Assembly (NCBI RefSeq): GCF_017352095.1
Contig: NZ_CP071463.1
Location: 1,798,001-1,862,000 of the forward strand
DNA from: Natrinema longum
GTDB taxonomy: Archaea > Halobacteriota > Halobacteria > Halobacteriales > Natrialbaceae
DNA: 64,000 bases
Reading direction: 5' to 3'
Numbering within the stretch: the stretch's first letter is position 1; every line of letters starts with the position of its first letter. The notes beneath the pieces were generated by a model, which had not been told where the DNA came from, searched no databases, and worked only from the letters and a program-made list of their open reading frames with translations. The position numbers and the translations under genes were made by a program. This document shows, piece by piece, positions 1 through 64,000 of this stretch.

Positions 1-160
1 CCCCGACTGGGGCCAGATGCTCAACATTTCGCATGGCTACATGCACTCGAACCTCTGGCTTTCGATCTGGCCAGGACTGGCGATCATGATCACCATCATG
101 GGCTTCAACCTGCTGGGTGACGGCCTGCAAGACGCCCTCGATCCACGGATTGACGACTAA
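1..160 (+). CDS. Peptide ABC transporter permease (DppC-like), C-terminal fragment
   Basis: The open frame enters from the left edge (codons start at base 2) and ends with TAA at 158-160. The 52 visible residues contain the last membrane segment (IWPGLAIMITIMGFNLLGDG) and the hydrophilic tail LQDALDPRID, which is the usual end of DppC/OppC inner-membrane permeases of the binding-protein-dependent peptide transporters. The ATPase gene follows after 2 nt, so the fragment is part of the same operon. The rest of the gene lies outside the window. The family call rests on the tail motif and the context. Confidence 0.85.
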   Translation, partial: PDWGQMLNISHGYMHSNLWLSIWPGLAIMITIMGFNLLGDGLQDALDPRIDD

Positions 161-162
161 CA

Positions 163-1329
163 ATGAGTTCCGAACCACTACTCCGCGTCGAGAACCTCAA
201 GACGCAGTTCTTCACGGAAGCCGGTACAGTACGCGCCGTCGACGGCATCTCGTTCGACGTCTACGAGGGCGAGATCGTCGGCCTCGTCGGCGAGAGCGGT
301 GCGGGCAAATCGGTCGCCTCGATGAGCATCATGGGGCTCGTCGAGAATCCCGGCGAGATCGTCGCCGGCGAAATAACCTACAAGGGGGAGACCCTCTTCG
401 GCCTCGAGGAGGGGCCGGACGGCGAACTCCGCGAGCGCGAGGACGCCCTCTCAAGCGAGGAGATCCGAACCCGGATCCGGGGCAACGAGATCGCGGTGAT
501 CTTCCAGGATCCGATGGAGTCGCTCAACCCCGTCTTCACGGTGGGCGGACAGCTCCGGGAGTTCATCGAACTCAACCGGGGGCTCCCGGAGGACGAAGCC
601 CGCGCGGAGGCGATCGACATGCTCCGGGAGGTGGGCATTCCCGATCCGGAGCAACGCTACGAGGAGTACCCCCACCAGTTCTCCGGCGGGATGCGCCAGC
701 GCGTGCTCATCGCGATGGCGCTGGCCTGCGAACCCAGTCTCATCATCGCCGACGAGCCGACGACGGCCTTGGACGTCACCGTCGAGGGCCAGATACTCGA
801 TCTCGTCGACGACCTCCAGGAAAAGTACGGAACGAGTTTCATCTGGGTCACCCACGATCTGGGCGTCGTCGCCGAGATCTGCGATCGGGTGAACGTCATG
901 TATCTCGGCGAGATCGTCGAGCAAGCGCCGGTGGACGAACTGTTCTACGATACGAAACACCCCTACACCGATGCCCTGCTCGATTCGATCCCTCGGCCCG
1001 ACCGGACCGTCACGGAACTCGAGGCGATCGAGGGCGTAATGCCCGAGGCGATCGACCCGCCCTCTGGCTGTCGGTTCCACCCGCGCTGTCCCGACGCGCG
1101 GGAAGTGTGCAAACGGGTTCATCCCGACGCGAAGACGGTCGCCGACGCCGACGGCGAGCCCCATCGGGCGGCCTGCGTGAAACACGACACCTTCGACGTC
1201 GACTACGAGGGGAGCTCGCCCCTCAAGGGACGTGTCGAGACCGCGGACAGCGGACGGACCGCCGACGCCGGATCCGAACTCGCGGCGAACCCCGCCGGCG
1301 ACGAGAGCGGAGGTGAGGGCCGTGAGTAG
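163..1329 (+). CDS. Oligopeptide/dipeptide ABC transporter ATPase, DppD type
   Basis: A 388-residue cytoplasmic ATPase that would power uptake of di- or oligopeptides with the permease upstream and a second ATPase downstream. Walker A GESGAGKS is at residues 43-50, the signature FSGGMRQRV and Walker [12 protein letters not shown] follow, and the His switch is in VTHDLG. The C-terminal extension with [14 protein letters not shown] and a third Cys is the oligopeptide/dipeptide-specific domain that in some members binds an Fe-S cluster. The start lies 2 nt after the permease stop. The end overlaps the next ATPase by 8 nt, which suggests translational coupling. The actual substrate (peptide, nickel or sugar oligomer) cannot be read from the ATPase. 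Confidence 0.9.
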
Positions 1330-2656
1330 TGACATCCGGATGGACGAGAAGAGCGGCTACGAATCGGAAGAAGCGCTGCTCGAACTCGACGGCGTCAGGA
1401 AATACTTCTCACAAGAGTCGGGGCTGTTGGCGGGCGTGCAGTTCGAGCCGAGCCAGTTCCCGCCGGTCAGCGTCGACCGCGAGACGGTGAAGGCGGTCGA
1501 CGACGTCTCCCTCGAGATTCAGCCCGGCGAGACGCTGGGTCTCGTCGGCGAGTCCGGCTGTGGCAAGAGCACGCTCGGGCGAACGATCCTGCGCCTGCTC
1601 GAGCCCACGGACGGAGATATCTACTTCAAGGGGGAGAACCTGGCCGATCTGGGCGGCGAGGAGCTTCGGCAGACGCGCTCGGACATGCAGATGATCTTCC
1701 AGGACCCACAGTCCTCGCTCGATCCCCGAATGAAGGTCGGCCAGATCATCGAGGAGCCGATGCGGGCCCACGACATGCTCGACGACGAGGGGCGACGTGC
1801 CCGGGCGAAAGAGCTCCTCGAGAAGGTCGGCCTCGACCCGCGTCACTACAACCGGTATCCCCACGCCTTCTCCGGCGGTCAGCGCCAGCGGATCAACCTC
1901 GCGCGGGCGCTGTCGGTCGACCCCGACTTCGTCGTCTGTGACGAGCCCGTCTCGGCGCTGGACGTCTCCATTCAGGCGCAGGTGTTGAACACGATGGAGA
2001 AGCTCCAGGAGGAGTTCGGCCTCACCTACCTCTTCATCGCTCACGACCTCTCGGTGATCCGCCACATCAGCGACCGCGTGGCGGTGATGTATCTCGGCCA
2101 CGTCGTCGAACTGGCCGAAAAAGAGGAACTGTTCGAGAACCCACAGCATCCCTACACGCGCGCCTTGCTCGAGTCGATCCCCGTCCCCGATCCGCGGGAA
2201 AGCGGCCCCCGGGGCGTCCTCGAGGGCGAGGTACCGAGTCCGGTCGATCCGCCCTCTGGCTGTCGGTTCCGGACGCGGTGTCCACGCCTGATCGCACCCG
2301 ACGCGTACGACTGGTCCGAGGAGAAGTGGGCACAGACGCGGGCGTTCATGCGGGCGGTCAAGCGCCGAACGTTCGAGCCGATGCCGGCAGCCCGGATCGA
2401 AGCCGAGTTCTTCGACGACACTCTTCCGCGAGGCGAACCGGGATCGGTCGTCGAGGAGGCGATCGACCTCGTCGCCGCCGATCGCGACGCCGGCGAGGAC
2501 CGCGACGACGAAGTCGAGCGGTGGGAAGCCGCGACCGAGTTACTACTCGAGGCCTTCGCCGAACGAAGCATCTGTGCCCGCGAGCGGCCGGCCTACGAAC
2601 TCGAGTCCGAGCACGGCTCCGGGAAACACGCCGCCGCCTGCCACCTCCATCGGTGA
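1322..2656 (+). CDS. Oligopeptide/dipeptide ABC transporter ATPase, DppF type
   Basis: Second ATPase of the peptide transporter, 444 residues from a GTG start that overlaps the upstream stop by 8 nt; an in-frame ATG at 1340 is the alternative start. Walker [10 protein letters not shown], signature FSGGQRQR, Walker [10 protein letters not shown] and the switch IAHDLS are all present. An insert of about 30 residues (around [16 protein letters not shown]) separates the first strand from the core, as in other haloarchaeal DppF proteins. The [12 protein letters not shown] motif is followed by a long acidic tail of about 120 residues ending in ACHLHR. It is the last gene of the operon, and a T-rich run follows at 2677. 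Confidence 0.88.
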
Positions 2657-2676
2657 CCGCGTGCCGGTAGTGTCTG

Positions 2677-2681
2677 TTTTT
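2677..2681 (+). terminator. T-run after the peptide ABC operon
   Basis: A run of five T in an otherwise GC-rich stretch, 20 nt past the dppF stop. Archaeal termination commonly uses short T-tracts without a hairpin. Position and composition are the only support. Confidence 0.35.
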
Positions 2682-2826
2682 GTAGATTTGGTTGTTGCTC
2701 TCTATGCGCGAGATCCACCGTCCTCTAATTGGCCGTATTTTTGTACTAGACGGCCCAACAACACCGTTCGCTTCGTTGGAATGTCGATATCGCTGCCGTC
2801 AAAGTAACACGATCTTTCATCTCGGA

Positions 2827-2837
2827 AATACTTATAC
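2827..2837 (+). promoter_or_regulatory. TATA-box promoter for the small ORF at 2863
   Basis: The AT-rich AATACTTATAC lies 26-36 nt before the ATG at 2863. This is the spacing expected of a leaderless haloarchaeal transcript and it supports the small gene downstream. Confidence 0.5.
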
Positions 2838-2862
2838 GTGTGGCGCGCTTTGTTACTCGTGT

Positions 2863-3021
2863 ATGAGTAAAATACTCGCCACCGTCACGGCAAGCACGCA
2901 ACGAATCGCAAAAGCACGACGAACGATCGATCACTCGCCGGCGCTCGGGGACGACCAGGCGACGGACGAGGACGGCCGCCCCGCGACCCGCATTCCACCT
3001 GGTGGCTTCCTGACCGGGTAA
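2863..3021 (+). CDS. Small hypothetical protein (52 aa)
   Basis: Encodes 52 residues, MSKILATVTASTQRIAKARR to the C-terminus IPPGGFLTG. I do not recognise a family. The N-terminal half is basic and helical in character; the C-terminal half is polar and acidic with RPATRIPPGG. No membrane segment or metal motif is visible. Support comes from a well-spaced TATA box at 2827-2837 and an ATG giving a leaderless message. It stands alone between the peptide ABC operon and a convergent gene. It could be a non-conserved ORF. Confidence 0.5.
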   Translation: MSKILATVTASTQRIAKARRTIDHSPALGDDQATDEDGRPATRIPPGGFLTG

Positions 3022-3152
3022 GCCTCGAGTCGGCGACCACTACTCGCGGTTGCGGTTTCTCCGCCGTCGTTCCTTCTCGATTCCTCCGCTCACGGGAGTT
3101 GGCTCTCGCTCCGATTTCCCGTCGACAGCGACGCCAGACGCGTCACCGCCGC

Positions 3153-3686
3153 TCACGAGTCGATCGACGAGCGCAGCGTGACGGTCGTCGAATCGCTGGG
3201 CCGGCCATCGGTTCCCTGCGTGGCGACGAACGCCCTGATCTCGTACTCGCCGGGTTCCGGGAGGACCGACTCGCGTCGGTCTCCGTGTCGCACCCGCTCG
3301 AGGCGGCCGTTCCACGTCACCGACACTCGCTTTCGCTCGCCACCGCGGAAGTCGAACGTTGCGGGCTGCTCCCGGGTGTAGCGGCGCTCGTCGCTGGCCT
3401 CGAGTTCACCGTCGACGGTCCACCCCCAGCGGCGTTGCCGGGGCGTCGGCAGTTCGACGGGGATCGGGAGCCGGTTCTCGAATTCGACGGTGATCTCGAC
3501 GGGGTCGTCGCGCTCGTAGACGTCCCGGTCGGTCGCCACCGAGACGGCGATCGCACGTCGCGCGACCGCCGGCGGAACCAGCGTTGCGAGGAGGTTGGTG
3601 ACGGAGGGACGGGAGCCGTCGGGTTCGGTTCCGAGGCCGTCGCTCGAGTCCCCACCCGTGCTCCGTCGCGGTCGTGAGGGCCCCAT
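3153..3686 (-). CDS. BsuPI-like beta-sandwich protein, haloarchaeal hypothetical
   Basis: A 177-residue protein. After a polar N-terminus of about 40 residues, the segment from residue 45 on reads IAVSVATDRDVYERDDPVEI, then VEFENRLPIPVELPTP, and ends with GEYEIRAFVATQG. That is the pattern of an Ig-like/BsuPI (intracellular proteinase inhibitor-like) domain, a family of haloarchaeal DUFs. There is no signal peptide with a clear hydrophobic core, and only a weakly hydrophobic stretch near residue 35 (LLATLVPPAVARRAIAV). Role unknown. It lies convergent to the small ORF at 2863 and next to an HxlR-type pseudogene. Confidence 0.7.
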   Translation of the reverse strand: MGPSRPRRSTGGDSSDGLGTEPDGSRPSVTNLLATLVPPAVARRAIAVSVATDRDVYERDDPVEITVEFENRLPIPVELPTPRQRRWGWTVDGELEASDERRYTREQPATFDFRGGERKRVSVTWNGRLERVRHGDRRESVLPEPGEYEIRAFVATQGTDGRPSDSTTVTLRSSIDS

Positions 3687-3755
3687 AGATGCACCGACTG
3701 GCGGGGCACACTAAACGACCAGGGTTCTGTGCGAACCGCCGGGCTCGAGGCGGGA

Positions 3756-4119
3756 CTACTGCTCCCGGTCGGCGGCCCACTCGAGGAGCGACTGTAGCCG
3801 ACGGCGAAGTTCGTCACCGTCGTCGGTGAGGTCGTACTCGACGCGGGGCGGGATCTCCGCGTACTATGCTCGCGAGAGGGAGCCAGCATCGACGAGGTCG
3901 TCGACTCGAGAGCGGCGACCTGCTCACGTCCTCGAACGCGCCGTCGAGCTCGCCGTAGCGGGCCGGGCCGATCGCAGCGACGACGCAGATCAGTTGCATC
4001 GCGTACCGGCGGCTGAGCAGTTCCATCAGTCCGTCGAGCCGGCGATAGCAGTCGACATCACGGGGCGAATCGGACGGTTCGGGCGGTCGTCGGGAGGTTC
4101 GGCCATCGCTTCGGGTCAC
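3756..4119 (-). pseudogene. HxlR-family winged-helix regulator, broken
   Basis: Reading down from ATG 4119, the protein has the HxlR pattern DGLMELLSRRYAMQLICVVA then GPARYGELDGAFEDVS. After LSSR the frame is lost. The expected DDLVDAG..LSR and AEIPPRVEYDLTDDGDELRR and LLEWAADREQ continue in another frame to a stop at 3756-3758. In that downstream frame a TAG at 3864-3866 interrupts the codons between SRA and YAEIPPR. So there are two independent lesions: a frameshift near 3895-3905, consistent with loss of about 5 nt, and a nonsense codon. A single sequencing error would not explain both. Confidence 0.8.
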
Positions 4120-4350
4120 TGCAGTTACTCCACGTTCGGTGGTGTCACCGATCGACCGCAGTCGGACGGCGAACCGACGCTCGAGGACGCCTACACGTCG
4201 ATCTGTCTAGCGGTCGCGGGATTTCAGACGCGAGAGGCCGACGAACGGTGGGCGGCCCGCACGTCGGCCGCGACTGTCGGTCTGCCGCTGTCGGCCGCGA
4301 CGACCGTCGCGACCGGACTCGTCGAAAACTGATCCCGATCCCCACCCCAG

Positions 4351-4512
4351 TTATCGCCAGGCCGGAAGCGTCGGCGCGTCGTCGGCCTCCATGGACAGCC
4401 AGGCACCGTCCGCGGAGATGTCGGCGATGACGTACTCGTCGCTCGCGGCGGTCGAGTCGATTGAACCAACGATCGTCTCGTCGGACGCCATGGCGTGGGG
4501 TTTCGTCGCCAT
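4351..4512 (-). CDS. Small haloarchaeal protein (53 aa, DUF7556-like)
   Basis: Encodes 53 residues: MATKPHAMASDETIVGSIDS, then YVIADISADGAWLSMEADD and a terminal PAWR. From memory this matches a family of about 50-residue haloarchaeal proteins with a conserved VIADISxDxAWLSM core (I believe DUF7556). Function is unknown. The reading frame is supported by a TATA box 24-31 nt upstream. It is divergent from the CBS-domain gene. There are no cysteines or membrane segments. Confidence 0.75.
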   Translation of the reverse strand: MATKPHAMASDETIVGSIDSTAASDEYVIADISADGAWLSMEADDAPTLPAWR

Positions 4513-4535
4513 GTGAATGAGTGACACTCACGTAC

Positions 4536-4543
4536 ATATAAAC
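4536..4543 (-). promoter_or_regulatory. TATA box for the 53-aa gene
   Basis: On the minus strand the bases read TTTATATG, 24-31 nt before the ATG at 4512, as expected of a leaderless haloarchaeal promoter. Confidence 0.6.
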
Positions 4544-4615
4544 TCATCGAATCGGACTGTCCACGCAGGAGACCGATCGTCGCGACGGGCGGAATACCGG
4601 TCCGCGAAACACTGG

Positions 4616-4623
4616 GTTTATAC
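4616..4623 (+). promoter_or_regulatory. TATA box for the CBS-GlyRS operon
   Basis: GTTTATAC sits 25-32 nt before the ATG at 4648. It would drive the CBS gene and, through the overlap, glyS. Confidence 0.6.
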
Positions 4624-4647
4624 TCATTTTCGCCGTACCCTGGTGAT

Positions 4648-5502
4648 ATGAACGTAGCCGACGCGATGACGCCCCGTGAAGACGTGGTGACCGCCGATCT
4701 GCCGGGGACCCGCTCGGACGTCCTCGAGTACCTGCAAGAACAGTCGTTCTCGTCCGTTCCGGTCGTCAAACAGACCGACAACGGGCTCGAGTACCGGGGG
4801 CTGATCTCTCGAGAGACGCTCATCGATCAGCCCGACGAGGACCAGCTCGTCATGCTGATGGAGGAGGACGTCCCGACGACCACCGCTGGGACCGCGCTCG
4901 AGGAGGTCGCGCGAACGATGGTCGAAGACGGTGCGCGACGGGTGCCCGTGGTCGACGGCGAGTTCGAGGGGATCGTCACCGTCACCGACGTCATCCACGC
5001 GATCGCGTCGGGCGACCAGGAGACCGAGGGCGTCGTCGAGACCTACGCGAGCGAGAACGTGAACACGAGCTACGAGGGTGCGCCGCTGCCCGTCGCCGAA
5101 CGGGAACTCTCCTACGCGAACGTCCCCTACACCGTCGCGCTCGACGACGACGGCCGGATGAGCGGCGTCCTTACCGAGGTCGACATCCTCGAGGTCGCCC
5201 GGATCGTCGAGGGCGAAGAGGAGACGGGGGACAACTTCGGCGACCAGGACGACGAGTGGTCCTGGGAGGGCATCAAGGCGGTCGGCAGTCGCTATCTCCC
5301 CACGCGTGACATCGAGATCCCCACGGGACCGGTCCGGGAGTTCATGAGCGACGACATCGTGACGGTGTCGGGCCAGACGGCGGTCAAAGAAGCCGCACAG
5401 CGAATGATAACCAACGACATCGAACAGATTCCGCTGGTCGCGGGCGAAGACCTCGTCGGCATCGTCCGCGACGTCGATCTCCTGGAGGTACTCTATGAGT
5501 GA
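4648..5502 (+). CDS. Protein with four CBS domains
   Basis: A 284-residue cytoplasmic protein made of four CBS motifs (two Bateman modules): about residues 1-55 (VADAMTPREDVVTADLPG), 68-125 (EEDVPTTTAGTALEEVARTM), 130-185 and 222-284 (VREFMSDDIVTVSGQTAVKE). CBS pairs usually bind adenine nucleotides or S-adenosyl compounds. There is no attached enzyme domain, so it is probably a sensor or regulatory partner. Its last codons overlap the start of glyS by 8 nt, so the two are very likely co-translated. A role linked to tRNA charging or energy state is only a suggestion from that arrangement. Confidence 0.88.
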   Translation: MNVADAMTPREDVVTADLPGTRSDVLEYLQEQSFSSVPVVKQTDNGLEYRGLISRETLIDQPDEDQLVMLMEEDVPTTTAGTALEEVARTMVEDGARRVPVVDGEFEGIVTVTDVIHAIASGDQETEGVVETYASENVNTSYEGAPLPVAERELSYANVPYTVALDDDGRMSGVLTEVDILEVARIVEGEEETGDNFGDQDDEWSWEGIKAVGSRYLPTRDIEIPTGPVREFMSDDIVTVSGQTAVKEAAQRMITNDIEQIPLVAGEDLVGIVRDVDLLEVLYE

Positions 5503-7273
5503 GCAAGCACACGCGAACGCAGAGGAAACGACGAGCGAGAAACTGGTCGAACTGGCCAAACGACGGGGCTACTTCTTCCAGTCCTCGGGGGCGTACGGCG
5601 GCGTCGGTGGCTTCTACACATTCGGTCCCCAAGGCGCGGCGCTGAAGGGCAACGTCGAGGACGCCTGGCGCGACCGGTTTGCGGTCGCGGAGGGGAACAT
5701 GGAGATCGACGCGCCGACGATCATGCCCGAACCAGTCTTCGAGGCCTCGGGCCATCTGGACGGCTTCGACGACATGCTCGTCGAGTGTCCCGACTGCGGC
5801 GAGAGCCACCGTGCGGACCACGTCGTCGAGGACAACACCGACTACGAGGACGCCGAGAGCCTCCCCATTCCCGAGGTCGAAGACGTCATCGCCGAGTACG
5901 AACTCGTCTGTCCCTCCTGTGGTGCGGGGCTGGCGGGCCAGGCCGTCGACGCGTTCAACCTCATGTTCGCGACGAACATCGGCCCCGGCGACTCCGACCC
6001 GGGCTACCTGCGCCCCGAGACGGCACAGGGTATCTTCGTCGAGTTCCCGCGGCTCAAGGAGTACGCGCGCAATCAGCTCCCCTTCGGCGTGACCCAGATC
6101 GGTCGCGCCTACCGCAACGAGATCAGCCCCCGGCGCTCGATCATCCGCACCCGCGAGTTCACCCAGGCCGAACTCGAGTACTTCATCGACCCCGAGGCCG
6201 ACGAGCCGGACCTTTCCGATGTCGAAGACGTCGAAGTCACGCTCTACCCGGCCAGCGAACAGAACGCCGAGGACGGCGACGAATTCCGGACGACGATCGG
6301 CGAGGCAGTCGCCGAGGGGATCATCACGGACCCGTGGGTCGCCTACTTCCTCGGCGTCGCGAAGCCGTGGTACGAGGCGGTCGGCGTCGACATGGATCGG
6401 TTCCGCTACCGCCAGCACCTCGCGGGCGAGCGGGCCCACTACGCCAGCGACTGCTGGGACGCCGAAAGCGAGATCGACGGCAACTGGATCGAGATGGCCG
6501 GCTTCGCCCACCGGGGCAACTACGACCTCTCGAAACACGCCGAACACTCCGGCGATCGCTTCACCGTCTTCAAGCAGTACGACGAACCCAAGACCGTCGA
6601 GCGCGCCACCGTCGACCCCGACATGAGCTACCTCGGGCCCGAGTTCGGCGGCGACGCGCAAGCAGTGGTCGAGAAACTCGAGGCCCTCGCGGCCCGCGAC
6701 CGCTCCGCGTTCGATGGGGACGTCGTCGAGATCGACCTCGAGGGCGAGAGCCACGAGATCCCGGTCGAGAAGACCGGCTTCGCGGTCGAGGAGCAGACGG
6801 AGGCCGGCGAGCACGTCACGCCCCACGTCGTCGAACCCTCCTTCGGCGTCGATCGGACCGTCTACACCGTCCTCCACCACGCCTACCGCGAGGACGAGGT
6901 CGCCGGCGAGGAACGGACCTTCCTCGAACTCGATCCGGAGGTCGCACCGACCTTCGTCGGCGTCTTCCCCTTACAGAACGACGACGAACTCGAGTCCGAG
7001 GCGAAGGCCATCGCCGCGGCCCTGCGTGACGCGGGGCTGTCGGTCACCTACGACGAGTCGGGGAACATCGGCCGCCGCTACCGCCGCCAGGACGAGGTCG
7101 GCACGCCGTTTTGCGTGACGGTCGATTACGAGAGCATCGAGCAGGACGAGGGCGGCGTCACGGTCCGCGAACGCGACTCGACCGACCAGAAGCGGCTGGC
7201 GATCGACGACCTGCCCGAGACGCTGTCGGCGATTCGCGCCGGCGACCTCGCGTTCGACGACCTCGGGGAGTAA
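5495..7273 (+). CDS. glyS: Glycyl-tRNA synthetase (archaeal/eukaryotic type, class II)
   Basis: Charges tRNA-Gly with glycine in the cytoplasm; 592 residues, homodimer type. Visible features: N-terminal class II start with GYFFQSSGAYGGVGGFYTFG, a CPDCG/CPSCG pair flanking an insertion near residues 90-150, motif 2 in RNEISPRRSIIRTREFTQAE, motif 3 in EPSFGVDRTVYTVL, and a C-terminal anticodon-binding domain beginning near PLQNDDELESEAKAIAAAL. The start overlaps the CBS gene stop by 8 nt. No sign of damage. It is an essential single-copy gene in most archaea. Confidence 0.97.
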   Translation: MSEQAHANAEETTSEKLVELAKRRGYFFQSSGAYGGVGGFYTFGPQGAALKGNVEDAWRDRFAVAEGNMEIDAPTIMPEPVFEASGHLDGFDDMLVECPDCGESHRADHVVEDNTDYEDAESLPIPEVEDVIAEYELVCPSCGAGLAGQAVDAFNLMFATNIGPGDSDPGYLRPETAQGIFVEFPRLKEYARNQLPFGVTQIGRAYRNEISPRRSIIRTREFTQAELEYFIDPEADEPDLSDVEDVEVTLYPASEQNAEDGDEFRTTIGEAVAEGIITDPWVAYFLGVAKPWYEAVGVDMDRFRYRQHLAGERAHYASDCWDAESEIDGNWIEMAGFAHRGNYDLSKHAEHSGDRFTVFKQYDEPKTVERATVDPDMSYLGPEFGGDAQAVVEKLEALAARDRSAFDGDVVEIDLEGESHEIPVEKTGFAVEEQTEAGEHVTPHVVEPSFGVDRTVYTVLHHAYREDEVAGEERTFLELDPEVAPTFVGVFPLQNDDELESEAKAIAAALRDAGLSVTYDESGNIGRRYRRQDEVGTPFCVTVDYESIEQDEGGVTVRERDSTDQKRLAIDDLPETLSAIRAGDLAFDDLGE

Positions 7274-7362
7274 GCAGCGTCGATCGAGGTCGCGGGAGAC
7301 ACGGTTACCGTCTCGGACAGTATGGACCGTTCAGTATCCGGAGGGAGAACGTTCCGATATGA

Positions 7363-7410
7363 CACGGGAATATGTGCCTATTCACGGGAAGATATTCAAT
7401 CGTTCCCGTG
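7363..7410. promoter_or_regulatory. Phased operator of the AbrB/PIN module
   Basis: Three copies of the same half-site occur exactly 20 nt apart: CACGGGAA at 7363-7370, CACGGGAA at 7383-7390 and the inverse TTCCCGTG at 7403-7410, just before the antitoxin ATG at 7426. The last two form an inverted repeat around the likely TATA element (AGATATTCAAT at 7390-7400). This is the arrangement expected of autoregulation by an antitoxin, two helical turns apart on one DNA face. Confidence 0.65.
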
Positions 7411-7425
7411 TAAGTAACGACTGGC

Positions 7426-7692
7426 ATGTCGAAATCGACGGACGAACGAGGGCGAATTTACCTCCCGAAGGACGTCCGAGAGCGGTTCGGGAACCAGTAT
7501 CGTATCGTCGAACTTCCGAGCCACGTCGCGCTCTTCCCGGTCGATGAGGATCCGCTGGATGGGCTTCGGGCTGCCGTCGGTGATGCGTTCGAGGGAGCGG
7601 ACGGCGACGAGTTGAAAACGGAAGCGCGCGAGAGAATCGCTCGAGAGATTCGAAACGAAGCCGATAGTCGCTCACAGAACCGAGAGGAATGA
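7426..7692 (+). CDS. AbrB/MazE-type antitoxin
   Basis: An 88-residue protein whose N-terminal half (MSKSTDERGRIYLPKDVRER then FGNQYRIVELPSHVALFPV) is a SpoVT/AbrB swapped-hairpin DNA-binding domain. The charged C-terminal half (about residues 45-88) would bind and neutralise the toxin. The PIN toxin gene follows after only 3 nt, the classic VapB-VapC layout. The antitoxin probably represses its own promoter through the phased half-sites at 7363-7410. Confidence 0.88.
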   Translation: MSKSTDERGRIYLPKDVRERFGNQYRIVELPSHVALFPVDEDPLDGLRAAVGDAFEGADGDELKTEARERIAREIRNEADSRSQNREE

Positions 7693-7695
7693 CCC

Positions 7696-8100
7696 GTGTA
7701 CGTCGAAACGGACTTCCTGACGGCACTCGTAAAGGACGATGACTGGCTTCGAGAGTCCGCGCTCCGCGAACTCCACGAACGAGACGATCTCCACACGTCG
7801 ATCTTGGGCTATGCAGAGGTTCTAGTCTTGTTTTACGATCGCAACGACGAAGCGTATGAAATCGATGCGCCGCGGGCAGTTACGAATTTGCTGGAACTCG
7901 TCCCGATCCATCCGGCGGAACACGAAGACGCAGTGCTCGCAGCAGCGGCCTTCCTCGACGAATACGATATGACACCGTTCGATGCACTGCATGCCGGCCT
8001 CATCGCAACGGGAGCGGGAACCGTTCTGTCCAGCGAGATGGATTACGAGACGGTCGGTCTCGATCGAATCCCGCTGGAACCAAACAGCGGGACGGAGTGA
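7696..8100 (+). CDS. PIN-domain ribonuclease toxin (VapC-like)
   Basis: A 134-residue PIN-domain protein, predicted Mg-dependent RNase and toxin partner of the upstream AbrB protein. The four acidic active-site residues are visible: D6 (VETDF), E41 (GYAEVL), D95 (TPFDALH) and D115 (SEMDYETV). It starts with GTG at 7696, 3 nt after the antitoxin stop. It appears intact. Its RNA target (tRNA, rRNA or mRNA) cannot be deduced. Confidence 0.88.
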   Translation: MYVETDFLTALVKDDDWLRESALRELHERDDLHTSILGYAEVLVLFYDRNDEAYEIDAPRAVTNLLELVPIHPAEHEDAVLAAAAFLDEYDMTPFDALHAGLIATGAGTVLSSEMDYETVGLDRIPLEPNSGTE

Positions 8101-8181
8101 CGAGCCGTCAGCACGCTCGTCCACCGATCCGGGGCCAGACGGTTACAGTCACGACCGGATACGACTCGTTCTCGCTCGTTC

Positions 8182-8198
8182 TTTTAAATACTATATAG
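8182..8198 (+). promoter_or_regulatory. AT-rich promoter before the DolK-like gene
   Basis: TTTTAAATACTATATAG lies 56-72 nt before the ATG at 8254, between the toxin gene and the kinase gene. The distance implies a short leader of about 30 nt. Confidence 0.45.
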
Positions 8199-8253
8199 TG
8201 GTCGAGAGAACTAACCGACGGACTGAAGGTCATCTCTCCCAAGGCACGATACG

Positions 8254-8838
8254 ATGGCCGACGAACTAAAGCGGCGACTCGTCCACGCCAGCGGCTCGGG
8301 ACTGGTCGCCCTCTATCTGCTCGCCGACTATCTCGGACTCGGGTTGACGTGGCCTCGGTTCCGGGTCCTCATGGTCCTCCTCGCGGCCGGTGCGCTCGTC
8401 CTTGAGTTCCTGCGGCTCCGGATCGGACTCGACTGGCGGCTCTACGACGTGCTCACACGGGAGTACGAGCAGGACAACCCCGCCGCGTACGCGTTATACC
8501 TGATCAGTATGGCCGCCGTCGTGGTCGCGTTCGAGCCCCGGATCGCGCTCCCCGCGATGTTGATGCTCGCGCTGGGTGACCCGATCAGCGGCGCGGTCTC
8601 GGACGACTCCCTCCAGCGGATCAAGCCGCCGAAAGTGCTCGGGACGATGTTCCTCGTCTCGACGGTGATCGCGATTCCGTTCCTCCCGATCGTGGTCGCG
8701 CTGATCGCCGCCCTCGGGGCGACGATCGCCGACGGCATCACCCTCGAGATCCGTACCTACATCATCGACGACAACCTGACGATCCCGATCTACGCCGGCT
8801 GTCTGGCGTATCTCGTCCTCGAGTTCGGACCGGTGTAA
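8254..8838 (+). CDS. Dolichol kinase-like integral membrane protein
   Basis: A 194-residue membrane protein with about five to six hydrophobic segments. Charged loops include the N-terminal ADELKRRLVHASGSG and the later ALGDPISGAVSDDSLQR, with the downstream KPPKVLGT. This is the pattern of the CTP-dependent polyprenol/phytol/diacylglycerol kinase family (DolK/SEC59/Dgk1 type), in which the conserved GD lies in a membrane-edge loop. In haloarchaea it would phosphorylate dolichol for N-glycosylation or recycle isoprenoid alcohols. The precise substrate is not evident. Confidence 0.75.
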   Translation: MADELKRRLVHASGSGLVALYLLADYLGLGLTWPRFRVLMVLLAAGALVLEFLRLRIGLDWRLYDVLTREYEQDNPAAYALYLISMAAVVVAFEPRIALPAMLMLALGDPISGAVSDDSLQRIKPPKVLGTMFLVSTVIAIPFLPIVVALIAALGATIADGITLEIRTYIIDDNLTIPIYAGCLAYLVLEFGPV

Positions 8839-8877
8839 GCCGAACTCGAGCCGGCCACGGTCGCGACGACGCCGCGT

Positions 8878-10185
8878 GTGACGCGTCGCCCGGTTCCGAT
8901 ATCGGCAAACACGTACCGTTCTGTGTTGCTCAAGACCGTCGCCGGCGAAGTGAGGGATCCGACCGTGTCACTGCTGGAAACGAGGGATCGGCTGGCGACC
9001 GTGCGGGCCGTCCTGACGGACGGCCGCAGCGAGATCCTGGCGGCCGTCGCGGCCGGCTGGTTCCTCTCGATCGGCGTTCGACTCGCGTATCCGGTACTCC
9101 TTCCCCATCTGCGGCAGGCCTACGGGCTCGATCTGACGACGGCCGGCTTCCTGTTGACCGCGCTCTGGCTTTGCTATGCACTGGGGCAACTCCCCGGCGG
9201 ATTGCTCGCCGATCGGTTCGGCGAGGGGAACGTCCTCGTCGCGAGTACGGCAATCTCCGCGGTAACGCTCGGGCTCGTCGCCGTCGCCGGCTCCGCACCG
9301 GTAGTGTATCTCGCAACCGCCGCCTTCGGCTTCGGGACGGCGCTGTACGGCGTCGCCCGGTTCACGACGCTGTCCGACATCTATCCCGACAACGACGGCA
9401 CCGCGATCGGCGTGACCATGGCCGCCGGCCAGGCCGGCAACACCCTCCTGCCGCTCGCGGCCGGCGGGATCGCGTCGGCGTTCGCCTGGCAGTACGGCTT
9501 CGGCCTCGCCGTCCCGGCGTTCGCCGTCGTCGCTGTCGGCCTCCGGTTCGTCGTCCCCGAACGCACCTCGAGTGCGGAAAGCGCCGTCGACAGCGTGGGC
9601 CTCGAGACGGTCCGCTACGTCGGCTCGGAACTGCGTCGGCCCGAGATCGTCACCGTGACGGCGATCCAGATCCTGACCTACTGCGTCTGGCAGGCGTTTA
9701 CCGGCTTCTATCCGACCTATCTGATCGAGATCAAGGACGTTCCACAGGGCGTCGCCACCGGCCTGTTCAGCACGTTCTTCGCGATGGGGATCGTCGTCCA
9801 GCCGTTGACCGGCCGGCTCTACGACCGATTCGGCATCCGAACGTCGCTACCGCCCGTCTTGGGCGTCGTCGTGTGCTCGCTAATCGCGCTCCCCTTCCTC
9901 GAGGGGTTCTGGCCGATCGCCGTCGGGACCGTCTTCCTCTCGAGCATTCTCGGCTACGGGACGATCACGCTGCCGTACCTGACCGCGGCGTTTCCGGCGG
10001 ACATGCAGGGGACGGGGCTTGGCTTCCTGCGGACCGTCTACATGACGATCGGCGCGCTCAGTCCGGTGTTGTTCGGCGCGCTCGCGGATCGGGGCTACTT
10101 CGACGAGGCGTATCTCATGCTAGCCGGGTTCGTCGCCGTCGCGGTCGTCCTGACGTGGTGGCTGCCCGACCTGTCCGAGCAGTAA
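8878..10185 (+). CDS. Major facilitator superfamily transporter
   Basis: A 435-residue protein with about 12 membrane segments starting near residue 55 (ILAAVAAGWFLSIG). The MFS loop 2-3 motif appears as GGLLADRFGEGNVLVAS, and a related sequence GRLYDRFGIR occurs at the half-repeat. Substrate unknown. The GTG at 8878 is the upstream limit; the N-terminal 50 residues are hydrophilic, and a later GTG near 8968 would also leave a full transporter, so the start is uncertain. It ends just before a dispersed repeat (10213-10299) shared with the convergent tspO gene. Confidence 0.8.
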   Translation: MTRRPVPISANTYRSVLLKTVAGEVRDPTVSLLETRDRLATVRAVLTDGRSEILAAVAAGWFLSIGVRLAYPVLLPHLRQAYGLDLTTAGFLLTALWLCYALGQLPGGLLADRFGEGNVLVASTAISAVTLGLVAVAGSAPVVYLATAAFGFGTALYGVARFTTLSDIYPDNDGTAIGVTMAAGQAGNTLLPLAAGGIASAFAWQYGFGLAVPAFAVVAVGLRFVVPERTSSAESAVDSVGLETVRYVGSELRRPEIVTVTAIQILTYCVWQAFTGFYPTYLIEIKDVPQGVATGLFSTFFAMGIVVQPLTGRLYDRFGIRTSLPPVLGVVVCSLIALPFLEGFWPIAVGTVFLSSILGYGTITLPYLTAAFPADMQGTGLGFLRTVYMTIGALSPVLFGALADRGYFDEAYLMLAGFVAVAVVLTWWLPDLSEQ

Positions 10186-10212
10186 TCGAGCGCCGACGTG
10201 TGATCGGCGACT

Positions 10213-10299
10213 CTCAGACGGTCTCCTGTCCGTCAGTGCCGAGGGACCGAGAACCGCCCTGCGGTCCCACCGGGTCATCGGGACAGCAAACCGTATCAC
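10213..10299. repeat. Dispersed stem-loop repeat, family A copy 1
   Basis: About 85 bp between convergent genes. Its ends are imperfect inverted repeats (TCAGACGGTCTCCTGTCC at the left; GGGACAGCAAACCGTATCA at the right), with an inner ACCGCCCTGCGGT hairpin core. It matches the reverse complement of 24536-24612 over nearly its full length. The TGA stop of tspO (10296-10298 on this strand) is part of the repeat end. Confidence 0.75.
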
Positions 10300-10796
10300 G
10301 CGTTCAGCCGCCAGAGTTCGAAATTGAGCACGGCCGCAAAGGTCACCCACACGAGATACGGGACCAGCAACGCCGTGGCGCGGCGGTCGACCCGTCGGAA
10401 GGCGAATATCGTGCCGACGACGAGCCCCCAGAGGACGAGGATGATCCCCAGCGCGACGAGCGGGGCCTCGAGCGCGAAGAAGGCGGGCGTCCAGGCGACG
10501 TTGAACAGCATCTGGGCGGCGAACAGCCCAAGCGCGAGGCGGCGGCCGTCGGCCTCGCTGCGCCAGACGAGCCACAGCGCGACGCCCAGTAGGGTAAAGA
10601 GGAGCGTCCAGACGACCGGGAACGCGATCGTGGGCGGGTAGAAGCTCGGCTTCTCGAGGGCGCGGAACCACGGCGTATCCGGCGAGGAAAAGACGCTGGG
10701 CAGCGCGCCGACGAGGTTGACCAACAGGACGAAACCGGCGGCAGTCAGGATCGACCTGCCGTCGGGACGGTTAGCGGTGTTCGTTCGGGTTTCCAT
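10296..10796 (-). CDS. TspO/MBR family protein (tryptophan-rich sensory protein)
   Basis: A 166-residue membrane protein with five predicted helices. Family hallmarks are PWFRALEKPSFYPP (the conserved loop after helix 1), WTLLFTLLGVALWLVW, FNVAWTPAFF and a C-terminal VPYLVWVTFAAVLNFELWRLN. TspO proteins bind tetrapyrroles and act in porphyrin or stress signalling at the membrane. There is a polar N-terminus of about 15 residues. The stop codon falls inside a family A repeat. Intact and of normal length. Confidence 0.93.
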   Translation of the reverse strand: METRTNTANRPDGRSILTAAGFVLLVNLVGALPSVFSSPDTPWFRALEKPSFYPPTIAFPVVWTLLFTLLGVALWLVWRSEADGRRLALGLFAAQMLFNVAWTPAFFALEAPLVALGIILVLWGLVVGTIFAFRRVDRRATALLVPYLVWVTFAAVLNFELWRLNA

Positions 10797-10912
10797 ACGT
10801 TCACTACGTCACCAGCGGGTTTATGCATCGGCCCTCCGCGGTTCGGTGCCGGCAGTCCCCTGCCCGCGAAACCACTTTCACCGCGGTACGGGAACCCTTA
10901 TTCGCGGCGACG

Positions 10913-13387
10913 ATGAACGACGGGGTAATGGCTACGACGGACGAGGACATCGCGTCTATCGAGCATCCGCTCCTCGAGCCCGACTTCTTAGAGCGCCGAC
11001 TCTACCAGCTGAAACTCGCCGGGACGGCCGCGAACCACCACACGCTCGTCTGTCTCCCGACCGGGCTGGGGAAGACGACGGTGAGCCTGCTCGTGACGGC
11101 CCGCCGGCTCGAGGAGGTCGGCGGCAAATCGCTGATGCTCGCGCCGACGAAACCCCTCGTCCAGCAGCACGCGGAGTTCTATCGCGAAGCGTTGCGGATT
11201 CCCGACGAGGAGATCGTCGTCTTTACCGGCGACGTGAGCCCCGACGATCGCGCCGCGATGTGGGAGTCGGCGACGGTCGTACTGGCGACCCCGCAGGTGA
11301 TCGAGAACGACCTCGTCGGGAGTCGGATCTCGCTCGCCGACGTGACCCATCTCACCTTCGACGAGTGTCACCGCGCGACCGGCGACTACGCCTACAACTA
11401 CATCGCCGAGCGCTACCACGCCGACGCCCGACAGCCGCTCGTGACCGGGATGTCGGCCTCCCCCGGCGGCGACGAGGAGGCCATCCTGGACGTCTGTGAG
11501 AACCTCGGAATCGACGAGGTCGAGGTGATGACCGAGGAGGACGCCGACGTCGAGGAGTTCACCCACGACACCGACGTCGAGTGGGAGCGCATCGACCTCC
11601 CCGAGGCGGTCCTCGAGATCCGGGACGCTCTAAACGAGGTCATCACGGAGCGCCTCGAGAAGCTCAAAGAGCTGGGGGTCGCGAGCTCGACCCAGCCCGA
11701 CCAGTCCCAGAAGGATCTCAACAGGATGCGAGCCGAGCTCCAGGAGCTGATCAACAACGACCAGTCGGAGGGGTTCGAGGGAATGTCGATCCACGCCGAA
11801 GTGATGAAACTCCGGCAGGCCGTCACGCTGGTCGAGACCCAGAGCGTCGAGGCGCTCCGGCGGTACTTCGAGCGCCAGCGCAATCAGGCCCGTTCGTCGG
11901 GGGCGTCCAAGGCGAGCCAGCGGATGGTTTCGGATCCACGCGTGCGCGAGGCAATGCGGAAAGCCGAGAGCTTCGACGAGATCCACCCCAAATACAGCAA
12001 AGCCCGCATGCTGCTCGCGGAGACGCTGGGACTCGAGGGTGGCGAACGCGTGATCGTCTTCACGGAATCCCGCGACACGGCGGAGGCGCTGACTGACTTC
12101 CTCTCGGACAGCTTCGACGCGAAACGGTTCGTCGGGCAGGGCGACCGCGAAGGGTCCGACGGGATGACCCAGAACCAGCAACAGGCGGTCTTGGACGAGT
12201 TCCGGGCGGGCGAGTTCGAGGTGCTGGTGTCGACCTCGGTCGCCGAGGAGGGGCTCGACGTGCCGGAGGTCGACCTCGTGCTCTTCTACGAACCCGTGCC
12301 GACGGCGATCCGCTCGATCCAGCGGAAGGGACGGACCGGTCGACAGACCGAGGGCCGCGTCGTCGTCCTCATGGCGGAGGACACCCGCGACGAGGCCTAC
12401 TTCTGGATCTCGCGGCGGCGCGAGAAGGAGATGGAAAACGAACTCCGCGAATTGAAGGGACTGACTCCCGAGATTACCGAGGAACTCGACGATTCCCAGC
12501 AGTCACTGACCGATTTCGAGGGGGGAGACGAGAGCGGAGCGAAAGTAGACGGAGACGAGCAGAAAGCCGACGCCGTCGGCGATTCTTCCAGCGGAAGCGA
12601 GGGGGTTGCAGCGGGGCCGGGACTGCAGGAATTCGGAGAAAACAACTCGGAAACGGGTAGTGATAAGGACATTGGAGACGGGGCGGACGAAATCGACGAG
12701 GACGTCGACACCCCCGAGCCACACGCCGAGGGAGACACCGTGGCGGTCGTCGCCGACCAGCGGGAGATGGACGCGAACATCGCCCGCGAACTCTCGCGAC
12801 GCGAGGCATACGAGGTCAGCCTCGAGACCCTCGACGTCGGCGACTACGTCCTCTCGGACCGGGTCGTCGTCGAACGGAAATCCGTCGCGGACTTCGTGGA
12901 CTCGCTGGTCGGGGGCGACCGGTCGGTCTTCGAACAGGTCGGCGCGATGGCCCGCCACTACTCGCGGCCGATCGTCGTCGTCGAGGGCGAGGGACTGTAC
13001 GAACAGCGGGACGTCCACCCGAACGCGGTCCGGGGAGCGCTCTCGAGTCTGGCCGTCGATTTCGGTGCGAGCGTCCTGCGGACGGACGGCGAAGACGACA
13101 CGACCGAACTGCTTGCGGTGATCGCCGGCCGGGAACAGGAGACCGCCGATCGCGAGGTCTCGGTCCACGGCGAGAAAGGGACCAAGACCTTGAGCGAACA
13201 GCAGGAGTACGTCGTCGCCTCGATCGCCGAAATCGGCCCCGTCACGGCCCGGTCGCTGCTCGAGGAGTTCGGCACCGTCGAGGCGGTGATGATCGCGACG
13301 GAAGACGAGTTACAGGAAGCGGACGGCGTCGGAACGGTAACGGCAGAGCGGATTCGGGAGGTCATCGGGAGCGACTACACGGGCTGA
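10913..13387 (+). CDS. hef: Hef helicase-nuclease (FANCM/XPF family)
   Basis: An 824-residue fork-processing enzyme combining an SF2 helicase and an XPF-type nuclease, used at stalled replication forks and crosslinks. Walker A PTGLGKTT is near residue 50, motif II DECH near 150, the helicase C-terminal domain ends around 510 (QRKGRTGRQ), then an acidic linker of about 90 residues. The ERCC4 nuclease domain spans about 605-700 with the catalytic VERKSVADF, and a helix-hairpin-helix pair is at about 760-820. In-frame ATGs at 10913 and 10928 are both plausible starts; the longer frame back to 10823 looks like upstream sequence. Confidence 0.95.
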   Translation: MNDGVMATTDEDIASIEHPLLEPDFLERRLYQLKLAGTAANHHTLVCLPTGLGKTTVSLLVTARRLEEVGGKSLMLAPTKPLVQQHAEFYREALRIPDEEIVVFTGDVSPDDRAAMWESATVVLATPQVIENDLVGSRISLADVTHLTFDECHRATGDYAYNYIAERYHADARQPLVTGMSASPGGDEEAILDVCENLGIDEVEVMTEEDADVEEFTHDTDVEWERIDLPEAVLEIRDALNEVITERLEKLKELGVASSTQPDQSQKDLNRMRAELQELINNDQSEGFEGMSIHAEVMKLRQAVTLVETQSVEALRRYFERQRNQARSSGASKASQRMVSDPRVREAMRKAESFDEIHPKYSKARMLLAETLGLEGGERVIVFTESRDTAEALTDFLSDSFDAKRFVGQGDREGSDGMTQNQQQAVLDEFRAGEFEVLVSTSVAEEGLDVPEVDLVLFYEPVPTAIRSIQRKGRTGRQTEGRVVVLMAEDTRDEAYFWISRRREKEMENELRELKGLTPEITEELDDSQQSLTDFEGGDESGAKVDGDEQKADAVGDSSSGSEGVAAGPGLQEFGENNSETGSDKDIGDGADEIDEDVDTPEPHAEGDTVAVVADQREMDANIARELSRREAYEVSLETLDVGDYVLSDRVVVERKSVADFVDSLVGGDRSVFEQVGAMARHYSRPIVVVEGEGLYEQRDVHPNAVRGALSSLAVDFGASVLRTDGEDDTTELLAVIAGREQETADREVSVHGEKGTKTLSEQQEYVVASIAEIGPVTARSLLEEFGTVEAVMIATEDELQEADGVGTVTAERIREVIGSDYTG

Positions 13388-13455
13388 CCCGGTGAGCGAT
13401 CGGTCGGGAGCGTCGTCGGCCGTCCGCAGTGGTCTCGGGTGAACGGGCCCACGGC

Positions 13456-14313
13456 TCAGTCGTTCGTTTCGGACGCGATACCCGTCTCGCGGTCGTCCGA
13501 AGCCGGAACGCGATCGTTGTCACCCTCCGCACGGCCGACGAGGCGGTCGGCCGCGAGGACGCTCACAATGGCGAGGGCGATGCCCGCTAGGACGTCGATA
13601 GCCCAGTGGATCCCGAGATACATCGTCGAGAAGACGACACAGCCCGCGACGAACGATGCGATCGCGAACCACCGGGGGTAGTCACTGCGCGATCGCCAGG
13701 CGAACAGGAAGACGACGACGGCCAACGACGTATGGAGCGACGGAAACACGTTCGTGTTCGCCGACACTGCCGCCGTCATTTCCTGTGTCTGCGGGTAGAA
13801 GCTGTACATCAGTCCGTCGACGGACGCGAGGTGGTTACGCGGACCATACACGATAAACAGCGTGTAACAAAGCGTGCCGATCAGGTAGTTCAAGAGATAG
13901 GCGATGAGCAGTTCCTTGAGGTGACGCTGGGACGGCAACAGGAAGTAGAGGATCGGCGCAGTCACCAGCAGGTAGGGAAACCCGAACATGTACATCACCG
14001 AGAAGAACTCCAGGGTCGCCTGGGGGACAAACGCCTGGAGCGACGCCACGAACTCGCCTTCGATACTGTAGATCGCCGCGGTGAGATCCCAATCGAGCGT
14101 CCGAGAGATCCGCAAACTGTGGCCGTGTGTCGCCCGCTTTGCCAGGAAAAACAGTGCCGTTATGCCGAGGTATGGCGCGATTTCGAACAGCCGGTGATCG
14201 AACTCGGTTGCCGTCCGGTCGAGGGTCGATCGGTCGAGACAGGTCGTACAGGTCCCGACGAGGGCGATACAGACGACGAACACCGTAAGCAAGACGACGA
14301 ATCCAAGTGCCAT
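13456..14313 (-). CDS. PAP2-superfamily membrane phosphatase/phosphotransferase
   Basis: A 285-residue integral membrane protein. The active-site motifs of the PAP2/AUR1-like group are visible: VFPSLHTSLAVV (phosphatase motif 2 with its His) and YLGIHWAIDVLAG (motif 3 with the nucleophilic His and following Asp). Motif 1 is degenerate around VYGPRNHL. About six membrane helices, an N-terminal helix from residue 2 and a charged C-terminal tail are seen. It probably acts on lipid phosphates or inositol-type lipids at the membrane; the substrate is unknown. It is convergent with hef, 68 nt away. An AT-rich stretch at 14431-14460 may hold its promoter. Confidence 0.85.
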   Translation of the reverse strand: MALGFVVLLTVFVVCIALVGTCTTCLDRSTLDRTATEFDHRLFEIAPYLGITALFFLAKRATHGHSLRISRTLDWDLTAAIYSIEGEFVASLQAFVPQATLEFFSVMYMFGFPYLLVTAPILYFLLPSQRHLKELLIAYLLNYLIGTLCYTLFIVYGPRNHLASVDGLMYSFYPQTQEMTAAVSANTNVFPSLHTSLAVVVFLFAWRSRSDYPRWFAIASFVAGCVVFSTMYLGIHWAIDVLAGIALAIVSVLAADRLVGRAEGDNDRVPASDDRETGIASETND

Positions 14314-14575
14314 GGGTGGTTGCTCGAGGGACGCGAGTGGTGGTTTGCGGGCGATGGCGCGGAGGGCGAATACCGACGGGTTCGGATCGCCGACGGATGG
14401 AGAGGGCTCCGACTCCGCCCGATGAATTTCGTTCCTCGATATAATATCAACGAATATATGCCTTCTGGTGACCGCGTTTCAGTCACTCAGTTGCCACGAT
14501 CGGAGGGCCGGCAAGGATACCACGGAAGCAACTGGCAGACGGACGCTGATCAGCACACCGAGGTTCCGAGATTCG

Positions 14576-15283
14576 TCACCGGAGCGTCGTCAACGCCTCG
14601 CCGGCCTCGCGAGCCGCCTCGAGACACTCCTTCGCGTAGCGGGGGTCGTCAGTCGCAGCGGCCTTCTCGGCGAATTTTTCGAGGGATCGAACGAGAGCGT
14701 CGTGCGCGGCCTCGAGGTCGCCGTCGCTCGAGTGGAACGAACGGTTCCGATCGGATGCGGACACGGCGGGTTGTGACGGCGTCGGCTGCTCCGGTTTGGC
14801 CGACGACGGACTGGACGACGACTGTGGGTCGGTTGCCGGAGCGGTCGCGTCGGTTCGTGTCTCCTGACGCCGCTGGTCGTCGCGTTGACGGCCCGCCGAG
14901 GGTGCGTCGGTGGCGGCAGCCGTCTCGGATGGGAGCGAACTGGAGTCACCGTCGCCAGTGTCAGTCGTGGCTCCGTTCGTCGGCGCAGGGTCGTCGCCGC
15001 CGGTATCGGCCCCGGTATTCCCGTCTGTTTCCCCCTCTACGGCCGGCTGAGCCTCGAGATCCGTCCCCTGGACGGCGTCGGGGTTCCCGTGACAGCTGGG
15101 ACAGAAGGTGGTTCCGTCCTCCTGAAAGAGGGGGTCACCACAGGTTCCACAGTGAGCGTTGGTCATCGTCGCGCCCTTGAGCAGCAGGTCGCTCATCCGC
15201 TGGGTTGCCTTGCGCTCTTCTTTGTCCTGCTCGTACTTCTCGCGAAGTTTCTCGCGCTCGGCTTCCTTGTCGAAGTCGCTCAT
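14576..15283 (-). CDS. Sjogren/scleroderma autoantigen 1-like zinc protein
   Basis: A 235-residue cytoplasmic protein. The N-terminal part has a charged helix (FDKEAEREKLREKYEQDKEE), then ATQRMSDLLLKGATMTNAHC and a zinc ribbon with CGTC and CPSC. This is the conserved SSSCA1 (p27 autoantigen) domain, common in archaea, function unknown. Residues about 75-180 are a low-complexity region rich in D, T, G and S. The C-terminal 60 residues form a helix pair with ATDDPRYAKECLEAAREAGE. It stands alone between a divergent 260-nt gap and the next gene. Confidence 0.85.
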   Translation of the reverse strand: MSDFDKEAEREKLREKYEQDKEERKATQRMSDLLLKGATMTNAHCGTCGDPLFQEDGTTFCPSCHGNPDAVQGTDLEAQPAVEGETDGNTGADTGGDDPAPTNGATTDTGDGDSSSLPSETAAATDAPSAGRQRDDQRRQETRTDATAPATDPQSSSSPSSAKPEQPTPSQPAVSASDRNRSFHSSDGDLEAAHDALVRSLEKFAEKAAATDDPRYAKECLEAAREAGEALTTLR

Positions 15284-15429
15284 ACTCGTCTAGAGACGGC
15301 GGACCATCGAAAAAGCTGCGAACGAACGGACGCTGGACGCGGCCGTTCCTGCCCGACGGAACCGCTCCCTCGAGTCCCGTCAGCGCGTGAGCGAGCGGCC
15401 GTCGAGCCCGGAACGGTCGCGCCTCGGGA

Positions 15430-15885
15430 CTACTCGAGTGCGGTTTCGACGGCATCGACGGCCGCTTCCGGCGTGTCGACGCTCTCGAAATCCGTTTCGA
15501 GATCAGAGACGTCGTGCGTCTCGAGGCCGACGATGGGCCGATCGTAGATACCGGCGAAGCCGAGTTCCGAGAGCGTTCCGACGCCGCCGGAAAGCGCGAT
15601 CACCGCGTCGCCGTTCAGCGGGACGAGCGCGTTCCGGGCGTGGCCGAGCCCGGTCGCGATGGCGATATCGACGAACTCGTTCGCCGCGTCCCGACGCTCG
15701 CCAGGGAGGATCCCGATCGTGGTTCCACCCTCGCGTTTCGCGCCGCGACAGACCGCTTCCATCGTTCCCCCGCGGCCGCCACAGACGACGACGTGACCGC
15801 GGCGCGCGAGCTCGCGCCCGACCGCTTCCGCGCGGGCTCGCTGTTCGTCCGTGATCCGTCCGCCGCCGATGACGCTGACGCGCAT
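15430..15885 (-). CDS. TIGR00725/LOG-like Rossmann protein
   Basis: A 151-residue protein starting MRVSVIGGGRITDEQ, with GHVVVCGGRGGTMEAVCRGA and a second glycine-rich turn ALSGGVGTLSELGFA. These are the nucleotide-binding signatures of the SLOG/lysine-decarboxylase-like family. The canonical PGGxGTxxE of cytokinin-type LOG enzymes is replaced by SGGVGTLSE, as in the TIGR00725 subgroup, so phosphoribohydrolase activity is possible but unproven. I chose ATG 15885 because the 9 upstream residues add nothing conserved. Confidence 0.85.
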   Translation of the reverse strand: MRVSVIGGGRITDEQRARAEAVGRELARRGHVVVCGGRGGTMEAVCRGAKREGGTTIGILPGERRDAANEFVDIAIATGLGHARNALVPLNGDAVIALSGGVGTLSELGFAGIYDRPIVGLETHDVSDLETDFESVDTPEAAVDAVETALE

Positions 15886-16203
15886 ACACGGGTAGCCGCG
15901 GGCGACGTCCATGATCGGTTCGGTCTCGAGTCACAGTATCGTGGCCACCGAAACGACCGACACACTGACCGCAACGCCGTCATGCGGTCAGGCGTGCAGT
16001 GACGGTCAGTGGCTACGATAGGCTTGCGAGACGAGCCAGTCGTCCGGTTTTCGACGGCTGTCGGCGGTGGTCGGGTCCGGGCCGGGTGTTCCCGTCGAAA
16101 GAGGGGTGTAGTACGACAGTTGTCGATATATTCCTCGTCAAAGTCATACGAAGTCGTAGATTCCGACGGATTTAACGCCCGGGACGGGGAAGCATTACGT
16201 GGT
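15886..16203. other. Divergent intergenic region, 318 nt
   Basis: Lies between the SLOG gene and mdh. It holds a family B stem-loop at 15948-16012 and, near 16165-16180, the TTTAACG-type element that may be the mdh promoter. I see no gene in it. Confidence 0.6.
15948..16012. repeat. Dispersed stem-loop repeat, family B copy 1
   Basis: About 65 bp, largely palindromic: ACACACTGACCGCA pairs with TGCGGTCAGGCGTGC across CGCCGTCA. The outer parts (CCGAAACGACC and GGTCAGTGG) match the ends of the copies at 48945 and 60524. It is the most diverged of the three and the only one in a promoter region rather than at a gene 3' end. Confidence 0.6.
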
Positions 16204-17118
16204 ATGACGAAAGTTAGCGTGGTCGGCGCGGCCGGGACGGTCGGGGCCGCCGCAGGCTACAACATCGCGCTTCGGGACATCGCGGACGAACTCGTCTTCG
16301 TCGACATTCCGGACAAAGAAGACGACACTGTCGGACAGGCCGCCGACACGAACCACGGCGTCGCCTACGACTCGAACACGACGATCCGGCAGGGCGGCTA
16401 CGAGGACACCGCTGGGTCGGACGTCGTCGTCATCACCGCGGGGATCCCGCGCCAGCCGGGCCAGACCCGGATCGATCTGGCCGGGGACAACGCACCGATC
16501 ATGGAGGACATCGGCTCCTCCATCGCCGAACACAACGACGACTTCATCACGGTGACGACGTCGAACCCGGTCGACCTGCTGAACCGCCACCTCTACGAAA
16601 CGGGTGACCGCGCCCGCGAGAAGGTTATCGGCTTCGGCGGCCGACTCGACTCCGCTCGGTTCCGCTACGTCATCTCCCAGCGCTTCGACGCGCCCGTCCA
16701 GAACGTCGACGCGACCATCCTCGGGGAACACGGCGACGCACAGGTCCCCGTCTTCTCGAAGGTGCGCGTCGACGGCCAGGACCTCGAGTTCGACGAAGAC
16801 GAGAAAGACGACCTGCTCTCCGAGCTGCAGACGTCGGCGATGAACGTCATCGAGAAGAAAGGCGCGACCCAGTGGGGGCCGGCGACCGGCGTCGGCCACA
16901 TGGTCGAGGCCATCCTGCGCGATACCGGCGAGGTCCTTCCCGGGAGCGTGAAACTCGAGGGCGAGTTCGGTCACGAGGACACCGCCTTCGGCGTCCCCGT
17001 CAAACTGGGCTCCGACGGGGTCGAGGAGATCGTCGAGTGGGACCTCACCGAATACGAGCGCAATCAACTCGGCGAAGCCGCCGAGAAGCTCTCCGAACAG
17101 TACGACGAGATCGCGTAG
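16204..17118 (+). CDS. mdh: Malate dehydrogenase (LDH-like)
   Basis: Interconverts malate and oxaloacetate with NAD(H) in the citric acid cycle; 304 residues, the length of the tetrameric haloarchaeal enzymes. Seen: NAD-binding [17 protein letters not shown], the catalytic Arg region [17 protein letters not shown], the substrate Asn loop TSNPVDLLN and the proton-relay His in [14 protein letters not shown]. The surface is strongly acidic, as in other halophilic MalDH. ATG 16204 gives the standard N-terminus; the longer frame upstream is not part of the protein. Confidence 0.97.
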
Positions 17119-17138
17119 CCGACGCCGACCGATCCTGG

Positions 17139-17143
17139 TTTTT
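17139..17143 (+). terminator. T-run after mdh
   Basis: Five T in GATCCTGGTTTTTCTCGG, about 20 nt past the mdh stop in GC-rich DNA; a likely archaeal terminator by position. Confidence 0.35.
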
Positions 17144-17303
17144 CTCGGCCGACCGGAGAGGGCAGTTTCGGTGTCGACGGCGGCGATCGGTCCCGACCGT
17201 TTCCGGACACCCGCCGCGACCGTCCCCAGGCTCGAGTGCGATCTCGACGGACTCGCTGACGCGGCCGAACTGTGACCGTCCGAACGGACAGCGGTAGCTT
17301 CCG

Positions 17304-17726
17304 TTAGCCGTGCGTTTCGAGAAACGACGCGAGGACGGACTCGACGGCCGCCACCTCGCGGTACTCCTCGACGGTCACCGCGTCGTTCCCCCGGATCATA
17401 GCGGAGAGTTCGTGGTCCCCGTCGGGGCGGTAGAGACAGCAGACCGGCGTGTCCAACTCGACGGCGCGTCCGATTTCGTAGCCGACGCCGAGACTGGGCG
17501 TCGTCACCTCGGCCACGACGACGTCGGCCTGCCGGAGCCAGGCGAGGTCCTGATCGTGGATGTCGCCGTCGGTCAGTCCGTCAGCCTGCTCTTTCGCTTC
17601 GACCGCTTCGACTCCGACGTGTTCGGTGAGCACGTCGCCGTGTCCCTCGAGGATCTCGATGAGTGCCGCGTAGCGATCGACGTCCGATCGTCCGCCCCTG
17701 ATGGAGCCGCTGAAGAAGACGTCCAT
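17304..17726 (-). CDS. DNPH1/Rcl-like 2'-deoxynucleoside 5'-phosphate N-hydrolase
   Basis: A 140-residue protein of the nucleoside 2-deoxyribosyltransferase superfamily. It closely follows the DNPH1 (Rcl) pattern: FFSGSIRGGRSDVDRY, VLTEHVG, HDQDLAWLRQADVVVAEVTT, PSLGVGYEIGRAVEL, SAMIRG. The E in GYEIGRA is the catalytic glutamate and the SGSIRGG loop binds the 5'-phosphate. The family hydrolyses deoxynucleoside monophosphates to base and deoxyribose 5-phosphate in nucleotide salvage or sanitation. Cytoplasmic, intact, with a monocistronic appearance. Confidence 0.88.
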   Translation of the reverse strand: MDVFFSGSIRGGRSDVDRYAALIEILEGHGDVLTEHVGVEAVEAKEQADGLTDGDIHDQDLAWLRQADVVVAEVTTPSLGVGYEIGRAVELDTPVCCLYRPDGDHELSAMIRGNDAVTVEEYREVAAVESVLASFLETHG

Positions 17727-17842
17727 GCCGACGCGATAGCCGACAGCGCCGGATGACGATTGTGATGTCCGCTGGAAACCCGCTAGTCAGAGCCGGTTTC
17801 GAGCCCCGACTCCGCACCCGTTCGCATCCGACGCCGCCCCGG

Positions 17843-18088
17843 TTATGGGATCACCTGTTCGCCGTCGTCGTCGTAGATCGTGATCGCGTCGACGGGACAG
17901 GACCGAGCGGCGAACTTCGCGTCGAGTTCCGCGTCGTCGGGAACGTCGCGGACGAAAACGCCGTCTTCGACTTCCTCGCTGTCCGCGAGGATCGCCTTCC
18001 CCTTCGATTTGTCCTTCTCGAAGGCGTCCCACTCCGCGACGCACTGGAACATCCCGATACAGGTGTCCTCGTCGAATTCGACTCTCAT
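17843..18088 (-). CDS. Small single-cluster ferredoxin, probable 3Fe-4S type
   Basis: An 81-residue acidic ferredoxin. Cluster ligands are C10 and C16 in DTCIGMFQC and C64 in SCPVDAI. The position that would carry the second Cys of a CxxCxxC motif is M13, so only three Cys remain; this pattern fits a 3Fe-4S cluster, or a 4Fe-4S with an outside ligand. It is distinct from the plant-type 2Fe-2S ferredoxin that dominates in haloarchaea. Redox partner unknown. It may serve a cytochrome P450 or a reductase, as in similar bacterial proteins. Confidence 0.85.
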   Translation of the reverse strand: MRVEFDEDTCIGMFQCVAEWDAFEKDKSKGKAILADSEEVEDGVFVRDVPDDAELDAKFAARSCPVDAITIYDDDGEQVIP

Positions 18089-18334
18089 ACGCGACGTTCG
18101 GCCGATCGCGGTAAATCGTTAGCGGTTGTCCGTCGCGTGAACTGCCGCTGGACGGACGGGAAAGAGCGGCGAACGCTCCTCCAAGTGCGTCTCAAGTGGG
18201 AAGAACGACTCGGGCGGGAGTCAGCCTTTCTGCCGCAAAGGCGTGGAGTAATGCGCTTCCCACCGATCCCAAAGGTGACTTTCCAGGCTAAATTGATAAT
18301 AATGGTTATACTACCTCAGACTATTAATTATAAT

Positions 18335-18523
18335 ATGACTGCTGACAGTAAATCATCCAACAACGCACATCTCCGTGCGATTCGTTCTACGATAGCCGCC
18401 TTAGCACTTGCAGTTCTGGCAGCTGCGCTCATTCTTCGTGAGGACCCCCTCGCTTTTCCGCTTTTTATCGCTACTATCGTCGTTGTCATCTATTCATTTG
18501 TTCCAACGCTATTGCATTCATGA
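18335..18523 (+). CDS. Small two-helix membrane protein (62 aa)
   Basis: MTADSKSSNNAHLRAIR followed by two hydrophobic segments, TIAALALAVLAAALIL and PLFIATIVVVIYSFVPTLL, separated by REDPLAF. No family recognised. The coding sequence uses many A/T-ending codons (AAA, TCA, CTT, ATT), unlike its neighbours, and lies in an AT-rich patch from about 18285 to 18640. GGTTATAC at 18304-18311 is 24-31 nt before the ATG, a good leaderless promoter. Composition suggests it was acquired or is weakly constrained. Confidence 0.6.
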   Translation: MTADSKSSNNAHLRAIRSTIAALALAVLAAALILREDPLAFPLFIATIVVVIYSFVPTLLHS

Positions 18524-18600
18524 TACGCTTGTCACCGACGATCGAATAGAAACCGCTACCAAGACGATCGGCAACTACGTTCCGTGATAACAGCGACCAC

Positions 18601-18617
18601 ATATAAATATATTTTTA
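18601..18617 (+). promoter_or_regulatory. AT-rich promoter before the methyltransferase
   Basis: ATATAAATATATTTTTA, 27-43 nt before the ATG at 18644, a strong haloarchaeal TATA region that fixes this start over an upstream in-frame ATG at 18584. Confidence 0.55.
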
Positions 18618-18643
18618 TTATCGATCGTTCCCTCGAGTCGAAC

Positions 18644-19441
18644 ATGGGACGAATCGAGTCGGGACCGGCCGGAACACGACCGGCGGACCCGCTGGGACGA
18701 GCGATGCTCGCTCACCACCGCGACGAGCCGGGTCGGCTGACGTATCGCGACGGCGCGGACGTCCAGGACGGCAACGTCGCCGAGTTCTACTTCTCGAGTC
18801 CCGACTCGTGGGATCGGGAGACGATCGACGTCCTCGAGCGACTCGCCGACCACGAACCGATCCTCGACGTGGGCTGTGGCGCGGGGAAACACCTCCTGTG
18901 GTGGGCCGACCGCGGCATCGACGCGGTCGGCGTCGACGCGAGTCCGAACGCCGTGCGAACGGCCCGTGAACGCGGCCTCGAGGACGTCCTCGTCGGCGAC
19001 ATGTTCGACTTGCCGATCGAGACGGGCGCGTTCGGGGCCGTCCACGCCGTCGGTACCCAGATCGGTCTCGGCCGCTCGCTGGCCGGGATCCGCGAGGTGC
19101 TCGCCGAATTCGCTCGCGTCACCGCCGACGGGGGCGTCGCCGTCGTGGACAACTACGATCCGACGCGACTGGACGAGGACTTCTTCGGCTACCGTTCCGA
19201 CCCGCGTGAGGGAATCGCACACCGGTGTTTCCACCTCGAGTTCGAACGCGAGACGGAAGACGGTGAGCAGCGCCGCGAAGTCGGGCGGACGCTACAGTTC
19301 CTGTTGTGTTCCCCGCCCCGACTCCGCGAGGCGACGACCGAAACGCCGTGGCAGCCGTGTCACGTCGCTCGGACCGATGGCACGGCACATTACAGAACGG
19401 CATTGAAAACGGAGCGACGGCCGAGTGGTGGAACGGAGTAG
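18644..19441 (+). CDS. Class I SAM-dependent methyltransferase
   Basis: A 265-residue protein. Motif I of the Rossmann methyltransferase fold is ILDVGCGAGKHLLWWADRG (about residues 73-91), followed by the acidic strand-2 end AVGVDASPNA and a motif II-like VLVGDMFDLPIETGAFGAVH. The N-terminal 40 residues include RAMLAHHRDEPGRLTYRDG, a pattern I associate with a haloarchaeal subgroup. The substrate (small molecule or protein) is not identifiable. Intact; monocistronic, followed by the PiT transporter after 78 nt. Confidence 0.85.
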   Translation: MGRIESGPAGTRPADPLGRAMLAHHRDEPGRLTYRDGADVQDGNVAEFYFSSPDSWDRETIDVLERLADHEPILDVGCGAGKHLLWWADRGIDAVGVDASPNAVRTARERGLEDVLVGDMFDLPIETGAFGAVHAVGTQIGLGRSLAGIREVLAEFARVTADGGVAVVDNYDPTRLDEDFFGYRSDPREGIAHRCFHLEFERETEDGEQRREVGRTLQFLLCSPPRLREATTETPWQPCHVARTDGTAHYRTALKTERRPSGGTE

Positions 19442-19519
19442 CGGCTGGGCTGGCGCTCTCGGAGTTCCGCTCGAAGGAACGCTTTTCTCGTTCGTCCCCA
19501 AACGATCCGGGGAGACGAA

Positions 19520-20728
19520 ATGGTCGCACTGTCCTTCGCAGTCCTCGTCGGGGCCGCTATCGTCACCTGTCTGTTCATGGCGTGGGTGCTCGGGGCGAAC
19601 AGCAACTCGCCACCCTTCGCCCCCGCGATCGGCGCGAACGCCATCTCGACGATGCAAGCGGCGTTCGTCATCGGCCTGCTCGCGGCCGCGGGCGCGCTCA
19701 TGCAGGGTGGCAGCATCTCGGAGACGGTCGGTGCGGACCTCATCGACGGCGTCACGATCACGCCGCTTGCGGCCACCGCAGGCTTGCTGACCGCGGCGGG
19801 GTTCATGGCGATCGGCATCTACACACGATACCCGATTCCGGCGGCGTTCGCGACGACGGGCGCGATGGTCGGCGTCGGTCTCTCGCTGGGTGGCGATCCC
19901 GCGATGGCTACCTACCGCCGACTCGGCACTTTCTGGCTGCTGGTGCCGATCATGTCCGGCGGACTGGCGTACGCGACGGCGACGATCCTGCGGCGCGACG
20001 ACGTCCCCGAGACCGTCGGCGTCCCGCTGCTGGCCGGCGTCGTCGGGGCGATCGTCGCCAACGTCCGTCTGGGCGTGATCCCGGATCCGGCCGCCGATCA
20101 GGGGACGCTGGCCGGGTTCGTCTCCCAGCAGTTCGGCGGTGGCCCGATACTCGCGTCCGGCGTCGATCTCGGAACCGTCATCGTGACGATCGGAGTCGGC
20201 GTCCTCGCGTTCTACTGGGTCCGCGAGCGCGTCCGCGTCTCCGTCGAGAGCGGGATCCGGTCGTTCCTGCTCGTCCTCGGCGGCATCGTCGCCTTCTCCT
20301 CGGGCGGCTCACAGGTCGGACTCGCGACCGGCCCGCTCGAGAACCTCTTTCGGGTCGAACTCGGCCTGCCGGGCATCCTCCTGCTCGCGATCGGCGCGGC
20401 CGGTATCCTCGCCGGGGCCTGGATGGGAGCACCACGGCTGTTACAGGCGACCTCCCGGGAGTACGCCCAGTTGGGCGTCCGGCGTTCGATCGCGGCGCTG
20501 GTCCCGGGGTTTATCATCGCCCAGCTGGCGATCGCGCTCGGCATTCCGATCTCGCTGAACAACATCATCCTCTCGGGGGTCATCGGCGGTGGACTGGCCG
20601 GCGGTTCGGCGGGCGTCTCCCGGCGCAAGATCGGCGTCACGATCACCTTCTGGGTGCTCACGCTGGGAAGTTCGGTCGTCGTCAGCTACGGGCTGTATCG
20701 GCTGTTCGCGACGGTGATCGGGGGTTGA
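19520..20728 (+). CDS. PiT-family inorganic phosphate transporter
   Basis: A 402-residue membrane protein with about ten helices and the PHO4/PiT internal duplication: LGANSNSPPFAPAIGANAIS in the N-terminal half, and IPISLNNIILSGVIGGGLAG in the C-terminal half. The usual GANDxAN is GANSNSP here, as in other haloarchaeal members. It would carry phosphate (or metal-phosphate) into the cell, coupled to Na+ or H+. No PhoU-like gene is adjacent. Confidence 0.85.
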   Translation: MVALSFAVLVGAAIVTCLFMAWVLGANSNSPPFAPAIGANAISTMQAAFVIGLLAAAGALMQGGSISETVGADLIDGVTITPLAATAGLLTAAGFMAIGIYTRYPIPAAFATTGAMVGVGLSLGGDPAMATYRRLGTFWLLVPIMSGGLAYATATILRRDDVPETVGVPLLAGVVGAIVANVRLGVIPDPAADQGTLAGFVSQQFGGGPILASGVDLGTVIVTIGVGVLAFYWVRERVRVSVESGIRSFLLVLGGIVAFSSGGSQVGLATGPLENLFRVELGLPGILLLAIGAAGILAGAWMGAPRLLQATSREYAQLGVRRSIAALVPGFIIAQLAIALGIPISLNNIILSGVIGGGLAGGSAGVSRRKIGVTITFWVLTLGSSVVVSYGLYRLFATVIGG

Positions 20729-20753
20729 TTCCCGCGGCTCGTACTCGAGGCGC

Positions 20754-21188
20754 TCACTCCAGCACCGTTACCGGCCGCGCAGTGCGTTCGACCACCGTGG
20801 CGGCGATCCCACGGCCGAGAAACCGCCTGAGAAACCCCGTCGATCCGCCGCCGGAGCCGTACATTACGACGTGATCGATCGCCTCCTCCGAGGCGTATCT
20901 GGGAACGACGGTTCCGGGTCGTCCCTCGACCGTCTCGATCCGAACGCGGTCCGCCGCCGTCGGATCGGCGACGGACTCGAGCAACGCCTCGGCGCTGGCC
21001 CGCGCTTCCGTCGTCCGTTCCTCGCTTCGCTCGAGGACGCCCCCCTCGCTGAGTGGCGCGTCGAGCGGCGTCACGACGGTGAGGAGGGTGATCTGGGCGT
21101 CGGGAAACGTCTCGAGGGCATAGGTAAGTGCCTCGTCCTCTCGCGGACGGCCGAGCGTCGGGACGAGGACGTGAGCGGAGTCGGCCAT
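20754..21188 (-). CDS. Universal stress protein (UspA family)
   Basis: A 144-residue protein with the Usp fold: [20 protein letters not shown] at the start, [11 protein letters not shown] after strand 2, and a terminal nucleotide-binding loop [20 protein letters not shown] then [13 protein letters not shown]. The G-rich loop is of the ATP-binding type. It is convergent with the PiT gene, 25 nt apart. ATG 21188 gives the standard start; the 40 upstream in-frame residues look non-coding. Confidence 0.9.
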
Positions 21189-21628
21189 GGAGTCGTCTTC
21201 GGTCGCCGGTCCTATCGGTCTATCGCCGTCGACGAATCGCTCATCCGTTGTGTGAGAGGGACCCGATCCGGGAGCAGCATCGATGGCAGCGAGCGTCCCT
21301 CCTCTCACGAGGCAGGGGGATCGCCACGCCCTCCCCAGCCGATTCGTTCGCGACTCGAGGGGTTCACGTCGTTCACCCCCGCTCGTCGCTCACTCATCCC
21401 TCGCGCAATTTCGAGTCGCGATTCGTCGTCGACTCACCGCGACTCAGCGCGCGCCACACGCCGGCTGATCGGTCCAGAGCGTACGCTGGCTCCCTGAAGT
21501 TCGAGGGGACACGGATCCCACAGAGATCGACATGGATCGAGCGGGAGACAGTAGCCACTGCTCGAGGAGCCGATCGCCACAGCCGGCGAGACGATACTTT
21601 AAACCGCGGGACGCGCCAAGGACGGGTA
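21189..21628. other. Gene-free region between usp and hel308, 440 nt
   Basis: No supported gene. An open frame runs through it into hel308, but its translation has no family features and hel308 has its own promoter (TTTAAA at 21598). The rest is ordinary GC-rich sequence; I see no RNA gene in it. Confidence 0.5.
21598..21603 (+). promoter_or_regulatory. TATA box for hel308-cgi121
   Basis: TTTAAA 26-31 nt before ATG 21629, the canonical haloarchaeal spacing. It sets the hel308 start. Confidence 0.65.
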
Positions 21629-24001
21629 ATGAATATCGAGGAGCTGTCGGGGCTCCCGCCCGGTGCCGTCGACCATTTCCGGGGCGAGGGCATCGAGGAG
21701 CTCTACCCGCCCCAGGCCGAGGCGGTCGAGGCCGGTGCGACCGAGGGCGAGAACCTCGTCGCCGCCGTCCCGACCGCCAGCGGCAAGACGATGATCGCCG
21801 CCCTCTCGATGCTGTCGGCGGTCCAGCGCGGCGGGAAAGCGCTCTATATCGTCCCCCTCCGAGCACTCGCCAGCGAAAAAAAGGAGGAGTTCGAGGAGTA
21901 CGAACGCTTCGGCGTGACGACGGGTGTGACGACCGGCAACTACGAGAGCACCAGCGACTGGCTCGCGACGAAGGACATCGTCGTCGCCACCAGCGAGAAG
22001 GTCGACTCGCTCGTCCGCAACGGAGCCGACTGGCTCTCGGATCTGACCTGTGTCGTCTCGGACGAAGTTCACCTCATCGACGACCGGAATCGGGGGCCGA
22101 CCCTCGAGGTGACCCTCGCGAAACTCCGGCAGCTCAATCCCCGCATGCAGGTGGTCGCGCTCTCGGCGACGGTCGGCAACGCCGACGAGATCGCCGACTG
22201 GCTCGACGCCGCGCTCGTGGATACCGACTGGCGACCGATCGACCTCCAGATGGGGGTCCACTACGGCAACGCCCTGAACTTCGACGACGGCTCGACGCGG
22301 GAGGTTCCCGTCGAGGGGAGCGAAAAGCAAGAGGCAGCACTCGTCCGCGATATCCTCCGAGAGGGTGGCTCCTCGCTCGTGTTCGTCAACTCCCGCCGGA
22401 ACGCCGAGGCCGCCGCGCGACGGTTGGGCGGCGTCTCGAAGAACGAGCTGACCGCCGAGGAGCGGACAGAACTGGCCGACCTGGCCGAGGAGATCCGGGA
22501 CGACAGCGACACCGAGACGAGCAAAGACCTCGCGGACGCCGTCGAGCACGGGTCGGCGTTCCACCACGCCGGCCTCTCGAGCACCCAGCGAACGCTCGTC
22601 GAGGACGCCTTCCGCGACCGGACCCTGAAGGTGATCTCGGCGACGCCGACGCTCGCGGCGGGGGTCAATACCCCGGCTCGACGGGTAATCGTCCGCGACT
22701 GGCGGCGCTTCGACCCCAGCGCGGGTGGGATGGCCCCCTTAGACGTCCTCGAAGTCCACCAGATGATGGGCCGAGCGGGCCGTCCGGGGCTCGATCCCTA
22801 CGGCGAGGCCGTCCTCCTCGCTACGAGCCACGACGAGAGCGAGGAACTGTTCGACCGGTATATCTGGGCCGACCCCGAGCCGGTACGCTCGAAATTGGCG
22901 GCCGAACCCGCCCTGCGGACCCACGTGCTCGCGACCATCGCCTCCGGCTTCGCCCGCACGCGCGATGGGCTCCTCGAGTTCCTCGAGGCGACGCTGTACG
23001 CGAGCCAATCGAGCGAGCCCGGGCGACTCGAGACGGTGACCGACACGGTCTTGCAGTACCTCGAATCGAACGACTTCATCGAGCGTGACAGCGGCGGAAG
23101 CGACAGTGCCGAAGCGGACGATGGCGCAGACGGCGCGTTCACCTCGGCCGCTACTCTCGCCGAGAGCGGCGACCGGGACGAGGAACTCGCCGCCACCAGC
23201 CTCGGCCACACCGTCTCGCGGCTCTATCTCGATCCGATGAGCGCCGCCGAGATCGTCCACGGGCTCGCGGACGCAGACGAACGACCGACCGCACTCGGCC
23301 TCTACCAACTGGTCTCGCGGACGCCCGACATGTACGAACTCTACCTGCGCTCGGGCGAGGACGAGCAGTTCGGCGAACTCTTCTACGAGCGCGAGGCCGA
23401 ACTGCTGGGCGATGCCCCCAGCGAGTTCGAAGAGGAGCGCTTCGAGGACTGGCTCTCGGCGCTCAAGACGGGCAAACTGCTCGAGGACTGGGCGACCGAG
23501 ACCGACGAGGAGCAGTTGACCGATCGGTACGAGATCGGGCCGGGCGACCTCCGTGGAAAGGTCGACACCGCGGAGTGGCTGCTCGGTGCGGCCGAGTCGC
23601 TGGCCGCGGAGATCGACAGCGAGTGGACCGTCGCGGTCCGGGAGGCCCGCGCCCGCGTCGAACACGGCGTGAGTGAGGACTTACTCGAACTCGTCTCGGT
23701 CGGCGAGGTGGGCCGCAAGCGCGCCCGGCGGCTCTACGACGCGGGAATCGAGGAGCCCGCCGACCTGCGAACTGCGGACAAAGGTGTCGTCCTCACCGTG
23801 CTCAAAGGGGAGAAGACGGCGGAAACCATCCTCGAGAACGCGGGCCGCGAGGATCCCTCGATGGACGGCGTCGAGCCGAAGTCCGCAGGGAGGACCGACG
23901 GCGACGGACCGGCGATCGGAAGCGACGACGCGGACGAGGACGCGGCGAGGACGGAGACGGGGGACGCCGACGACAGCCAGTCGAGTCTGGGTGATTTCTA
24001 G
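21629..24001 (+). CDS. hel308: Hel308 superfamily 2 DNA helicase
   Basis: A 790-residue 3'-5' helicase that remodels stalled forks and recombination structures. Walker [10 protein letters not shown] at about residues 48-56, Walker B/motif [11 protein letters not shown], motif [11 protein letters not shown], motif [13 protein letters not shown], then the winged-helix and ratchet domains. The C-terminal helix-hairpin-helix region contains [20 protein letters not shown] near residues 685-710. The last residues (DSQSSLGDF) resemble a PCNA-interaction peptide (QSSLGDF). Its TAG stop shares a base with the GTG start of cgi121. Confidence 0.95.
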
Positions 24002-24507
24002 TGGAGCTACGCCAATGCCGCCTCGAGATCGACGATCTGGACGCGTTCGTGAGCGACCTCGGCGAGATCGGTGATCGCCACGGCGTGACGATCCAGGCCT
24101 TCGACTCGCGGTACGTCGCCGACCGCCGCCACCTCGAGCGGGCCGTCGAACTGGCCGATCGCGCGATCGACCGCGGCGAGAACGTCGCCCGGGATCGCGC
24201 CGTCGAGATCCTGCTGTACGCCGCCGGCCGCCGGCAGATCGACCGCGCGCTCGAGATGGGCGTCGGCGAGGGCGAGAACCGGGCGGTCGTTCTGGTCGAC
24301 GGCGAGAGCGACGGAGACGAGACCGCTGCGCTCGAGGCGGTCGAAACGCTGGACGCGTTCGTCGGACAGGAAGCGACGCTGGAGACACGGGACACCGAGA
24401 CGCTGTGTGCGTTCTTCGACATCACCGATGCCGAACGGGGGGCCACCGACGCGTCACTGTCGGCACTGGTTCGCGAGCGAGTCGCGCTGCTCGAGGTCGA
24501 GAAATAG
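24001..24507 (+). CDS. cgi121: KEOPS complex subunit Cgi121
   Basis: A 168-residue subunit of KEOPS, which makes the universal t6A37 modification of ANN-decoding tRNAs; Cgi121 binds the tRNA 3' end and the Bud32 kinase. The family pattern is visible in TIQAFDSRYVADRRHLERAV, ARDRAVEILLYAAGRRQIDRAL, and the C-terminal LCAFFDITDAE. The start is a GTG that overlaps the hel308 stop (TAGTG), so the pair is almost certainly co-transcribed and translationally coupled. Confidence 0.9.
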   Translation: MELRQCRLEIDDLDAFVSDLGEIGDRHGVTIQAFDSRYVADRRHLERAVELADRAIDRGENVARDRAVEILLYAAGRRQIDRALEMGVGEGENRAVVLVDGESDGDETAALEAVETLDAFVGQEATLETRDTETLCAFFDITDAERGATDASLSALVRERVALLEVEK

Positions 24508-24535
24508 GGGATCGGCGGGTCTCCAACCCGCGCTC

Positions 24536-24612
24536 TCAGACGGTTTGCTGTCCCGGTGGGACCGCAGGGCGGTCCCGGTCCTTCGGAACTGACGGACAGG
24601 AGACCGTCTCAG
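24536..24612. repeat. Dispersed stem-loop repeat, family A copy 2
   Basis: A 77-bp element with inverted ends (TCAGACGGTTTGCTGTCCC at the left; GGACAGGAGACCGTCTCAG at the right) and a perfect inner hairpin GGGACCGC-AGG-GCGGTCCC. Its right end contains the TGA stop (24609-24611) of the minus-strand DUF59 gene. It is inverted relative to copy 1 at 10213. Confidence 0.8.
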
Positions 24613-25385
24613 TCGTCGGCGGCCCCCTCGAGTCGGTCCGCCCTCGCTTCTCGCAGCCCGTCGCAGATGCCGCCCTGGCTCGACATGTTGACCCGTGCGA
24701 GCCGTCCCCGCCGGTGAACGAGGGCGAACGACCCGGGGTCGATCGGATCGCCCTCCGGCGTTCGAAACAGGGGGGTGTCCGGCTCCGAAACGAGGTCGGT
24801 CTTGCGGGCTTTCTCGAGGTAGCGCTCGATCGGCTCGGGCGGAACAGTGACCGCAAACGAACGGTCCTGAACGTAGACGGCGACGGTGTCGGTCGACCGG
24901 TCGATCTCGAGGTCCCGTACTCGAACGTCGACGATCGACTCGCCGTCGAGACCGGCCTCGAGCAGCGTTTCGACTGCATCGTACTGGCGGGCGACGCGGG
25001 CCTTCTCGTCGAGTTCCGCACGGACTGCCGCGACGTCGCCGTCGGCGTCCGGAAACGCCTCACCGAAGGACAGCCGTTCGTTCACGCCGCGATTGATTTC
25101 CGTCTCGTGCATGTGGTCGTGAAGCGTAATCCGGCTCTCTTCGACCGCCGGCAGGGACTCGACCTCGTCGCGGGCGTCGATCGCCATCATCCAGGCGAAG
25201 GCCGGCGAGCACCACGCCGTCGGGAGCGTGAGGTCGACGGCGACGCGTTGCGCGTCGATCTCGATCGCGTCGACGTACTCGAGGGCGACGATCGAGCGGT
25301 CGAGTTCCGGATCCGTCACTCGATCCAGTCGGTCGCGGACGGCCGCTCGCGTCGGTGCGGAGCCGTCGGGAGCCCGTCCACTCAT
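24609..25385 (-). CDS. DUF59/MIP18-family Fe-S assembly-like protein
   Basis: A 258-residue protein. Residues about 15-110 form a DUF59 domain: VRDRLDRVTDPELDRSIVAL, VAVDLTLPTAWCSPAFAWMM with the conserved Cys, as in Fe-S assembly factors of the SufT/MIP18 group. The C-terminal 140 residues have no motif I know, ending near NMSSQGGICDGLREA. Its ATG overlaps the stop of the amidohydrolase gene (ATGA), so the two are coupled. In mycobacterial binuclear-iron monooxygenase (mimABCD) operons a DUF59 protein sits beside a similar amidohydrolase and an alcohol dehydrogenase, which suggests a shared metallo-enzyme maturation role. Confidence 0.8.
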   Translation of the reverse strand: MSGRAPDGSAPTRAAVRDRLDRVTDPELDRSIVALEYVDAIEIDAQRVAVDLTLPTAWCSPAFAWMMAIDARDEVESLPAVEESRITLHDHMHETEINRGVNERLSFGEAFPDADGDVAAVRAELDEKARVARQYDAVETLLEAGLDGESIVDVRVRDLEIDRSTDTVAVYVQDRSFAVTVPPEPIERYLEKARKTDLVSEPDTPLFRTPEGDPIDPGSFALVHRRGRLARVNMSSQGGICDGLREARADRLEGAADD

Positions 25386-26461
25386 CAGTCGTCCGCAGCC
25401 GCGGGTTCCTCGCTGGCGTAGTGGTCCCCGAGACCGAACTGCTGACTGATCTCGTCGTCCTGGAACGCCTGCCGTTTCGCCTCGATGTCGATGTCGTAGA
25501 GGTCGGCGATATTCTCGCCCATGACCTTCTTTTTCGTCTCGAGGTCCCACTCGACGCCGTACTCCGCGCGGTGTTCCTGCGTGAATTCGGCCTCGAGAAC
25601 CTCTTCGACGAGCCAGTCGGGGTTCCACAGCGCGTAGTCCGAGCCAAAGAGGACGCGATCCTCCCCGAGCCACCAGAGGAGTTCGGACATGATCTCCGAG
25701 AACTTGCCCGGCCGGTTCTGGGCGAACGGCGCGGCGACGGCGAGGCCGCCGTAGACGTTGTTCTCCTGGGCGGCGATCCAGCAGAAGTCGTCGAGGCGGG
25801 GGAGCCCGACGTGTTCGACGATAAAGTTGAGCTCCGGGAACGACGAGGCCGCGTCGTCGACGTCTTTCACGTCGAACGCGTCGCGATTGAGGGGCCGGAT
25901 CGTCGGCCCCTTGTGGGCGTGGATGTTCTCGATCCCGAGTTCCTGGCACTTCTCGAGGAACTCGAAGGCGTCCTCGTCGTCGAGTCGCCACCCCTTCGAG
26001 TCGTCGCGCCACTCGGCGGTGTAGAGTTTGACGCCGGGGATATCGTACGTATCGTGGAGTTCCTCGAGGTACTCGAGGCCCGCCTCCCCGTCGCGGGGAT
26101 CGAAGGTGCCGTTGAGGACGAACCGCTCGGGGTACTCGGTCGCGAGTTCGGCGTTCTGTTCGGTCGTGTTAAACCCCTCTTCGTAGAAGTCGGTGAGGTA
26201 CGTCGGCTGGAAGATCCCCATGTCGGCGGCAGCGTTGCCGAACAGGTCCTCGACCATCCGATCGGCACCGTACTCCCGATACTCGTCCATGTCCCACTGC
26301 CGTTCCTCGGGAGTGAACGTCGTGTGATAATCGTAGAAACACTGGATGAACTCCTCCCCACCCTCGTGTTTGATGTTCTCCTCCGTGGCGTCCCACAGGT
26401 GGACGTGCCCGTCGATGACGAATATTTCCGCTCCGTTGTGCTGATACATCGCACAATGCAT
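25385..26461 (-). CDS. Amidohydrolase-superfamily protein (amidohydrolase 2 group)
   Basis: A 358-residue cytoplasmic TIM-barrel metal protein. Metal-site residues visible: H19 and H21 in VIDGHVHLWD, H in NIHAHKGPT (about 187), H in FIVEHVGLPRL (about 226) and D in LFGSDYALWNPD (about 281); K in GVKLYTAEW may assist. Enzymes of this group are metal-dependent hydrolases or decarboxylases. It starts an operon with the DUF59 gene and is divergent from an alcohol dehydrogenase. ATG 26461 or 26446 could be the start. The known relatives by context are accessory proteins of alkane/ketone monooxygenase operons; no monooxygenase subunit is present here. Confidence 0.85.
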   Translation of the reverse strand: MHCAMYQHNGAEIFVIDGHVHLWDATEENIKHEGGEEFIQCFYDYHTTFTPEERQWDMDEYREYGADRMVEDLFGNAAADMGIFQPTYLTDFYEEGFNTTEQNAELATEYPERFVLNGTFDPRDGEAGLEYLEELHDTYDIPGVKLYTAEWRDDSKGWRLDDEDAFEFLEKCQELGIENIHAHKGPTIRPLNRDAFDVKDVDDAASSFPELNFIVEHVGLPRLDDFCWIAAQENNVYGGLAVAAPFAQNRPGKFSEIMSELLWWLGEDRVLFGSDYALWNPDWLVEEVLEAEFTQEHRAEYGVEWDLETKKKVMGENIADLYDIDIEAKRQAFQDDEISQQFGLGDHYASEEPAAADD

Positions 26462-26534
26462 ATCGATACTACGCCATATTACTCTTTTTCAGACACGTTT
26501 GAATACCCCATCGACGAGGGCCTCTACGCGCAAA

Positions 26535-26547
26535 ATTAGCGTCTAAT
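26535..26547. promoter_or_regulatory. Palindrome in the amidohydrolase/adh divergent promoter
   Basis: Perfect palindrome ATTAG-CGT-CTAAT in the AT-rich 174-nt divergent region. It could be an operator shared by both transcripts. The adh TATA candidate is ATTCATATACTC near 26563-26574. Confidence 0.4.
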
Positions 26548-26635
26548 CAGTTTAGTATCAACATTCATATACTCACACAGAGCGATACGCGAGGGGAACG
26601 TTATCACGGATGCCGACGAACTGTGACGCGGTACC

Positions 26636-27679
26636 ATGCACGCAGCCAGACTCCACGAGTACACCGACGACATGAGCGACGCGTTGCAGATCGACGAGGT
26701 CGACCGGCCAGCCCTCGAGCAGTCCGATCAGGTCCTGGTCGAAGTCGAGGGAGCAGGGTGGTGTCAAACTGACAACCACATCGTCGAGGGGATGTGGGCC
26801 GATTACGCGCCACAGGACCTGCCGATGACGCTGGGCCACGAGAACGCCGGGATCGTCGCCGAGACCGGCGAGGAGGTGACGCTGGTCGAGGAGGGCGATC
26901 CGGTAATCTGCCACCCCGTCCAGACCTGTGGCATCTGTCGCCCCTGCCGGCTCGGCGAGGACATGTACTGCGAGAACAGCGCGTTCAACGGGCTCACGAC
27001 CGACGGCGGCTTCGCCGAGTACCTCCAGACCAACGAGCGCGCGGTGATCCCGCTCCCCGACGGCGTCGACCCGACGGAAATCGCACCGCACGCGGACGCA
27101 GGAATCACGGCCTACCACGCCGTCAAAAAGGCGGTCGACGAACTGAACCCCGGCGATACCTGCGTCGTCATCGGCGTCGGCGGCCTCGGCCACATCGGAC
27201 TCCAGTGTCTCGATGCCATGACCGCCGCCGACATCGTCGCCGCCGACATCAAAGACGAAGCGCTCGAGTTGGCCGAAGAGTTCGGTGCTCGCCACGCGAT
27301 CAACTCCGCCGAGGAGGACCTCGCCGACGTGATTGCTGACCTGACCGACGACGAGGGGGCCCAACAGGTGGTCGACTTCGTCGGCCGCGACGAGACGACC
27401 GCACTCGCACCCGAGATCGTCGCCGCCGGGGGCGACCACCACATCGTCGGCTACGGCGGCCACATCCACGAACCCAGTCAGGCACTGGTCGACGGCGAGT
27501 TCTCGTTCCGCGGCACGCTGGTCGGCAAGTACGCCGAACTGCAGGAACTCGTCGCGCTCGTCGATCGGGGCGACGTCGAACTGCGCACCGAACGCCACGA
27601 CCTCGACGAGATCAATACGGTCGCGGAACGACTCGAGCACAACGAGATCGAAGGACGAGCGGTCGTCCTGCCACCCTGA
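26636..27679 (+). CDS. Zinc-dependent NAD(P) alcohol dehydrogenase
   Basis: A 347-residue medium-chain dehydrogenase. Catalytic zinc ligands are in GWCQTDNH and LGHENAG, the four structural-zinc cysteines are in CGICRPCRLGEDMYC, and the cofactor-binding turn is GVGGLGHIGLQCLDAM. It oxidises an alcohol or reduces an aldehyde/ketone in the cytoplasm. Its divergent partners (amidohydrolase and DUF59) are the same trio found downstream of propane/acetone monooxygenases in actinobacteria, where this dehydrogenase handles secondary alcohols or acetol; that substrate range is an inference here. Confidence 0.9.
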   Translation: MHAARLHEYTDDMSDALQIDEVDRPALEQSDQVLVEVEGAGWCQTDNHIVEGMWADYAPQDLPMTLGHENAGIVAETGEEVTLVEEGDPVICHPVQTCGICRPCRLGEDMYCENSAFNGLTTDGGFAEYLQTNERAVIPLPDGVDPTEIAPHADAGITAYHAVKKAVDELNPGDTCVVIGVGGLGHIGLQCLDAMTAADIVAADIKDEALELAEEFGARHAINSAEEDLADVIADLTDDEGAQQVVDFVGRDETTALAPEIVAAGGDHHIVGYGGHIHEPSQALVDGEFSFRGTLVGKYAELQELVALVDRGDVELRTERHDLDEINTVAERLEHNEIEGRAVVLPP

Positions 27680-27817
27680 GCGAACCGAGACGACGGGTGA
27701 AACCGTGCGTCTCGGCCGGCGGGCTGCGACGGGATAGTCGGGTCGAACGCCGTCCGGGCACGAAAAACGGGGCACGTGATCTGTGGGCGATACGCCGGAC
27801 ACCGATCGCGGGATCTC

Positions 27818-28039
27818 CTACTCGTCCCGTGCAGCGACGGTTCGCGACCACGTCTCGTCCGGATCACGCCGTTCGAAGCGGGCACCCTGTCCGCACTCGG
27901 GACAGCCAAACTGCCGGTACTCGACCTCGTCGCCGATAACCGGGACGGTTCTCGCGGTCCCCTCGGCTCTGCGCTCCATCTCGATCTCACAGCGGGAACA
28001 CGTCGGTGGGTCCGTATCGGGTTCGCTTTCGGGGGACAT
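27818..28039 (-). CDS. Small double-CxxC zinc-ribbon protein (73 aa)
   Basis: 73 residues with CSRC near the N-terminus and CPEC at about residue 46, spaced as in a zinc ribbon. The sequence between, RTVPVIGDEVEYRQFG, would form the beta strands. No further family is recognised; many such one-ribbon proteins occur in haloarchaea. It lies convergent to adh and divergent from the flavin oxidoreductase gene. The start ATG is 24 codons before the first strand and is the only good one. Confidence 0.7.
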   Translation of the reverse strand: MSPESEPDTDPPTCSRCEIEMERRAEGTARTVPVIGDEVEYRQFGCPECGQGARFERRDPDETWSRTVAARDE

Positions 28040-28167
28040 CGCTACACCCCGTTGTACGTTACCACTCAGCGTACTTTAGCCGTTCGCTCCCGCCCGTCGA
28101 CACGCCGATCGAGCGTCCGACCGCCGATCGGGGCCACGCTCTTGGTCGGCCGGGTGATAGCTCCTGC

Positions 28168-29541
28168 ATGGCCACCCTCGAGGATCCAATCGATATCGGC
28201 GGCGTCACGATCCCCAACCGGCTCTATCGTGCGCCGCTGCTCGAGTGTGCGGGCAACGGCCCCGACGCGGTCGACGCGCTGATCGACGACTTAGAGCCCG
28301 CGGCCGAGTCGGGGGTCGGGCTCGTCTGTCAGGGCGCGACGATCGTCCGCGGCGAGGGTGGCTGTGCCGCGCCGGGGATGACCCGCGTCCACGACCCCGC
28401 CTTCGTCGACCGACTCTCGCGGCTCACCGACCGCATACACGACCACGGAAGCCGGATCGTCCTCCAACTCGAGCACGGCGGCCTCCGAAGCATGGAGACC
28501 TGGCACGCCGAGTACCGCCGCGAGCACCCCGACCTCGCGCAACTCGCGGTGTCACAGCCCCCCTGGCAGTTACGGCTGCTGGATCGGGCGGGCTTTCTGA
28601 AGTACGACCCCCACGTCCTCACCACGGCCGAGGTGTACGACCTCGCGGCGGATTTCGGCCGTGCAGCGGCCGACGGGGTCGACGCGGGCTACGACGGGAT
28701 CCACCTCGCCGGAGCGAACATGGGGATCGTCCAGCAGTTCCTGTCGCCATTTTACAACCGCCGGGACGACGAGTTCGGGGGGTCGCCCGAGGCCCGCCTG
28801 AATTTCCTCGCCGTCGTCCACGACGAGATCCGCGAGCGGGCCGGCGACGTGCCCCTGCTGACCAAGGTTCCCGCCGAAACGCCAGCGCCGCCCGCACCGG
28901 TCGTTCGGCGAAAACTCTCGCTCGCGGACGGCATCGAGATCGCCCGCCGGCTCGAGCGGATCGGCTACGACGCGGTCGTTCCAGTCCAGACGTCGGTCGT
29001 CTGGGACATGAGCATCGTCCGCGGGGAGTACCCCGAGCGGGCGTGGGACAACGACGCTCTGTCCGAGGCCTACGACGTGGCCTTCGGGGGATCGACGCGA
29101 CGGCGGCTCGTCGCCGTCGCGAATCGAGTGCAGTCGCTGCAGTACGACTTCGAGCCCGCGTGGAACGAGGACTTCTGTCGGCGCGTCCGCGAGCAGGTGT
29201 CCATCCCCGTCCTCGCGGAGGGTGGGATTCGAGGGCGCGGGGAGATGGACCGACTGCTCGGCTCGAGCGGTGGGGCCGACGGCGGCGAGGACAGTGACGC
29301 GGCCCCCGCCTGCGACATGGTCGGCATGGCCCGCCCCTTCTACGCCGAACCGCGGCTAGGGGCGCGGCTGCTCGAGCCCGATTCGGGAGCCGAGACGCCG
29401 CGGGTCCTCTGTGAGAGTTGCAACAACTGTACGGTACCGCAGGTAACCGGCGCGCCGGGGATCTGTCGGACGCCCGACGTGCTCGAAAAGCGTGGCGAAC
29501 TCGAGCGGGCGGGAGTCTACGATCGAACCGGGGACGACTGA
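28168..29541 (+). CDS. Old-yellow-enzyme/2,4-dienoyl-CoA reductase-family oxidoreductase
   Basis: A 457-residue FMN TIM-barrel enzyme. Features: IGGVTIPNRLYRAPLLECAG at the start, the active-site-side segment VLQLEHGGLRSM, YDGIHLAGANMGIVQQFLSP and FYNRRDDEFGGSPEARLNFL (the classic FGGSxExR). The C-terminal CESCNNC...GIC has the cysteine spacing of the 4Fe-4S cluster in 2,4-dienoyl-CoA/trimethylamine dehydrogenase relatives, but no second FAD/NAD domain follows. It probably reduces an activated C=C bond. Its stop is 1 nt from the stop of the convergent rhodanese gene. Confidence 0.85.
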   Translation: MATLEDPIDIGGVTIPNRLYRAPLLECAGNGPDAVDALIDDLEPAAESGVGLVCQGATIVRGEGGCAAPGMTRVHDPAFVDRLSRLTDRIHDHGSRIVLQLEHGGLRSMETWHAEYRREHPDLAQLAVSQPPWQLRLLDRAGFLKYDPHVLTTAEVYDLAADFGRAAADGVDAGYDGIHLAGANMGIVQQFLSPFYNRRDDEFGGSPEARLNFLAVVHDEIRERAGDVPLLTKVPAETPAPPAPVVRRKLSLADGIEIARRLERIGYDAVVPVQTSVVWDMSIVRGEYPERAWDNDALSEAYDVAFGGSTRRRLVAVANRVQSLQYDFEPAWNEDFCRRVREQVSIPVLAEGGIRGRGEMDRLLGSSGGADGGEDSDAAPACDMVGMARPFYAEPRLGARLLEPDSGAETPRVLCESCNNCTVPQVTGAPGICRTPDVLEKRGELERAGVYDRTGDD

Positions 29542-29542
29542 C

Positions 29543-30289
29543 TCAAACTGTGACGGTACCGCTCGTCAGGTCCGCGAGCGTCCCCTCGGTCGTGTAGTCG
29601 GGCGCTTCGACTCTGAACCGGGAGTCGGTCGAGCCCGCGTAGTGGAGTTGGAGCGTGTACGAGCCGTCCTCGGCGATCGGTGCCGCCTCGCGTCGGTCCG
29701 CGTCGACTTGCTCGAGCATGACCATCTCGTCGGCGTAGGCTGGGTCGGACTGCCCCTGAATCTCGTAGGTCGCCCGATCTTCCGAGACCTCCGAGCCCTC
29801 GAGCGGATAGCCACGATCGATCCATGCTCCGAACCCCTCGTCGAGCGCGTACACTTCCTCGTAACCGTTATCGATCAGCGATGCGGCCCGAAGTCCGGAG
29901 AGATGGTGTGGACAGCCACAGTAGGTAACGATGCGCTCGTCCGTCGACCAGTCCGAAACTGGATCGTTCGATCCACCGTCCGGGGCAGAACTCAGCGGGG
30001 CACCAGCGATGTGGGCGTTCTGGTACTGGTCACTACCACGTGCATCGGCTACCCGTGCTTCCTGTCGCTGATACCAATAGTACACGTCGTCGATCGGTGC
30101 AAGGGGGACCTCGATACCCTCGAACACCTGTGTCTGATAGACGCTGGTGTCGATGGACCGCTCTTCGGGGACTGACTCCGGTTCGGGCCCGTAGCCGTTG
30201 GCATCACTGCCGGTATCGCCACCGAGACAACCAGCCGCCCCACCGATTACTGCTGTCCCTCCGACAGCGAGGAACGTCCGTCGGTTCAT
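29543..30289 (-). CDS. Tat-exported rhodanese-domain lipoprotein
   Basis: A 248-residue protein. The N-terminus MNRRTFLAVGGTAVIGGAAGC is a twin-arginine signal with a lipobox Cys at 21, so it is anchored outside the membrane. The rhodanese domain spans about residues 60-165 (VADARGSDQYQNAHIAGAPL; active-site loop VTYCGCPHHLSGLRAASLI with the nucleophilic Cys; VYALDEGFGAWIDRGYPLEG). The last 80 residues form an extra beta-rich domain. Exported sulfurtransferases handle sulfane sulfur or thiosulfate/cyanide; the acceptor here is unknown. Confidence 0.87.
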   Translation of the reverse strand: MNRRTFLAVGGTAVIGGAAGCLGGDTGSDANGYGPEPESVPEERSIDTSVYQTQVFEGIEVPLAPIDDVYYWYQRQEARVADARGSDQYQNAHIAGAPLSSAPDGGSNDPVSDWSTDERIVTYCGCPHHLSGLRAASLIDNGYEEVYALDEGFGAWIDRGYPLEGSEVSEDRATYEIQGQSDPAYADEMVMLEQVDADRREAAPIAEDGSYTLQLHYAGSTDSRFRVEAPDYTTEGTLADLTSGTVTV

Positions 30290-30418
30290 ACTGGCTATCT
30301 AACGAGGACGCAAAGATATGGCTTCTGGTGGCACGACAGTTACTGCGAGACCCCTTCGTTTCAACTGGAAACCGGGAGACGCAGGTGAAGAAGTGCTCGA
30401 GTCGAAACGACAGAGAAG

Positions 30419-30491
30419 TAGTCCATCCTGGATTCGAACCAGGGTCGAAGCCCCCAGAAGGCTTCAGGATTGGCCACTACCCCAATGGACT
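30419..30491 (-). tRNA. tRNA-Gln (anticodon CTG)
   Basis: On the minus strand, a 73-nt cloverleaf begins AGTCCAT and ends ATGGACT plus discriminator A, a perfect 7-bp acceptor stem. The anticodon arm AAGCC-TTCTGGG-GGCTT gives anticodon CTG, and the T arm is CCTGG-TTCGAAT-CCAGG. No intron is seen. CCA is not encoded. It precedes a 0.9-kb gene-free AT-rich stretch, but I find no second copy of its 3' end in the window that would mark an integrated element. Confidence 0.93.
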
Positions 30492-31427
30492 CCACTGCAC
30501 TCGTCGGGTCGGCTACCGACGTACCAATCAGTAGTTGGTGTCCGTATTAGAGTGTTACGAACTCAGTCGCACATCGGCCGGCGAGTGCGCTCCGTGTCCA
30601 CCACCCGCCTCGACCGGAACGAACGCGCCGGTGCGCCGGGGGAGTACCGGTACACACGGCGGACCTATCGACGGTCGAGTGTCGCTCCCGGCGATTCGGT
30701 CGTATCTCTCGAGTCGACGACCAATCGGGTGGAGTCGGCTGGCAGACGTCCGAGGCGGCGGTCTCGTCCGCGGACACACACGATAGGCGTCAGATTCCGC
30801 TGCTGGTCACTCGCCACGCGGGGCTGTGGGCAGCGGCAACCGGTTCTCCGACAGCTCTCCACGAGCTGGCCGAACCGGACACTGTGCGGAACCGACGCGT
30901 CTCGTCGTTGGATCGCACGGTACGTCCGGCGATGGCGCTCGAGCGAGTTCGATCCCGAAATAGAAATAGACTTATGAATACAGAATTATATTGTATATAA
31001 TATCCATTACTACACAATATAATAGTCGATCCTCGGTTCGAGACCGACGGCAGCCGAAATCGAATAGGAAACGCATATCGCCGTATGTCGGTGCGTCGTG
31101 CTCGTTAACGCCCTGTGTGGCCAGTCGTTTCACATCGGAACGGGAAAGCAGCGATCAGTCGTCCCGACGAACGCGGAGCGTCGACAGAACCGAGTTTCGT
31201 CGAGTAACACGTACAGAATCGTCTCGACAGGAGCGATAGTAGCCGCTCGAAGAGCGCTCCGTGAAGGCGGGAGTGCGTCCCATAATATTGCCTTAATAGA
31301 GCAATACTATGTGCTCAAAATACTGTCGAATATCACAACTATAACGGCAGCGACGGCGTTACCGCTCGGAACCACACCCCGATACTCCCGAGCGCATCCC
31401 GCGAGCCGAGACGCGGTCGATCGTCGG
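30492..31427. other. Gene-free region after tRNA-Gln, 936 nt
   Basis: Open frames here are short, overlap on both strands and show no family features. Composition changes from GC-rich (30500-30950) to AT-rich (30950-31030 and 31280-31345). It contains an inverted repeat at 30985-31023 and a shorter one, AATATTGC...GCAATACT, near 31286. It may be the eroded remains of genes at the border of the sugar catabolic locus. Confidence 0.5.
30985..31023. repeat. AT-rich inverted repeat
   Basis: Perfect 10-nt arms ATTATATTGT (30985-30994) and ACAATATAAT (31014-31023) with a 19-nt spacer, in a strongly AT-rich patch. It could be an operator, a terminator or a fossil end; no gene starts near it. Confidence 0.45.
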
Positions 31428-32489
31428 TCAACGCGAGCCGAACTCGATGACGGTCTTGATCCGATCCGGTGAGCGGGAAAACGCATCGTCGACGGCGGCC
31501 GGTTCGAAGACGTCCGTGACGAGTGCGTCACCGAACCAGTCGGGGAGCGCAGAGAGCGTTTCACAGGCGGCCTCGAAGTGCGTGACGTGGGAGTTGACGC
31601 TGCCGACGAGTGCTTTGTTGCCCTGAACGAGCGAGCGATGGAGCCGCCCCCCCTCCACGTCGAACGCATCGTCTCCGGGGAGTCCGAGCAACACCCCGAC
31701 GCCGTTTTGCTCGAGTGCGTCGATCGTATCGAAGGCGTGTTTCGCGTAGCCGGTCGCTTCGTAGACGAGGTCCATCGGCTCGTAGGCGGTTGGAACGTCG
31801 GTCACAGGGGTCTCACGCGAGTCGACGTAGGTCGCGCCCACCCGTTCGATGAGGTCGATCGTCGGATCGGGCCGGTCACGGCGACCGAGACAGTACGTCC
31901 GATCGAACTCCGACTGGAGTCTGGCGAGTGTTAGCAGGCCCAGCGGCCCGTTTCCGAGCACGAGCGCTGCGTCACGCTGCCAGTCGAACGCCGACCGCGA
32001 AGCGGAGGCGTGCTCGAGCGCTTTTTCGGTGTTGCTCATCGGTTCGACGAGGATGCCCGTCGCTTCGAACGCGGCCGGAACGGGGACGAGAAACGCCGCC
32101 GGACTCGTGAAGTAGTCGGCCATGTAGCCGTGCGCACCGTCGATCCCGCGTTCGAGACACTGGTCGGGCGGGGCCATATCGGGCTCTCCCCGCCGGAAGT
32201 ACTCGTTTGCGGTGTTCGGCGGGCGGCGAACCGTCGGAACCACGAGCTGTCCTTCCTCGAGGTCGGTGTCGTTCGACGCCTCGACGACACCGACGGCTTC
32301 GTGGCCAAGGACTTGGTGATCGCTGTCGGCGGGGAAGCCGCCGTGATTCCCGTCGATCACCTCGAAATCGGTTCCGTCGATTCCCACTCGGAGCGTTCGA
32401 ACCAACGCTTCGCCGGGGCCGGGTTCGGGGCGGGGTTTCTCTATGAGACGCGGCTGTGAGTCGCCCCGTTCGACGGCGATCGCTCTCAT
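31428..32489 (-). CDS. gdh: Glucose 1-dehydrogenase, haloarchaeal zinc-dependent type
   Basis: Oxidises an aldose at C1 to the lactone/aldonate with NADP+; 353 residues. It follows the haloarchaeal GlcDH sequence closely: RTLRVGIDGTDFEVIDGNHG (D38 zinc ligand), LGHEAVGVV (H63, E64), the catalytic-zinc Glu in ILVEPMSNTEKA, LGNGPLGLLTLA and the NADP-selective CLGRRDRPDPTIDLIE. It is last in an operon after the SelA/DgaE-like and ridA genes; its ATG overlaps the ridA stop. Family members accept glucose and other aldoses. The operon context suggests glucosamine or galactose as possible substrates, which is inference. Confidence 0.92.
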   Translation of the reverse strand: MRAIAVERGDSQPRLIEKPRPEPGPGEALVRTLRVGIDGTDFEVIDGNHGGFPADSDHQVLGHEAVGVVEASNDTDLEEGQLVVPTVRRPPNTANEYFRRGEPDMAPPDQCLERGIDGAHGYMADYFTSPAAFLVPVPAAFEATGILVEPMSNTEKALEHASASRSAFDWQRDAALVLGNGPLGLLTLARLQSEFDRTYCLGRRDRPDPTIDLIERVGATYVDSRETPVTDVPTAYEPMDLVYEATGYAKHAFDTIDALEQNGVGVLLGLPGDDAFDVEGGRLHRSLVQGNKALVGSVNSHVTHFEAACETLSALPDWFGDALVTDVFEPAAVDDAFSRSPDRIKTVIEFGSR

Positions 32490-32866
32490 GGGTCGACCCG
32501 TGCGATCACGTCGATTTCGACGCCGATCTCGATCGGCAGTCGCGATACTTCGATGGCGCTCCGGGCGGGGTAGGGCTCGGTCACGTACTGTTCGTACACC
32601 GCGTTGATCTCCTCGTAGTCGTCCATATCGGTGACGAACACCGTCGACTTGACGATGTTCTCGAGCGAACTGCTGCCGGCCTCGAGAACGGTTTCGATGT
32701 TCTCCATGGTGGCGTGGGTCTGCTCGGTGATGTCGTCGCCGACGATCGCTCCCGACTCGGGATCGACCGGCCCCTGTCCGGAAACGTACACTCGATCGCC
32801 GTCGCGGACTGCCTGTGAGAACGGTCCGATACTTGCAGGTGCGTCTTCCGTTTCGATTTCGTTCAT
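32486..32866 (-). CDS. ridA: RidA/YjgF-family enamine-imine deaminase
   Basis: A 126-residue trimer-forming protein of the RidA family, which hydrolyses reactive enamine/imine products of PLP-dependent dehydratases. Family pattern: APASIGPFSQAVRDGDRVYV, SGQGPVDPESGAIVG, VLEAGSSSLENIVKSTVFVT, and the key Arg in PARSAIEVSRLP. It sits between a PLP enzyme and gdh, overlapping gdh by 4 nt, which suggests it finishes or detoxifies the product of the PLP enzyme. The start at 32866 is chosen because family alignment begins at MNEIETEDAPA; 10 more residues are possible upstream. Confidence 0.9.
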   Translation of the reverse strand: MNEIETEDAPASIGPFSQAVRDGDRVYVSGQGPVDPESGAIVGDDITEQTHATMENIETVLEAGSSSLENIVKSTVFVTDMDDYEEINAVYEQYVTEPYPARSAIEVSRLPIEIGVEIDVIARVDP

Positions 32867-32892
32867 CTTTCGATTACCCAGTATATGACAGT

Positions 32893-32904
32893 ACACATAT
32901 GTGT
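32893..32904. promoter_or_regulatory. Perfect palindrome before ridA
   Basis: ACACATATGTGT lies in the 55-nt gap between the PLP enzyme gene and ridA, 27-38 nt before the ridA start. It could be the TATA region of an internal promoter, an operator, or both. Confidence 0.4.
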
Positions 32905-32921
32905 TTCGGTGACGAGTGGGG

Positions 32922-34142
32922 TCATTCCTGTGACGTCGTCAGGTGTGAACTGACGCGCTCGATGACGTGGTCCAGTTCGGACTCCTCGAGACACATGGGA
33001 TTGATCGTGACGACGTCTTCGTCCAGGCGGTCCGCCCCGACGAAGACGCGAGGCGATTCCGCTCGAAGCGTCCGAACGAGTTCCGTCGCGGAACACGCCG
33101 CGACAGCGGTATCGACGTGAACCGCGACCGCTGGGGCGACCGAGACGTCGCCACCGCCATCGAGTGTCGGATCGACCCCGTGAACGGACTCGAGCGCGGA
33201 AACGATTCGCTCCGCATCACGCCGCCATCGATCGTGAGCGGCGTCGTGGTCGTCCTCGAGGAACGACTCGAGGGCGACGAGGAGACCGACGAGTTCCTCC
33301 TTCCCGACTTTCAGCGGCCGTCCGATCCCCTGTCGCGGGACGCCGTCGAACCGATCGATGTCGACGAGTGCTGCCGGTGGTTGCCAGACCTCGCCGGCGG
33401 CGTGCATATCGAGATGCTGAAGGGCGATCGATTCGACGAGATCGCGGCGGCCGGCGACGATCCCGGTCGTTTGCGGACCGCGGATCGCCTTCCCACCGCT
33501 GAAGACGACGAGGTCCGCACCGTCCTCGATGAACCGGGAGAGGTTCTCCGTCGGCGGGAGTTCCGCGGCCGCGTCGACGATAACCGGGACGTCGTATGCC
33601 GACGCGATGTCGGTAACCGTCGACAGGGCGGGCTCGGTGTACGGTTTCTGGACGTAGCCGATCGCCGCCGTCTGCTCGGTGATCGCACGTTCGATCTCCC
33701 ACGGCTCGACCGCGGTCGAGCCGGTACCGAGGACTCGATCGTTCGTCCCGACGTCGACGATGGTCGCCCCAGCCCCACGGAACGCGTGATCGTAGCCGGT
33801 TCTGTGCGTCCGTGGCATGATGATCTCGTCGGGAATGCCGTCGGTGTCCGGGAGCTGGTCCATCGCGGCGGGATCGTCGCCAGCCAGTGTCGCGGCCGCA
33901 GCGAGAAGCAGACCGGCGTCGGCACCACACGTCACGTAGCCGGCCTGTGATCCCGTCACGGTAGCGATGCGCTCGCTCGCTTTCGCCTGTAAATCGGAGA
34001 GTCTGACGAACTCGGTGGCTGCCCGTCCCATCGCTTCGACGGCCTCCGGTCGGATACGGCTGCCGCCGATCCGTGTTTTCGTTCCGGAGGCGTTGATGAC
34101 ACTCGGGACGCCTAGCTCGTCGTACACGGTCTTCTCACTCAT
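32922..34142 (-). CDS. SelA/DgaE-type PLP-dependent lyase, candidate glucosaminate ammonia-lyase
   Basis: A 406-residue fold-type I PLP enzyme of the L-seryl-tRNA(Sec) transferase-like group, which includes DgaE (D-glucosaminate-6-phosphate ammonia-lyase). Seen: INASGTKTRIGGSRIRPE, TCGADAGLLLAAAA, the Asp that pairs with the pyridine nitrogen (VIVDAAAELPP, D190) and the Schiff-base Lys in VVFSGGKAIRGPQTTG (K218). No Sec pathway genes are near, so selenium transfer is unlikely. First gene of the operon with ridA and gdh, divergent from iclR. A role in eliminating ammonia from a 2-amino-sugar acid is inferred from family and operon. Confidence 0.8.
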   Translation of the reverse strand: MSEKTVYDELGVPSVINASGTKTRIGGSRIRPEAVEAMGRAATEFVRLSDLQAKASERIATVTGSQAGYVTCGADAGLLLAAAATLAGDDPAAMDQLPDTDGIPDEIIMPRTHRTGYDHAFRGAGATIVDVGTNDRVLGTGSTAVEPWEIERAITEQTAAIGYVQKPYTEPALSTVTDIASAYDVPVIVDAAAELPPTENLSRFIEDGADLVVFSGGKAIRGPQTTGIVAGRRDLVESIALQHLDMHAAGEVWQPPAALVDIDRFDGVPRQGIGRPLKVGKEELVGLLVALESFLEDDHDAAHDRWRRDAERIVSALESVHGVDPTLDGGGDVSVAPAVAVHVDTAVAACSATELVRTLRAESPRVFVGADRLDEDVVTINPMCLEESELDHVIERVSSHLTTSQE

Positions 34143-34170
34143 CTATCGTGCTCGACACGTTCACTCACAG

Positions 34171-34180
34171 GATATAAATA
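34171..34180 (-). promoter_or_regulatory. Promoter of the PLP-ridA-gdh operon
   Basis: On the minus strand TATTTATATC, 29-38 nt before ATG 34142. It faces the iclR promoter across about 50 nt, an arrangement that allows IclR to control both. Confidence 0.55.
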
Positions 34181-34225
34181 AGTTCGGTTGTCAGTTTGTT
34201 TTCGTCCGTTTCTCACGCGGAAACG

Positions 34226-34235
34226 ACTATATATG
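34226..34235 (+). promoter_or_regulatory. iclR promoter
   Basis: GACTATATAT, 21-30 nt before ATG 34256. The 113-nt divergent region also serves the PLP-ridA-gdh operon. Confidence 0.55.
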
Positions 34236-34255
34236 ATGTGTGCTATGAATGACGT

Positions 34256-35017
34256 ATGCAGAGCGATACCGCGATCGGTGCCACCGTTCGGTCGCTGACG
34301 ATCCTCGAAATCGTCGCCGATTCACTGGAACCGATCGGTGTGACGGCGATCGCCGAGCAAACGGGGCTGTCGAAGGGGACCGTTTCCAAGCATCTATCGA
34401 CGCTGCACGAACTCGGGTACGTCGATCGATCCGACGGTCACTATCTGCCGTCCGTTCGGTTTCTCGACTACGGTATCCGAGCCGGATCGCTGTCCGAACT
34501 GCACCGCGCAGCGGCGGCTCCGATCGACGAACTCGCCGAGATGACGAACGAAGTGGCCGGGATAGCTATCGAGCACGACGGGCGAGTCGTCGACGTGTAT
34601 CTCTCCACGGCACACGCCGACCCGGACTTTCCGGCGTACAATACGCGACTGCTCCACTGCAGTGCCGCGGGAAAGGCGATCCTCGCCGAGCAGTCCGAGG
34701 ACGAACTCGACACGCTTCTCGAGACCCCCAGGACGGAACGAACCGAGTACACGATCACGGCCGAATCCGAACTCCGGGCCGAGCTGGATCGGATCCGCGA
34801 CCGCGGGGTCGCGTTCGATCGACAGGAACAGTTTCCGCGTGTGAACAGCGTCGCCGACGGAATCTCGACCGAGTCGGTGACGGGTGCGGTCTTCGTCTCG
34901 GGGTGGGCTGACGAACTCTCCGGGAAGCGGTTCGAGGAAAACGTCCCCGGAATCCTGTTCAGCGCGAGTAACATGCTGCTCTCGGAGCTCTCCGTGACGC
35001 CCGGATCCCGTCGGTAG
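34256..35017 (+). CDS. IclR-family transcriptional regulator
   Basis: A 253-residue regulator with an N-terminal winged helix (GATVRSLTILEIVADSLEPIG, TGLSKGTVSKHLSTLHELGYV) and a C-terminal IclR effector domain (LHCSAAGKAILAE, FAV-like VAFDRQEQFPRVNSVADGIS, VTGAVFVSGWADELSGKRF). IclR proteins bind small acids or sugars. Its position between the PLP-ridA-gdh operon and the deacetylase gene makes it the likely local regulator. An inverted repeat over the deacetylase TATA box (35055-35076) is a candidate site. Confidence 0.92.
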   Translation: MQSDTAIGATVRSLTILEIVADSLEPIGVTAIAEQTGLSKGTVSKHLSTLHELGYVDRSDGHYLPSVRFLDYGIRAGSLSELHRAAAAPIDELAEMTNEVAGIAIEHDGRVVDVYLSTAHADPDFPAYNTRLLHCSAAGKAILAEQSEDELDTLLETPRTERTEYTITAESELRAELDRIRDRGVAFDRQEQFPRVNSVADGISTESVTGAVFVSGWADELSGKRFEENVPGILFSASNMLLSELSVTPGSRR

Positions 35018-35054
35018 CGGCCGTAGAGCCCGTCTTTCACTCTGACTCGAGGGA

Positions 35055-35076
35055 GGGGAAATTATTTTATTTCCCC
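35055..35076. promoter_or_regulatory. Inverted repeat overlapping the deacetylase promoter
   Basis: Perfect arms GGGGAAAT and ATTTCCCC enclose TATTTT. The AT centre (ATTATTTTAT, 35061-35070) is 28-37 nt before ATG 35098, i.e. the TATA box itself. A protein bound here would block TBP, so this looks like a repressor site. Confidence 0.6.
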
Positions 35077-35097
35077 CATCCGTCAGTCGATCCGTCC

Positions 35098-35799
35098 ATG
35101 AAGCTATTAGCCATCGTTGCGCATCCGGACGACGCCGACATCTTCTGTGGCGGGACGCTCGCAAAACACGCCGATCGGGGCGACACGGTCACGATCGCCC
35201 ATCTGACCCGCGGCGAGTATGGAGGGATCGAGACGACGACCAGCGAGATCGCGTCCGTCCGCGAGGCGGAGGCACGACAGTCCGGTGAGATACTCGGCGC
35301 GGACGCGGTCGAGTTTCTCGGATTCGAAGACGGACGCATCGAGTACTCCCTCGAGAACCGGCTCTCGATCGTCGAGACGATCCGGACGTTTTCGCCGGAC
35401 ATCGTCCTCACCCACTATCGAGACGACATGCACCCCGACCATCGGGTCACGTCGCGACTCGTCACCGACGCCTACTACATGGCGTCGTTGCCCCTCGTCG
35501 AGACGCCGTCAGATCCCTGCGATCCGGAGAACGTCTACTACTTCGGGAAGCCGACCGCCGAGTTCGATCCGTCGGTCTACGTCGACATCAGTGGCTACGA
35601 GGACGTCAAGGCGGACGCGATCAGACGACACGAGTCTCAGGTCGAGTTCCTCCAGTCACACGGCGGCATCGACGCGGAGTTCGACAACCTCGTAGACGGA
35701 ATCGCCGCGGAAAACACCGTTCTCGGGAAGCAAACCGGCGTCGACAGCGCGGAGGGATTCGTCCCGTTCCACGAAACCACTCGAGCCTATCTCGAGTGA
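35098..35799 (+). CDS. PIG-L/LmbE-family N-acetyl-sugar deacetylase
   Basis: A 233-residue cytoplasmic zinc deacetylase. Zinc/catalytic motifs: VAHPDDADIFCGG (H9, D11, D12) and DDMHPDHRVTSR (H112, H115). The family removes acetyl groups from N-acetylglucosamine-type sugars; in Thermococcus the chitin-pathway deacetylase Dac belongs to it. The C-terminal half, YVDISGYEDVKADAIRRHESQ, is typical of the sugar-active subgroup. The gene lies inside a sugar catabolic locus between iclR and a dehydratase-like gene, supporting GlcNAc or chitobiose as substrate (inference). Confidence 0.88.
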   Translation: MKLLAIVAHPDDADIFCGGTLAKHADRGDTVTIAHLTRGEYGGIETTTSEIASVREAEARQSGEILGADAVEFLGFEDGRIEYSLENRLSIVETIRTFSPDIVLTHYRDDMHPDHRVTSRLVTDAYYMASLPLVETPSDPCDPENVYYFGKPTAEFDPSVYVDISGYEDVKADAIRRHESQVEFLQSHGGIDAEFDNLVDGIAAENTVLGKQTGVDSAEGFVPFHETTRAYLE

Positions 35800-36034
35800 G
35801 CGACGAGCCGGTCGACCGATACTCGAACTCGTTTTGCCGTCAGAACGGTCGACAGCAGTGCCTCGAGATCCAGCGGCGACCGTGTTCACTACCGACGAGC
35901 GTGTCCGGTTCGAGTGGCACACGTCCCGCGTCACGCCCCGTGCTCCCTGCCGGGACGTGGCACGCTGCCGTCTCGTTTCTTCCTCCGAAACGTATCCGGG
36001 CCCAGTCCGCCTCTCCCCGTGAGTGTGCCACTAC

Positions 36035-36056
36035 ATTACAGACATAGGATTGTAAT
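36035..36056. promoter_or_regulatory. Palindrome 1 (ATTACAG...TGTAAT)
   Basis: 22 bp, arms ATTACAGAC and GATTGTAAT around ATAG, with mismatches. It shares its outer ATTACAG/TGTAAT and the central CATA with the second copy 98 nt away. Confidence 0.6.
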
Positions 36057-36153
36057 GAAGGTCGTAGCTATTCGAAACGCGGACCCGATCGACGAGCCGG
36101 GAGCGACTCGAGTACGGTCGTGGGACCACATCATTACAGTCATAAGACTGTAA
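36055..36153 (+). other. Possible micro-ORF or gene remnant (32 codons)
   Basis: ATG at 36055 to TAA at 36151-36153 gives 32 residues beginning MKVVAIRNADPIDEPGATRV. The frame exactly spans the gap between the two palindromes. No family recognised. It may be the leftover start of a deleted gene, a small peptide or chance. Confidence 0.25.
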
Positions 36154-36154
36154 T
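36133..36154. promoter_or_regulatory. Palindrome 2 (ATTACAGTC...GACTGTAAT)
   Basis: 22 bp with perfect 9-nt arms ATTACAGTC and GACTGTAAT around ATAA. It lies 93 nt past the stop of the minus-strand dehydratase-like gene, between two convergent genes, where an operator is not expected. Confidence 0.65.
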
Positions 36155-36246
36155 AGCGATTCGATCCATTCGAAAGCAGGGTCGGCGACCGGCGATCGGA
36201 CGGAGGGCCGTTTCCGAGAGCGAAACAAAAGGCGGAGGCGATCGGT

Positions 36247-37398
36247 TCACCACTCCGCGATACTCCCGTCCTCCTGGCGCCACACCTGATTGTGCCAGTT
36301 GAGATTCCGCTGGGACCGCTCCCGAACGGCCTCCTCGTCGATCCCGATCCCAAGCCCGGGTTCGTCGAGGAGGTCGAGATAGCCGTCCATGAACTCGAAG
36401 ACGGAGGCATCGTCGAGATAGTTATCGGCTGCGCTCTTCGGGGCAGGATAGATGTCGAACCCGTGGTCTTGGAACAACAGGTTCGGAACGGTCGCACTCA
36501 CTTGCAACGAGGCCGCCAGCGCGATCGGTCCGAGCGGACAGTTCGGAGCTACTGCCACGTCGTGTGCTTCTGCCATGTTCGCGATTCGTACCATTTCGGA
36601 GATTCCGCCCGCATGGGAGACGTCGGGTTGTACGACATCGACGCCACCGCGTTCGAACAGCGGCTTGAAATCCCAGCGCGAGTAGAGCCGCTCGCCCGTC
36701 GCCAGCGGAACGGTGGTCTGTGACGCGAGCGTGGGCAAATATTCGAGGTTTTCGGGAAGAACCGGCTCCTCGATAAACGCGATATCGAACGGCTCGAGTT
36801 TCGGTGCGATCCGTTTCGCGAGTGACTTCGAGATCCGCCCTCGAAAGTCGACGACGACATCGATACTCGGACCGACGGTCTCGCGTACGTGTTCGACGCG
36901 GGACACGACCTCGTCCACTACGGCCGGCGGCTCGAGGTGCCGCATCTGGTTGGCCGCGTCCATCTTCAACGCGGTGTAGCCGACGTCGCACAACTGCTCT
37001 GCTTCGGTGCCGACCTCGTCGGTTCGATCGCCACCGATCCACTGATAGACGCGGATCTTGTCCCGCGTCTTTCCGCCGAGGAGTTCGTACACCGGTGCAC
37101 CGAACGCGCGGCCCTTGAGATCCCACAGCGCCTGATCGATTCCCGCGATGGCGCTCATCAACACCGGGCCGCCACGATAGAAACACCCCCGATACATCGC
37201 TTGCCAGTGCTCTTCGATCCGGTGTGGGTCCTTCCCGAGGAGATAGCTGTCCATGACCTCGTCGACGGCAGTCCGGACGGTCGCGGCCCGCCCTTCGACG
37301 ATCGGTTCGCCCCACCCGATCAGCCCGTCCGCCGTCTCGAGTTTCAGGAAGAGCCATCGGGGCGGCACTTGGAACAGTTCGTAGTCGACGATTTTCAT
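36247..37398 (-). CDS. Galactonate dehydratase-like enolase-superfamily protein
   Basis: A 383-residue mandelate racemase/muconate lactonizing protein closely resembling E. coli DgoD along its length (MKIVDYELFQVPPRWLFLKL; FYRGGPVLMSAIAGIDQALW; ending SIAEW). Metal ligands are kept: D in VVVDFRGR, E in FIEEPV, E in TGERLYS. However the two catalytic His of DgoD are replaced: the DFHGR motif reads DFRGR, and the APHCPLGP motif reads APNCPLGP. So it keeps the fold but probably not the standard galactonate dehydration. Start 37398 is set by a TATA box at 37422-37428. Divergent from the ABC transporter operon. Confidence 0.85.
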   Translation of the reverse strand: MKIVDYELFQVPPRWLFLKLETADGLIGWGEPIVEGRAATVRTAVDEVMDSYLLGKDPHRIEEHWQAMYRGCFYRGGPVLMSAIAGIDQALWDLKGRAFGAPVYELLGGKTRDKIRVYQWIGGDRTDEVGTEAEQLCDVGYTALKMDAANQMRHLEPPAVVDEVVSRVEHVRETVGPSIDVVVDFRGRISKSLAKRIAPKLEPFDIAFIEEPVLPENLEYLPTLASQTTVPLATGERLYSRWDFKPLFERGGVDVVQPDVSHAGGISEMVRIANMAEAHDVAVAPNCPLGPIALAASLQVSATVPNLLFQDHGFDIYPAPKSAADNYLDDASVFEFMDGYLDLLDEPGLGIGIDEEAVRERSQRNLNWHNQVWRQEDGSIAEW

Positions 37399-37421
37399 AC
37401 AGGCAGTTCGTGACAATCACC

Positions 37422-37428
37422 TATAAAC
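37422..37428 (-). promoter_or_regulatory. TATA box of the dehydratase-like gene
   Basis: Minus-strand GTTTATAG region, 24-30 nt before ATG 37398. It favours that start over an in-frame ATG at 37416. Confidence 0.55.
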
Positions 37429-37504
37429 GTTCGATCTCTCGCACCGACCGTCTCGGGACCGGACTGCGTGATGGCCGTTGTCCTCGGCACCGGACTGATG
37501 AAAA

Positions 37505-37512
37505 ACTATATA
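37505..37512 (+). promoter_or_regulatory. Promoter of the sugar ABC transporter operon
   Basis: ACTATATA, 37-44 nt before ATG 37549, in the 150-nt divergent region with the dehydratase-like gene. Confidence 0.5.
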
Positions 37513-37548
37513 TGTGATCTACCGAAATAGTCGTCCGGGCCGAATGAT

Positions 37549-38856
37549 ATGACAGACCATACCCGACGCAAGCTACTGCAGTATGCCGGCACAACGACGA
37601 CGCTCGGTCTCGCCGGGTGCCTGAACGGATTCACCGGTTCGAACGGTTCCGGAGATGCGATCCGAGCGCGCTACATCGGGCAGGAACCGCAGGCCGACTG
37701 GCTCGAGGAACAGTCAGACGCCTTCGAGGAGGAGACCGGTATCGAAGTCGAACACGAGTTTCTGACGTGGGCGGACGTGCCGGACTCACAGGTGACCGAT
37801 ATCCAGTCCGGTACTGGGCCGGACGTCGACCACATCGCGTCGACGTTCCTCCCACAACAGGCGAACGCCGACGGCTGGGTCGACCTGTCGGAACTGGATG
37901 CACCGTTGCCCGAATCGGACGGCTTTTTCGACCAAGTGACCGACATCATGGAGTACCAGGGAGCCGTCCACGGCATCCCGTGGTTCTGGGGACCGCGTGG
38001 CTATCTCGAGTACGATCCGCTCGTCGAGCAAGCGGGAATCGACGGCCAACCAGACGACTGGGACGACCTCGTCGAGCAGGGGCAGGCGTTCCGAGCGGAG
38101 TTCCCCGACAGACACCTCTACGCGATGATGGGCGTGAGTTGGGAGCTACCGCGTGCGTTCATCACGTTCCTCTGGCAAAACGGCGGGCAAGTGGCCGACG
38201 AGGAGACGAACGAGATCCTATTCGATTCGACGGAAGGCGTCGAGGCGCTGAACTTCTGGAAGGACCTCATCGTCGAAGACGACGTCATGCCGACACAGAT
38301 CGCCGAGTGGGGGGTCGACGAGTTCGACGGGGCGTTGATCAACGAGGACGTCGGGGCAATCATGCAAGACCTGAGTCCCGTCGATCAGTTCGTCGAGCAA
38401 GGGATGGCGGACCGGAGCGACTTCACGATCGGCCAACTCCCGGCCGGGCCGACCGGCGACCGGTCGACGTTCTTCGGCATGGAAGGGCTCGGCATTCGGC
38501 CGTGGTCGGACAAGCAGGAGGAAGCCGCCGAGTGGATCTCGTGGCTCGCCCAGCCGGAGACGAACGCGGCGTTTGCCGATCGGATCGGTCTGCTGCCGAC
38601 CGTCGAAGCGGCGTTCGACCGCTCCGAATTCGACGACGAACTCAGCCGGACGCTCCACGACGACGTGCTCCCCCATGCGCGGCACTATCCGATGATTCCG
38701 GGGCTGAGCGAAGTCGAGGGCGAACTCGCCGGAACGATCGGCCAGTGGCTCGAGGAAGTCGTCACGGGCGAGTGGGAAGACGGACGGTCCGCGGAACTCC
38801 TCGACGAGGCCGCCGGTGTCGCACAGCAACTCGTCGATCAGGCACAAGAGGGTTGA
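37549..38856 (+). CDS. ABC sugar-binding lipoprotein (family 1 solute-binding protein)
   Basis: A 435-residue extracellular binding protein. It starts with a twin-arginine signal and lipobox (TRRKLLQYAGTTTTLGLAGC, Cys 24). The mature part has the two-lobed type 1 pattern: FEEETGIEVEHEFLTWADVP, GTGPDVDHIASTFLPQQ, MEYQGAVHGIPWFWGPRGYL, FITFLWQNGGQVADEE, MEGLGIRPWSDKQEEAAEWI. Such proteins bind mono- or oligosaccharides. Followed by two permeases. With chitinases downstream, chitooligosaccharide is the favoured ligand, but this is inference. Confidence 0.9.
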   Translation: MTDHTRRKLLQYAGTTTTLGLAGCLNGFTGSNGSGDAIRARYIGQEPQADWLEEQSDAFEEETGIEVEHEFLTWADVPDSQVTDIQSGTGPDVDHIASTFLPQQANADGWVDLSELDAPLPESDGFFDQVTDIMEYQGAVHGIPWFWGPRGYLEYDPLVEQAGIDGQPDDWDDLVEQGQAFRAEFPDRHLYAMMGVSWELPRAFITFLWQNGGQVADEETNEILFDSTEGVEALNFWKDLIVEDDVMPTQIAEWGVDEFDGALINEDVGAIMQDLSPVDQFVEQGMADRSDFTIGQLPAGPTGDRSTFFGMEGLGIRPWSDKQEEAAEWISWLAQPETNAAFADRIGLLPTVEAAFDRSEFDDELSRTLHDDVLPHARHYPMIPGLSEVEGELAGTIGQWLEEVVTGEWEDGRSAELLDEAAGVAQQLVDQAQEG

Positions 38857-38907
38857 TTACGGATGGGGCTCCGAAAGAACTAACATAGATCTCGAAAGCT
38901 ACATATC

Positions 38908-39894
38908 ATGGTACGCGCTTCCTTGCGGTTACGCGAGCGAGTGACCAGCGGTGATCTCGGGCGGTATCTCCCGTTGTACAGTCGACTCGACGAGAAGTAC
39001 CGATACGCGTACAAGCTCCTGTTTCCCGCACTGGCGATGATGTTCGTCGTGCACTTCGTCCCCGTCGTGTGGGGGGTGACGATCAGTTTCATGGGCGTGG
39101 ACGCGAACTACATCGGTGACTGGACGAGCGCGCCGTTCGTCGGCCTCGAACACTACGCCTTCGTGATGGATCCGGCGACGACCATCGGGAGCCGATACTG
39201 GTACTCGATATCGCGGACCGCCCTCTGGTCGTTCGGCGTCCTCGTCGGGACCTACGTGTTGGGGCTGACGGCAGCGTTGATCCTCAATCAGGGGTTCAGA
39301 GGATCGTTCGTCGTTCGAACGCTGTTGTTGCTTCCGTGGATCGCCCCGGCGATCGTGACGTTGAACGTCTGGCGCATGATGTTCCTCTCCGATTCCGGCA
39401 TCATCAACCACGCGCTCATGTCCGTCGGGATCATCGACGAGCCGGTGTTCTGGTTGCTCGGCGATCAAGCGCTGTGGTCGATGACTATCGCACACGTCTG
39501 GATCCAGTTCCCCTGGGTGATGATCATGCTCTATGCCGGCCTCCAGTCGATCCCCCAACAGCTCTACGAGGCCGCGTCCATCGACGGGGCCGGCCGCTGG
39601 GGCAAGTTCCGATACGTCACGCTGCCACAACTCAAACCCGTCTCCGGGGTGGTGATACTCCTCATGTTGCTGTGGACGATGATCAACTTCACGACGCCGT
39701 ACGTGATGTTCGGCGGGAGTCCGCCCTCGTCGGTCGAGGTGACGATGGTGTACATCTATAACTTCTCGTTCAGAGCCTTCGCGTTCGGTCGCGGGGCCGC
39801 GATGAGCGTCGGACTGTTCGTCGTTTCGATGGTGATCGCGACGATCTACTACCGCCGCTTCATCCGGAGCGATTTGGAGGCGGATACCCAATGA
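38908..39894 (+). CDS. Sugar ABC transporter permease, MalF type
   Basis: A 328-residue inner-membrane permease with about six helices. The coupling-helix (EAA) motif is seen in LYEAASIDGAGRWGKFRYVTLPQLKPV. The long N-terminal region includes LYSRLDEKYRYAYKLLFPAL before the first helix. It pairs with the downstream permease, which overlaps it by 4 nt (ATGA). It belongs with the lipoprotein upstream and the ATPase at 42574. Confidence 0.92.
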   Translation: MVRASLRLRERVTSGDLGRYLPLYSRLDEKYRYAYKLLFPALAMMFVVHFVPVVWGVTISFMGVDANYIGDWTSAPFVGLEHYAFVMDPATTIGSRYWYSISRTALWSFGVLVGTYVLGLTAALILNQGFRGSFVVRTLLLLPWIAPAIVTLNVWRMMFLSDSGIINHALMSVGIIDEPVFWLLGDQALWSMTIAHVWIQFPWVMIMLYAGLQSIPQQLYEAASIDGAGRWGKFRYVTLPQLKPVSGVVILLMLLWTMINFTTPYVMFGGSPPSSVEVTMVYIYNFSFRAFAFGRGAAMSVGLFVVSMVIATIYYRRFIRSDLEADTQ

Positions 39895-40766
39895 TTCCCG
39901 ACGAGTGGAGGCCGTCCGAGGAGACCACGGACCGACTGTTCGGACTCGCGTCCAAGGGAGTCCTGCTGACGATCGCGATCTGGGCCCTGTTCCCCATTTA
40001 CTGGATGGTGTTCAACAGCTTCCGAACCCGATTCGAGATCGTCGGCGGCGATCCGAGCTTCACCGAGACGTCGCTTCACTACCAGAACTACATCGACATG
40101 TGGTCTCGCGTCGATCTGTTGGGGTACTTCGTGAACAGTCTCGTCATCGCGAGCACGACGACGGTTATCGCGCTCTTCATCGCCTGTCTCGGCGGGTACG
40201 CGTTCTCCCGGTACCGGTTCCCGGGCCGACAGTACGTCGGTGCATCGCTCATCGGGACCCAGCTGATCCCCGGAATCTTGATTCTGTTGCCGATGTTCAT
40301 GCTGTTCCGGACGATTCACGATACCGTCGGGATCCAGCTCATTCACACCTATCAGGGGATCATCTTCGTCTACACCACGTTCTCCGTTCCGTTCGCGATC
40401 TGGATGCTTCGTGGGTTTTTCGACACGATCCCCCCATCGCTCGAGGAAGCCGCTCGCGTCGACGGCTGTACCCGGTTCCAGGCCCTGTTTCGAGTGGTCT
40501 TGCCGCTTGCAGCGCCGGGAATCGCCGCGACGGGGATGTTCGTGTTCCTGGTCGCGTTCAACGAGGTGCTGTTCGCGTCGGTCATGGCACGAGGCGACGT
40601 GACTCCGCTTTCGATCGGCATCCAGCAGTTCATGGAACGGGACCAGAACCACTGGGGCGAGATGATGGCCGCGTCGACGGTCGCGACGCTCCCGATCCTC
40701 CTCATCTTCGTGGCGTTCCAGAAGCCGATCGTCAAGGGACTGACCGAGGGCGGCGTGAAACAGTAG
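39891..40766 (+). CDS. Sugar ABC transporter permease, MalG type
   Basis: A 291-residue permease with six helices. EAA motif SLEEAARVDGCTRFQALFRV then LPLAAPGIAATGMFVFLVA; N-terminal helix from residue 20 (KGVLLTIAIWALFPIYWMV). Start overlaps the MalF-type gene by 4 nt. A convergent GH3 gene follows, so the ATPase gene is separated from this operon. Confidence 0.92.
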   Translation: MIPDEWRPSEETTDRLFGLASKGVLLTIAIWALFPIYWMVFNSFRTRFEIVGGDPSFTETSLHYQNYIDMWSRVDLLGYFVNSLVIASTTTVIALFIACLGGYAFSRYRFPGRQYVGASLIGTQLIPGILILLPMFMLFRTIHDTVGIQLIHTYQGIIFVYTTFSVPFAIWMLRGFFDTIPPSLEEAARVDGCTRFQALFRVVLPLAAPGIAATGMFVFLVAFNEVLFASVMARGDVTPLSIGIQQFMERDQNHWGEMMAASTVATLPILLIFVAFQKPIVKGLTEGGVKQ

Positions 40767-40869
40767 CCACCCTCTCGAGAGGATCGGCGAGTACGGCCCG
40801 TCCCGGTCGCTCCCTCGTTCGGTCTCGCTGGTATGACGCGACTGCGCTGCCGTCCGACGTCGAACCCGT

Positions 40870-42450
40870 TCAGTCCGCAAACCCGGGAACGGTGACCGGC
40901 AACTGACCGGTCGGCGTCGTCTCGCCGACGAGCATCTCCCCGAGAACGGTGCGTGTCGCCGGCGTGTAATCGTACGTCACCACTGCAGTCGAGACGTCGG
41001 GAACCGTCGACAGATCGTAGGGGTTCCGAACGAGTACCGCCGCGAACCGCGACGTTCGGTCGTCGAGTGCGCCGACCGCTGCTGCCTGTGATTCGTCGGC
41101 CGTCGCGTCGTCGACGGCGGCGATCACCTGTGCGTCGTCGTCGAACGACGGTCCCTCGAGCGGGTCGTCGAACTCGTGACACGTGACGTCGAATCCGACG
41201 GTGGCGAGCGACTCGGCGAGCAGCGATGGCTCGAACTCGTCGTCTTCCGCCGGCGACGCTGGGCCGCCCGACGACCCGACCAGCCGGAGCGGCCGATCGG
41301 TCGTGAACGGGAGCGTGTCGTCCCGGTCGCGAGCGAGCGTGATCCCGCGAGCGGCGATCGCACGCGCGGTCTCGGCGGAACGGTCGGCCGCGTCCGCCCA
41401 GGGCGGGGCTGACGGCGACCGCGAGTCGCTCACGCGGCGGCGTTTGTAGCGGAGGATTCGGTCGACGGCTGTGTCGATCGTTGCCTCGTCGAGTCGACCC
41501 GATTCGACTGCATCGATCACCGCGTCGATCGCGTCCGCCTGTGTCTCGGGTGTGTGACAGACGAGCAGCAGGTCACAGCCCGCCTCGAGCGCTCGCACGC
41601 AGCCCTCCGGTGTTCCGACCCCGTCCGCGATGGCGCGCATCTCCATCCCGTCGGTCACGAGGAGGCCGTCGAAGCCGAGTTCGTCGCGGAGCACTCGGCG
41701 CTGGACCGCGGCCGACACGGTCGCCGGGGTCGACGGCGTTTCCGTGATCGCCGGGAACGAGACGTGCGTCGTCATGATCGCGTCGAGCCCGGCGTCGATC
41801 GCTCGCCGAAACGGCGCGAACTCGACGTCCGCGAGTCGCTCGCGGTCGTGATCGACGACGGGTAGTTCGTGATGGGAGTCGGCACTCGTATCGCCGTGTC
41901 CCGGAAAGTGTTTGCCACAGGCGATGACGCCTCGGGACTGCATCCCCAGTGCCAGTTCGACCCCGAGTTCGCCCACTCGCTCGGGGTCCTCGCCGAACGA
42001 GCGGACGCCGATCACCGGGTTCCGCGGGTTGTTGTTGACGTCGAGGACGGGTGCCAAGTTGAAATTGATCCCGAGTGCGGCCAGTTCGCCGGCGACGGCT
42101 TCACCGGCGGTGCGTGCGAGCGTGGGATCGCCGCTCGCACCGATGCACATCTGACTGGGCAGCTCCGTCCCCCAGCCGAGACGGGAGACGACTCCGCCTT
42201 CCTGATCGGCCATCACGAACGGCGGGACGCCCGGCCCCTCCTCGAGGACGAGCCGCCGTAGTCGGTCGGTAAGCGTTGCGACCTGTGTCGGGGTCTCGAC
42301 GTTCCGGCTGAAGTAGACGACGTTGCCACACTGTCGTTCGGTGATCAGCGTTCGGAGGTCGGCAGTGAGCTCCGTCCCGTCGAAGCCGACGACGAACAGC
42401 TGGCCGACTTTCGTCGCGAGATCCATCTCACTCGCGTCTGTTGGCACCAT
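40870..42450 (-). CDS. GH3 beta-N-acetylhexosaminidase-like enzyme (NagZ type)
   Basis: A 526-residue glycoside hydrolase family 3 protein. The NagZ-group loop CGKHFPGHGDTSADSHHELP carries the His/Asp dyad used as acid/base, and the nucleophile Asp is in GFDGLLVTDGMEM. A C-terminal domain of about 150 residues (from ARGITLARDRDDTLPF) follows the barrel. There is no signal peptide, so it acts in the cytoplasm, fitting hydrolysis of imported N-acetylated oligosaccharides to GlcNAc. Start 42450 is supported by an AT-rich element 26-37 nt upstream (42476-42487); the longer frame to 42522 is less likely. It lies between transporter permease and ATPase genes. Confidence 0.87.
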   Translation of the reverse strand: MVPTDASEMDLATKVGQLFVVGFDGTELTADLRTLITERQCGNVVYFSRNVETPTQVATLTDRLRRLVLEEGPGVPPFVMADQEGGVVSRLGWGTELPSQMCIGASGDPTLARTAGEAVAGELAALGINFNLAPVLDVNNNPRNPVIGVRSFGEDPERVGELGVELALGMQSRGVIACGKHFPGHGDTSADSHHELPVVDHDRERLADVEFAPFRRAIDAGLDAIMTTHVSFPAITETPSTPATVSAAVQRRVLRDELGFDGLLVTDGMEMRAIADGVGTPEGCVRALEAGCDLLLVCHTPETQADAIDAVIDAVESGRLDEATIDTAVDRILRYKRRRVSDSRSPSAPPWADAADRSAETARAIAARGITLARDRDDTLPFTTDRPLRLVGSSGGPASPAEDDEFEPSLLAESLATVGFDVTCHEFDDPLEGPSFDDDAQVIAAVDDATADESQAAAVGALDDRTSRFAAVLVRNPYDLSTVPDVSTAVVTYDYTPATRTVLGEMLVGETTPTGQLPVTVPGFAD

Positions 42451-42540
42451 AGCGCGGTAGTTGTCTTCGCTCGCATGTAATTCTATTGTGCCGACCATCG
42501 CTGCCGTTCGCGGGAAACACAACGTGTCAGTTTCAGACAG

Positions 42541-42549
42541 CTATATATA
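42541..42549 (+). promoter_or_regulatory. Promoter of the sugar ABC ATPase gene
   Basis: CTATATATA lies 25-33 nt before ATG 42574, so the ATPase gene has its own leaderless promoter, divergent from the GH3 gene. Confidence 0.6.
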
Positions 42550-42573
42550 CCTTGGCAATAGCATTCGTAACGA

Positions 42574-43740
42574 ATGGGCCGGATTGACATAGAGAGCCTG
42601 ACCAAAGAGTATCGTACGCCGAACGGACCGCTCCGCGCCGTCGACTCGCTCGACCTCGAGATCGAAGACGGGGAGTTCATCGTTTTCGTGGGGCCGTCCG
42701 GCTGTGGCAAATCGACGACGCTTCGCTGTATCGCTGGCCTCGAGACCGTAACGAGCGGCTCGATCCGATTCGGAGAGACCGACATAACGGAGGACAAGCC
42801 CAAAGACCGGGATATCGCGATGGTGTTCCAGAACTACGCGCTCTATCCTCACATGACCGCCAGGGAGAACATCGCGTTCGGGCTGAAGATGTCGACGGAG
42901 CTGTCGGCCACCGAAATCGACGACCAGGTCGAGATGGCCGCTGAAATGATGGATATCGACGATCTCCTCGACGACAAACCCGGCGAACTCTCCGGCGGGC
43001 AACAACAGCGGGTCGCGCTTGGCCGTGCGATCGTCCGCGATCCAGCGGTCTTCCTGATGGACGAACCGCTCTCGAACCTCGACGCGAAACTGCGCGCACA
43101 GATGCGAACGGAGCTCCAACAACTCCAACACGAGTTGGGGGTGACCACGGTGTACGTCACCCACGATCAGACGGAGGCGATGACGATGGGTGACCGGATC
43201 GTTATCCTCGACGACGGCCAGCTACAGCAGGTCGGCACACCCCTCGAGTGCTATCACCGACCGGCGAATCGGTTCGTCGCGGGATTCATCGGCTCGCCCC
43301 CCATGAATTTCCTCGAGGTCGACGCCGACTCCGAGGAGGGGGCGCTCGTGCATCCGGCGTTTACGCTCCCGCTGCCCGACTCGCTCGCGGCGGAGATCGA
43401 TACTGAAGCCCTGACCCTCGGTATCAGACCGGAGCACGTGTCACTGACGACGACGCCCGAGACACACGCGGAGCCCGACCGGTTGATCGAGATGGAAGTC
43501 ACGGTTACCGAACCGATGGGCGACGTAACGAACGTCTATCTGGACGTCGGCGGGGAGTCGATGACGGTGACTGCTGACGGTCGCATCGGCGTCGATGCCG
43601 GTGAAACGGTGTTCATCCACGTTCCGACGGCGAAGATGCATCTGTTCGACGCCGACTCCGGCGAGTCGCTCAAACACAGCGACGAGTCGGTCGAGCCGGC
43701 GACCTCCCAGACGGCGTCCGGTCGTGCCGAAACGGTGTAA
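42574..43740 (+). CDS. Sugar ABC transporter ATPase (MalK/UgpC/MsmX type)
   Basis: A 388-residue ATPase of the carbohydrate uptake group 1. Walker A GPSGCGKSTT, Q-loop FQNYALYPHMT, signature LSGGQQQRVALGRA, Walker B VFLMDEPLSNLDAKLRAQMR, switch YVTHDQTEAM, then two C-terminal OB-like (TOBE) repeats from about residue 240 (FIGSPPMNFLEVD; LGIRPEHVSL). It would energise the lipoprotein/permease set at 37549-40766, although it is expressed from a separate promoter. Such ATPases can serve several transporters. Confidence 0.93.
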   Translation: MGRIDIESLTKEYRTPNGPLRAVDSLDLEIEDGEFIVFVGPSGCGKSTTLRCIAGLETVTSGSIRFGETDITEDKPKDRDIAMVFQNYALYPHMTARENIAFGLKMSTELSATEIDDQVEMAAEMMDIDDLLDDKPGELSGGQQQRVALGRAIVRDPAVFLMDEPLSNLDAKLRAQMRTELQQLQHELGVTTVYVTHDQTEAMTMGDRIVILDDGQLQQVGTPLECYHRPANRFVAGFIGSPPMNFLEVDADSEEGALVHPAFTLPLPDSLAAEIDTEALTLGIRPEHVSLTTTPETHAEPDRLIEMEVTVTEPMGDVTNVYLDVGGESMTVTADGRIGVDAGETVFIHVPTAKMHLFDADSGESLKHSDESVEPATSQTASGRAETV

Positions 43741-43880
43741 TTCGACCGACCGTCCAAGCGCGGTCACTGCGCTTTGGCGGCGACGCCAGTTCTCCCGGTC
43801 TCGAGCGGACGGATATTAATCCGGCAAAAGTATACTAATTTGAAATATTGGAATATAAAAGTGACTACAGATAGCAATAG

Positions 43881-43890
43881 AATTATATAC
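43881..43890 (+). promoter_or_regulatory. Candidate promoter of the chitinase gene array
   Basis: AATTATATAC within an AT-rich patch (43820-43910). The first chitinase ATG is at 43974, giving a leader of roughly 60 nt. A second TATA-like stretch, GAATATAAAA, is at 43851-43860. Confidence 0.5.
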
Positions 43891-43973
43891 TCTGTTTAGT
43901 CAATACTAGACGGCCGAGTCGCGGAAGGACACACGGCCAGAGACGAGACGACAATCACACGGAGACGATATCT

Positions 43974-45746
43974 ATGAAACGATCACGGCGACGCGTACTA
44001 CGGAACGCAACGACGCTCTCTGCACTGCTAGCAGGGATTGGGACGAGCACAGCCACAGCCAAAGAGTATCCCGCGTGGGATCCGGAGACCGTCTACACCG
44101 ACGGCGATCGGGTCATCTACGACGGCTTCGTCTGGGAAGCGCAGTGGTGGACTCAGGGCGACGAGCCCGGATCGAACGAGTGGGGTCCGTGGGACGAAAT
44201 CGAAGAACACGACGACGGTGACGACGATGGCGAAGACGGGCCGACCGCCCGCATCTCGGTCAGCACCCAGTTCCCCGATCCCGGCGAGACCGTCGAGTTC
44301 GACGCCGGCGATTCCGAGGGCGACATCGAGGACTACGAGTGGACGTTCGACGACGGAACGACAGCGACGGGTGACAGCCTCTCCAAATCGTTCGAATCGG
44401 GACGATACGAGGTCACGCTGACCGTCGCAAACGCCGACGGGGAAACCGACACCGACACGATCTCGATAACCGCTGGACGCACGTCGTCGGACGACCAGCG
44501 GGTCGTCGCGTACTATCGCCAGTGGGCACAGTACGATCGAGACTACTATCCGGGCGACATTCCCTTCGATAACGTGACCCACGTCCAGTACGCGTTCGGT
44601 CGTCCCGAGCAAGACGGGTCCGTGAACCTCGTCGGTGCCAGCCACGGCCAACAGCTCTTCCACGGCGGCAAGGACTGGTACGAGCCCGACCGCGGCATGT
44701 CGTTCGCGGAACACGCAGCCGAAGAGGAGGACACCAACTTCGTCCTCTCGATCGGTGGGTGGGGTGATTCGGAGTTCTTCTCCGACGCCGCACGCACGCA
44801 GGAGAACCGGGAACGGTTCGCGAGCGACTGCGTCGACTTCGTCGAAGAGAACAACCTCGACGGGATCGACATCGACTGGGAGTTCCCCGGCGGCGGGGGG
44901 TGTACGGCGGACGATCCCGTCTGTGACCGCGACAACGTCGTCCGCGAGGGCGACCAAGAGCGGTTCACGCTCCTCTGTCGGGAGGTCAGAGACCAGCTCG
45001 ATGCGGCCGCAACGAACGACCCCGACCGGGACGAGCCGTACGAGCTTACCGCAGCCGTCAGTGCCAACCCGTCGATCGTCGAGGGCCTCGAGCACGAACA
45101 GCTCTCGGACATCCTCGACTTCGTTCTCGTGATGACCTTCGACTTCCGTGGGATCTGGAGCGAGACGACCGGACATCACGCGCCGCTGAAGGAGAACCCG
45201 GACGACCCGTTCGAGGAGAGCGGCGTCTGGAACGCCCAGTCCGCCCTCGAGTGGTACGAGGAACAAGGCTGGGATCCCGACCAACTCAACATGGCCGTGC
45301 CGTTCTACGGTCGGAGCTGGACTGACGTACAGCCCCCCGAAGACGGCTTCGGGACCGGTTCCGACGACGGGCTCTTCCAGCTCTACGAGGGAGACGGCGG
45401 CGATGCGAGCGGTGACGGATCGTACCCGAGCTGGGGCGATCAGGGAACGGATTACGCCGGCGTCTGGGAGTGGTTCGACCTCGAGGGTGACGGCCGACAG
45501 GGAAGCAATCCCGTCGATCTCGATAGCGGAGCCTGGGAGACGTATTTCGACGAGGACGCGGTCACCGCATGGAGCTGGAACCCCGAGGAACGGACGATGA
45601 TCTCCCACGATACGACGGAGTCGATGGCGGCGAAGATGGACTGGCTTCGCGACTCGCCCTACGGCGGGACGATGTTGTGGGCGATCAGCGGCGATACCTA
45701 CGAAGGAGAGCTCATCGAGACGCTCTGGACGACACTCAACGGCTAA
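43974..45746 (+). CDS. Secreted GH18 chitinase 1 (Tat-CBM5/12-PKD-GH18)
   Basis: A 590-residue endo-type chitinase. Twin-arginine signal (MKRSRRRVLRNATTLSALLAG, to about residue 32), then a chitin-binding CBM5/12 module (about 33-78: YPAWDPETVYTDGDRVIY, WEAQWWTQGDEPG, WGPWDEI), an acidic linker, a PKD domain (about 85-165: GETVEFDAGDSEGDIEDYEW), and a GH18 barrel from 175. The catalytic motif LDGIDIDWEFPGG is at about 295-307 with Glu 303 as acid, and SxGG is VLSIGGWGDS. First of three tandem GH18 genes with the same modular front. Confidence 0.95.
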   Translation: MKRSRRRVLRNATTLSALLAGIGTSTATAKEYPAWDPETVYTDGDRVIYDGFVWEAQWWTQGDEPGSNEWGPWDEIEEHDDGDDDGEDGPTARISVSTQFPDPGETVEFDAGDSEGDIEDYEWTFDDGTTATGDSLSKSFESGRYEVTLTVANADGETDTDTISITAGRTSSDDQRVVAYYRQWAQYDRDYYPGDIPFDNVTHVQYAFGRPEQDGSVNLVGASHGQQLFHGGKDWYEPDRGMSFAEHAAEEEDTNFVLSIGGWGDSEFFSDAARTQENRERFASDCVDFVEENNLDGIDIDWEFPGGGGCTADDPVCDRDNVVREGDQERFTLLCREVRDQLDAAATNDPDRDEPYELTAAVSANPSIVEGLEHEQLSDILDFVLVMTFDFRGIWSETTGHHAPLKENPDDPFEESGVWNAQSALEWYEEQGWDPDQLNMAVPFYGRSWTDVQPPEDGFGTGSDDGLFQLYEGDGGDASGDGSYPSWGDQGTDYAGVWEWFDLEGDGRQGSNPVDLDSGAWETYFDEDAVTAWSWNPEERTMISHDTTESMAAKMDWLRDSPYGGTMLWAISGDTYEGELIETLWTTLNG

Positions 45747-45834
45747 CCTGCGGTCTGGGGCCCGTGCCCGGCAACGATCGGGAGCCCCTCGAGCAGCAGC
45801 ATCGACGATCGAACGACACCAGCAACCACAACCG

Positions 45835-47571
45835 ATGAAACGATCACGACGGAACGTACTGAGTACAGCATCGAAAATATCCGCCCTGCTGGCCGGCCTC
45901 GGAGCGAGTTCGGTGGCGACGGCCCAGGAGTATCCGGAGTGGGATCCGGACACCGCATACACGGACGGTGACCGCGTCGTCCACGACGACTCCGTCTGGG
46001 AAGCCCAGTGGTGGACCCGCGGCGACGAGCCGGGCGAGGGCGGCGAATGGGGGCCGTGGGACGAGATCGAATCGTCCGAACCCGAGCCGCCGGCCCTGTC
46101 CGCACGCATCGCCGCGAGCACGTCCCGCGTCGAGATCGGCGAGGCCGTCGAGTTCGACGGGAGCGAGTCGACGGGTGCGATCGACTCCTACGCGTGGGCG
46201 TTCGGCGACGGGACCGAAGCCACCGGCGAGGCCGTCACGCACACGTACGACGAAACGGGCGACTACACCGTCGAACTGACCGTCACCGACGCCGACGGCG
46301 AAACCGACACCACCCGTCTCGACGTCACCGTCCGGGACGAGATCGAAGGGCCGGACGACGACTTCAAAGTCGTCGGCTACTACCCCGGCTGGAAGGCAAA
46401 CGACGAACAGGACTACTACCCGAGCGACGTCCCCTTCGACAAGGTGACCGACGTGCTGTACGCGTTCATCGCGCTCGACGAGAACGGGAACGTCTTCCCG
46501 CCGGAAAACGACGAGACGGAGTTCGACATCCCGCGCCAGACACACGAGGAAAACCTCGAGCAGTTCGCCGACCTGGCGGACGAGGCCGACTGTCGGTTCC
46601 ACCTCTCGATCGGCGGCTGGACGCTCTCGGATAATTTCCACATCGTTGCGGCCGATCCGGACCTGCGGACGACCTTCGCCGAGAGCTGCGTCGAGTTGAT
46701 GCGGCAGTACAACTTCGACGGGATCGACATCGACTGGGAGCATCCCGGCCCACAGCAGGGGCAGTGCCAGTGTGGCAACGACGACGACTACGAGAACCAC
46801 GTCCTGTTGCTCGAGGAACTGCGCGACCACCTCGATCAGGCGGGCGAGGAGGACGGCCAGCACTACTACCTGTCGGTCGCCAACGGCGGTTCCGACTGGA
46901 ACGCCGGGGGGCTTCGCCACGATCGGATCGGCGAGATCTGTGACTCGGTGTACGTCATGGCCTACGACTTCACCGGCGAGTGGATGACCACGATCGGGCT
47001 GAACGCGCCGCTGTACGGTCCCGACACGCATCCGACGAACGACCGCGACGTCTACCCCGACGGCGAACAGTACTGGGCGGAGTACTCCGTCGACGAGTTG
47101 TGGGCCGGCGATCACGGCGAGGAGGGCTACTGGCCCAACCAGTGGCAGTATCCGCCCGCCGACCCCGCCGAGTACGGCGAACTCGTGCTCGGGATGCCGT
47201 TCTACGGCCGCGGCTTCACCGTCGGCGAGTGGCAGTCGCCCGAACTCGGTTCGCGGTACTCGGGACTCCCCGAAGGAACCTGGCACCACCTCCTCGAGGA
47301 CGGCGCGGACCCGACCGGCTCGTTCGACTTCGGTGACATCGAGGAGAACATGCGCGACGAACCCGACTGGGAGGTCACCCGTCACGACATGGGTGAGGTC
47401 CCCGCCCTCGTCAACGAGGACGAGGGGATCTTCATCAGTTACGACGACGAGCAGGCCATCGAGGCGAAAGTCGAGTTCGCCAAGGAACGCGGCATGGGTG
47501 GCGTGATGTTCTGGGAACTCTCCCAGGACTGGAACGGGACGCTCCTGGAGACGATCCTCGAGACGATCTAA
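45835..47571 (+). CDS. Secreted GH18 chitinase 2 (Tat-CBM5/12-PKD-GH18)
   Basis: A 578-residue paralogue of chitinase 1. Tat signal KRSRRNVLSTASKISALLAG, CBM5/12 (YPEWDPDTAYTDGDRVVH, WEAQWWTRGDEPG), PKD (VEFDGSESTGAIDSYAWAFG), and GH18 from about residue 178 (FKVVGYYPGWKANDEQDYYP). The catalytic motif FDGIDIDWEHPGP has its Glu at about 302; LSIGGWTLS is the upstream strand. An insert with CQCG follows the active site. Stops 9 nt before the third chitinase ATG, so these two are in one transcript. Confidence 0.95.
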   Translation: MKRSRRNVLSTASKISALLAGLGASSVATAQEYPEWDPDTAYTDGDRVVHDDSVWEAQWWTRGDEPGEGGEWGPWDEIESSEPEPPALSARIAASTSRVEIGEAVEFDGSESTGAIDSYAWAFGDGTEATGEAVTHTYDETGDYTVELTVTDADGETDTTRLDVTVRDEIEGPDDDFKVVGYYPGWKANDEQDYYPSDVPFDKVTDVLYAFIALDENGNVFPPENDETEFDIPRQTHEENLEQFADLADEADCRFHLSIGGWTLSDNFHIVAADPDLRTTFAESCVELMRQYNFDGIDIDWEHPGPQQGQCQCGNDDDYENHVLLLEELRDHLDQAGEEDGQHYYLSVANGGSDWNAGGLRHDRIGEICDSVYVMAYDFTGEWMTTIGLNAPLYGPDTHPTNDRDVYPDGEQYWAEYSVDELWAGDHGEEGYWPNQWQYPPADPAEYGELVLGMPFYGRGFTVGEWQSPELGSRYSGLPEGTWHHLLEDGADPTGSFDFGDIEENMRDEPDWEVTRHDMGEVPALVNEDEGIFISYDDEQAIEAKVEFAKERGMGGVMFWELSQDWNGTLLETILETI

Positions 47572-47580
47572 TCGACGACA

Positions 47581-48951
47581 ATGAAACGATCACGACGAAA
47601 CGTACTGCGTACTGCATCGACACTGTCCGCCGTCGTCACGGGCGTCGGGGTCGGCACTGCTGCGGCCGCACAGGAGTACCCCGAGTGGGAGTCCGACGAG
47701 GTGTACACGAGCGGTGACCGCGTCGTCCACGACGGCTTCGTCTGGGAAGCCCAGTGGTGGACCCGCGGCGACGAACCGGGCGAGGGCGGCGAATGGGGAC
47801 CGTGGGACGAGATCGAACCGTACGATCCCGGCCCGACCGCATCGATCGCCGTCAGCGACGCCACCCCCGATCCGGGGACGGACGTTCGGTTCGACGGCAC
47901 CGACTCGGACGGCGAGATCGCCGCCTACGCCTGGGACCTCGGCGACGGAACGACCGCCGAGGGCGGCGTCGTGACACACGCCTACGACGACGACGGCGAG
48001 TACGAGGTGACGCTGACAGTCGAGACCGACGACGGCGACTCGGATTCGACCGCGACGACGATCCACGTCGGCGGACGGGACGGGATCACCGTCGACGGCG
48101 CGTTCGCGCCGTACCAGGGCACCTGGGGCGATCTCGTCGACGGGACACTCTCGGCCGACACCGATCGCGTCGTCGTCTCGTTCCTCGGCGATGCGACCGA
48201 CGACGGCGACGTCACCCCCGGATGGCTGACGGGTTGTAATCAGGGCTCGTGTGAGCAGCAGCCGCTCTCGAGGTACGAACCCGAGATTCAGACGTTACAG
48301 GACGACGGCATCGAAGTGTGGCTCTCGGTCGGCGGCTGGAGCGGCCGAACCGTTGCCCGCGATGCGGATTCCGCCACGGAGCTGAAAGACGCCTACGCGG
48401 AGATCCTCGACACGTTCGGCGTCACGCACATCGACATCGACGACGAGAACGCCCACCGGCGCGACCAACCCATCTACGAACTGCGCAACGAGGCCCTCGC
48501 GCTGTTACAGGACGAGCGCCCCGAGGTCACGGTGGGCTACACCGTTCCGGCGGACGAGAACGGGATCGCGAACTCGAGCCACGCGCAGGCCAGAACGTGG
48601 GTCCGCGACGCCGTCGAGAAAGGCGTCGACCTCGAGTACGTCAACATCATGACGATGGTGATGGGCCCGACGACGTACGACAAGATCGAGTCGGCGTGTG
48701 AGGGCACCGTCGAATTCCTCGAAGAGGTGTATCCCGACACGTCGACCGCGGAGCGCTGGGCGATGCTCGGGAACACCGCGGACGTCAGCGAAGAATCGAT
48801 CACGCCCGACGTCGCCCGGGATATCGTCGATTTCGCGGCGGACCGCGGAATGGGACTGGTGTCCTACTGGGCGCTGTACAACGACCCCGACGGAACGTTC
48901 TCGGAGATCTACGCGGACTTCGAGGACGGTTCGACCGATCGCCCCAACTGA
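47581..48951 (+). CDS. Secreted GH18-like chitinase 3 (Tat-CBM5/12-PKD-GH18)
   Basis: A 456-residue protein with the same Tat/CBM5/12/PKD front (KRSRRNVLRTASTLSAVVTG; WEAQWWTRGDEPG; GTDVRFDGTDSDGEIAAYAW) but a shorter, different GH18 domain from about residue 165 (GAFAPYQGTWGDLVDGTLSA). The strand-4 motif reads GVTHIDIDDENAH: relative to DGxDxDxE the first Asp is Thr, while the last Asp and the catalytic Glu (about 288) are kept. WLSVGGWSG and YVNIMTMVMG fit GH18 strands 3 and 6. It may be an exo-type enzyme. The stop codon lies in a family B repeat. Confidence 0.87.
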   Translation: MKRSRRNVLRTASTLSAVVTGVGVGTAAAAQEYPEWESDEVYTSGDRVVHDGFVWEAQWWTRGDEPGEGGEWGPWDEIEPYDPGPTASIAVSDATPDPGTDVRFDGTDSDGEIAAYAWDLGDGTTAEGGVVTHAYDDDGEYEVTLTVETDDGDSDSTATTIHVGGRDGITVDGAFAPYQGTWGDLVDGTLSADTDRVVVSFLGDATDDGDVTPGWLTGCNQGSCEQQPLSRYEPEIQTLQDDGIEVWLSVGGWSGRTVARDADSATELKDAYAEILDTFGVTHIDIDDENAHRRDQPIYELRNEALALLQDERPEVTVGYTVPADENGIANSSHAQARTWVRDAVEKGVDLEYVNIMTMVMGPTTYDKIESACEGTVEFLEEVYPDTSTAERWAMLGNTADVSEESITPDVARDIVDFAADRGMGLVSYWALYNDPDGTFSEIYADFEDGSTDRPN

Positions 48952-49012
48952 ACCGATTCACACACGGATCGCACAGCAGTCGTGCGATCGGGTGTGCAGT
49001 AGCGGGCAGTGG
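48945..49012. repeat. Dispersed stem-loop repeat, family B copy 2
   Basis: 68 bp starting CAACTGAACCGATTCACACA, with the stem GATCGCAC...GTGCGATC. It aligns with the reverse complement of 60524-60591. The TGA stop of chitinase 3 (48949-48951) is in the CAACTGAA end, so the element probably forms the 3' end of the chitinase transcript. Confidence 0.75.
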
Positions 49013-49180
49013 CTCCCGTCGCCTTGCTCGAGTCGCGACCGGAGATGCCATCGTGGCCGTCAGTATCGCCGGTCGAGCAGTCGATAGAAGGGAGCGCCGT
49101 CCTCGAGTGGTTACCGTTCGTTTACTGGAACCGACGACAGAATTTTTCCCATATGAACCAATATTAATGTTTTAGGTATT

Positions 49181-49197
49181 GATAAAATATAAGTATA
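49181..49197 (+). promoter_or_regulatory. Promoter of the chitin-binding protease gene
   Basis: GATAAAATATAAGTATA, 26-42 nt before ATG 49223, in an AT-rich patch from 49140. Confidence 0.55.
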
Positions 49198-49222
49198 GTA
49201 AATAGATATATGGTGATGTAGA

Positions 49223-50899
49223 ATGGTGAATAATAACGACCGAAACCGTCCCGGGAGACGGGACGTCCTTCGGAGTCTCGGAGCGATCGGCAGTATCACA
49301 GCGCTCGGCGGTCTGACGGCCGCACAGCCCGGACGCGATCCGGGTCCGAAACCGAACGAATTGCTGGTCAGTACGGCCCCGACGACGAGCACGGCATCCG
49401 TACAGCGCACCGTAGAGAACCAACTCCCTTCGGACGCAAGCGTCGTCCACCGAAACGATACGCTCGGCTACTTCGCGGTCGAGGTTCCCGACGAGGCGAG
49501 CGCACAGGCGGATTCGAACGTCGCCCGAAGCCTCGAGCGAACCGACGGCGTGGAGTTCGTCGAGGAGAACGGGACCTACTATGCGTTCGACGAGGTGGAG
49601 ACGGAACAGCGACAACCGGACGACCCCCAGTTCTCCCAGCAGTACGCCCCACAGCAGGTGAACGCGCCGGAGGCATGGGAAACGACGGTCGGATCGGAGA
49701 ACGTGACGATCGCCGTCATCGACACGGGCACCGATTACGACCATCCCGATCTTCGGGACCAGTTCGGTTCGAATCCGGGAACCGACCCCGCAGGCGACAC
49801 CGACGATCCGGCCGCACGAGGGGCGAAACACGGGACCCACGTCTCCGGCATCGCGTCTGCGACCACGGATAACGGCGACGGAGTCGCCGGGATTTCGAAC
49901 TCGCACCTCTATGCGGTGCGGGTCCTCGGTGGGGGTGGCGGCGGTTCCTGGAGCGACATCGCCGACGGTATCCAGTGGGCTGTGGACAACGGTGCCGACG
50001 TCATCAACCTGAGCCTCGGCGCGCCACAGCAAAGCGGTGTGGTCGAAAGCGCGATCGATTACGCGTACGACAACGGGACGCTACCGATCGCCGCAGCGGG
50101 GAACGACGGCCCGTGTACCGATTGTGTCTCCTATCCGGCGGCGTACCCGAACTGCGTCGGGGTGTCGGCACTCGACTCCTCGGAGAACCTCGCGCGCTTC
50201 AGCAACACCGGCCCGGAGATCGACGTCGCTGCGCCGGGCGTGGACGTCCTCTCGACCGTCCCAAGCGGCGGCTACGAGCAGCTGTCGGGCACGTCGATGG
50301 CGTCGCCTGCCGTCGCGGGCGTCGCCGCACTCGGACTGGCAGCCAATCCCGACTGGGGGCCGAGCGAACTGCGTTCCGCGCTCGAGGAGTCGGCCGTCGA
50401 CATCGGACTTCCCGCCAGCGAACAGGGTGCTGGCCGGGTCGACGCCGCCAACCTCGTCGGCGAGGGCGGCGACCCACCGGCGGACGTAACGGCCGTTGCG
50501 GACGCGTCGCCGACGACCGTCGAACCGGGAGAGACCGTCACGTTCGACGGGGGAGACTCGTCCGGACCGATCGACGCCTACGAGTGGGAGTTCGGTAACG
50601 GTGCCTCGGCGACCGGCCAGACGGTGACTCACAGCTACGACGACGAAGGCGAGTACACCGCGACGGTGACGGTGACTGGCGGCGGCGGGAGCGACAGCGA
50701 CTCGGTTACCGTCACCGCCGACGGCACCGGTGATCCACCGGGCGACTGCGGCGACTATCCGGCGTACGACAACGCGACGGTCTACGAAACCGGGGACCGT
50801 GTCGCCTACGACGGTGCCGTCTGGGAGGCCACGATAAGTGTGATGACGGTTCCGCCGAGTCACGATAGCTGGCGGTGGTCACACGTCACGGACTGCTGA
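49223..50899 (+). CDS. Halolysin-type subtilase with PKD and chitin-binding module
   Basis: A 558-residue secreted S8 serine protease. Tat signal (NRPGRRDVLRSLGAIGSITA), an I9-type propeptide (about 45-125), and a subtilisin domain with D167 (AVIDTGTDYDHPD), H206 (HGTHVSGIA) and S358 (LSGTSMASPAVAG). Then a PKD domain (about 425-500) and a C-terminal CBM5/12-like module (YPAYDNATVYETGDRVAYDG, WEATISV...W). Halolysins usually end in a different C-terminal extension, so the chitin-binding tail is notable. It probably attacks protein complexed with chitin, helping the neighbouring chitinases. Confidence 0.93.
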   Translation: MVNNNDRNRPGRRDVLRSLGAIGSITALGGLTAAQPGRDPGPKPNELLVSTAPTTSTASVQRTVENQLPSDASVVHRNDTLGYFAVEVPDEASAQADSNVARSLERTDGVEFVEENGTYYAFDEVETEQRQPDDPQFSQQYAPQQVNAPEAWETTVGSENVTIAVIDTGTDYDHPDLRDQFGSNPGTDPAGDTDDPAARGAKHGTHVSGIASATTDNGDGVAGISNSHLYAVRVLGGGGGGSWSDIADGIQWAVDNGADVINLSLGAPQQSGVVESAIDYAYDNGTLPIAAAGNDGPCTDCVSYPAAYPNCVGVSALDSSENLARFSNTGPEIDVAAPGVDVLSTVPSGGYEQLSGTSMASPAVAGVAALGLAANPDWGPSELRSALEESAVDIGLPASEQGAGRVDAANLVGEGGDPPADVTAVADASPTTVEPGETVTFDGGDSSGPIDAYEWEFGNGASATGQTVTHSYDDEGEYTATVTVTGGGGSDSDSVTVTADGTGDPPGDCGDYPAYDNATVYETGDRVAYDGAVWEATISVMTVPPSHDSWRWSHVTDC

Positions 50900-50960
50900 T
50901 CCGCTCGCGGTCGGTGCACGGACTAGAGAGCCGATATATTTTCTAATACGTATACGAAGT

Positions 50961-50970
50961 ATTATATAAT
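50961..50970 (+). promoter_or_regulatory. Candidate promoter for the novel chitin-binding protein gene
   Basis: ATTATATAAT, about 107-116 nt before ATG 51077, just after an inverted pair AATAC...GTATT (50945-50963). It implies a leader of about 80 nt. Confidence 0.45.
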
Positions 50971-51076
50971 CCTGTGCTAAATATTACGTCGGACCTCGAG
51001 TCGGACGCTTTCGCGGGGCACTACCGTTCGCGTCGCTCGAGGGACGGTCGAACGATACAGTCGCAACCAACAGACA

Positions 51077-52723
51077 ATGAAACCGACACGCCGCACTCTG
51101 CTTCGCACAGTATCAACACTCACCGCCGGACTGGCCGGCGCGACGACGGTGAGTGCGACCGAATCGCCGCCCCAGTGGGACCCCGATACCGTCTACACGG
51201 ATGGTGATCGGGTCGTCTACGACGGGACCGTCTGGGAAGCCCAGTGGTGGACTCGCGGCAACGAACCCGGTTCGCGGGAGTGGGGTCCCTGGGACCGCGT
51301 CGAGGACGCACCCGACGACCCGGACCCGGAACCGCCCGAGGGGCCGACGGCGTCGATCGCTGTCAGCGAGACGCCGGTCCCACCGACCGAGTCGGTCGTG
51401 TTCGACGCCACCGACTCGGCTGGCGAGATCGACGCCTACGAGTGGGACTTCGGCGACGGCACCGAAGCTGCCGGCGACGTGGTCGAGCACGCCTACGACG
51501 ACGCCGGCGAGTACGGGGTCGAACTCGTCGTCACCGACACCGACGGTCGCACGGACGCCGCGAGTACCACGGTCAGCGTCGAAGAGCGAGACGCCGATCC
51601 CGACGATATCACGGCCGATACCACGATCGCCGAGTTCTACGGGGACTACGACGAGCGGTACGTCCCCGAACTGTTCGACAACTGGATGCCGGACGCCGCA
51701 TCGGACTACGGTGCGGACACGGACGCGATTCGAAACAACGTCGACGACGGCTCCCTCGAGTTCGGATCGCTGGGCACGCAGGCGCTCCCGTGGGTCCAGC
51801 AGTTCGACGACGCCGGCCTTCCCCGGCACGCCAGTTCACAGCTTCTGCCGTGGCTTTCGGTGCTGCCCGAGGAGACGGAGACGCCGACGTTCCAGGGCAG
51901 CGGTCGCAGCGTGGCGTGGGATCAGACGGCCGGCCCGACTGCAGCGACCAACGATCCGTCCACGTTCGTCCAGCCACAGTGGCCCACGGACGCGATCGGC
52001 GAGGCGGACGAGGAAGTCGCCGAACGGGATGCCGTCCACAACCAGCCACAACACCGGGACGACTGGGACTCCCACTTCTCCCTCCCGGACGAGATCCTGT
52101 ACAACCACGACAATCAGTTGCTCGATACCATCGCGAACGACGTCCATCCCGTAACCGGCGACCCGCTGGGCGGCGACGGGTTCACTGCGAACGCGCCCAT
52201 GGAAGTCACAGCGGAAGTGCACGCCGACGGCTGGAGCGGGCATCAGGTTCTCGTCTTCGAGAACACCAGCTCGGTTCCCTACCACCTCGACGGGGCGGTC
52301 ATCTGGTGGGTCGGCCCGTCGAAGTACGGCAAGACGATGTCCGCAGGTCACTACAACAACGAACAGCGCCCGGAACCCGGCGTCGGTCACCCACAGCGTG
52401 ATATCATCGAAGTCGTGCTCGACGACGAGCACATGCCCGAGCAATACGAGGGTGAAGACGTCGATCTCTCGGCGTTCGCCGTCCGGCTGGCGTTCCACGA
52501 CTCGCCGTACATGTTCCGGACGGCCTACCCCGGCCAGTACTGGTCGCTCGAGATCCGTACCGGCGATAACCTGGCCGGACGCCATCAGGGCGACGACGAA
52601 CGGCAGCGACTCGTCGACACGATGGTCGAGACGTGCCACGTCGAACTCAGACAGGACCTCGACATCGAGCGCAACACCGAACTCGTCGAGACGATCGAAC
52701 TCACGAACCGGGTTGCGAACTGA
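51077..52723 (+). CDS. Secreted CBM5/12-PKD protein with an unrecognised C-terminal domain
   Basis: A 548-residue protein. Tat signal (KPTRRTLLRTVSTLTAGLAG), CBM5/12 (about 33-75: WDPDTVYTDGDRVVYDG, WEAQWWTRGNEPG), a PKD domain (about 95-170), then about 370 residues I cannot place. That region has ATDTDAIRNNVDDGSLEFG-like acidic helices, a His-rich stretch (AVHNQPQHRDDWDSHF; LYNHDNQLLDTIANDVHP), and a beta-rich part with HQVLVFENTSSVPYHLDG and WWVGPSKYGKTMSAGH. No GH18 or GH19 motif, and no His at a mature N-terminus as in LPMOs. Shared targeting modules with the chitinases suggest action on chitin. Confidence 0.85.
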   Translation: MKPTRRTLLRTVSTLTAGLAGATTVSATESPPQWDPDTVYTDGDRVVYDGTVWEAQWWTRGNEPGSREWGPWDRVEDAPDDPDPEPPEGPTASIAVSETPVPPTESVVFDATDSAGEIDAYEWDFGDGTEAAGDVVEHAYDDAGEYGVELVVTDTDGRTDAASTTVSVEERDADPDDITADTTIAEFYGDYDERYVPELFDNWMPDAASDYGADTDAIRNNVDDGSLEFGSLGTQALPWVQQFDDAGLPRHASSQLLPWLSVLPEETETPTFQGSGRSVAWDQTAGPTAATNDPSTFVQPQWPTDAIGEADEEVAERDAVHNQPQHRDDWDSHFSLPDEILYNHDNQLLDTIANDVHPVTGDPLGGDGFTANAPMEVTAEVHADGWSGHQVLVFENTSSVPYHLDGAVIWWVGPSKYGKTMSAGHYNNEQRPEPGVGHPQRDIIEVVLDDEHMPEQYEGEDVDLSAFAVRLAFHDSPYMFRTAYPGQYWSLEIRTGDNLAGRHQGDDERQRLVDTMVETCHVELRQDLDIERNTELVETIELTNRVAN

Positions 52724-53809
52724 GAGCCGGATCGTTCCGGTCCAGTTCGCAGGTGGGTCGGCTACGCCGTCCGATGAGATTCGGTAGCCGATTCGGCTAG
52801 GTGTCGATCTCCAATGACTGTCGGCATTCAAATATATATGCCGGACGGGAACGCAATGTAGCCCAGCGCCGTCCTCACGAACGCGCTCGCCAGTCGATCG
52901 GCGACGTCCCTCGGGACACGTCGCGCTCCGAACGTACGGTTCGGATGGGGATGTGCCGGTCGGAGCTGCAGACTGCGATCCGGTTCGATGACTTGGTTCC
53001 GTACGCTACTCGTCGGTCTTCCACCGCTCACGGAATCCCGCCAGCCGAGTGCCACTCGAGAGGGACGACGTCGAATTGCCGCGGATGCTGCCGAGAGCGA
53101 ACGACCGATTCAAACGATACCGTCGAAGAGACGGACTCCGACCTCGAGAAGCGAACGCGGCTCTCGGGATGGTACTGAATAAGTTAAAATTTTATACTTC
53201 CACTAAAGTACCACGTACGTGTTATGTAAGCAGACGGAATCGGCGTCCCAGCGGCCGCGCCGGTGGCCCGCTGCGGTCGCGTCGCGGTTGGACAGTACAT
53301 TGGAGTTCGAACACGATCTACAGTCACACCACCGCTGGCGACTGTAACTATCTGTAGTATTTCGACCACCATCCGGGTTAGTATTGCTAATTCTTTCCAA
53401 TACAGACTGCCTCGCTCCTCCGACTGCCACTCCGGAACGGTATGCCCAACACGGACTTCGAGGGACGCACTCACGTTTCGATCAGGATTCGACGAGTGTA
53501 GTCGAACCGCTCGCCCGATATCGGGGAGATCGTCCTCGGCAGCCGAGTGGCGGAATACTACAGCGTTTGGATCGGGACGTCCATCCGACGACTGGAGCAT
53601 CACGACTCAGTTGTGACCCGCAAGTTATTGCATAGTTTTAACAATACTATCTGGATTTCGACTTGCCAGCTGTCATAATTGTCATGGCTCTCACGACGCC
53701 GTCGTCGTCGGTCGACGGCGGCTCGTATGACGGACAGTCGAGAACAGCGAGACACGCCGCTCGAGTGCGAACCGACATTCCTTTTCCCCTCACCCGCGCA
53801 CCCCCGAGT
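52724..53809. other. Gene-free region after the chitin locus, 1086 nt
   Basis: Holds a hairpin at 52822-52843. AT-rich patches are near 53178-53200 (AAGTTAAAATTTTATAC) and 53620-53650, and a small inverted repeat GTATTG...CAATAC near 53383-53402. The longest frame (53184-53603, minus) has no recognisable domain and is overlapped by a frame of similar length on the plus strand. I call no gene here; decayed coding sequence is possible. Confidence 0.5.
52822..52843. terminator. Hairpin CGGCAT...ATGCCG with AT loop
   Basis: Arms CGGCAT (52822-52827) and ATGCCG (52838-52843) around an AT-only-type loop (TCAAATATAT), about 100 nt past the stop of the novel secreted protein gene. It may be the terminator of the locus or a regulatory palindrome. 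Confidence 0.4.
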
Positions 53810-54400
53810 ATGTACGTCGGACGATTCGTCGTCGTCGGCCCCGAGGGTGGCGCGTATCGCGTCTCCTCGCGGTCGTTCCCGAACCGCGAGATCACCGCTC
53901 GAGACGAGGCGCTCACCGTCGGTCCCACCGAGGACGCCCCCGAGACGGACAACCCCTACGTCTCCTACAACTGCCTGCGGGTCGTCGAGACGCCGACGGG
54001 CGAGACGGTCGCCTTCGGCAACGGCTCGCACGTCGATCCGATCGCGGAGAAACTCGAACTCGGCTATCCGGCTCGCGACGCGCTGGCGGAGAGCCTGCTG
54101 GCGCTGGATTACGAGAAAGACGACTACGACACACCACGCATCGCGGCGACGATCGGCGGCGACGGTGAGGCGCTCATCGGCACCGTTCGCGAGGACGCGC
54201 TGCTCGTCGAAACCGTCGACGAGCCGACGCTGGTCGCGACCTACGAGAAGGACGCCCCCGAGTCGTTCGAGTTCGAGGCCGACAGCGCCGACGCGGCCGC
54301 AAGCGAGGCCTACGACCTCGCGTTCGAACACGCGGTCTGTGCGGCCGGGGTCGCCCGGACCGACGACGGGTTCGAGACGGCCATCGAGAACGGCGACTGA
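53810..54400 (+). CDS. purO: Archaeal IMP cyclohydrolase PurO
   Basis: Closes the purine ring, converting FAICAR to IMP; 196 residues, the usual PurO length. Family pattern: [20 protein letters not shown] (then RSFPNREI), [33 protein letters not shown], and [20 protein letters not shown] ([17 protein letters not shown]), DALLVETV. The ATG at 53810 gives the standard N-terminus. An intact housekeeping gene marking the end of the accessory region. Confidence 0.94.
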
Positions 54401-54559
54401 GCCGCGACTGCGTTCCGGCTCTTTCAGCCGCCGACCATCACGGGAGGGTTGTGACCGGTGGGTTCCACCGTCGCCCCTCCCGAAGGGATCCTGGCTTCGC
54501 CAGCGATCGAAACGACCGCCGGACAACCTACATACTCCTCGCGCCACTTACCCTCGAGC

Positions 54560-55228
54560 ATGAAGGTCGGACTCGTTTCGGATATTCACAGCAATCGAGT
54601 CGCCCTCGAGGCCGTCCTCGAGGACATGCCGCCGGTCGACGAGTTGCTCTGTGCCGGCGACGTCGTCGGCTACAACCCCTGGCCCGCCGACTGCGTCGAC
54701 GAGATGCGCGAGCGGGACGTGCCGACGGTGATGGGAAACCACGATGCGGCAGTCGCTGGCGACACTCCCTTCCGATTCAACGGCATGGCCAAGGCGGGCG
54801 TCGAGCACGCGAAAACCCACCTCTCCGACGAGGAACTCGAGTGGCTCTCCTCGCTCCCGCCCGAGCGTCTCGCCTGCGATGACCGGGTAAAACTCGTTCA
54901 CGGACACCCGGACGATCCCGACCGTTACACCCGGTATACGTACCCAGAGGAGTTCTCGCCCCGACTACTGGGAGACGAAGACGTTCTCGTATTGGGCCAC
55001 ACCCACGTCCAGGGCGTGAGACGGTTCGCCGAGGGAATCGTCGTCAACCCGGGGAGCGTCGGCCAACCTCGCGACGGGGATCCGCGAGCGGGATACGCAG
55101 TCGTGGATCTCGACGCCCTGACGGTCGACACCCACCGCGTCGAGTACGACATCGACGCGGTACAGGAGGCCGTCGACGACGCGGGGTTGCCGACGCGCAT
55201 CGGGACACGACTCGCCAGAGGGGAGTGA
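54560..55228 (+). CDS. Metallophosphoesterase (YfcE/MJ0936-like)
   Basis: A 222-residue cytoplasmic calcineurin-fold phosphoesterase. All five metal motifs are present: LVSDIHSN, CAGDVVGYNP, VMGNHD, VHGHPDD and LGHTHVQ. The C-terminal VVNPGSVGQPRDGDPRAGYAV is typical of the YfcE-like single-domain group that acts on phosphodiesters or nucleotides. Substrate unknown. ATG 54560 gives the standard start MKVGLVSDIHSN. Follows purO by 160 nt. Confidence 0.92.
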   Translation: MKVGLVSDIHSNRVALEAVLEDMPPVDELLCAGDVVGYNPWPADCVDEMRERDVPTVMGNHDAAVAGDTPFRFNGMAKAGVEHAKTHLSDEELEWLSSLPPERLACDDRVKLVHGHPDDPDRYTRYTYPEEFSPRLLGDEDVLVLGHTHVQGVRRFAEGIVVNPGSVGQPRDGDPRAGYAVVDLDALTVDTHRVEYDIDAVQEAVDDAGLPTRIGTRLARGE

Positions 55229-55456
55229 GCGAACGAGCGATCCGCCCTCGGATCGTGGAGCCGTGAGGACCGGAAACGAATCTTTTTACACTGGGCCCGG
55301 TGCTACGTTCGGACATGGTTTCCACCGGCCACACCGCGTGTATCGTCCGGAACGAGCCGCCACACGCCCCAGGCCGGTGTTGCCGGCCGCCGACTCACAC
55401 GTCGCCGCGAGGCCGGCGTCGCGTCGAAATCGTGTCACCAACTACGACGGGGAGCG

Positions 55457-55972
55457 ATGTTCGAACGCGTGCGTGAGGACGTGCGGGCGATGCGCGAGCG
55501 CGACCCCGCCGCGAAGGGGTGGCTCGAGGTCCTCCTGTGTTATCCGGGGCTCCACGCGGTCTGGGCACACCGGCTCGCCCATCGATGCTGGAACGGCGGC
55601 CCCGCCGGGCGGCTGTTCGCGCGGCTGTTATCCCACGTCGTCCGCCTGCTGACGGGCGTCGAGATCCATCCGGCCGCCGACGTCGGCCGGCGGGTGACGA
55701 TCGATCACGGAATGGGCGTCGTCATCGGCGAGACGGCCGAGATCGGCGACGACGTGCACATGTACCACGGGGTCACGCTCGGCGGCGACACGAACGAACC
55801 GGTCAAGCGCCATCCGACGGTCGAGAACGGCGCACAGCTGGGCGCGAACGCGACGCTGCTCGGCGATATCACGATCGGTGCGGACGCGGCCGTCGGTGCC
55901 GGCTCGGTCGTCACGCAAGACGTCCCGGCGGGGGCGACCGTCGTCGGCGTGCCGGCGGAGCGAGTCGACTGA
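55457..55972 (+). CDS. cysE: Serine O-acetyltransferase
   Basis: Transfers acetyl from acetyl-CoA to L-serine, first step of cysteine synthesis; 171 residues, a short CysE lacking the longer bacterial N-terminus. Helical N-terminus with [20 protein letters not shown], then left-handed beta-helix hexapeptide repeats: [40 protein letters not shown] and GGD (catalytic Asp/His region), [20 protein letters not shown], and the tail [20 protein letters not shown]. Convergent with the phosphohexomutase gene, 10 nt between stops. Confidence 0.93.
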
Positions 55973-55982
55973 TCGGGGCCGG

Positions 55983-57377
55983 TCACACCAACGGTTCGAC
56001 CAGGTCCTTCCCCGCCTCGAGCAGTTCCCGTACCCGCTCTTCGTCCGCAGCCTCGGCGTAGACCCGCAACACGGGTTCGGTCCCGCTGGGACGGACCAGC
56101 AGCCACGAGCCGTCGGCCAGCAGCAGTTTGAAGCCGTCGGCAGTGTTGACGTCCTCCACCGCCGTTCCCGAGACGGTCTCGGGGATCACGTCCTCGAGTT
56201 CGGCCACCACCCGCGATTTCTCGCTGTCGGGACAGTCGACGCTGATCTTGTCCTGGACGACGGTGCCGTGTTCGGAGAGCAGCCGGTCGACTCGAGCGTC
56301 GATCGGCTCGTCGGCGTGCATCGTGGCCGCGAGCAGCGCCAGCAAGACGCCGTCTTTCTCGCGGACGTGCCCCCGGACGGTGAACCCGCCGGACTCCTCG
56401 CCGCCGACCAGCGCGTCGTGGTCGGCCATCGCCTCGGCGACCCACTTGAAGCCGACCGGAACCTCGTGGACGGTCTCGCCGTGGGCCTCGGCGACCCGAT
56501 CGATCAGATAGGTCGTCGAGACCGTCCGGATCGCCGGGCCCGAGGCGTTCTCGAGCAGGTAGTCGTACAGCGCGGCGAAAAACAGGTTCTCGTCGAGGTA
56601 GCCCCGGTCGGGCGTGACGACGGCGAGTCGGTCGGCGTCGCCGTCGTTCGCGATCCCCAGATCGACGTCGGTCTCGTCGTTCGTAACGGTCTCGATCAGG
56701 GCCGCGAGGTTCTCGGCGGCGGGTTCGGGGGAGCCGCCGCCGAATTCGGGATCGCGCTCGCAGCGGAACCGCTCGAGGGTGGCTCCGGCACGCTCGAGCA
56801 GGGCATCGGTCGTGTCGCGGCCGCTGCCGTGCATGGCGTCGTAGGCGACGCCGAGTTCGGACAGGTCGGCGCTGCCGGTGACCGACTCGACGAGTTCGAG
56901 GGCGGCGTCGGCGTGAGGGTCGGCGAAGTCGACCTCACGGACGGTCCCGTGTTCGCTCTTCGGGAGCGGATCGGGGTCGGCCAGCCGATCCGCGATCGCG
57001 TCGGTGACGGCGGGCAGGGCCGGCGCACCGTCCGCGGGGATGAACTTGACCCCGTTGTACTCCGGCGGGTTGTGCGAGGCCGTGATCACGAGTCCGCCCG
57101 CGAGGTCCCGTTCGAGGATCGCGTGGGCGACGAGCGGCGTCGGTCGGTCTCGTTCGGAAAGCACGACGTCGAAGCCGTTCGAACACAGCACTCGCGTCAG
57201 GTCCTCGGCGAACCCGCGTGAACCCTCGCGGGCGTCGTAGCCGACGGCGACCGGCCCCTCGAGTCCCTCGTCGGCGAGATACGTCGCGACCGCCTGTCCG
57301 ACCATCCGAACGCGGGGAGCGGTAAACTCCTCGAGCGTCGCCCGCCAGCCGTCGGTACCGAAACTGATCGTCTCCAT
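55983..57377 (-). CDS. Phosphoglucomutase/phosphomannomutase family enzyme
   Basis: A 464-residue alpha-D-phosphohexomutase. N-terminus METISFGTDGWRATLEEF, phosphoserine loop VITASHNPPEYNGVKFIP, metal loop GIANDGDADRLAVVTPD, sugar-binding loop GEESGGFTVRG, and phosphate-binding RPSGTEPVLRVYAEA. It could interconvert glucose, mannose or glucosamine phosphates; the exact sugar is not determinable by eye. The start at 57377 is chosen by the family N-terminus; the longer open frame to 57542 runs into repeat A copy 3. Confidence 0.9.
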   Translation of the reverse strand: METISFGTDGWRATLEEFTAPRVRMVGQAVATYLADEGLEGPVAVGYDAREGSRGFAEDLTRVLCSNGFDVVLSERDRPTPLVAHAILERDLAGGLVITASHNPPEYNGVKFIPADGAPALPAVTDAIADRLADPDPLPKSEHGTVREVDFADPHADAALELVESVTGSADLSELGVAYDAMHGSGRDTTDALLERAGATLERFRCERDPEFGGGSPEPAAENLAALIETVTNDETDVDLGIANDGDADRLAVVTPDRGYLDENLFFAALYDYLLENASGPAIRTVSTTYLIDRVAEAHGETVHEVPVGFKWVAEAMADHDALVGGEESGGFTVRGHVREKDGVLLALLAATMHADEPIDARVDRLLSEHGTVVQDKISVDCPDSEKSRVVAELEDVIPETVSGTAVEDVNTADGFKLLLADGSWLLVRPSGTEPVLRVYAEAADEERVRELLEAGKDLVEPLV

Positions 57378-57487
57378 GCTCGAGTGGTCGAGAGCCGCCG
57401 CGAAAAAAGCGATGGGCCGAGAGCCGGTACGGTGGGGATCGAACGGATCGGCCACTGCACCCGCCGGGCGGTCCGTTCCCGCACACG

Positions 57488-57565
57488 CAGACGGTTTGCT
57501 GTCGGTCATCGACGGTGTAACCGCACGACAGGCCGCGGGCACATCGTTACGGTAGACCGTATCAG
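57488..57565. repeat. Dispersed stem-loop repeat, family A copy 3 (diverged)
   Basis: 78 bp with conserved ends CAGACGGTTTGCTGTC (left) and TAGACCGTATCAG (right) but a divergent centre (ACCGCACGACAGGCCGCGGG). The TGA stop (57562-57564) of the minus-strand gene is again the right end of the element, as in copies 1 and 2. Confidence 0.65.
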
Positions 57566-58554
57566 GCGTCGGTATCGGCGAGGGACTGTTCGAAGAGCCG
57601 TTCGCCCGTCTCCTCGCAGGTGACCGCGACGACCTGATGGGACGTACAGCAGGATTCGACGACCTCCTCGCCCATCCGGACGTCGCCGCCGGAGGGACAC
57701 GTCTCGAGGAACATCCGGAGGCTGTTGAGCACCTCCCCTTTCGTCTCGGGGTCGAACGCGTCCCAGCCGTCGATCCACGTCTCGAGGGCGCGACTCGCGG
57801 CGACGTCCGCGATCAGGGCGCTCCGAGAGGGCCAGCGACCGGCCGACGTCGACCGGAACAGCAGGACGCGGGTCTCCTCGCGGGTCACGAGGTCGAACTC
57901 GTCGACGTCGGCCTCGAACCCGAAGGCGTCGACGGCCGCCCCGGCACCGACGCCCGACTCGTCGAGGGGCTCGATTTCGTCGAACCAGGCGGTCTCGAAC
58001 TCGGCAGTGAGACAGAGGTCGTCCTGCTCGTCGCAGGGCTCGAGGACCTCGTGGTCGAGGAAGAACGTCTCGAGGTCGACGATCGCGTGCTCGTCGTTCG
58101 TCGCGGTCGGTTCGTCGACGGCATCGGCCGCCGGATCGTCGGGCCGGGTAGCAGTGTCCTCGTCGAACGTCGCAACGGTATCGGATCCGCCCGAACGGGA
58201 GGTCGAATCGCCGGCACGATCGGAGCCGGAGCCAGTGGCGTCGGCCGTCGCCGAAGCGTCGACGCCGCCGAGCCCACCTGCCACGTCGGGCGCTGGGTCC
58301 TTGCCGAACCAGCGCAGGACTTCCGGCGGGAGGTATCGCTTGGTCAACGTCGGTGTCCCGGGGACGAGATAGCCGCGAAGATAGATCAGCCCGATCGATA
58401 CCCCGACGGCGAGTGCACCGCCGAGTCGGGATTTCCGTGCGATGACGGAGCCGACCACCGCTGCGATACACAGGTTCAGTACGGTACACGGTCCACACCG
58501 GTTCTCGCCGGTGTACTCGGGTTGTTTGAAGTCGTCGACGACGTCGAGTTCCAT
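57562..58554 (-). CDS. Haloarchaeal membrane-anchored protein of unknown function (330 aa)
   Basis: 330 residues. The N-terminus has NRCGPCTVLNLCIAAVVGSV and GGALAVGVSIGLIYLRGYLV, two membrane segments, with a Cys cluster (CGPC, then C) before the first. A disordered acidic/serine-rich linker (about 90-150) leads to a cytoplasmic or external domain with EPCDEQDDLC and a final CCTSHQVVAV..CEE cysteine group. I do not recognise the function; thiol or metal chemistry is suggested by the cysteines. The start ATG 58554 is preceded by an AT-poor region. Its stop lies in repeat A copy 3. Confidence 0.75.
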   Translation of the reverse strand: MELDVVDDFKQPEYTGENRCGPCTVLNLCIAAVVGSVIARKSRLGGALAVGVSIGLIYLRGYLVPGTPTLTKRYLPPEVLRWFGKDPAPDVAGGLGGVDASATADATGSGSDRAGDSTSRSGGSDTVATFDEDTATRPDDPAADAVDEPTATNDEHAIVDLETFFLDHEVLEPCDEQDDLCLTAEFETAWFDEIEPLDESGVGAGAAVDAFGFEADVDEFDLVTREETRVLLFRSTSAGRWPSRSALIADVAASRALETWIDGWDAFDPETKGEVLNSLRMFLETCPSGGDVRMGEEVVESCCTSHQVVAVTCEETGERLFEQSLADTDA

Positions 58555-58656
58555 CGTACAGTAACTATCAGTTCCATCGATGATCTGTTTTTCGAATTGC
58601 ACGACGAAGACAACACACGCGGCGTCGAACCACGGCACCCCGAGTGGCCGACGACG

Positions 58657-58905
58657 TCACTCGAGGCCGACGAGCCGTTCTTTGTCCTCGCGGCTCAGTT
58701 GTTTGATCTCGTACTCGCGGGACATCGCCGCGGATTTCGAGTCGAAGCGCTCGTGGTATCGAAGTTCGACTGGCGTTCGACCCCGCGTGTACTTCGCACC
58801 CTCACCCGCGTCGTGTTCGGCGACGCGACGCTCGAGATCGGTCGTATAGCCGGTATAGAGGGTATGATCGGCACACTCGAGGACGTAGACGACGTGATCG
58901 GGCAT
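58657..58905 (-). CDS. GIY-YIG domain protein (UPF0213/YhbQ-like)
   Basis: 82 residues making a single GIY-YIG nuclease domain: [20 protein letters not shown] (the GIY..YIG equivalent VYVL..YTGYT), [20 protein letters not shown] with the conserved Arg, [20 protein letters not shown] with the catalytic-type Glu, and [17 protein letters not shown]. Stand-alone members (YhbQ-type) are small DNA-active or structure-specific proteins with unclear roles. ATG 58905 gives the family start. Confidence 0.9.
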
Positions 58906-58987
58906 CGACCGTAGACTGGGACGGGAGCCCAAAAAGGTCTCGTCCGTGGGGGCGCGTGGTTGTTGGTCGCTATCGGTCGCGATGCGT

Positions 58988-59137
58988 TCAGGTACCGCGA
59001 GCGCGCTCTTTCGCGGCTTCCGCGATTCCCGCGTTGGCCGAACAGCTGACACACGCGTGGATTTCGCCGCGTTCGTCGGCGAAGACTCGTGCGAACCGTT
59101 CGGAGACGTGCGCGCCGCAGTGGTCACACTTGGGCAT
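58988..59137 (-). CDS. Small zinc-finger protein (49 aa, DUF7563-like)
   Basis: Encodes 49 residues: [20 protein letters not shown], then [18 protein letters not shown] and a basic tail. CDHC and CVSC give one zinc site. From memory this matches a haloarchaeal family of about 50-residue proteins with the [17 protein letters not shown] core (I believe DUF7563). Role unknown, perhaps nucleic-acid binding or an adaptor. It was found by reading the strand directly. Confidence 0.78.
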
Positions 59138-59256
59138 TGGTCACACCGGCCGGAGCCGGTACTACGAACTACCGGGTGAACGAATAAATAGCCTTCTCCA
59201 TACACTGTTTGGCTTTTCGTCTTCGATAAATATTTTTGCCGTAGGAGGCACGCGTG

Positions 59257-60015
59257 TCAATCCCGCGCGGCGTCGATCGCGCGGGCGATCAGCGTCGCCT
59301 GCCCGCCGGCGACGAACCCCGCATCGATGTTGACGACCGACAGGACGGTACACGACTGGAGCATGCCGTCGAGTGCCGCTTCGCCGTCACCGCCGTGACC
59401 GTACCCACTCGAGACCGGGACGCCGATGACCGGCGTGTCGACGAGTCCCGCGACGACGGTGGGTAACGCACCCTCCCGGCCGGCAGCGACGATCAGTACG
59501 TCCGCCTCGCGGAGCCGATCGAGTTGATCGAGCGTCCGGGAAAGCGCTGCGACACCGATATCGTCGACTCGGTCGATCGTCGCGCCCGCATCCAGACAGA
59601 CGACCGCCGCCTCGTCGGCGACCGGCTCGTCGACCGTCCCACCGGTGACGATCCCCACCGTCGCGTCGAGCGTCGGCTGGTCGTGCTCGGGCGTCGTCAC
59701 GCGGACCGACGTCCCCCGGCGGTCGATCGTCGCGTCGAGATCCCGCTCTCCGAGGTGGGTCTCGAGCGCGTCGAACTGCGACTCCGAGACCCTGGTGAGG
59801 AGGGCTCGATCCGTCGTCTCCAGGGCGGTCTCGGCGAGTGCGACGACCTGTTCGGCCGACTTCCCCGCCGCGAAGATCGCTTCCGGGATGCCACGGCGCT
59901 GGTCGCGGGCCGCATCGAACCGGCCCGCCTCGCCGGTGACGTATCCCCTGAGTTCGGCTTCGGCCTGTGCCGGCGACAGCGAACCGTCGGCGACGGCCTC
60001 GAGGAGTTCACGCAT
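59257..60015 (-). CDS. larB: Nickel-pincer cofactor biosynthesis protein LarB
   Basis: A 252-residue PurE-like carboxylase/hydrolase that, in the Lar pathway, carboxylates nicotinic acid adenine dinucleotide and releases AMP. N-terminal helical domain MRELLEAVADGSLSPAQAEA (to about residue 100), then the AIR-carboxylase-like domain: GIVTGGTVDEPVADEAA, VLIVAAGREGALPTVVAGLV, PVIGVPVSSGYGHGGDGEAA, SVVNIDAGFVAGGQATLIAR. Neither larC, larE nor larA is adjacent. Divergent from the DUF1931 gene, 277 nt away. Confidence 0.9.
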   Translation of the reverse strand: MRELLEAVADGSLSPAQAEAELRGYVTGEAGRFDAARDQRRGIPEAIFAAGKSAEQVVALAETALETTDRALLTRVSESQFDALETHLGERDLDATIDRRGTSVRVTTPEHDQPTLDATVGIVTGGTVDEPVADEAAVVCLDAGATIDRVDDIGVAALSRTLDQLDRLREADVLIVAAGREGALPTVVAGLVDTPVIGVPVSSGYGHGGDGEAALDGMLQSCTVLSVVNIDAGFVAGGQATLIARAIDAARD

Positions 60016-60257
60016 ACCGATCCTCGGCGGTCGACACACTCGAATCCGTCGACCCGAATCGGGCCCCAAAGCGAGGGCCACGGGATCACTGAACGTGCGT
60101 GCGAGCCCCGGAGCCCCGCGCGCGAGCCGAATGCCGGAGGCTGCGCGCTCCGAAACCCCGGTCGGCCGCTCATCAAACAAATACTTTCCGGTGGATCTGG
60201 GTGTCGAAACGGGCGGGTCAACACCTGCAACCCCCGTATTTCCAGGATTAACCATAA

Positions 60258-60267
60258 GACATATATG
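60258..60267 (+). promoter_or_regulatory. TATA box for the DUF1931 gene
   Basis: GACATATATG, 26-35 nt before ATG 60293, a standard leaderless spacing. Confidence 0.6.
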
Positions 60268-60292
60268 TAGTAACGGGAAACGGGTACATCGT

Positions 60293-60460
60293 ATGGCAGA
60301 TCTTATCGTCAAAGCCGCCGTAAAGGAAGCGCTCGATGACAAAAACGTCGCCTCGGACTTCTACGACGCACTCGACGAGGAAGTCGACGAGCTTCTCGAG
60401 GACGCCGCCCGCCGAGCAGAGGCCAACGACCGGAAGACGGTCCAGCCCCGCGACCTGTAA
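60293..60460 (+). CDS. DUF1931 histone-fold-like protein (55 aa)
   Basis: 55 residues: MADLIVKAAVKEALDDKNVA, SDFYDALDEEVDELLEDAAR and ANDRKTVQPRDL. This is the DUF1931 family, a short histone-fold relative whose final KTVQPRDL matches the end of the second helix of archaeal histones. Strongly acidic here, which is unusual for a DNA-packaging protein; it could pair with a larger histone-fold protein or bind protein. Own promoter and a T6 terminator, so it is monocistronic. Confidence 0.88.
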   Translation: MADLIVKAAVKEALDDKNVASDFYDALDEEVDELLEDAARRAEANDRKTVQPRDL

Positions 60461-60478
60461 GGGCCGACCCGTGCGCTA

Positions 60479-60484
60479 TTTTTT
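60479..60484 (+). terminator. T6 terminator of the DUF1931 gene
   Basis: Six T in GCGCTATTTTTTCGGACG, 19 nt past the stop; the clearest archaeal-type T-tract in the window. Confidence 0.55.
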
Positions 60485-60523
60485 CGGACGCTACGCCGAG
60501 TAGCGGCGAGCGAAGCGATAGGA

Positions 60524-60591
60524 CAACTGAAAGTCATTGCACACCTGATCGCACGACAGCGGTGCGATCAGTGTGTGAATCGTTTCAGTTG
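60524..60591. repeat. Dispersed stem-loop repeat, family B copy 3
   Basis: 68 bp, the best preserved copy: outer ends CAACTGAAAGTCATTGCACA and GTGTGAATCGTTTCAGTTG pair with each other, and the inner stem is TGATCGCAC...GTGCGATCA. It ends 10 nt from the stop (60601-60603) of the minus-strand IPP isomerase gene, i.e. just downstream of that gene. Confidence 0.8.
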
Positions 60592-60600
60592 CTACTCTAG

Positions 60601-61662
60601 TCAGTGCTGTCGCTGCTCGAGGTACTCCTTCGTACGACCGAGCACGGCGTATTCGGCCCCCCGTAACTCCGAAATCGACGCCGAGCCGGTGACGAACATC
60701 GCCGTCCGGAGTTCGAGGACGAGCGTCTCGATCAACTCGACGACCGCGTCGGTCCCCTGCCCGGCCGGCGCGAGAAACGGCTTCGCGAGCCCGCCGGCGC
60801 GAGCACCGAGCGCGATCGCCGTGGCGATGTCCAGCCCGGAGCGGACGCCGCCGCTTGCGATCACGCAGTCGTGGACCGCCGCGGCCTCGAGCGTGCTCAC
60901 CGCGGTCGGGATACCCCAGTCGCGAAACAGGTGGCCGAGTCGCTCCTGTCGGTCGGCGTCGACCGCAGCCGCCCGATGGGCCTCGATTCCCGACCAGGTC
61001 GTGCCACCCTGCCCGGCGACGTCGACGGCATCGACGCCAGCGTCCGCGAGTCGAGTCGCCGTCTCCCGCGAAATCCCGTTGCCCGTCTCCTTGACGATCA
61101 CCGGAACCGAAAGCTCGTCGGCGACCCGCTCGATCGCTGCGAGACAGCCACGGGCGTCGATGTCACCCTCCGGCTGGACGGCCTCCTGCAGGAAGTTCAG
61201 GTGGATCGCCATCGCGTCGGCATCGATCATCTCGACGGCCGTCTCGACGTCGTCCACATCGTACTCGAGCAACTGCGCCGCGCCGACGTTACCGTAGAGG
61301 AAGGCGTCGGGTGCGGCGTCCCGAACGACCGTGTAGGACTCGAGGACGTCCCCGTCGTCGAGTTCGAGGCCCGCACGCTGGCTGCCGACGCCCATCGCGA
61401 CGTTGGTTCGTTGGGCTGCCGCCGCGAGCGCCCGGTTTAGCTTCGTCGTGTTCGGGTGGCCGCCGGTCATGCTCTCGATGACGATCGGGGCCGCGAGTTC
61501 GTGTCCGAACAGCGTCGTCGTGGTCTCGATTTCGTCGCGGTGACTCTCCGGCAGCGCCTCGTGAACGAGTTCGATATCCGCGAACCCTGCACCGGTCGTC
61601 TCGACGTCTTCGGTCTCGATGATACGGATGTGATCGTCTTTCCTGTTGGATGTCTCGGGCAT
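60601..61662 (-). CDS. fni: Isopentenyl-diphosphate delta-isomerase, type 2 (FMN)
   Basis: Interconverts IPP and DMAPP for archaeal isoprenoid lipids; 353 residues, FMN/NADPH-dependent type. Motifs: [11 protein letters not shown] at the start, [82 protein letters not shown], and [23 protein letters not shown] 61662 gives the standard start. Intact. Confidence 0.95.
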
Positions 61663-61783
61663 TGAATCCTCTCTATTGGAGACGAATAGGACCACGCTAG
61701 AAAAGGTGTCCATACGTCAGTTCGGTCGCTCCGAGCACGGCTCCGACTCGAGTTTTTTGCCCCTCCCCGTGGTAGCTCGACAC

Positions 61784-62242
61784 ATGTTACGCACGCTCCT
61801 GATCGGCTTCGGGCTCCTCGAGATCGTCAGGCCGAAGCCGGTCATCGAGGCTTGCGAGCGGATCGGCCTTCGAAATCCCGCGGCGGCCCAGCGACGGCCG
61901 CTGGCGCTGACGGGCGCGCGACTCGAGGGGCTCGTCTTCGTCTGGCTGCTGGTCCGTGGCCGACAGGGATCGACGCTCGTCACTGCGATGCTCGGGCTCG
62001 CCGGCCTGGTGCTCGTCTTGCTCCCCCGACCGATCATCGCGCTCAGCCAGCATCTGGTCTACGCCGATACCGATGCGCTCGAACTCCAGCCGTGGGTGGT
62101 TCCCGCAGCGCGCCTGCTCGGGGTGCTCTACCTGACCGTCACGCTGCTTTCGCGGAGCACAGGCGAGGAGCCGACGATCGATGCGGGGACCGACGACTCG
62201 AGTCGCTCGTCGCGTCGGTTCCGGATCCGCTCGAGCCGGTGA
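61784..62242 (+). CDS. Small membrane protein, tandem paralogue 1 (152 aa)
   Basis: 152 residues with three hydrophobic segments: LRTLLIGFGLLEIVRPKPVI, ARLEGLVFVWLLV and MLGLAGLVLVLLPRPIIALS, then PWVVPAARLLGVLYLTVTLL. No family function known. It is about half identical by eye to the next gene (shared LEI..P, GARLEGL/MARLEGI, WVVPAARLLGVLYLT). The C-terminal 25 residues are polar (TDDSSRSSRRFRIRSSR) and absent from the paralogue. Stop is 11 nt before the second gene. Confidence 0.8.
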   Translation: MLRTLLIGFGLLEIVRPKPVIEACERIGLRNPAAAQRRPLALTGARLEGLVFVWLLVRGRQGSTLVTAMLGLAGLVLVLLPRPIIALSQHLVYADTDALELQPWVVPAARLLGVLYLTVTLLSRSTGEEPTIDAGTDDSSRSSRRFRIRSSR

Positions 62243-62252
62243 AGGGCACCCG

Positions 62253-62678
62253 ATGAGACGAACACTCGTGATCGCGTTCGGGATCCTCGAGCTCGTCGCG
62301 CCCGGAGTGGTCGTCGACTACGGAGAACGACTCGCGTTCGAGGAGCCCGACGCCGGCCGACGCCGCCCCTGGACGCTCCCCATGGCTCGACTCGAGGGGA
62401 TCGCGTTCTGCTGGGTGGGCGCTCGCGAAGCGGGGCTCCCGGCGGCCCTCGAGACGGCGCTCGCCGTCTACGGGCTCGTGCTGGCACTCCTCCCGCGAAC
62501 GGTCGTCGAACTGAACCTCGGGCTGGCCTACGAGAACGCCGACGAACTCGAGGTGAAACGGTGGGTCGTGCCCGCGGCGCGGTTGCTCGGCGTCGTGTAC
62601 CTGACCGCCGGGCTGTTCGCACGGCGGGTCGACGCGCCGACGGACGCGGACGTGACACACCGCGACGGACGGCAGTGA
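62253..62678 (+). CDS. Small membrane protein, tandem paralogue 2 (141 aa)
   Basis: 141 residues, paralogue of the preceding gene: RRTLVIAFGILELVAPGVVV, MARLEGIAFCWVGAREAGLP, ALAVYGLVLALLPRTVVELN, VKRWVVPAARLLGVVYLTAG. Predicted three to four membrane segments and a short polar tail. Conserved haloarchaeal type, function unknown. Co-transcribed with the first copy (10 nt between the genes). ATG 62253 chosen by alignment with the paralogue. Confidence 0.8.
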   Translation: MRRTLVIAFGILELVAPGVVVDYGERLAFEEPDAGRRRPWTLPMARLEGIAFCWVGAREAGLPAALETALAVYGLVLALLPRTVVELNLGLAYENADELEVKRWVVPAARLLGVVYLTAGLFARRVDAPTDADVTHRDGRQ

Positions 62679-62782
62679 ACCGTCCGGCCGCAGTCGACGT
62701 CGCGTTGGACGGGCTGCCGTCCCGAGTGACCGGGAACTCCACAGCCGGGTCGTGGGGTCGCCATCACTGACAGCGGCCCGTA

Positions 62783-63490
62783 CTAGTAACGGCGGACCTC
62801 GACGCCGTCGTCGGTGCCGACGTAGGTCGCGTCGGCGACCCCGACGAACAGTCCGTGTTCGACGACCCCCGGACTCCGCGAGAGTCGCGTCGCCAGTCCG
62901 TCGGGGTCGTCGATCGGCCCGAACGCACAGTCGACGACCAGGTTGCCGTTGTCGGTCACGACGGGGCCGTCCTTTCGCTCGGCGTCCCGGAGCGTGGGCT
63001 CGCCGCCCAGCGCCTGCACCCGATCGGCCGTGACGGTGTGGGCGTCGGGACGGACCTCGAGTGGCACCGAGCGGTGCAGTCGATCGGTCAGTTTCGAGGG
63101 ATCGGCGACGACGACGAACCGATCCGCGGCCGTGTCGACGAGCTTCTCGCGTGCGTGGGCCGCCCCGCCGCCCTTGATGAGCGCGCCGTAAGCGGCCGAC
63201 TCGGGATCGTCGACGACCTGATCCGCGCCGTCGATCGCGAGGTCGACGCCGTCGACCGCATCGAGCTCCGTCAAGGGGATTCCGGCCTCGAGCGCGAGCT
63301 GCCGGGACTGGAACGAGGTCGGAATCCCGCGGACATCGAGCCCGTCGTCGACGGCCCGACCGATCGCCCGGATCGCGTGGGCGGTCGTCGAGCCGGTACC
63401 GAGTCCGACGACGAATCCGTCCTCGACCGCCTCGGCCGCCCGTTCGCCGGCGCGACGTTTCGCTGCGCTGGAACCGCCATCCGTCTTCAT
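62783..63490 (-). CDS. rpiA: Ribose-5-phosphate isomerase A
   Basis: Interconverts ribose 5-phosphate and ribulose 5-phosphate; 235 residues. Motifs: VGLGTGSTTAHAIRAIG (phosphate loop), LAIDGADQVV, LIKGGGAAHAREKLVDTAAD with the catalytic Glu in REK, VVADPSKLTD, and VVTDNGNLVVDCAF. ATG 63490 fits the family start (KRRAGERAAEAV). Supplies pentose phosphate for nucleotide synthesis. Intact. Confidence 0.95.
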   Translation of the reverse strand: MKTDGGSSAAKRRAGERAAEAVEDGFVVGLGTGSTTAHAIRAIGRAVDDGLDVRGIPTSFQSRQLALEAGIPLTELDAVDGVDLAIDGADQVVDDPESAAYGALIKGGGAAHAREKLVDTAADRFVVVADPSKLTDRLHRSVPLEVRPDAHTVTADRVQALGGEPTLRDAERKDGPVVTDNGNLVVDCAFGPIDDPDGLATRLSRSPGVVEHGLFVGVADATYVGTDDGVEVRRY

Positions 63491-63536
63491 GATTGTCCAA
63501 CCGAGCGGCGACGGCAAAAGCGTTGTAGCTTCGCGC

Positions 63537-64000
63537 TCACAGATCGACGCGGTCGAACCACGAGAGTCCCACTCCGAGCGGGACGAGCGCCCAGATCGCA
63601 AGCAGGACGAAGCCGAACCACGGCCGAGCGACGAGGGGCACGGTTTCGATGTCGTACATCGTCGTCAGCGCCAGCTGGGTCTCACCGAGGACGGCACTGA
63701 TAGCGGAGCCGTAGGCGGTGCCCGGCGGGAGCGAGCTGTAGACGAGATACCAGTCCGGAAGCGACTGGACGAGCAGCGTTCCCTCGGTCGCGAAGAGCAG
63801 CGCCTGTCCCACGAGCCCCCAGAGGAACCAAAAGAGGACGACAACGACGATCACGCCGACTGCCGCCCGCGTCGTCGACCGCGTCAGCGAGGAGATTCCG
63901 ACCCCGATACAGACGTAGACGAACCCGAACAACACCGTCACCAGCGTAAAGGCCACGTAGTCGACGAGCGAAACCGAGCCGACGAACGCGAAGAGTCCCG
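63537..64000 (-). CDS. ABC-2-type membrane permease, C-terminal part
   Basis: The open frame continues off the right edge, so the start is outside the window. About 155 residues are visible, with helices VAFTLVTVLFGFVYVCIGVG, AAVGVIVVVVLFWFLWGLVG and FGFVLLAIWALVPLGVGLSW. The segment ISSLTRSTTRAAVGVIVVV, then a periplasmic-side loop with PDWYLVYSSLPPGTAYG, is typical of haloarchaeal ABC-2 permeases of the NosY/copper-protein maturation group. The final WFDRVDL is the common end of these proteins. The partner ATPase is not visible. Confidence 0.75.
   Translation of the reverse strand, partial: GLFAFVGSVSLVDYVAFTLVTVLFGFVYVCIGVGISSLTRSTTRAAVGVIVVVVLFWFLWGLVGQALLFATEGTLLVQSLPDWYLVYSSLPPGTAYGSAISAVLGETQLALTTMYDIETVPLVARPWFGFVLLAIWALVPLGVGLSWFDRVDL

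Follow-up and report, generated by a model that had tools for sequence, protein, structure and literature searches.

Three adjacent genes of Natrinema longum, encoding a SelA/DgaE-like PLP enzyme, a RidA enamine/imine deaminase, and a paralogue of glucose dehydrogenase (GDH), are probably central to a pathway that degrades a chitin-derived amino sugar by oxidation, without phosphorylating it. All three are complete ORFs on the minus strand of the window, the 64-kb stretch of DNA analyzed here from a genome of 3.59 Mb on one contig. The PLP enzyme (406 aa, 32922–34142) is a proposed D-glucosaminate ammonia-lyase for the unphosphorylated substrate, and the GDH (353 aa, 31428–32489) is a proposed glucosamine 1-dehydrogenase. 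Between them lies ridA (126 aa, 32486–32866), its product assigned by family. The gap between the PLP gene and ridA measures 55 nt (32867–32921). The ridA reading frame runs from an ATG at 32866 to a stop at 32486 and overlaps the GDH start at 32489 in an ATGA on the coding strand (tcat on the given strand, 32486–32489); the order, spacing, and overlap reported in a first-pass annotation of this DNA are thus exact. RidA scores 151 bits against TIGR00004 (cut-off 106) and also matches PF01042. The GDH carries the C-terminal domain PF16912 (Glu_dehyd_C, 287 bits) and is a full-length match to the Haloferax mediterranei enzyme (E = 4e-142). The PLP enzyme matches PF03841 (SelA) and the DgaE family TIGR01437 (E = 3.9e-62), and it falls under the cut-offs for DgaE in two comparisons (210 vs 385 and 193 vs 600 bits).

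The linkage of the trio is not a product of chance. About 13 kb was read around each of 110 haloarchaeal copies of the PLP gene, with RidA counted as near when it lay within 5.5 kb. By this measure, 50 of the 110 loci have RidA nearby and 31 have both RidA and GDH. The order seen in the window (PLP>RID>GDH>) recurs in 15 sampled genomes from five genera, which excludes an arrangement unique to one genome and bears out the expectation that the three genes are conserved together across haloarchaea. Another 16 loci hold the trio differently arranged, 13 as PLP> <GDH <RID and three in other orders. Because the trio is kept in two main arrangements, the linkage evidently outlasts rearrangement. RidA is close to the PLP gene in only 2 of 93 bacterial DgaE-type loci and 2 of 59 other bacterial loci; the resulting comparison, 50/110 against 4/152, gives a Fisher P of 3e-18 that ignores kinship and leaves out a proteobacterial group with a rate of 8/9. 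Other neighbors of the haloarchaeal PLP gene include genes for a PIG-L deacetylase (37 of 110 loci), an acid-sugar dehydratase (26), and an IclR-family regulator (26). At 60 of the loci no RidA lies within 5.5 kb, and at 39 none of RidA, GDH, PIG-L, or dehydratase is close by, so some haloarchaeal relatives may use other substrates. The PLP gene occurs in 98 of 392 genomes of the order and in 6 of 20 sampled genomes of the genus, the latter count marking the locus as accessory.

In the window, the trio sits within a larger chitin/N-acetylglucosamine locus. Divergent from it on the plus strand is the IclR-family regulator (34256–35017), followed on the same strand by a PIG-L/CE14 protein (35098–35799), a proposed GlcNAc or chitobiose deacetylase. 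Beyond a minus-strand enolase-superfamily dehydratase of the galactonate/gluconate dehydratase type (36247–37398), which has no place in the proposed pathway, a sugar ABC transporter is encoded on the plus strand (37549–43740), comprising a binding protein (37549–38856), two permeases (38908–39894 and 39891–40766), and an ATPase (42574–43740). A GH3 glycosidase, probably an N-acetylglucosaminidase, is encoded on the minus strand within this span (40870–42522). Three plus-strand genes for GH18-domain proteins with CBM5/12 and PKD domains follow (43974–48951); they are annotated as chitinases, the third by a weak match. The locus further includes a subtilase and one more chitin-binding protein. 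The nagB gene is absent from all five chitinolytic haloarchaea searched, with positive controls. No lactonase gene was found adjoining the trio in the window; in Halosolutus gelatinilyticus (11595–12656 of the locus), the GDH gene is followed by a lactonase gene, an order that fits a dehydrogenase making a lactone.

The association with chitin extends well beyond this one locus. Among the 392 genomes, 51 carry both the PLP gene and GH18, 47 the PLP gene alone, 12 GH18 alone, and 282 neither, corresponding to an odds ratio of 25 (P = 3e-25, with shared ancestry ignored) and upholding the earlier suggestion of a link with chitinases. Within the PLP-positive genomes, GH18 accompanies the RidA-linked gene in 38 of 49 cases versus 13 of 49 for the others (P = 7e-7, again ignoring shared ancestry).

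An AlphaFold2 model of the PLP enzyme (pLDDT 92, pTM 0.91) identifies DGL (7lc0) and Cap15 (8t7j) as the closest solved relatives, as does sequence, with structural Z scores of 42.2 and 43.4, respectively. The match to 7lc0 (E = 9e-33, 31% identity) and the PLP lysine in an SGGK motif place the protein in the DgaE/SelA fold superfamily, as first annotated. The further suggestion of a DgaE-type elimination on a 2-amino sugar acid is supported in its logic, while the scores stay beneath the family cut-offs. In DGL, the substrate phosphate lies near Arg301, Arg332, and Arg346 and the carboxylate near Arg226 (PMC9529869). The window enzyme retains Arg226 and the PLP lysine (213 in the chain numbering used here, 217 in PMC9529869), but its phosphate site is dismantled (R301A, R332G, R346M). 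Across the 110 haloarchaeal sequences, Glu predominates at position 301, Gly occupies 332 in 109, and Met occupies 346 in 95. Since all three arginines are kept in 93 of 93 classic DgaE-type sequences, their loss makes a phosphorylated substrate unlikely, and it is from this loss, together with gene context, that the substrate of the PLP enzyme is predicted. The window enzyme differs from DGL additionally in a 27-residue insertion after residue 243 and in its genetic partners, which are ridA and gdh rather than the PTS and dgaF genes of Salmonella.

A second set of differences concerns the step at which product leaves. His163 of DGL, present in 93 of 93 classic sequences, protonates C3 so that an imine and not an enamine departs, and the H163A variant releases enamine (PMC9529869). 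The window enzyme lacks the His162–His163 pair (H162P, H163Y), and its loop at these positions is shorter by four residues. The Tyr is conserved and may take over proton donation from His163; release of an enamine is a proposal only.

The phosphate-site changes bear directly on a phosphorylated route, in which a kinase would make D-glucosaminate-6-phosphate, the PLP enzyme would convert it to KDPG, and RidA would be incidental or regulatory. Such a route has been proposed for Natrarchaeobius (PMC12343721) and draws on the homology of the PLP enzyme to DGL. It is nonetheless unlikely here, given the missing phosphate-binding arginines (with Glu the usual residue at 301 in haloarchaea) and the absence of a sugar kinase among the cluster genes examined. 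RidA, moreover, retains the active-site residues Arg105, Asn88, and Glu120 of a deaminase, and its identification as the repressor RutC was rejected on a family score well under the cut-off (TIGR03610, 69.5 vs 169.1 bits).

In the non-phosphorylating route that we favor, chitin would be converted to GlcNAc by way of the GH18 and GH3 enzymes and the ABC transporter, and GlcNAc would be deacetylated to GlcN by the PIG-L protein of the cluster. The dedicated GDH paralogue, on the strength of its family and clade, would oxidize GlcN at C1 to D-glucosaminate. The PLP enzyme would then expel the C3 hydroxyl by β-elimination, yielding the enamine/imine of 2-keto-3-deoxygluconate (KDG), a proposal based on the fold, on retention of the PLP lysine and of the arginine for the carboxylate, and on the loss of the phosphate site. 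By analogy with known RidA biochemistry, RidA would hydrolyze this species to KDG and NH3, which would protect other PLP enzymes and keep flux going. KDG would feed the haloarchaeal semi-phosphorylative Entner–Doudoroff pathway. The sequence of aldose dehydrogenase, 2-amino aldonate, PLP-dependent elimination, and RidA put forward in the first-pass annotation is therefore a supported reading, and nothing was found pointing to an unrelated amino acid as the substrate of the PLP enzyme.

Both partner proteins are, judging from their sequences, dedicated paralogues with diagnostic substitutions (F17 in RidA, N154 in GDH). The genome contains five RidA-like loci. All PLP-linked haloarchaeal RidAs extracted fall into one clade with Phe17 and Ala107 (FNRAE at positions 17/88/105/107/120), the corresponding residues of E. 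coli RidA being Tyr and Cys; the next two RidAs of the genome have Tyr17 and lie outside the clade. On haloarchaeal plasmids, most records or strains with a RidA of at least 60% identity to that of the trio have the PLP gene as well; Natribaculum longum is one record that carries such a RidA without it. The genome likewise encodes two close GDHs, one in the PLP-linked clade and one in the housekeeping clade. Linked GDHs have Asn154, four residues from Glu150, which we take to be a zinc ligand. The housekeeping clade, represented by the H. mediterranei enzyme (2B5V), has Ile154 with one exception. The zinc-site residues D38, E64, and E150 are kept in the trio GDH, as is E114, and all four are common to 2B5V. 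Together, the clade, linkage, and plasmid data indicate that GDH and RidA stay with the PLP enzyme even as the locus is rearranged.

The same chemistry might instead serve a different 2-amino sugar acid, such as galactosaminate, mannosaminate, or a muramic acid derivative, with glucosamine as one source only. A trio in Halorussus limi that is accompanied by an anhydro-N-acetylmuramic acid kinase and a peptidoglycan recognition protein is in keeping with this idea, as is the galactonate-type dehydratase linked in the window; the surrounding GH18 chitinases, GH3 enzyme, and chitin-binding proteins, along with the co-occurrence of the PLP gene and GH18, argue against it and render it quite unlikely for this locus. 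A Cap15-like, O2-dependent reaction, in which the amino-sugar acid would be oxidized or decarboxylated with no elimination of water and RidA would act on the imine product, is very unlikely: Cap15, a monooxygenase-decarboxylase of capuramycin biosynthesis, has the same fold and ties structurally with DGL, reactions differ among members of the fold group (PMC7497351, PMC6384614), and the haloarchaeal host is probably aerobic, but the window enzyme is nearer DGL in sequence (157 vs 122 bits) and lacks the three phosphate-site arginines of Cap15, an enzyme that requires phosphate.

Elements of the D-glucosaminate route have precedent in two systems. In Natrarchaeobius, a chitinase/GlcNAc cluster (DGA, GDH, IclR, "RutC", GAD, CE14, GH18) was described in 2025 in a study that termed GlcNAc catabolism in chitin-utilizing haloarchaea not yet recognized (PMC12343721). 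That cluster matches the present one in gene content, as given in the text and figure legend of the paper, and the predicted conversion of GlcNAc to GlcN, glucosaminate, and KDPG shares its first steps with the pathway proposed here. It differs in invoking an unidentified kinase ahead of the ammonia-lyase and in naming RidA "RutC", a transcriptional repressor; here, loss of the phosphate site argues against the kinase and RidA is assigned an enzymatic role. In the Pseudoalteromonas Ong pathway, the fold-type III PLP enzyme OngC deaminates unphosphorylated D-glucosaminate to KDG, and the RidA protein OngD, also encoded in the cluster, is essential for growth on GlcNAc1A, in a role reported as not known (PMC9537276). 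The Ong pathway thus resembles the haloarchaeal one in substrate, product, and the presence of RidA, but OngC is unrelated to SelA/DgaE and the acid arises from LPMO oxidation rather than from a sugar dehydrogenase. A literature search for a gene encoding an unphosphorylated-glucosaminate dehydratase returned nothing usable. The first-pass statement that no standard pathway accounts for the trio consequently holds in part, in that the RidA step is absent from the Natrarchaeobius scheme, while the same cluster and first steps had been predicted there and RidA figures in a parallel glucosaminate pathway. With the cluster itself known in Natrarchaeobius, the present analysis contributes three points: the phosphate site is lost, RidA and GDH belong to dedicated clades, and the route has a counterpart in Ong.

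The reading advanced here makes the missing kinase unnecessary, assigns RidA a catalytic role, and points to specific residues; it also bears on the role of OngD, essential in marine chitin oxidation. A broader interpretation, in which a clade of SelA-fold ammonia-lyases hands an enamine/imine to a dedicated RidA in a non-phosphorylating archaeal pathway, and in which evolution coupled RidA to a glucosaminate-eliminating PLP enzyme on no fewer than two occasions, using unrelated folds (type I here, type III in OngC/OngD), stands slightly on the favorable side of even. If both unrelated glucosaminate deaminases need RidA, they would constitute a clean natural case of a RidA-dependent catabolic pathway, beyond general detoxification.

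RidA linkage in the wider family follows no single active-site feature. Nine proteobacterial SelA/DgaE relatives keep both histidines and have R346C, and a Rid gene is close by in eight. Chloroflexota relatives mostly lack the His pair and the full set of phosphate arginines, and RidA is near in only 2 of 59. These counts contradict a general rule that loss of His163 creates a need for RidA, and the Chloroflexota also defeat the notion that phosphate-site loss alone predicts RidA. The proteobacterial loci examined contain genes for an amidohydrolase and an amino-acid/peptide-type transporter, and in one of them (L305) the Rid protein is of the PF14588/PF01042 type. Chloroflexota genomes encode several divergent PLP-family paralogues each, with ten matches in one.

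Two plasmids extend the range of contexts. In Halorussus limi (1–18708 of the locus), the genes noted above are joined by PIG-L and a multi-gene ABC transporter, a cluster possibly devoted to archaeal use of bacterial peptidoglycan; because the trio sits in what seems to be a peptidoglycan-sugar cluster, the family may act on hexosamines more broadly. In Halomicrobium urmianum, RidA lies near a broken PLP gene together with a sulfatase and a formylglycine-generating enzyme family protein, and the region may be directed at sulfated sugars.

The locus also contains conserved palindromes. The 64-kb window has exactly three copies of GTTTC-N7-GAAAC (34208, 35975, and 36210), all at this locus. The first copy (34208–34224, no strand assigned), between iclR and the PLP gene, is kept at that position in relatives, and the motif is a putative operator for the IclR regulator. 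It is also found upstream of second PLP copies (74–75% identical) at three loci in full-cluster genomes, with no RidA or GDH nearby. The other two window copies belong to an intergenic element (35975–36226, no strand assigned) that additionally holds both window copies of a second palindrome, ATTACA-N10-TGTAAT, for which 0.12 would be expected at two or fewer mismatches. A small gene considered for the interval between PIG-L and the dehydratase was rejected, its 32-aa ORF lying in a stretch absent from the loci of five relatives. The element separates the PIG-L and dehydratase genes, whose 3′ ends face it, and is conserved in relatives too, though it is the promoter region of no recognized gene.
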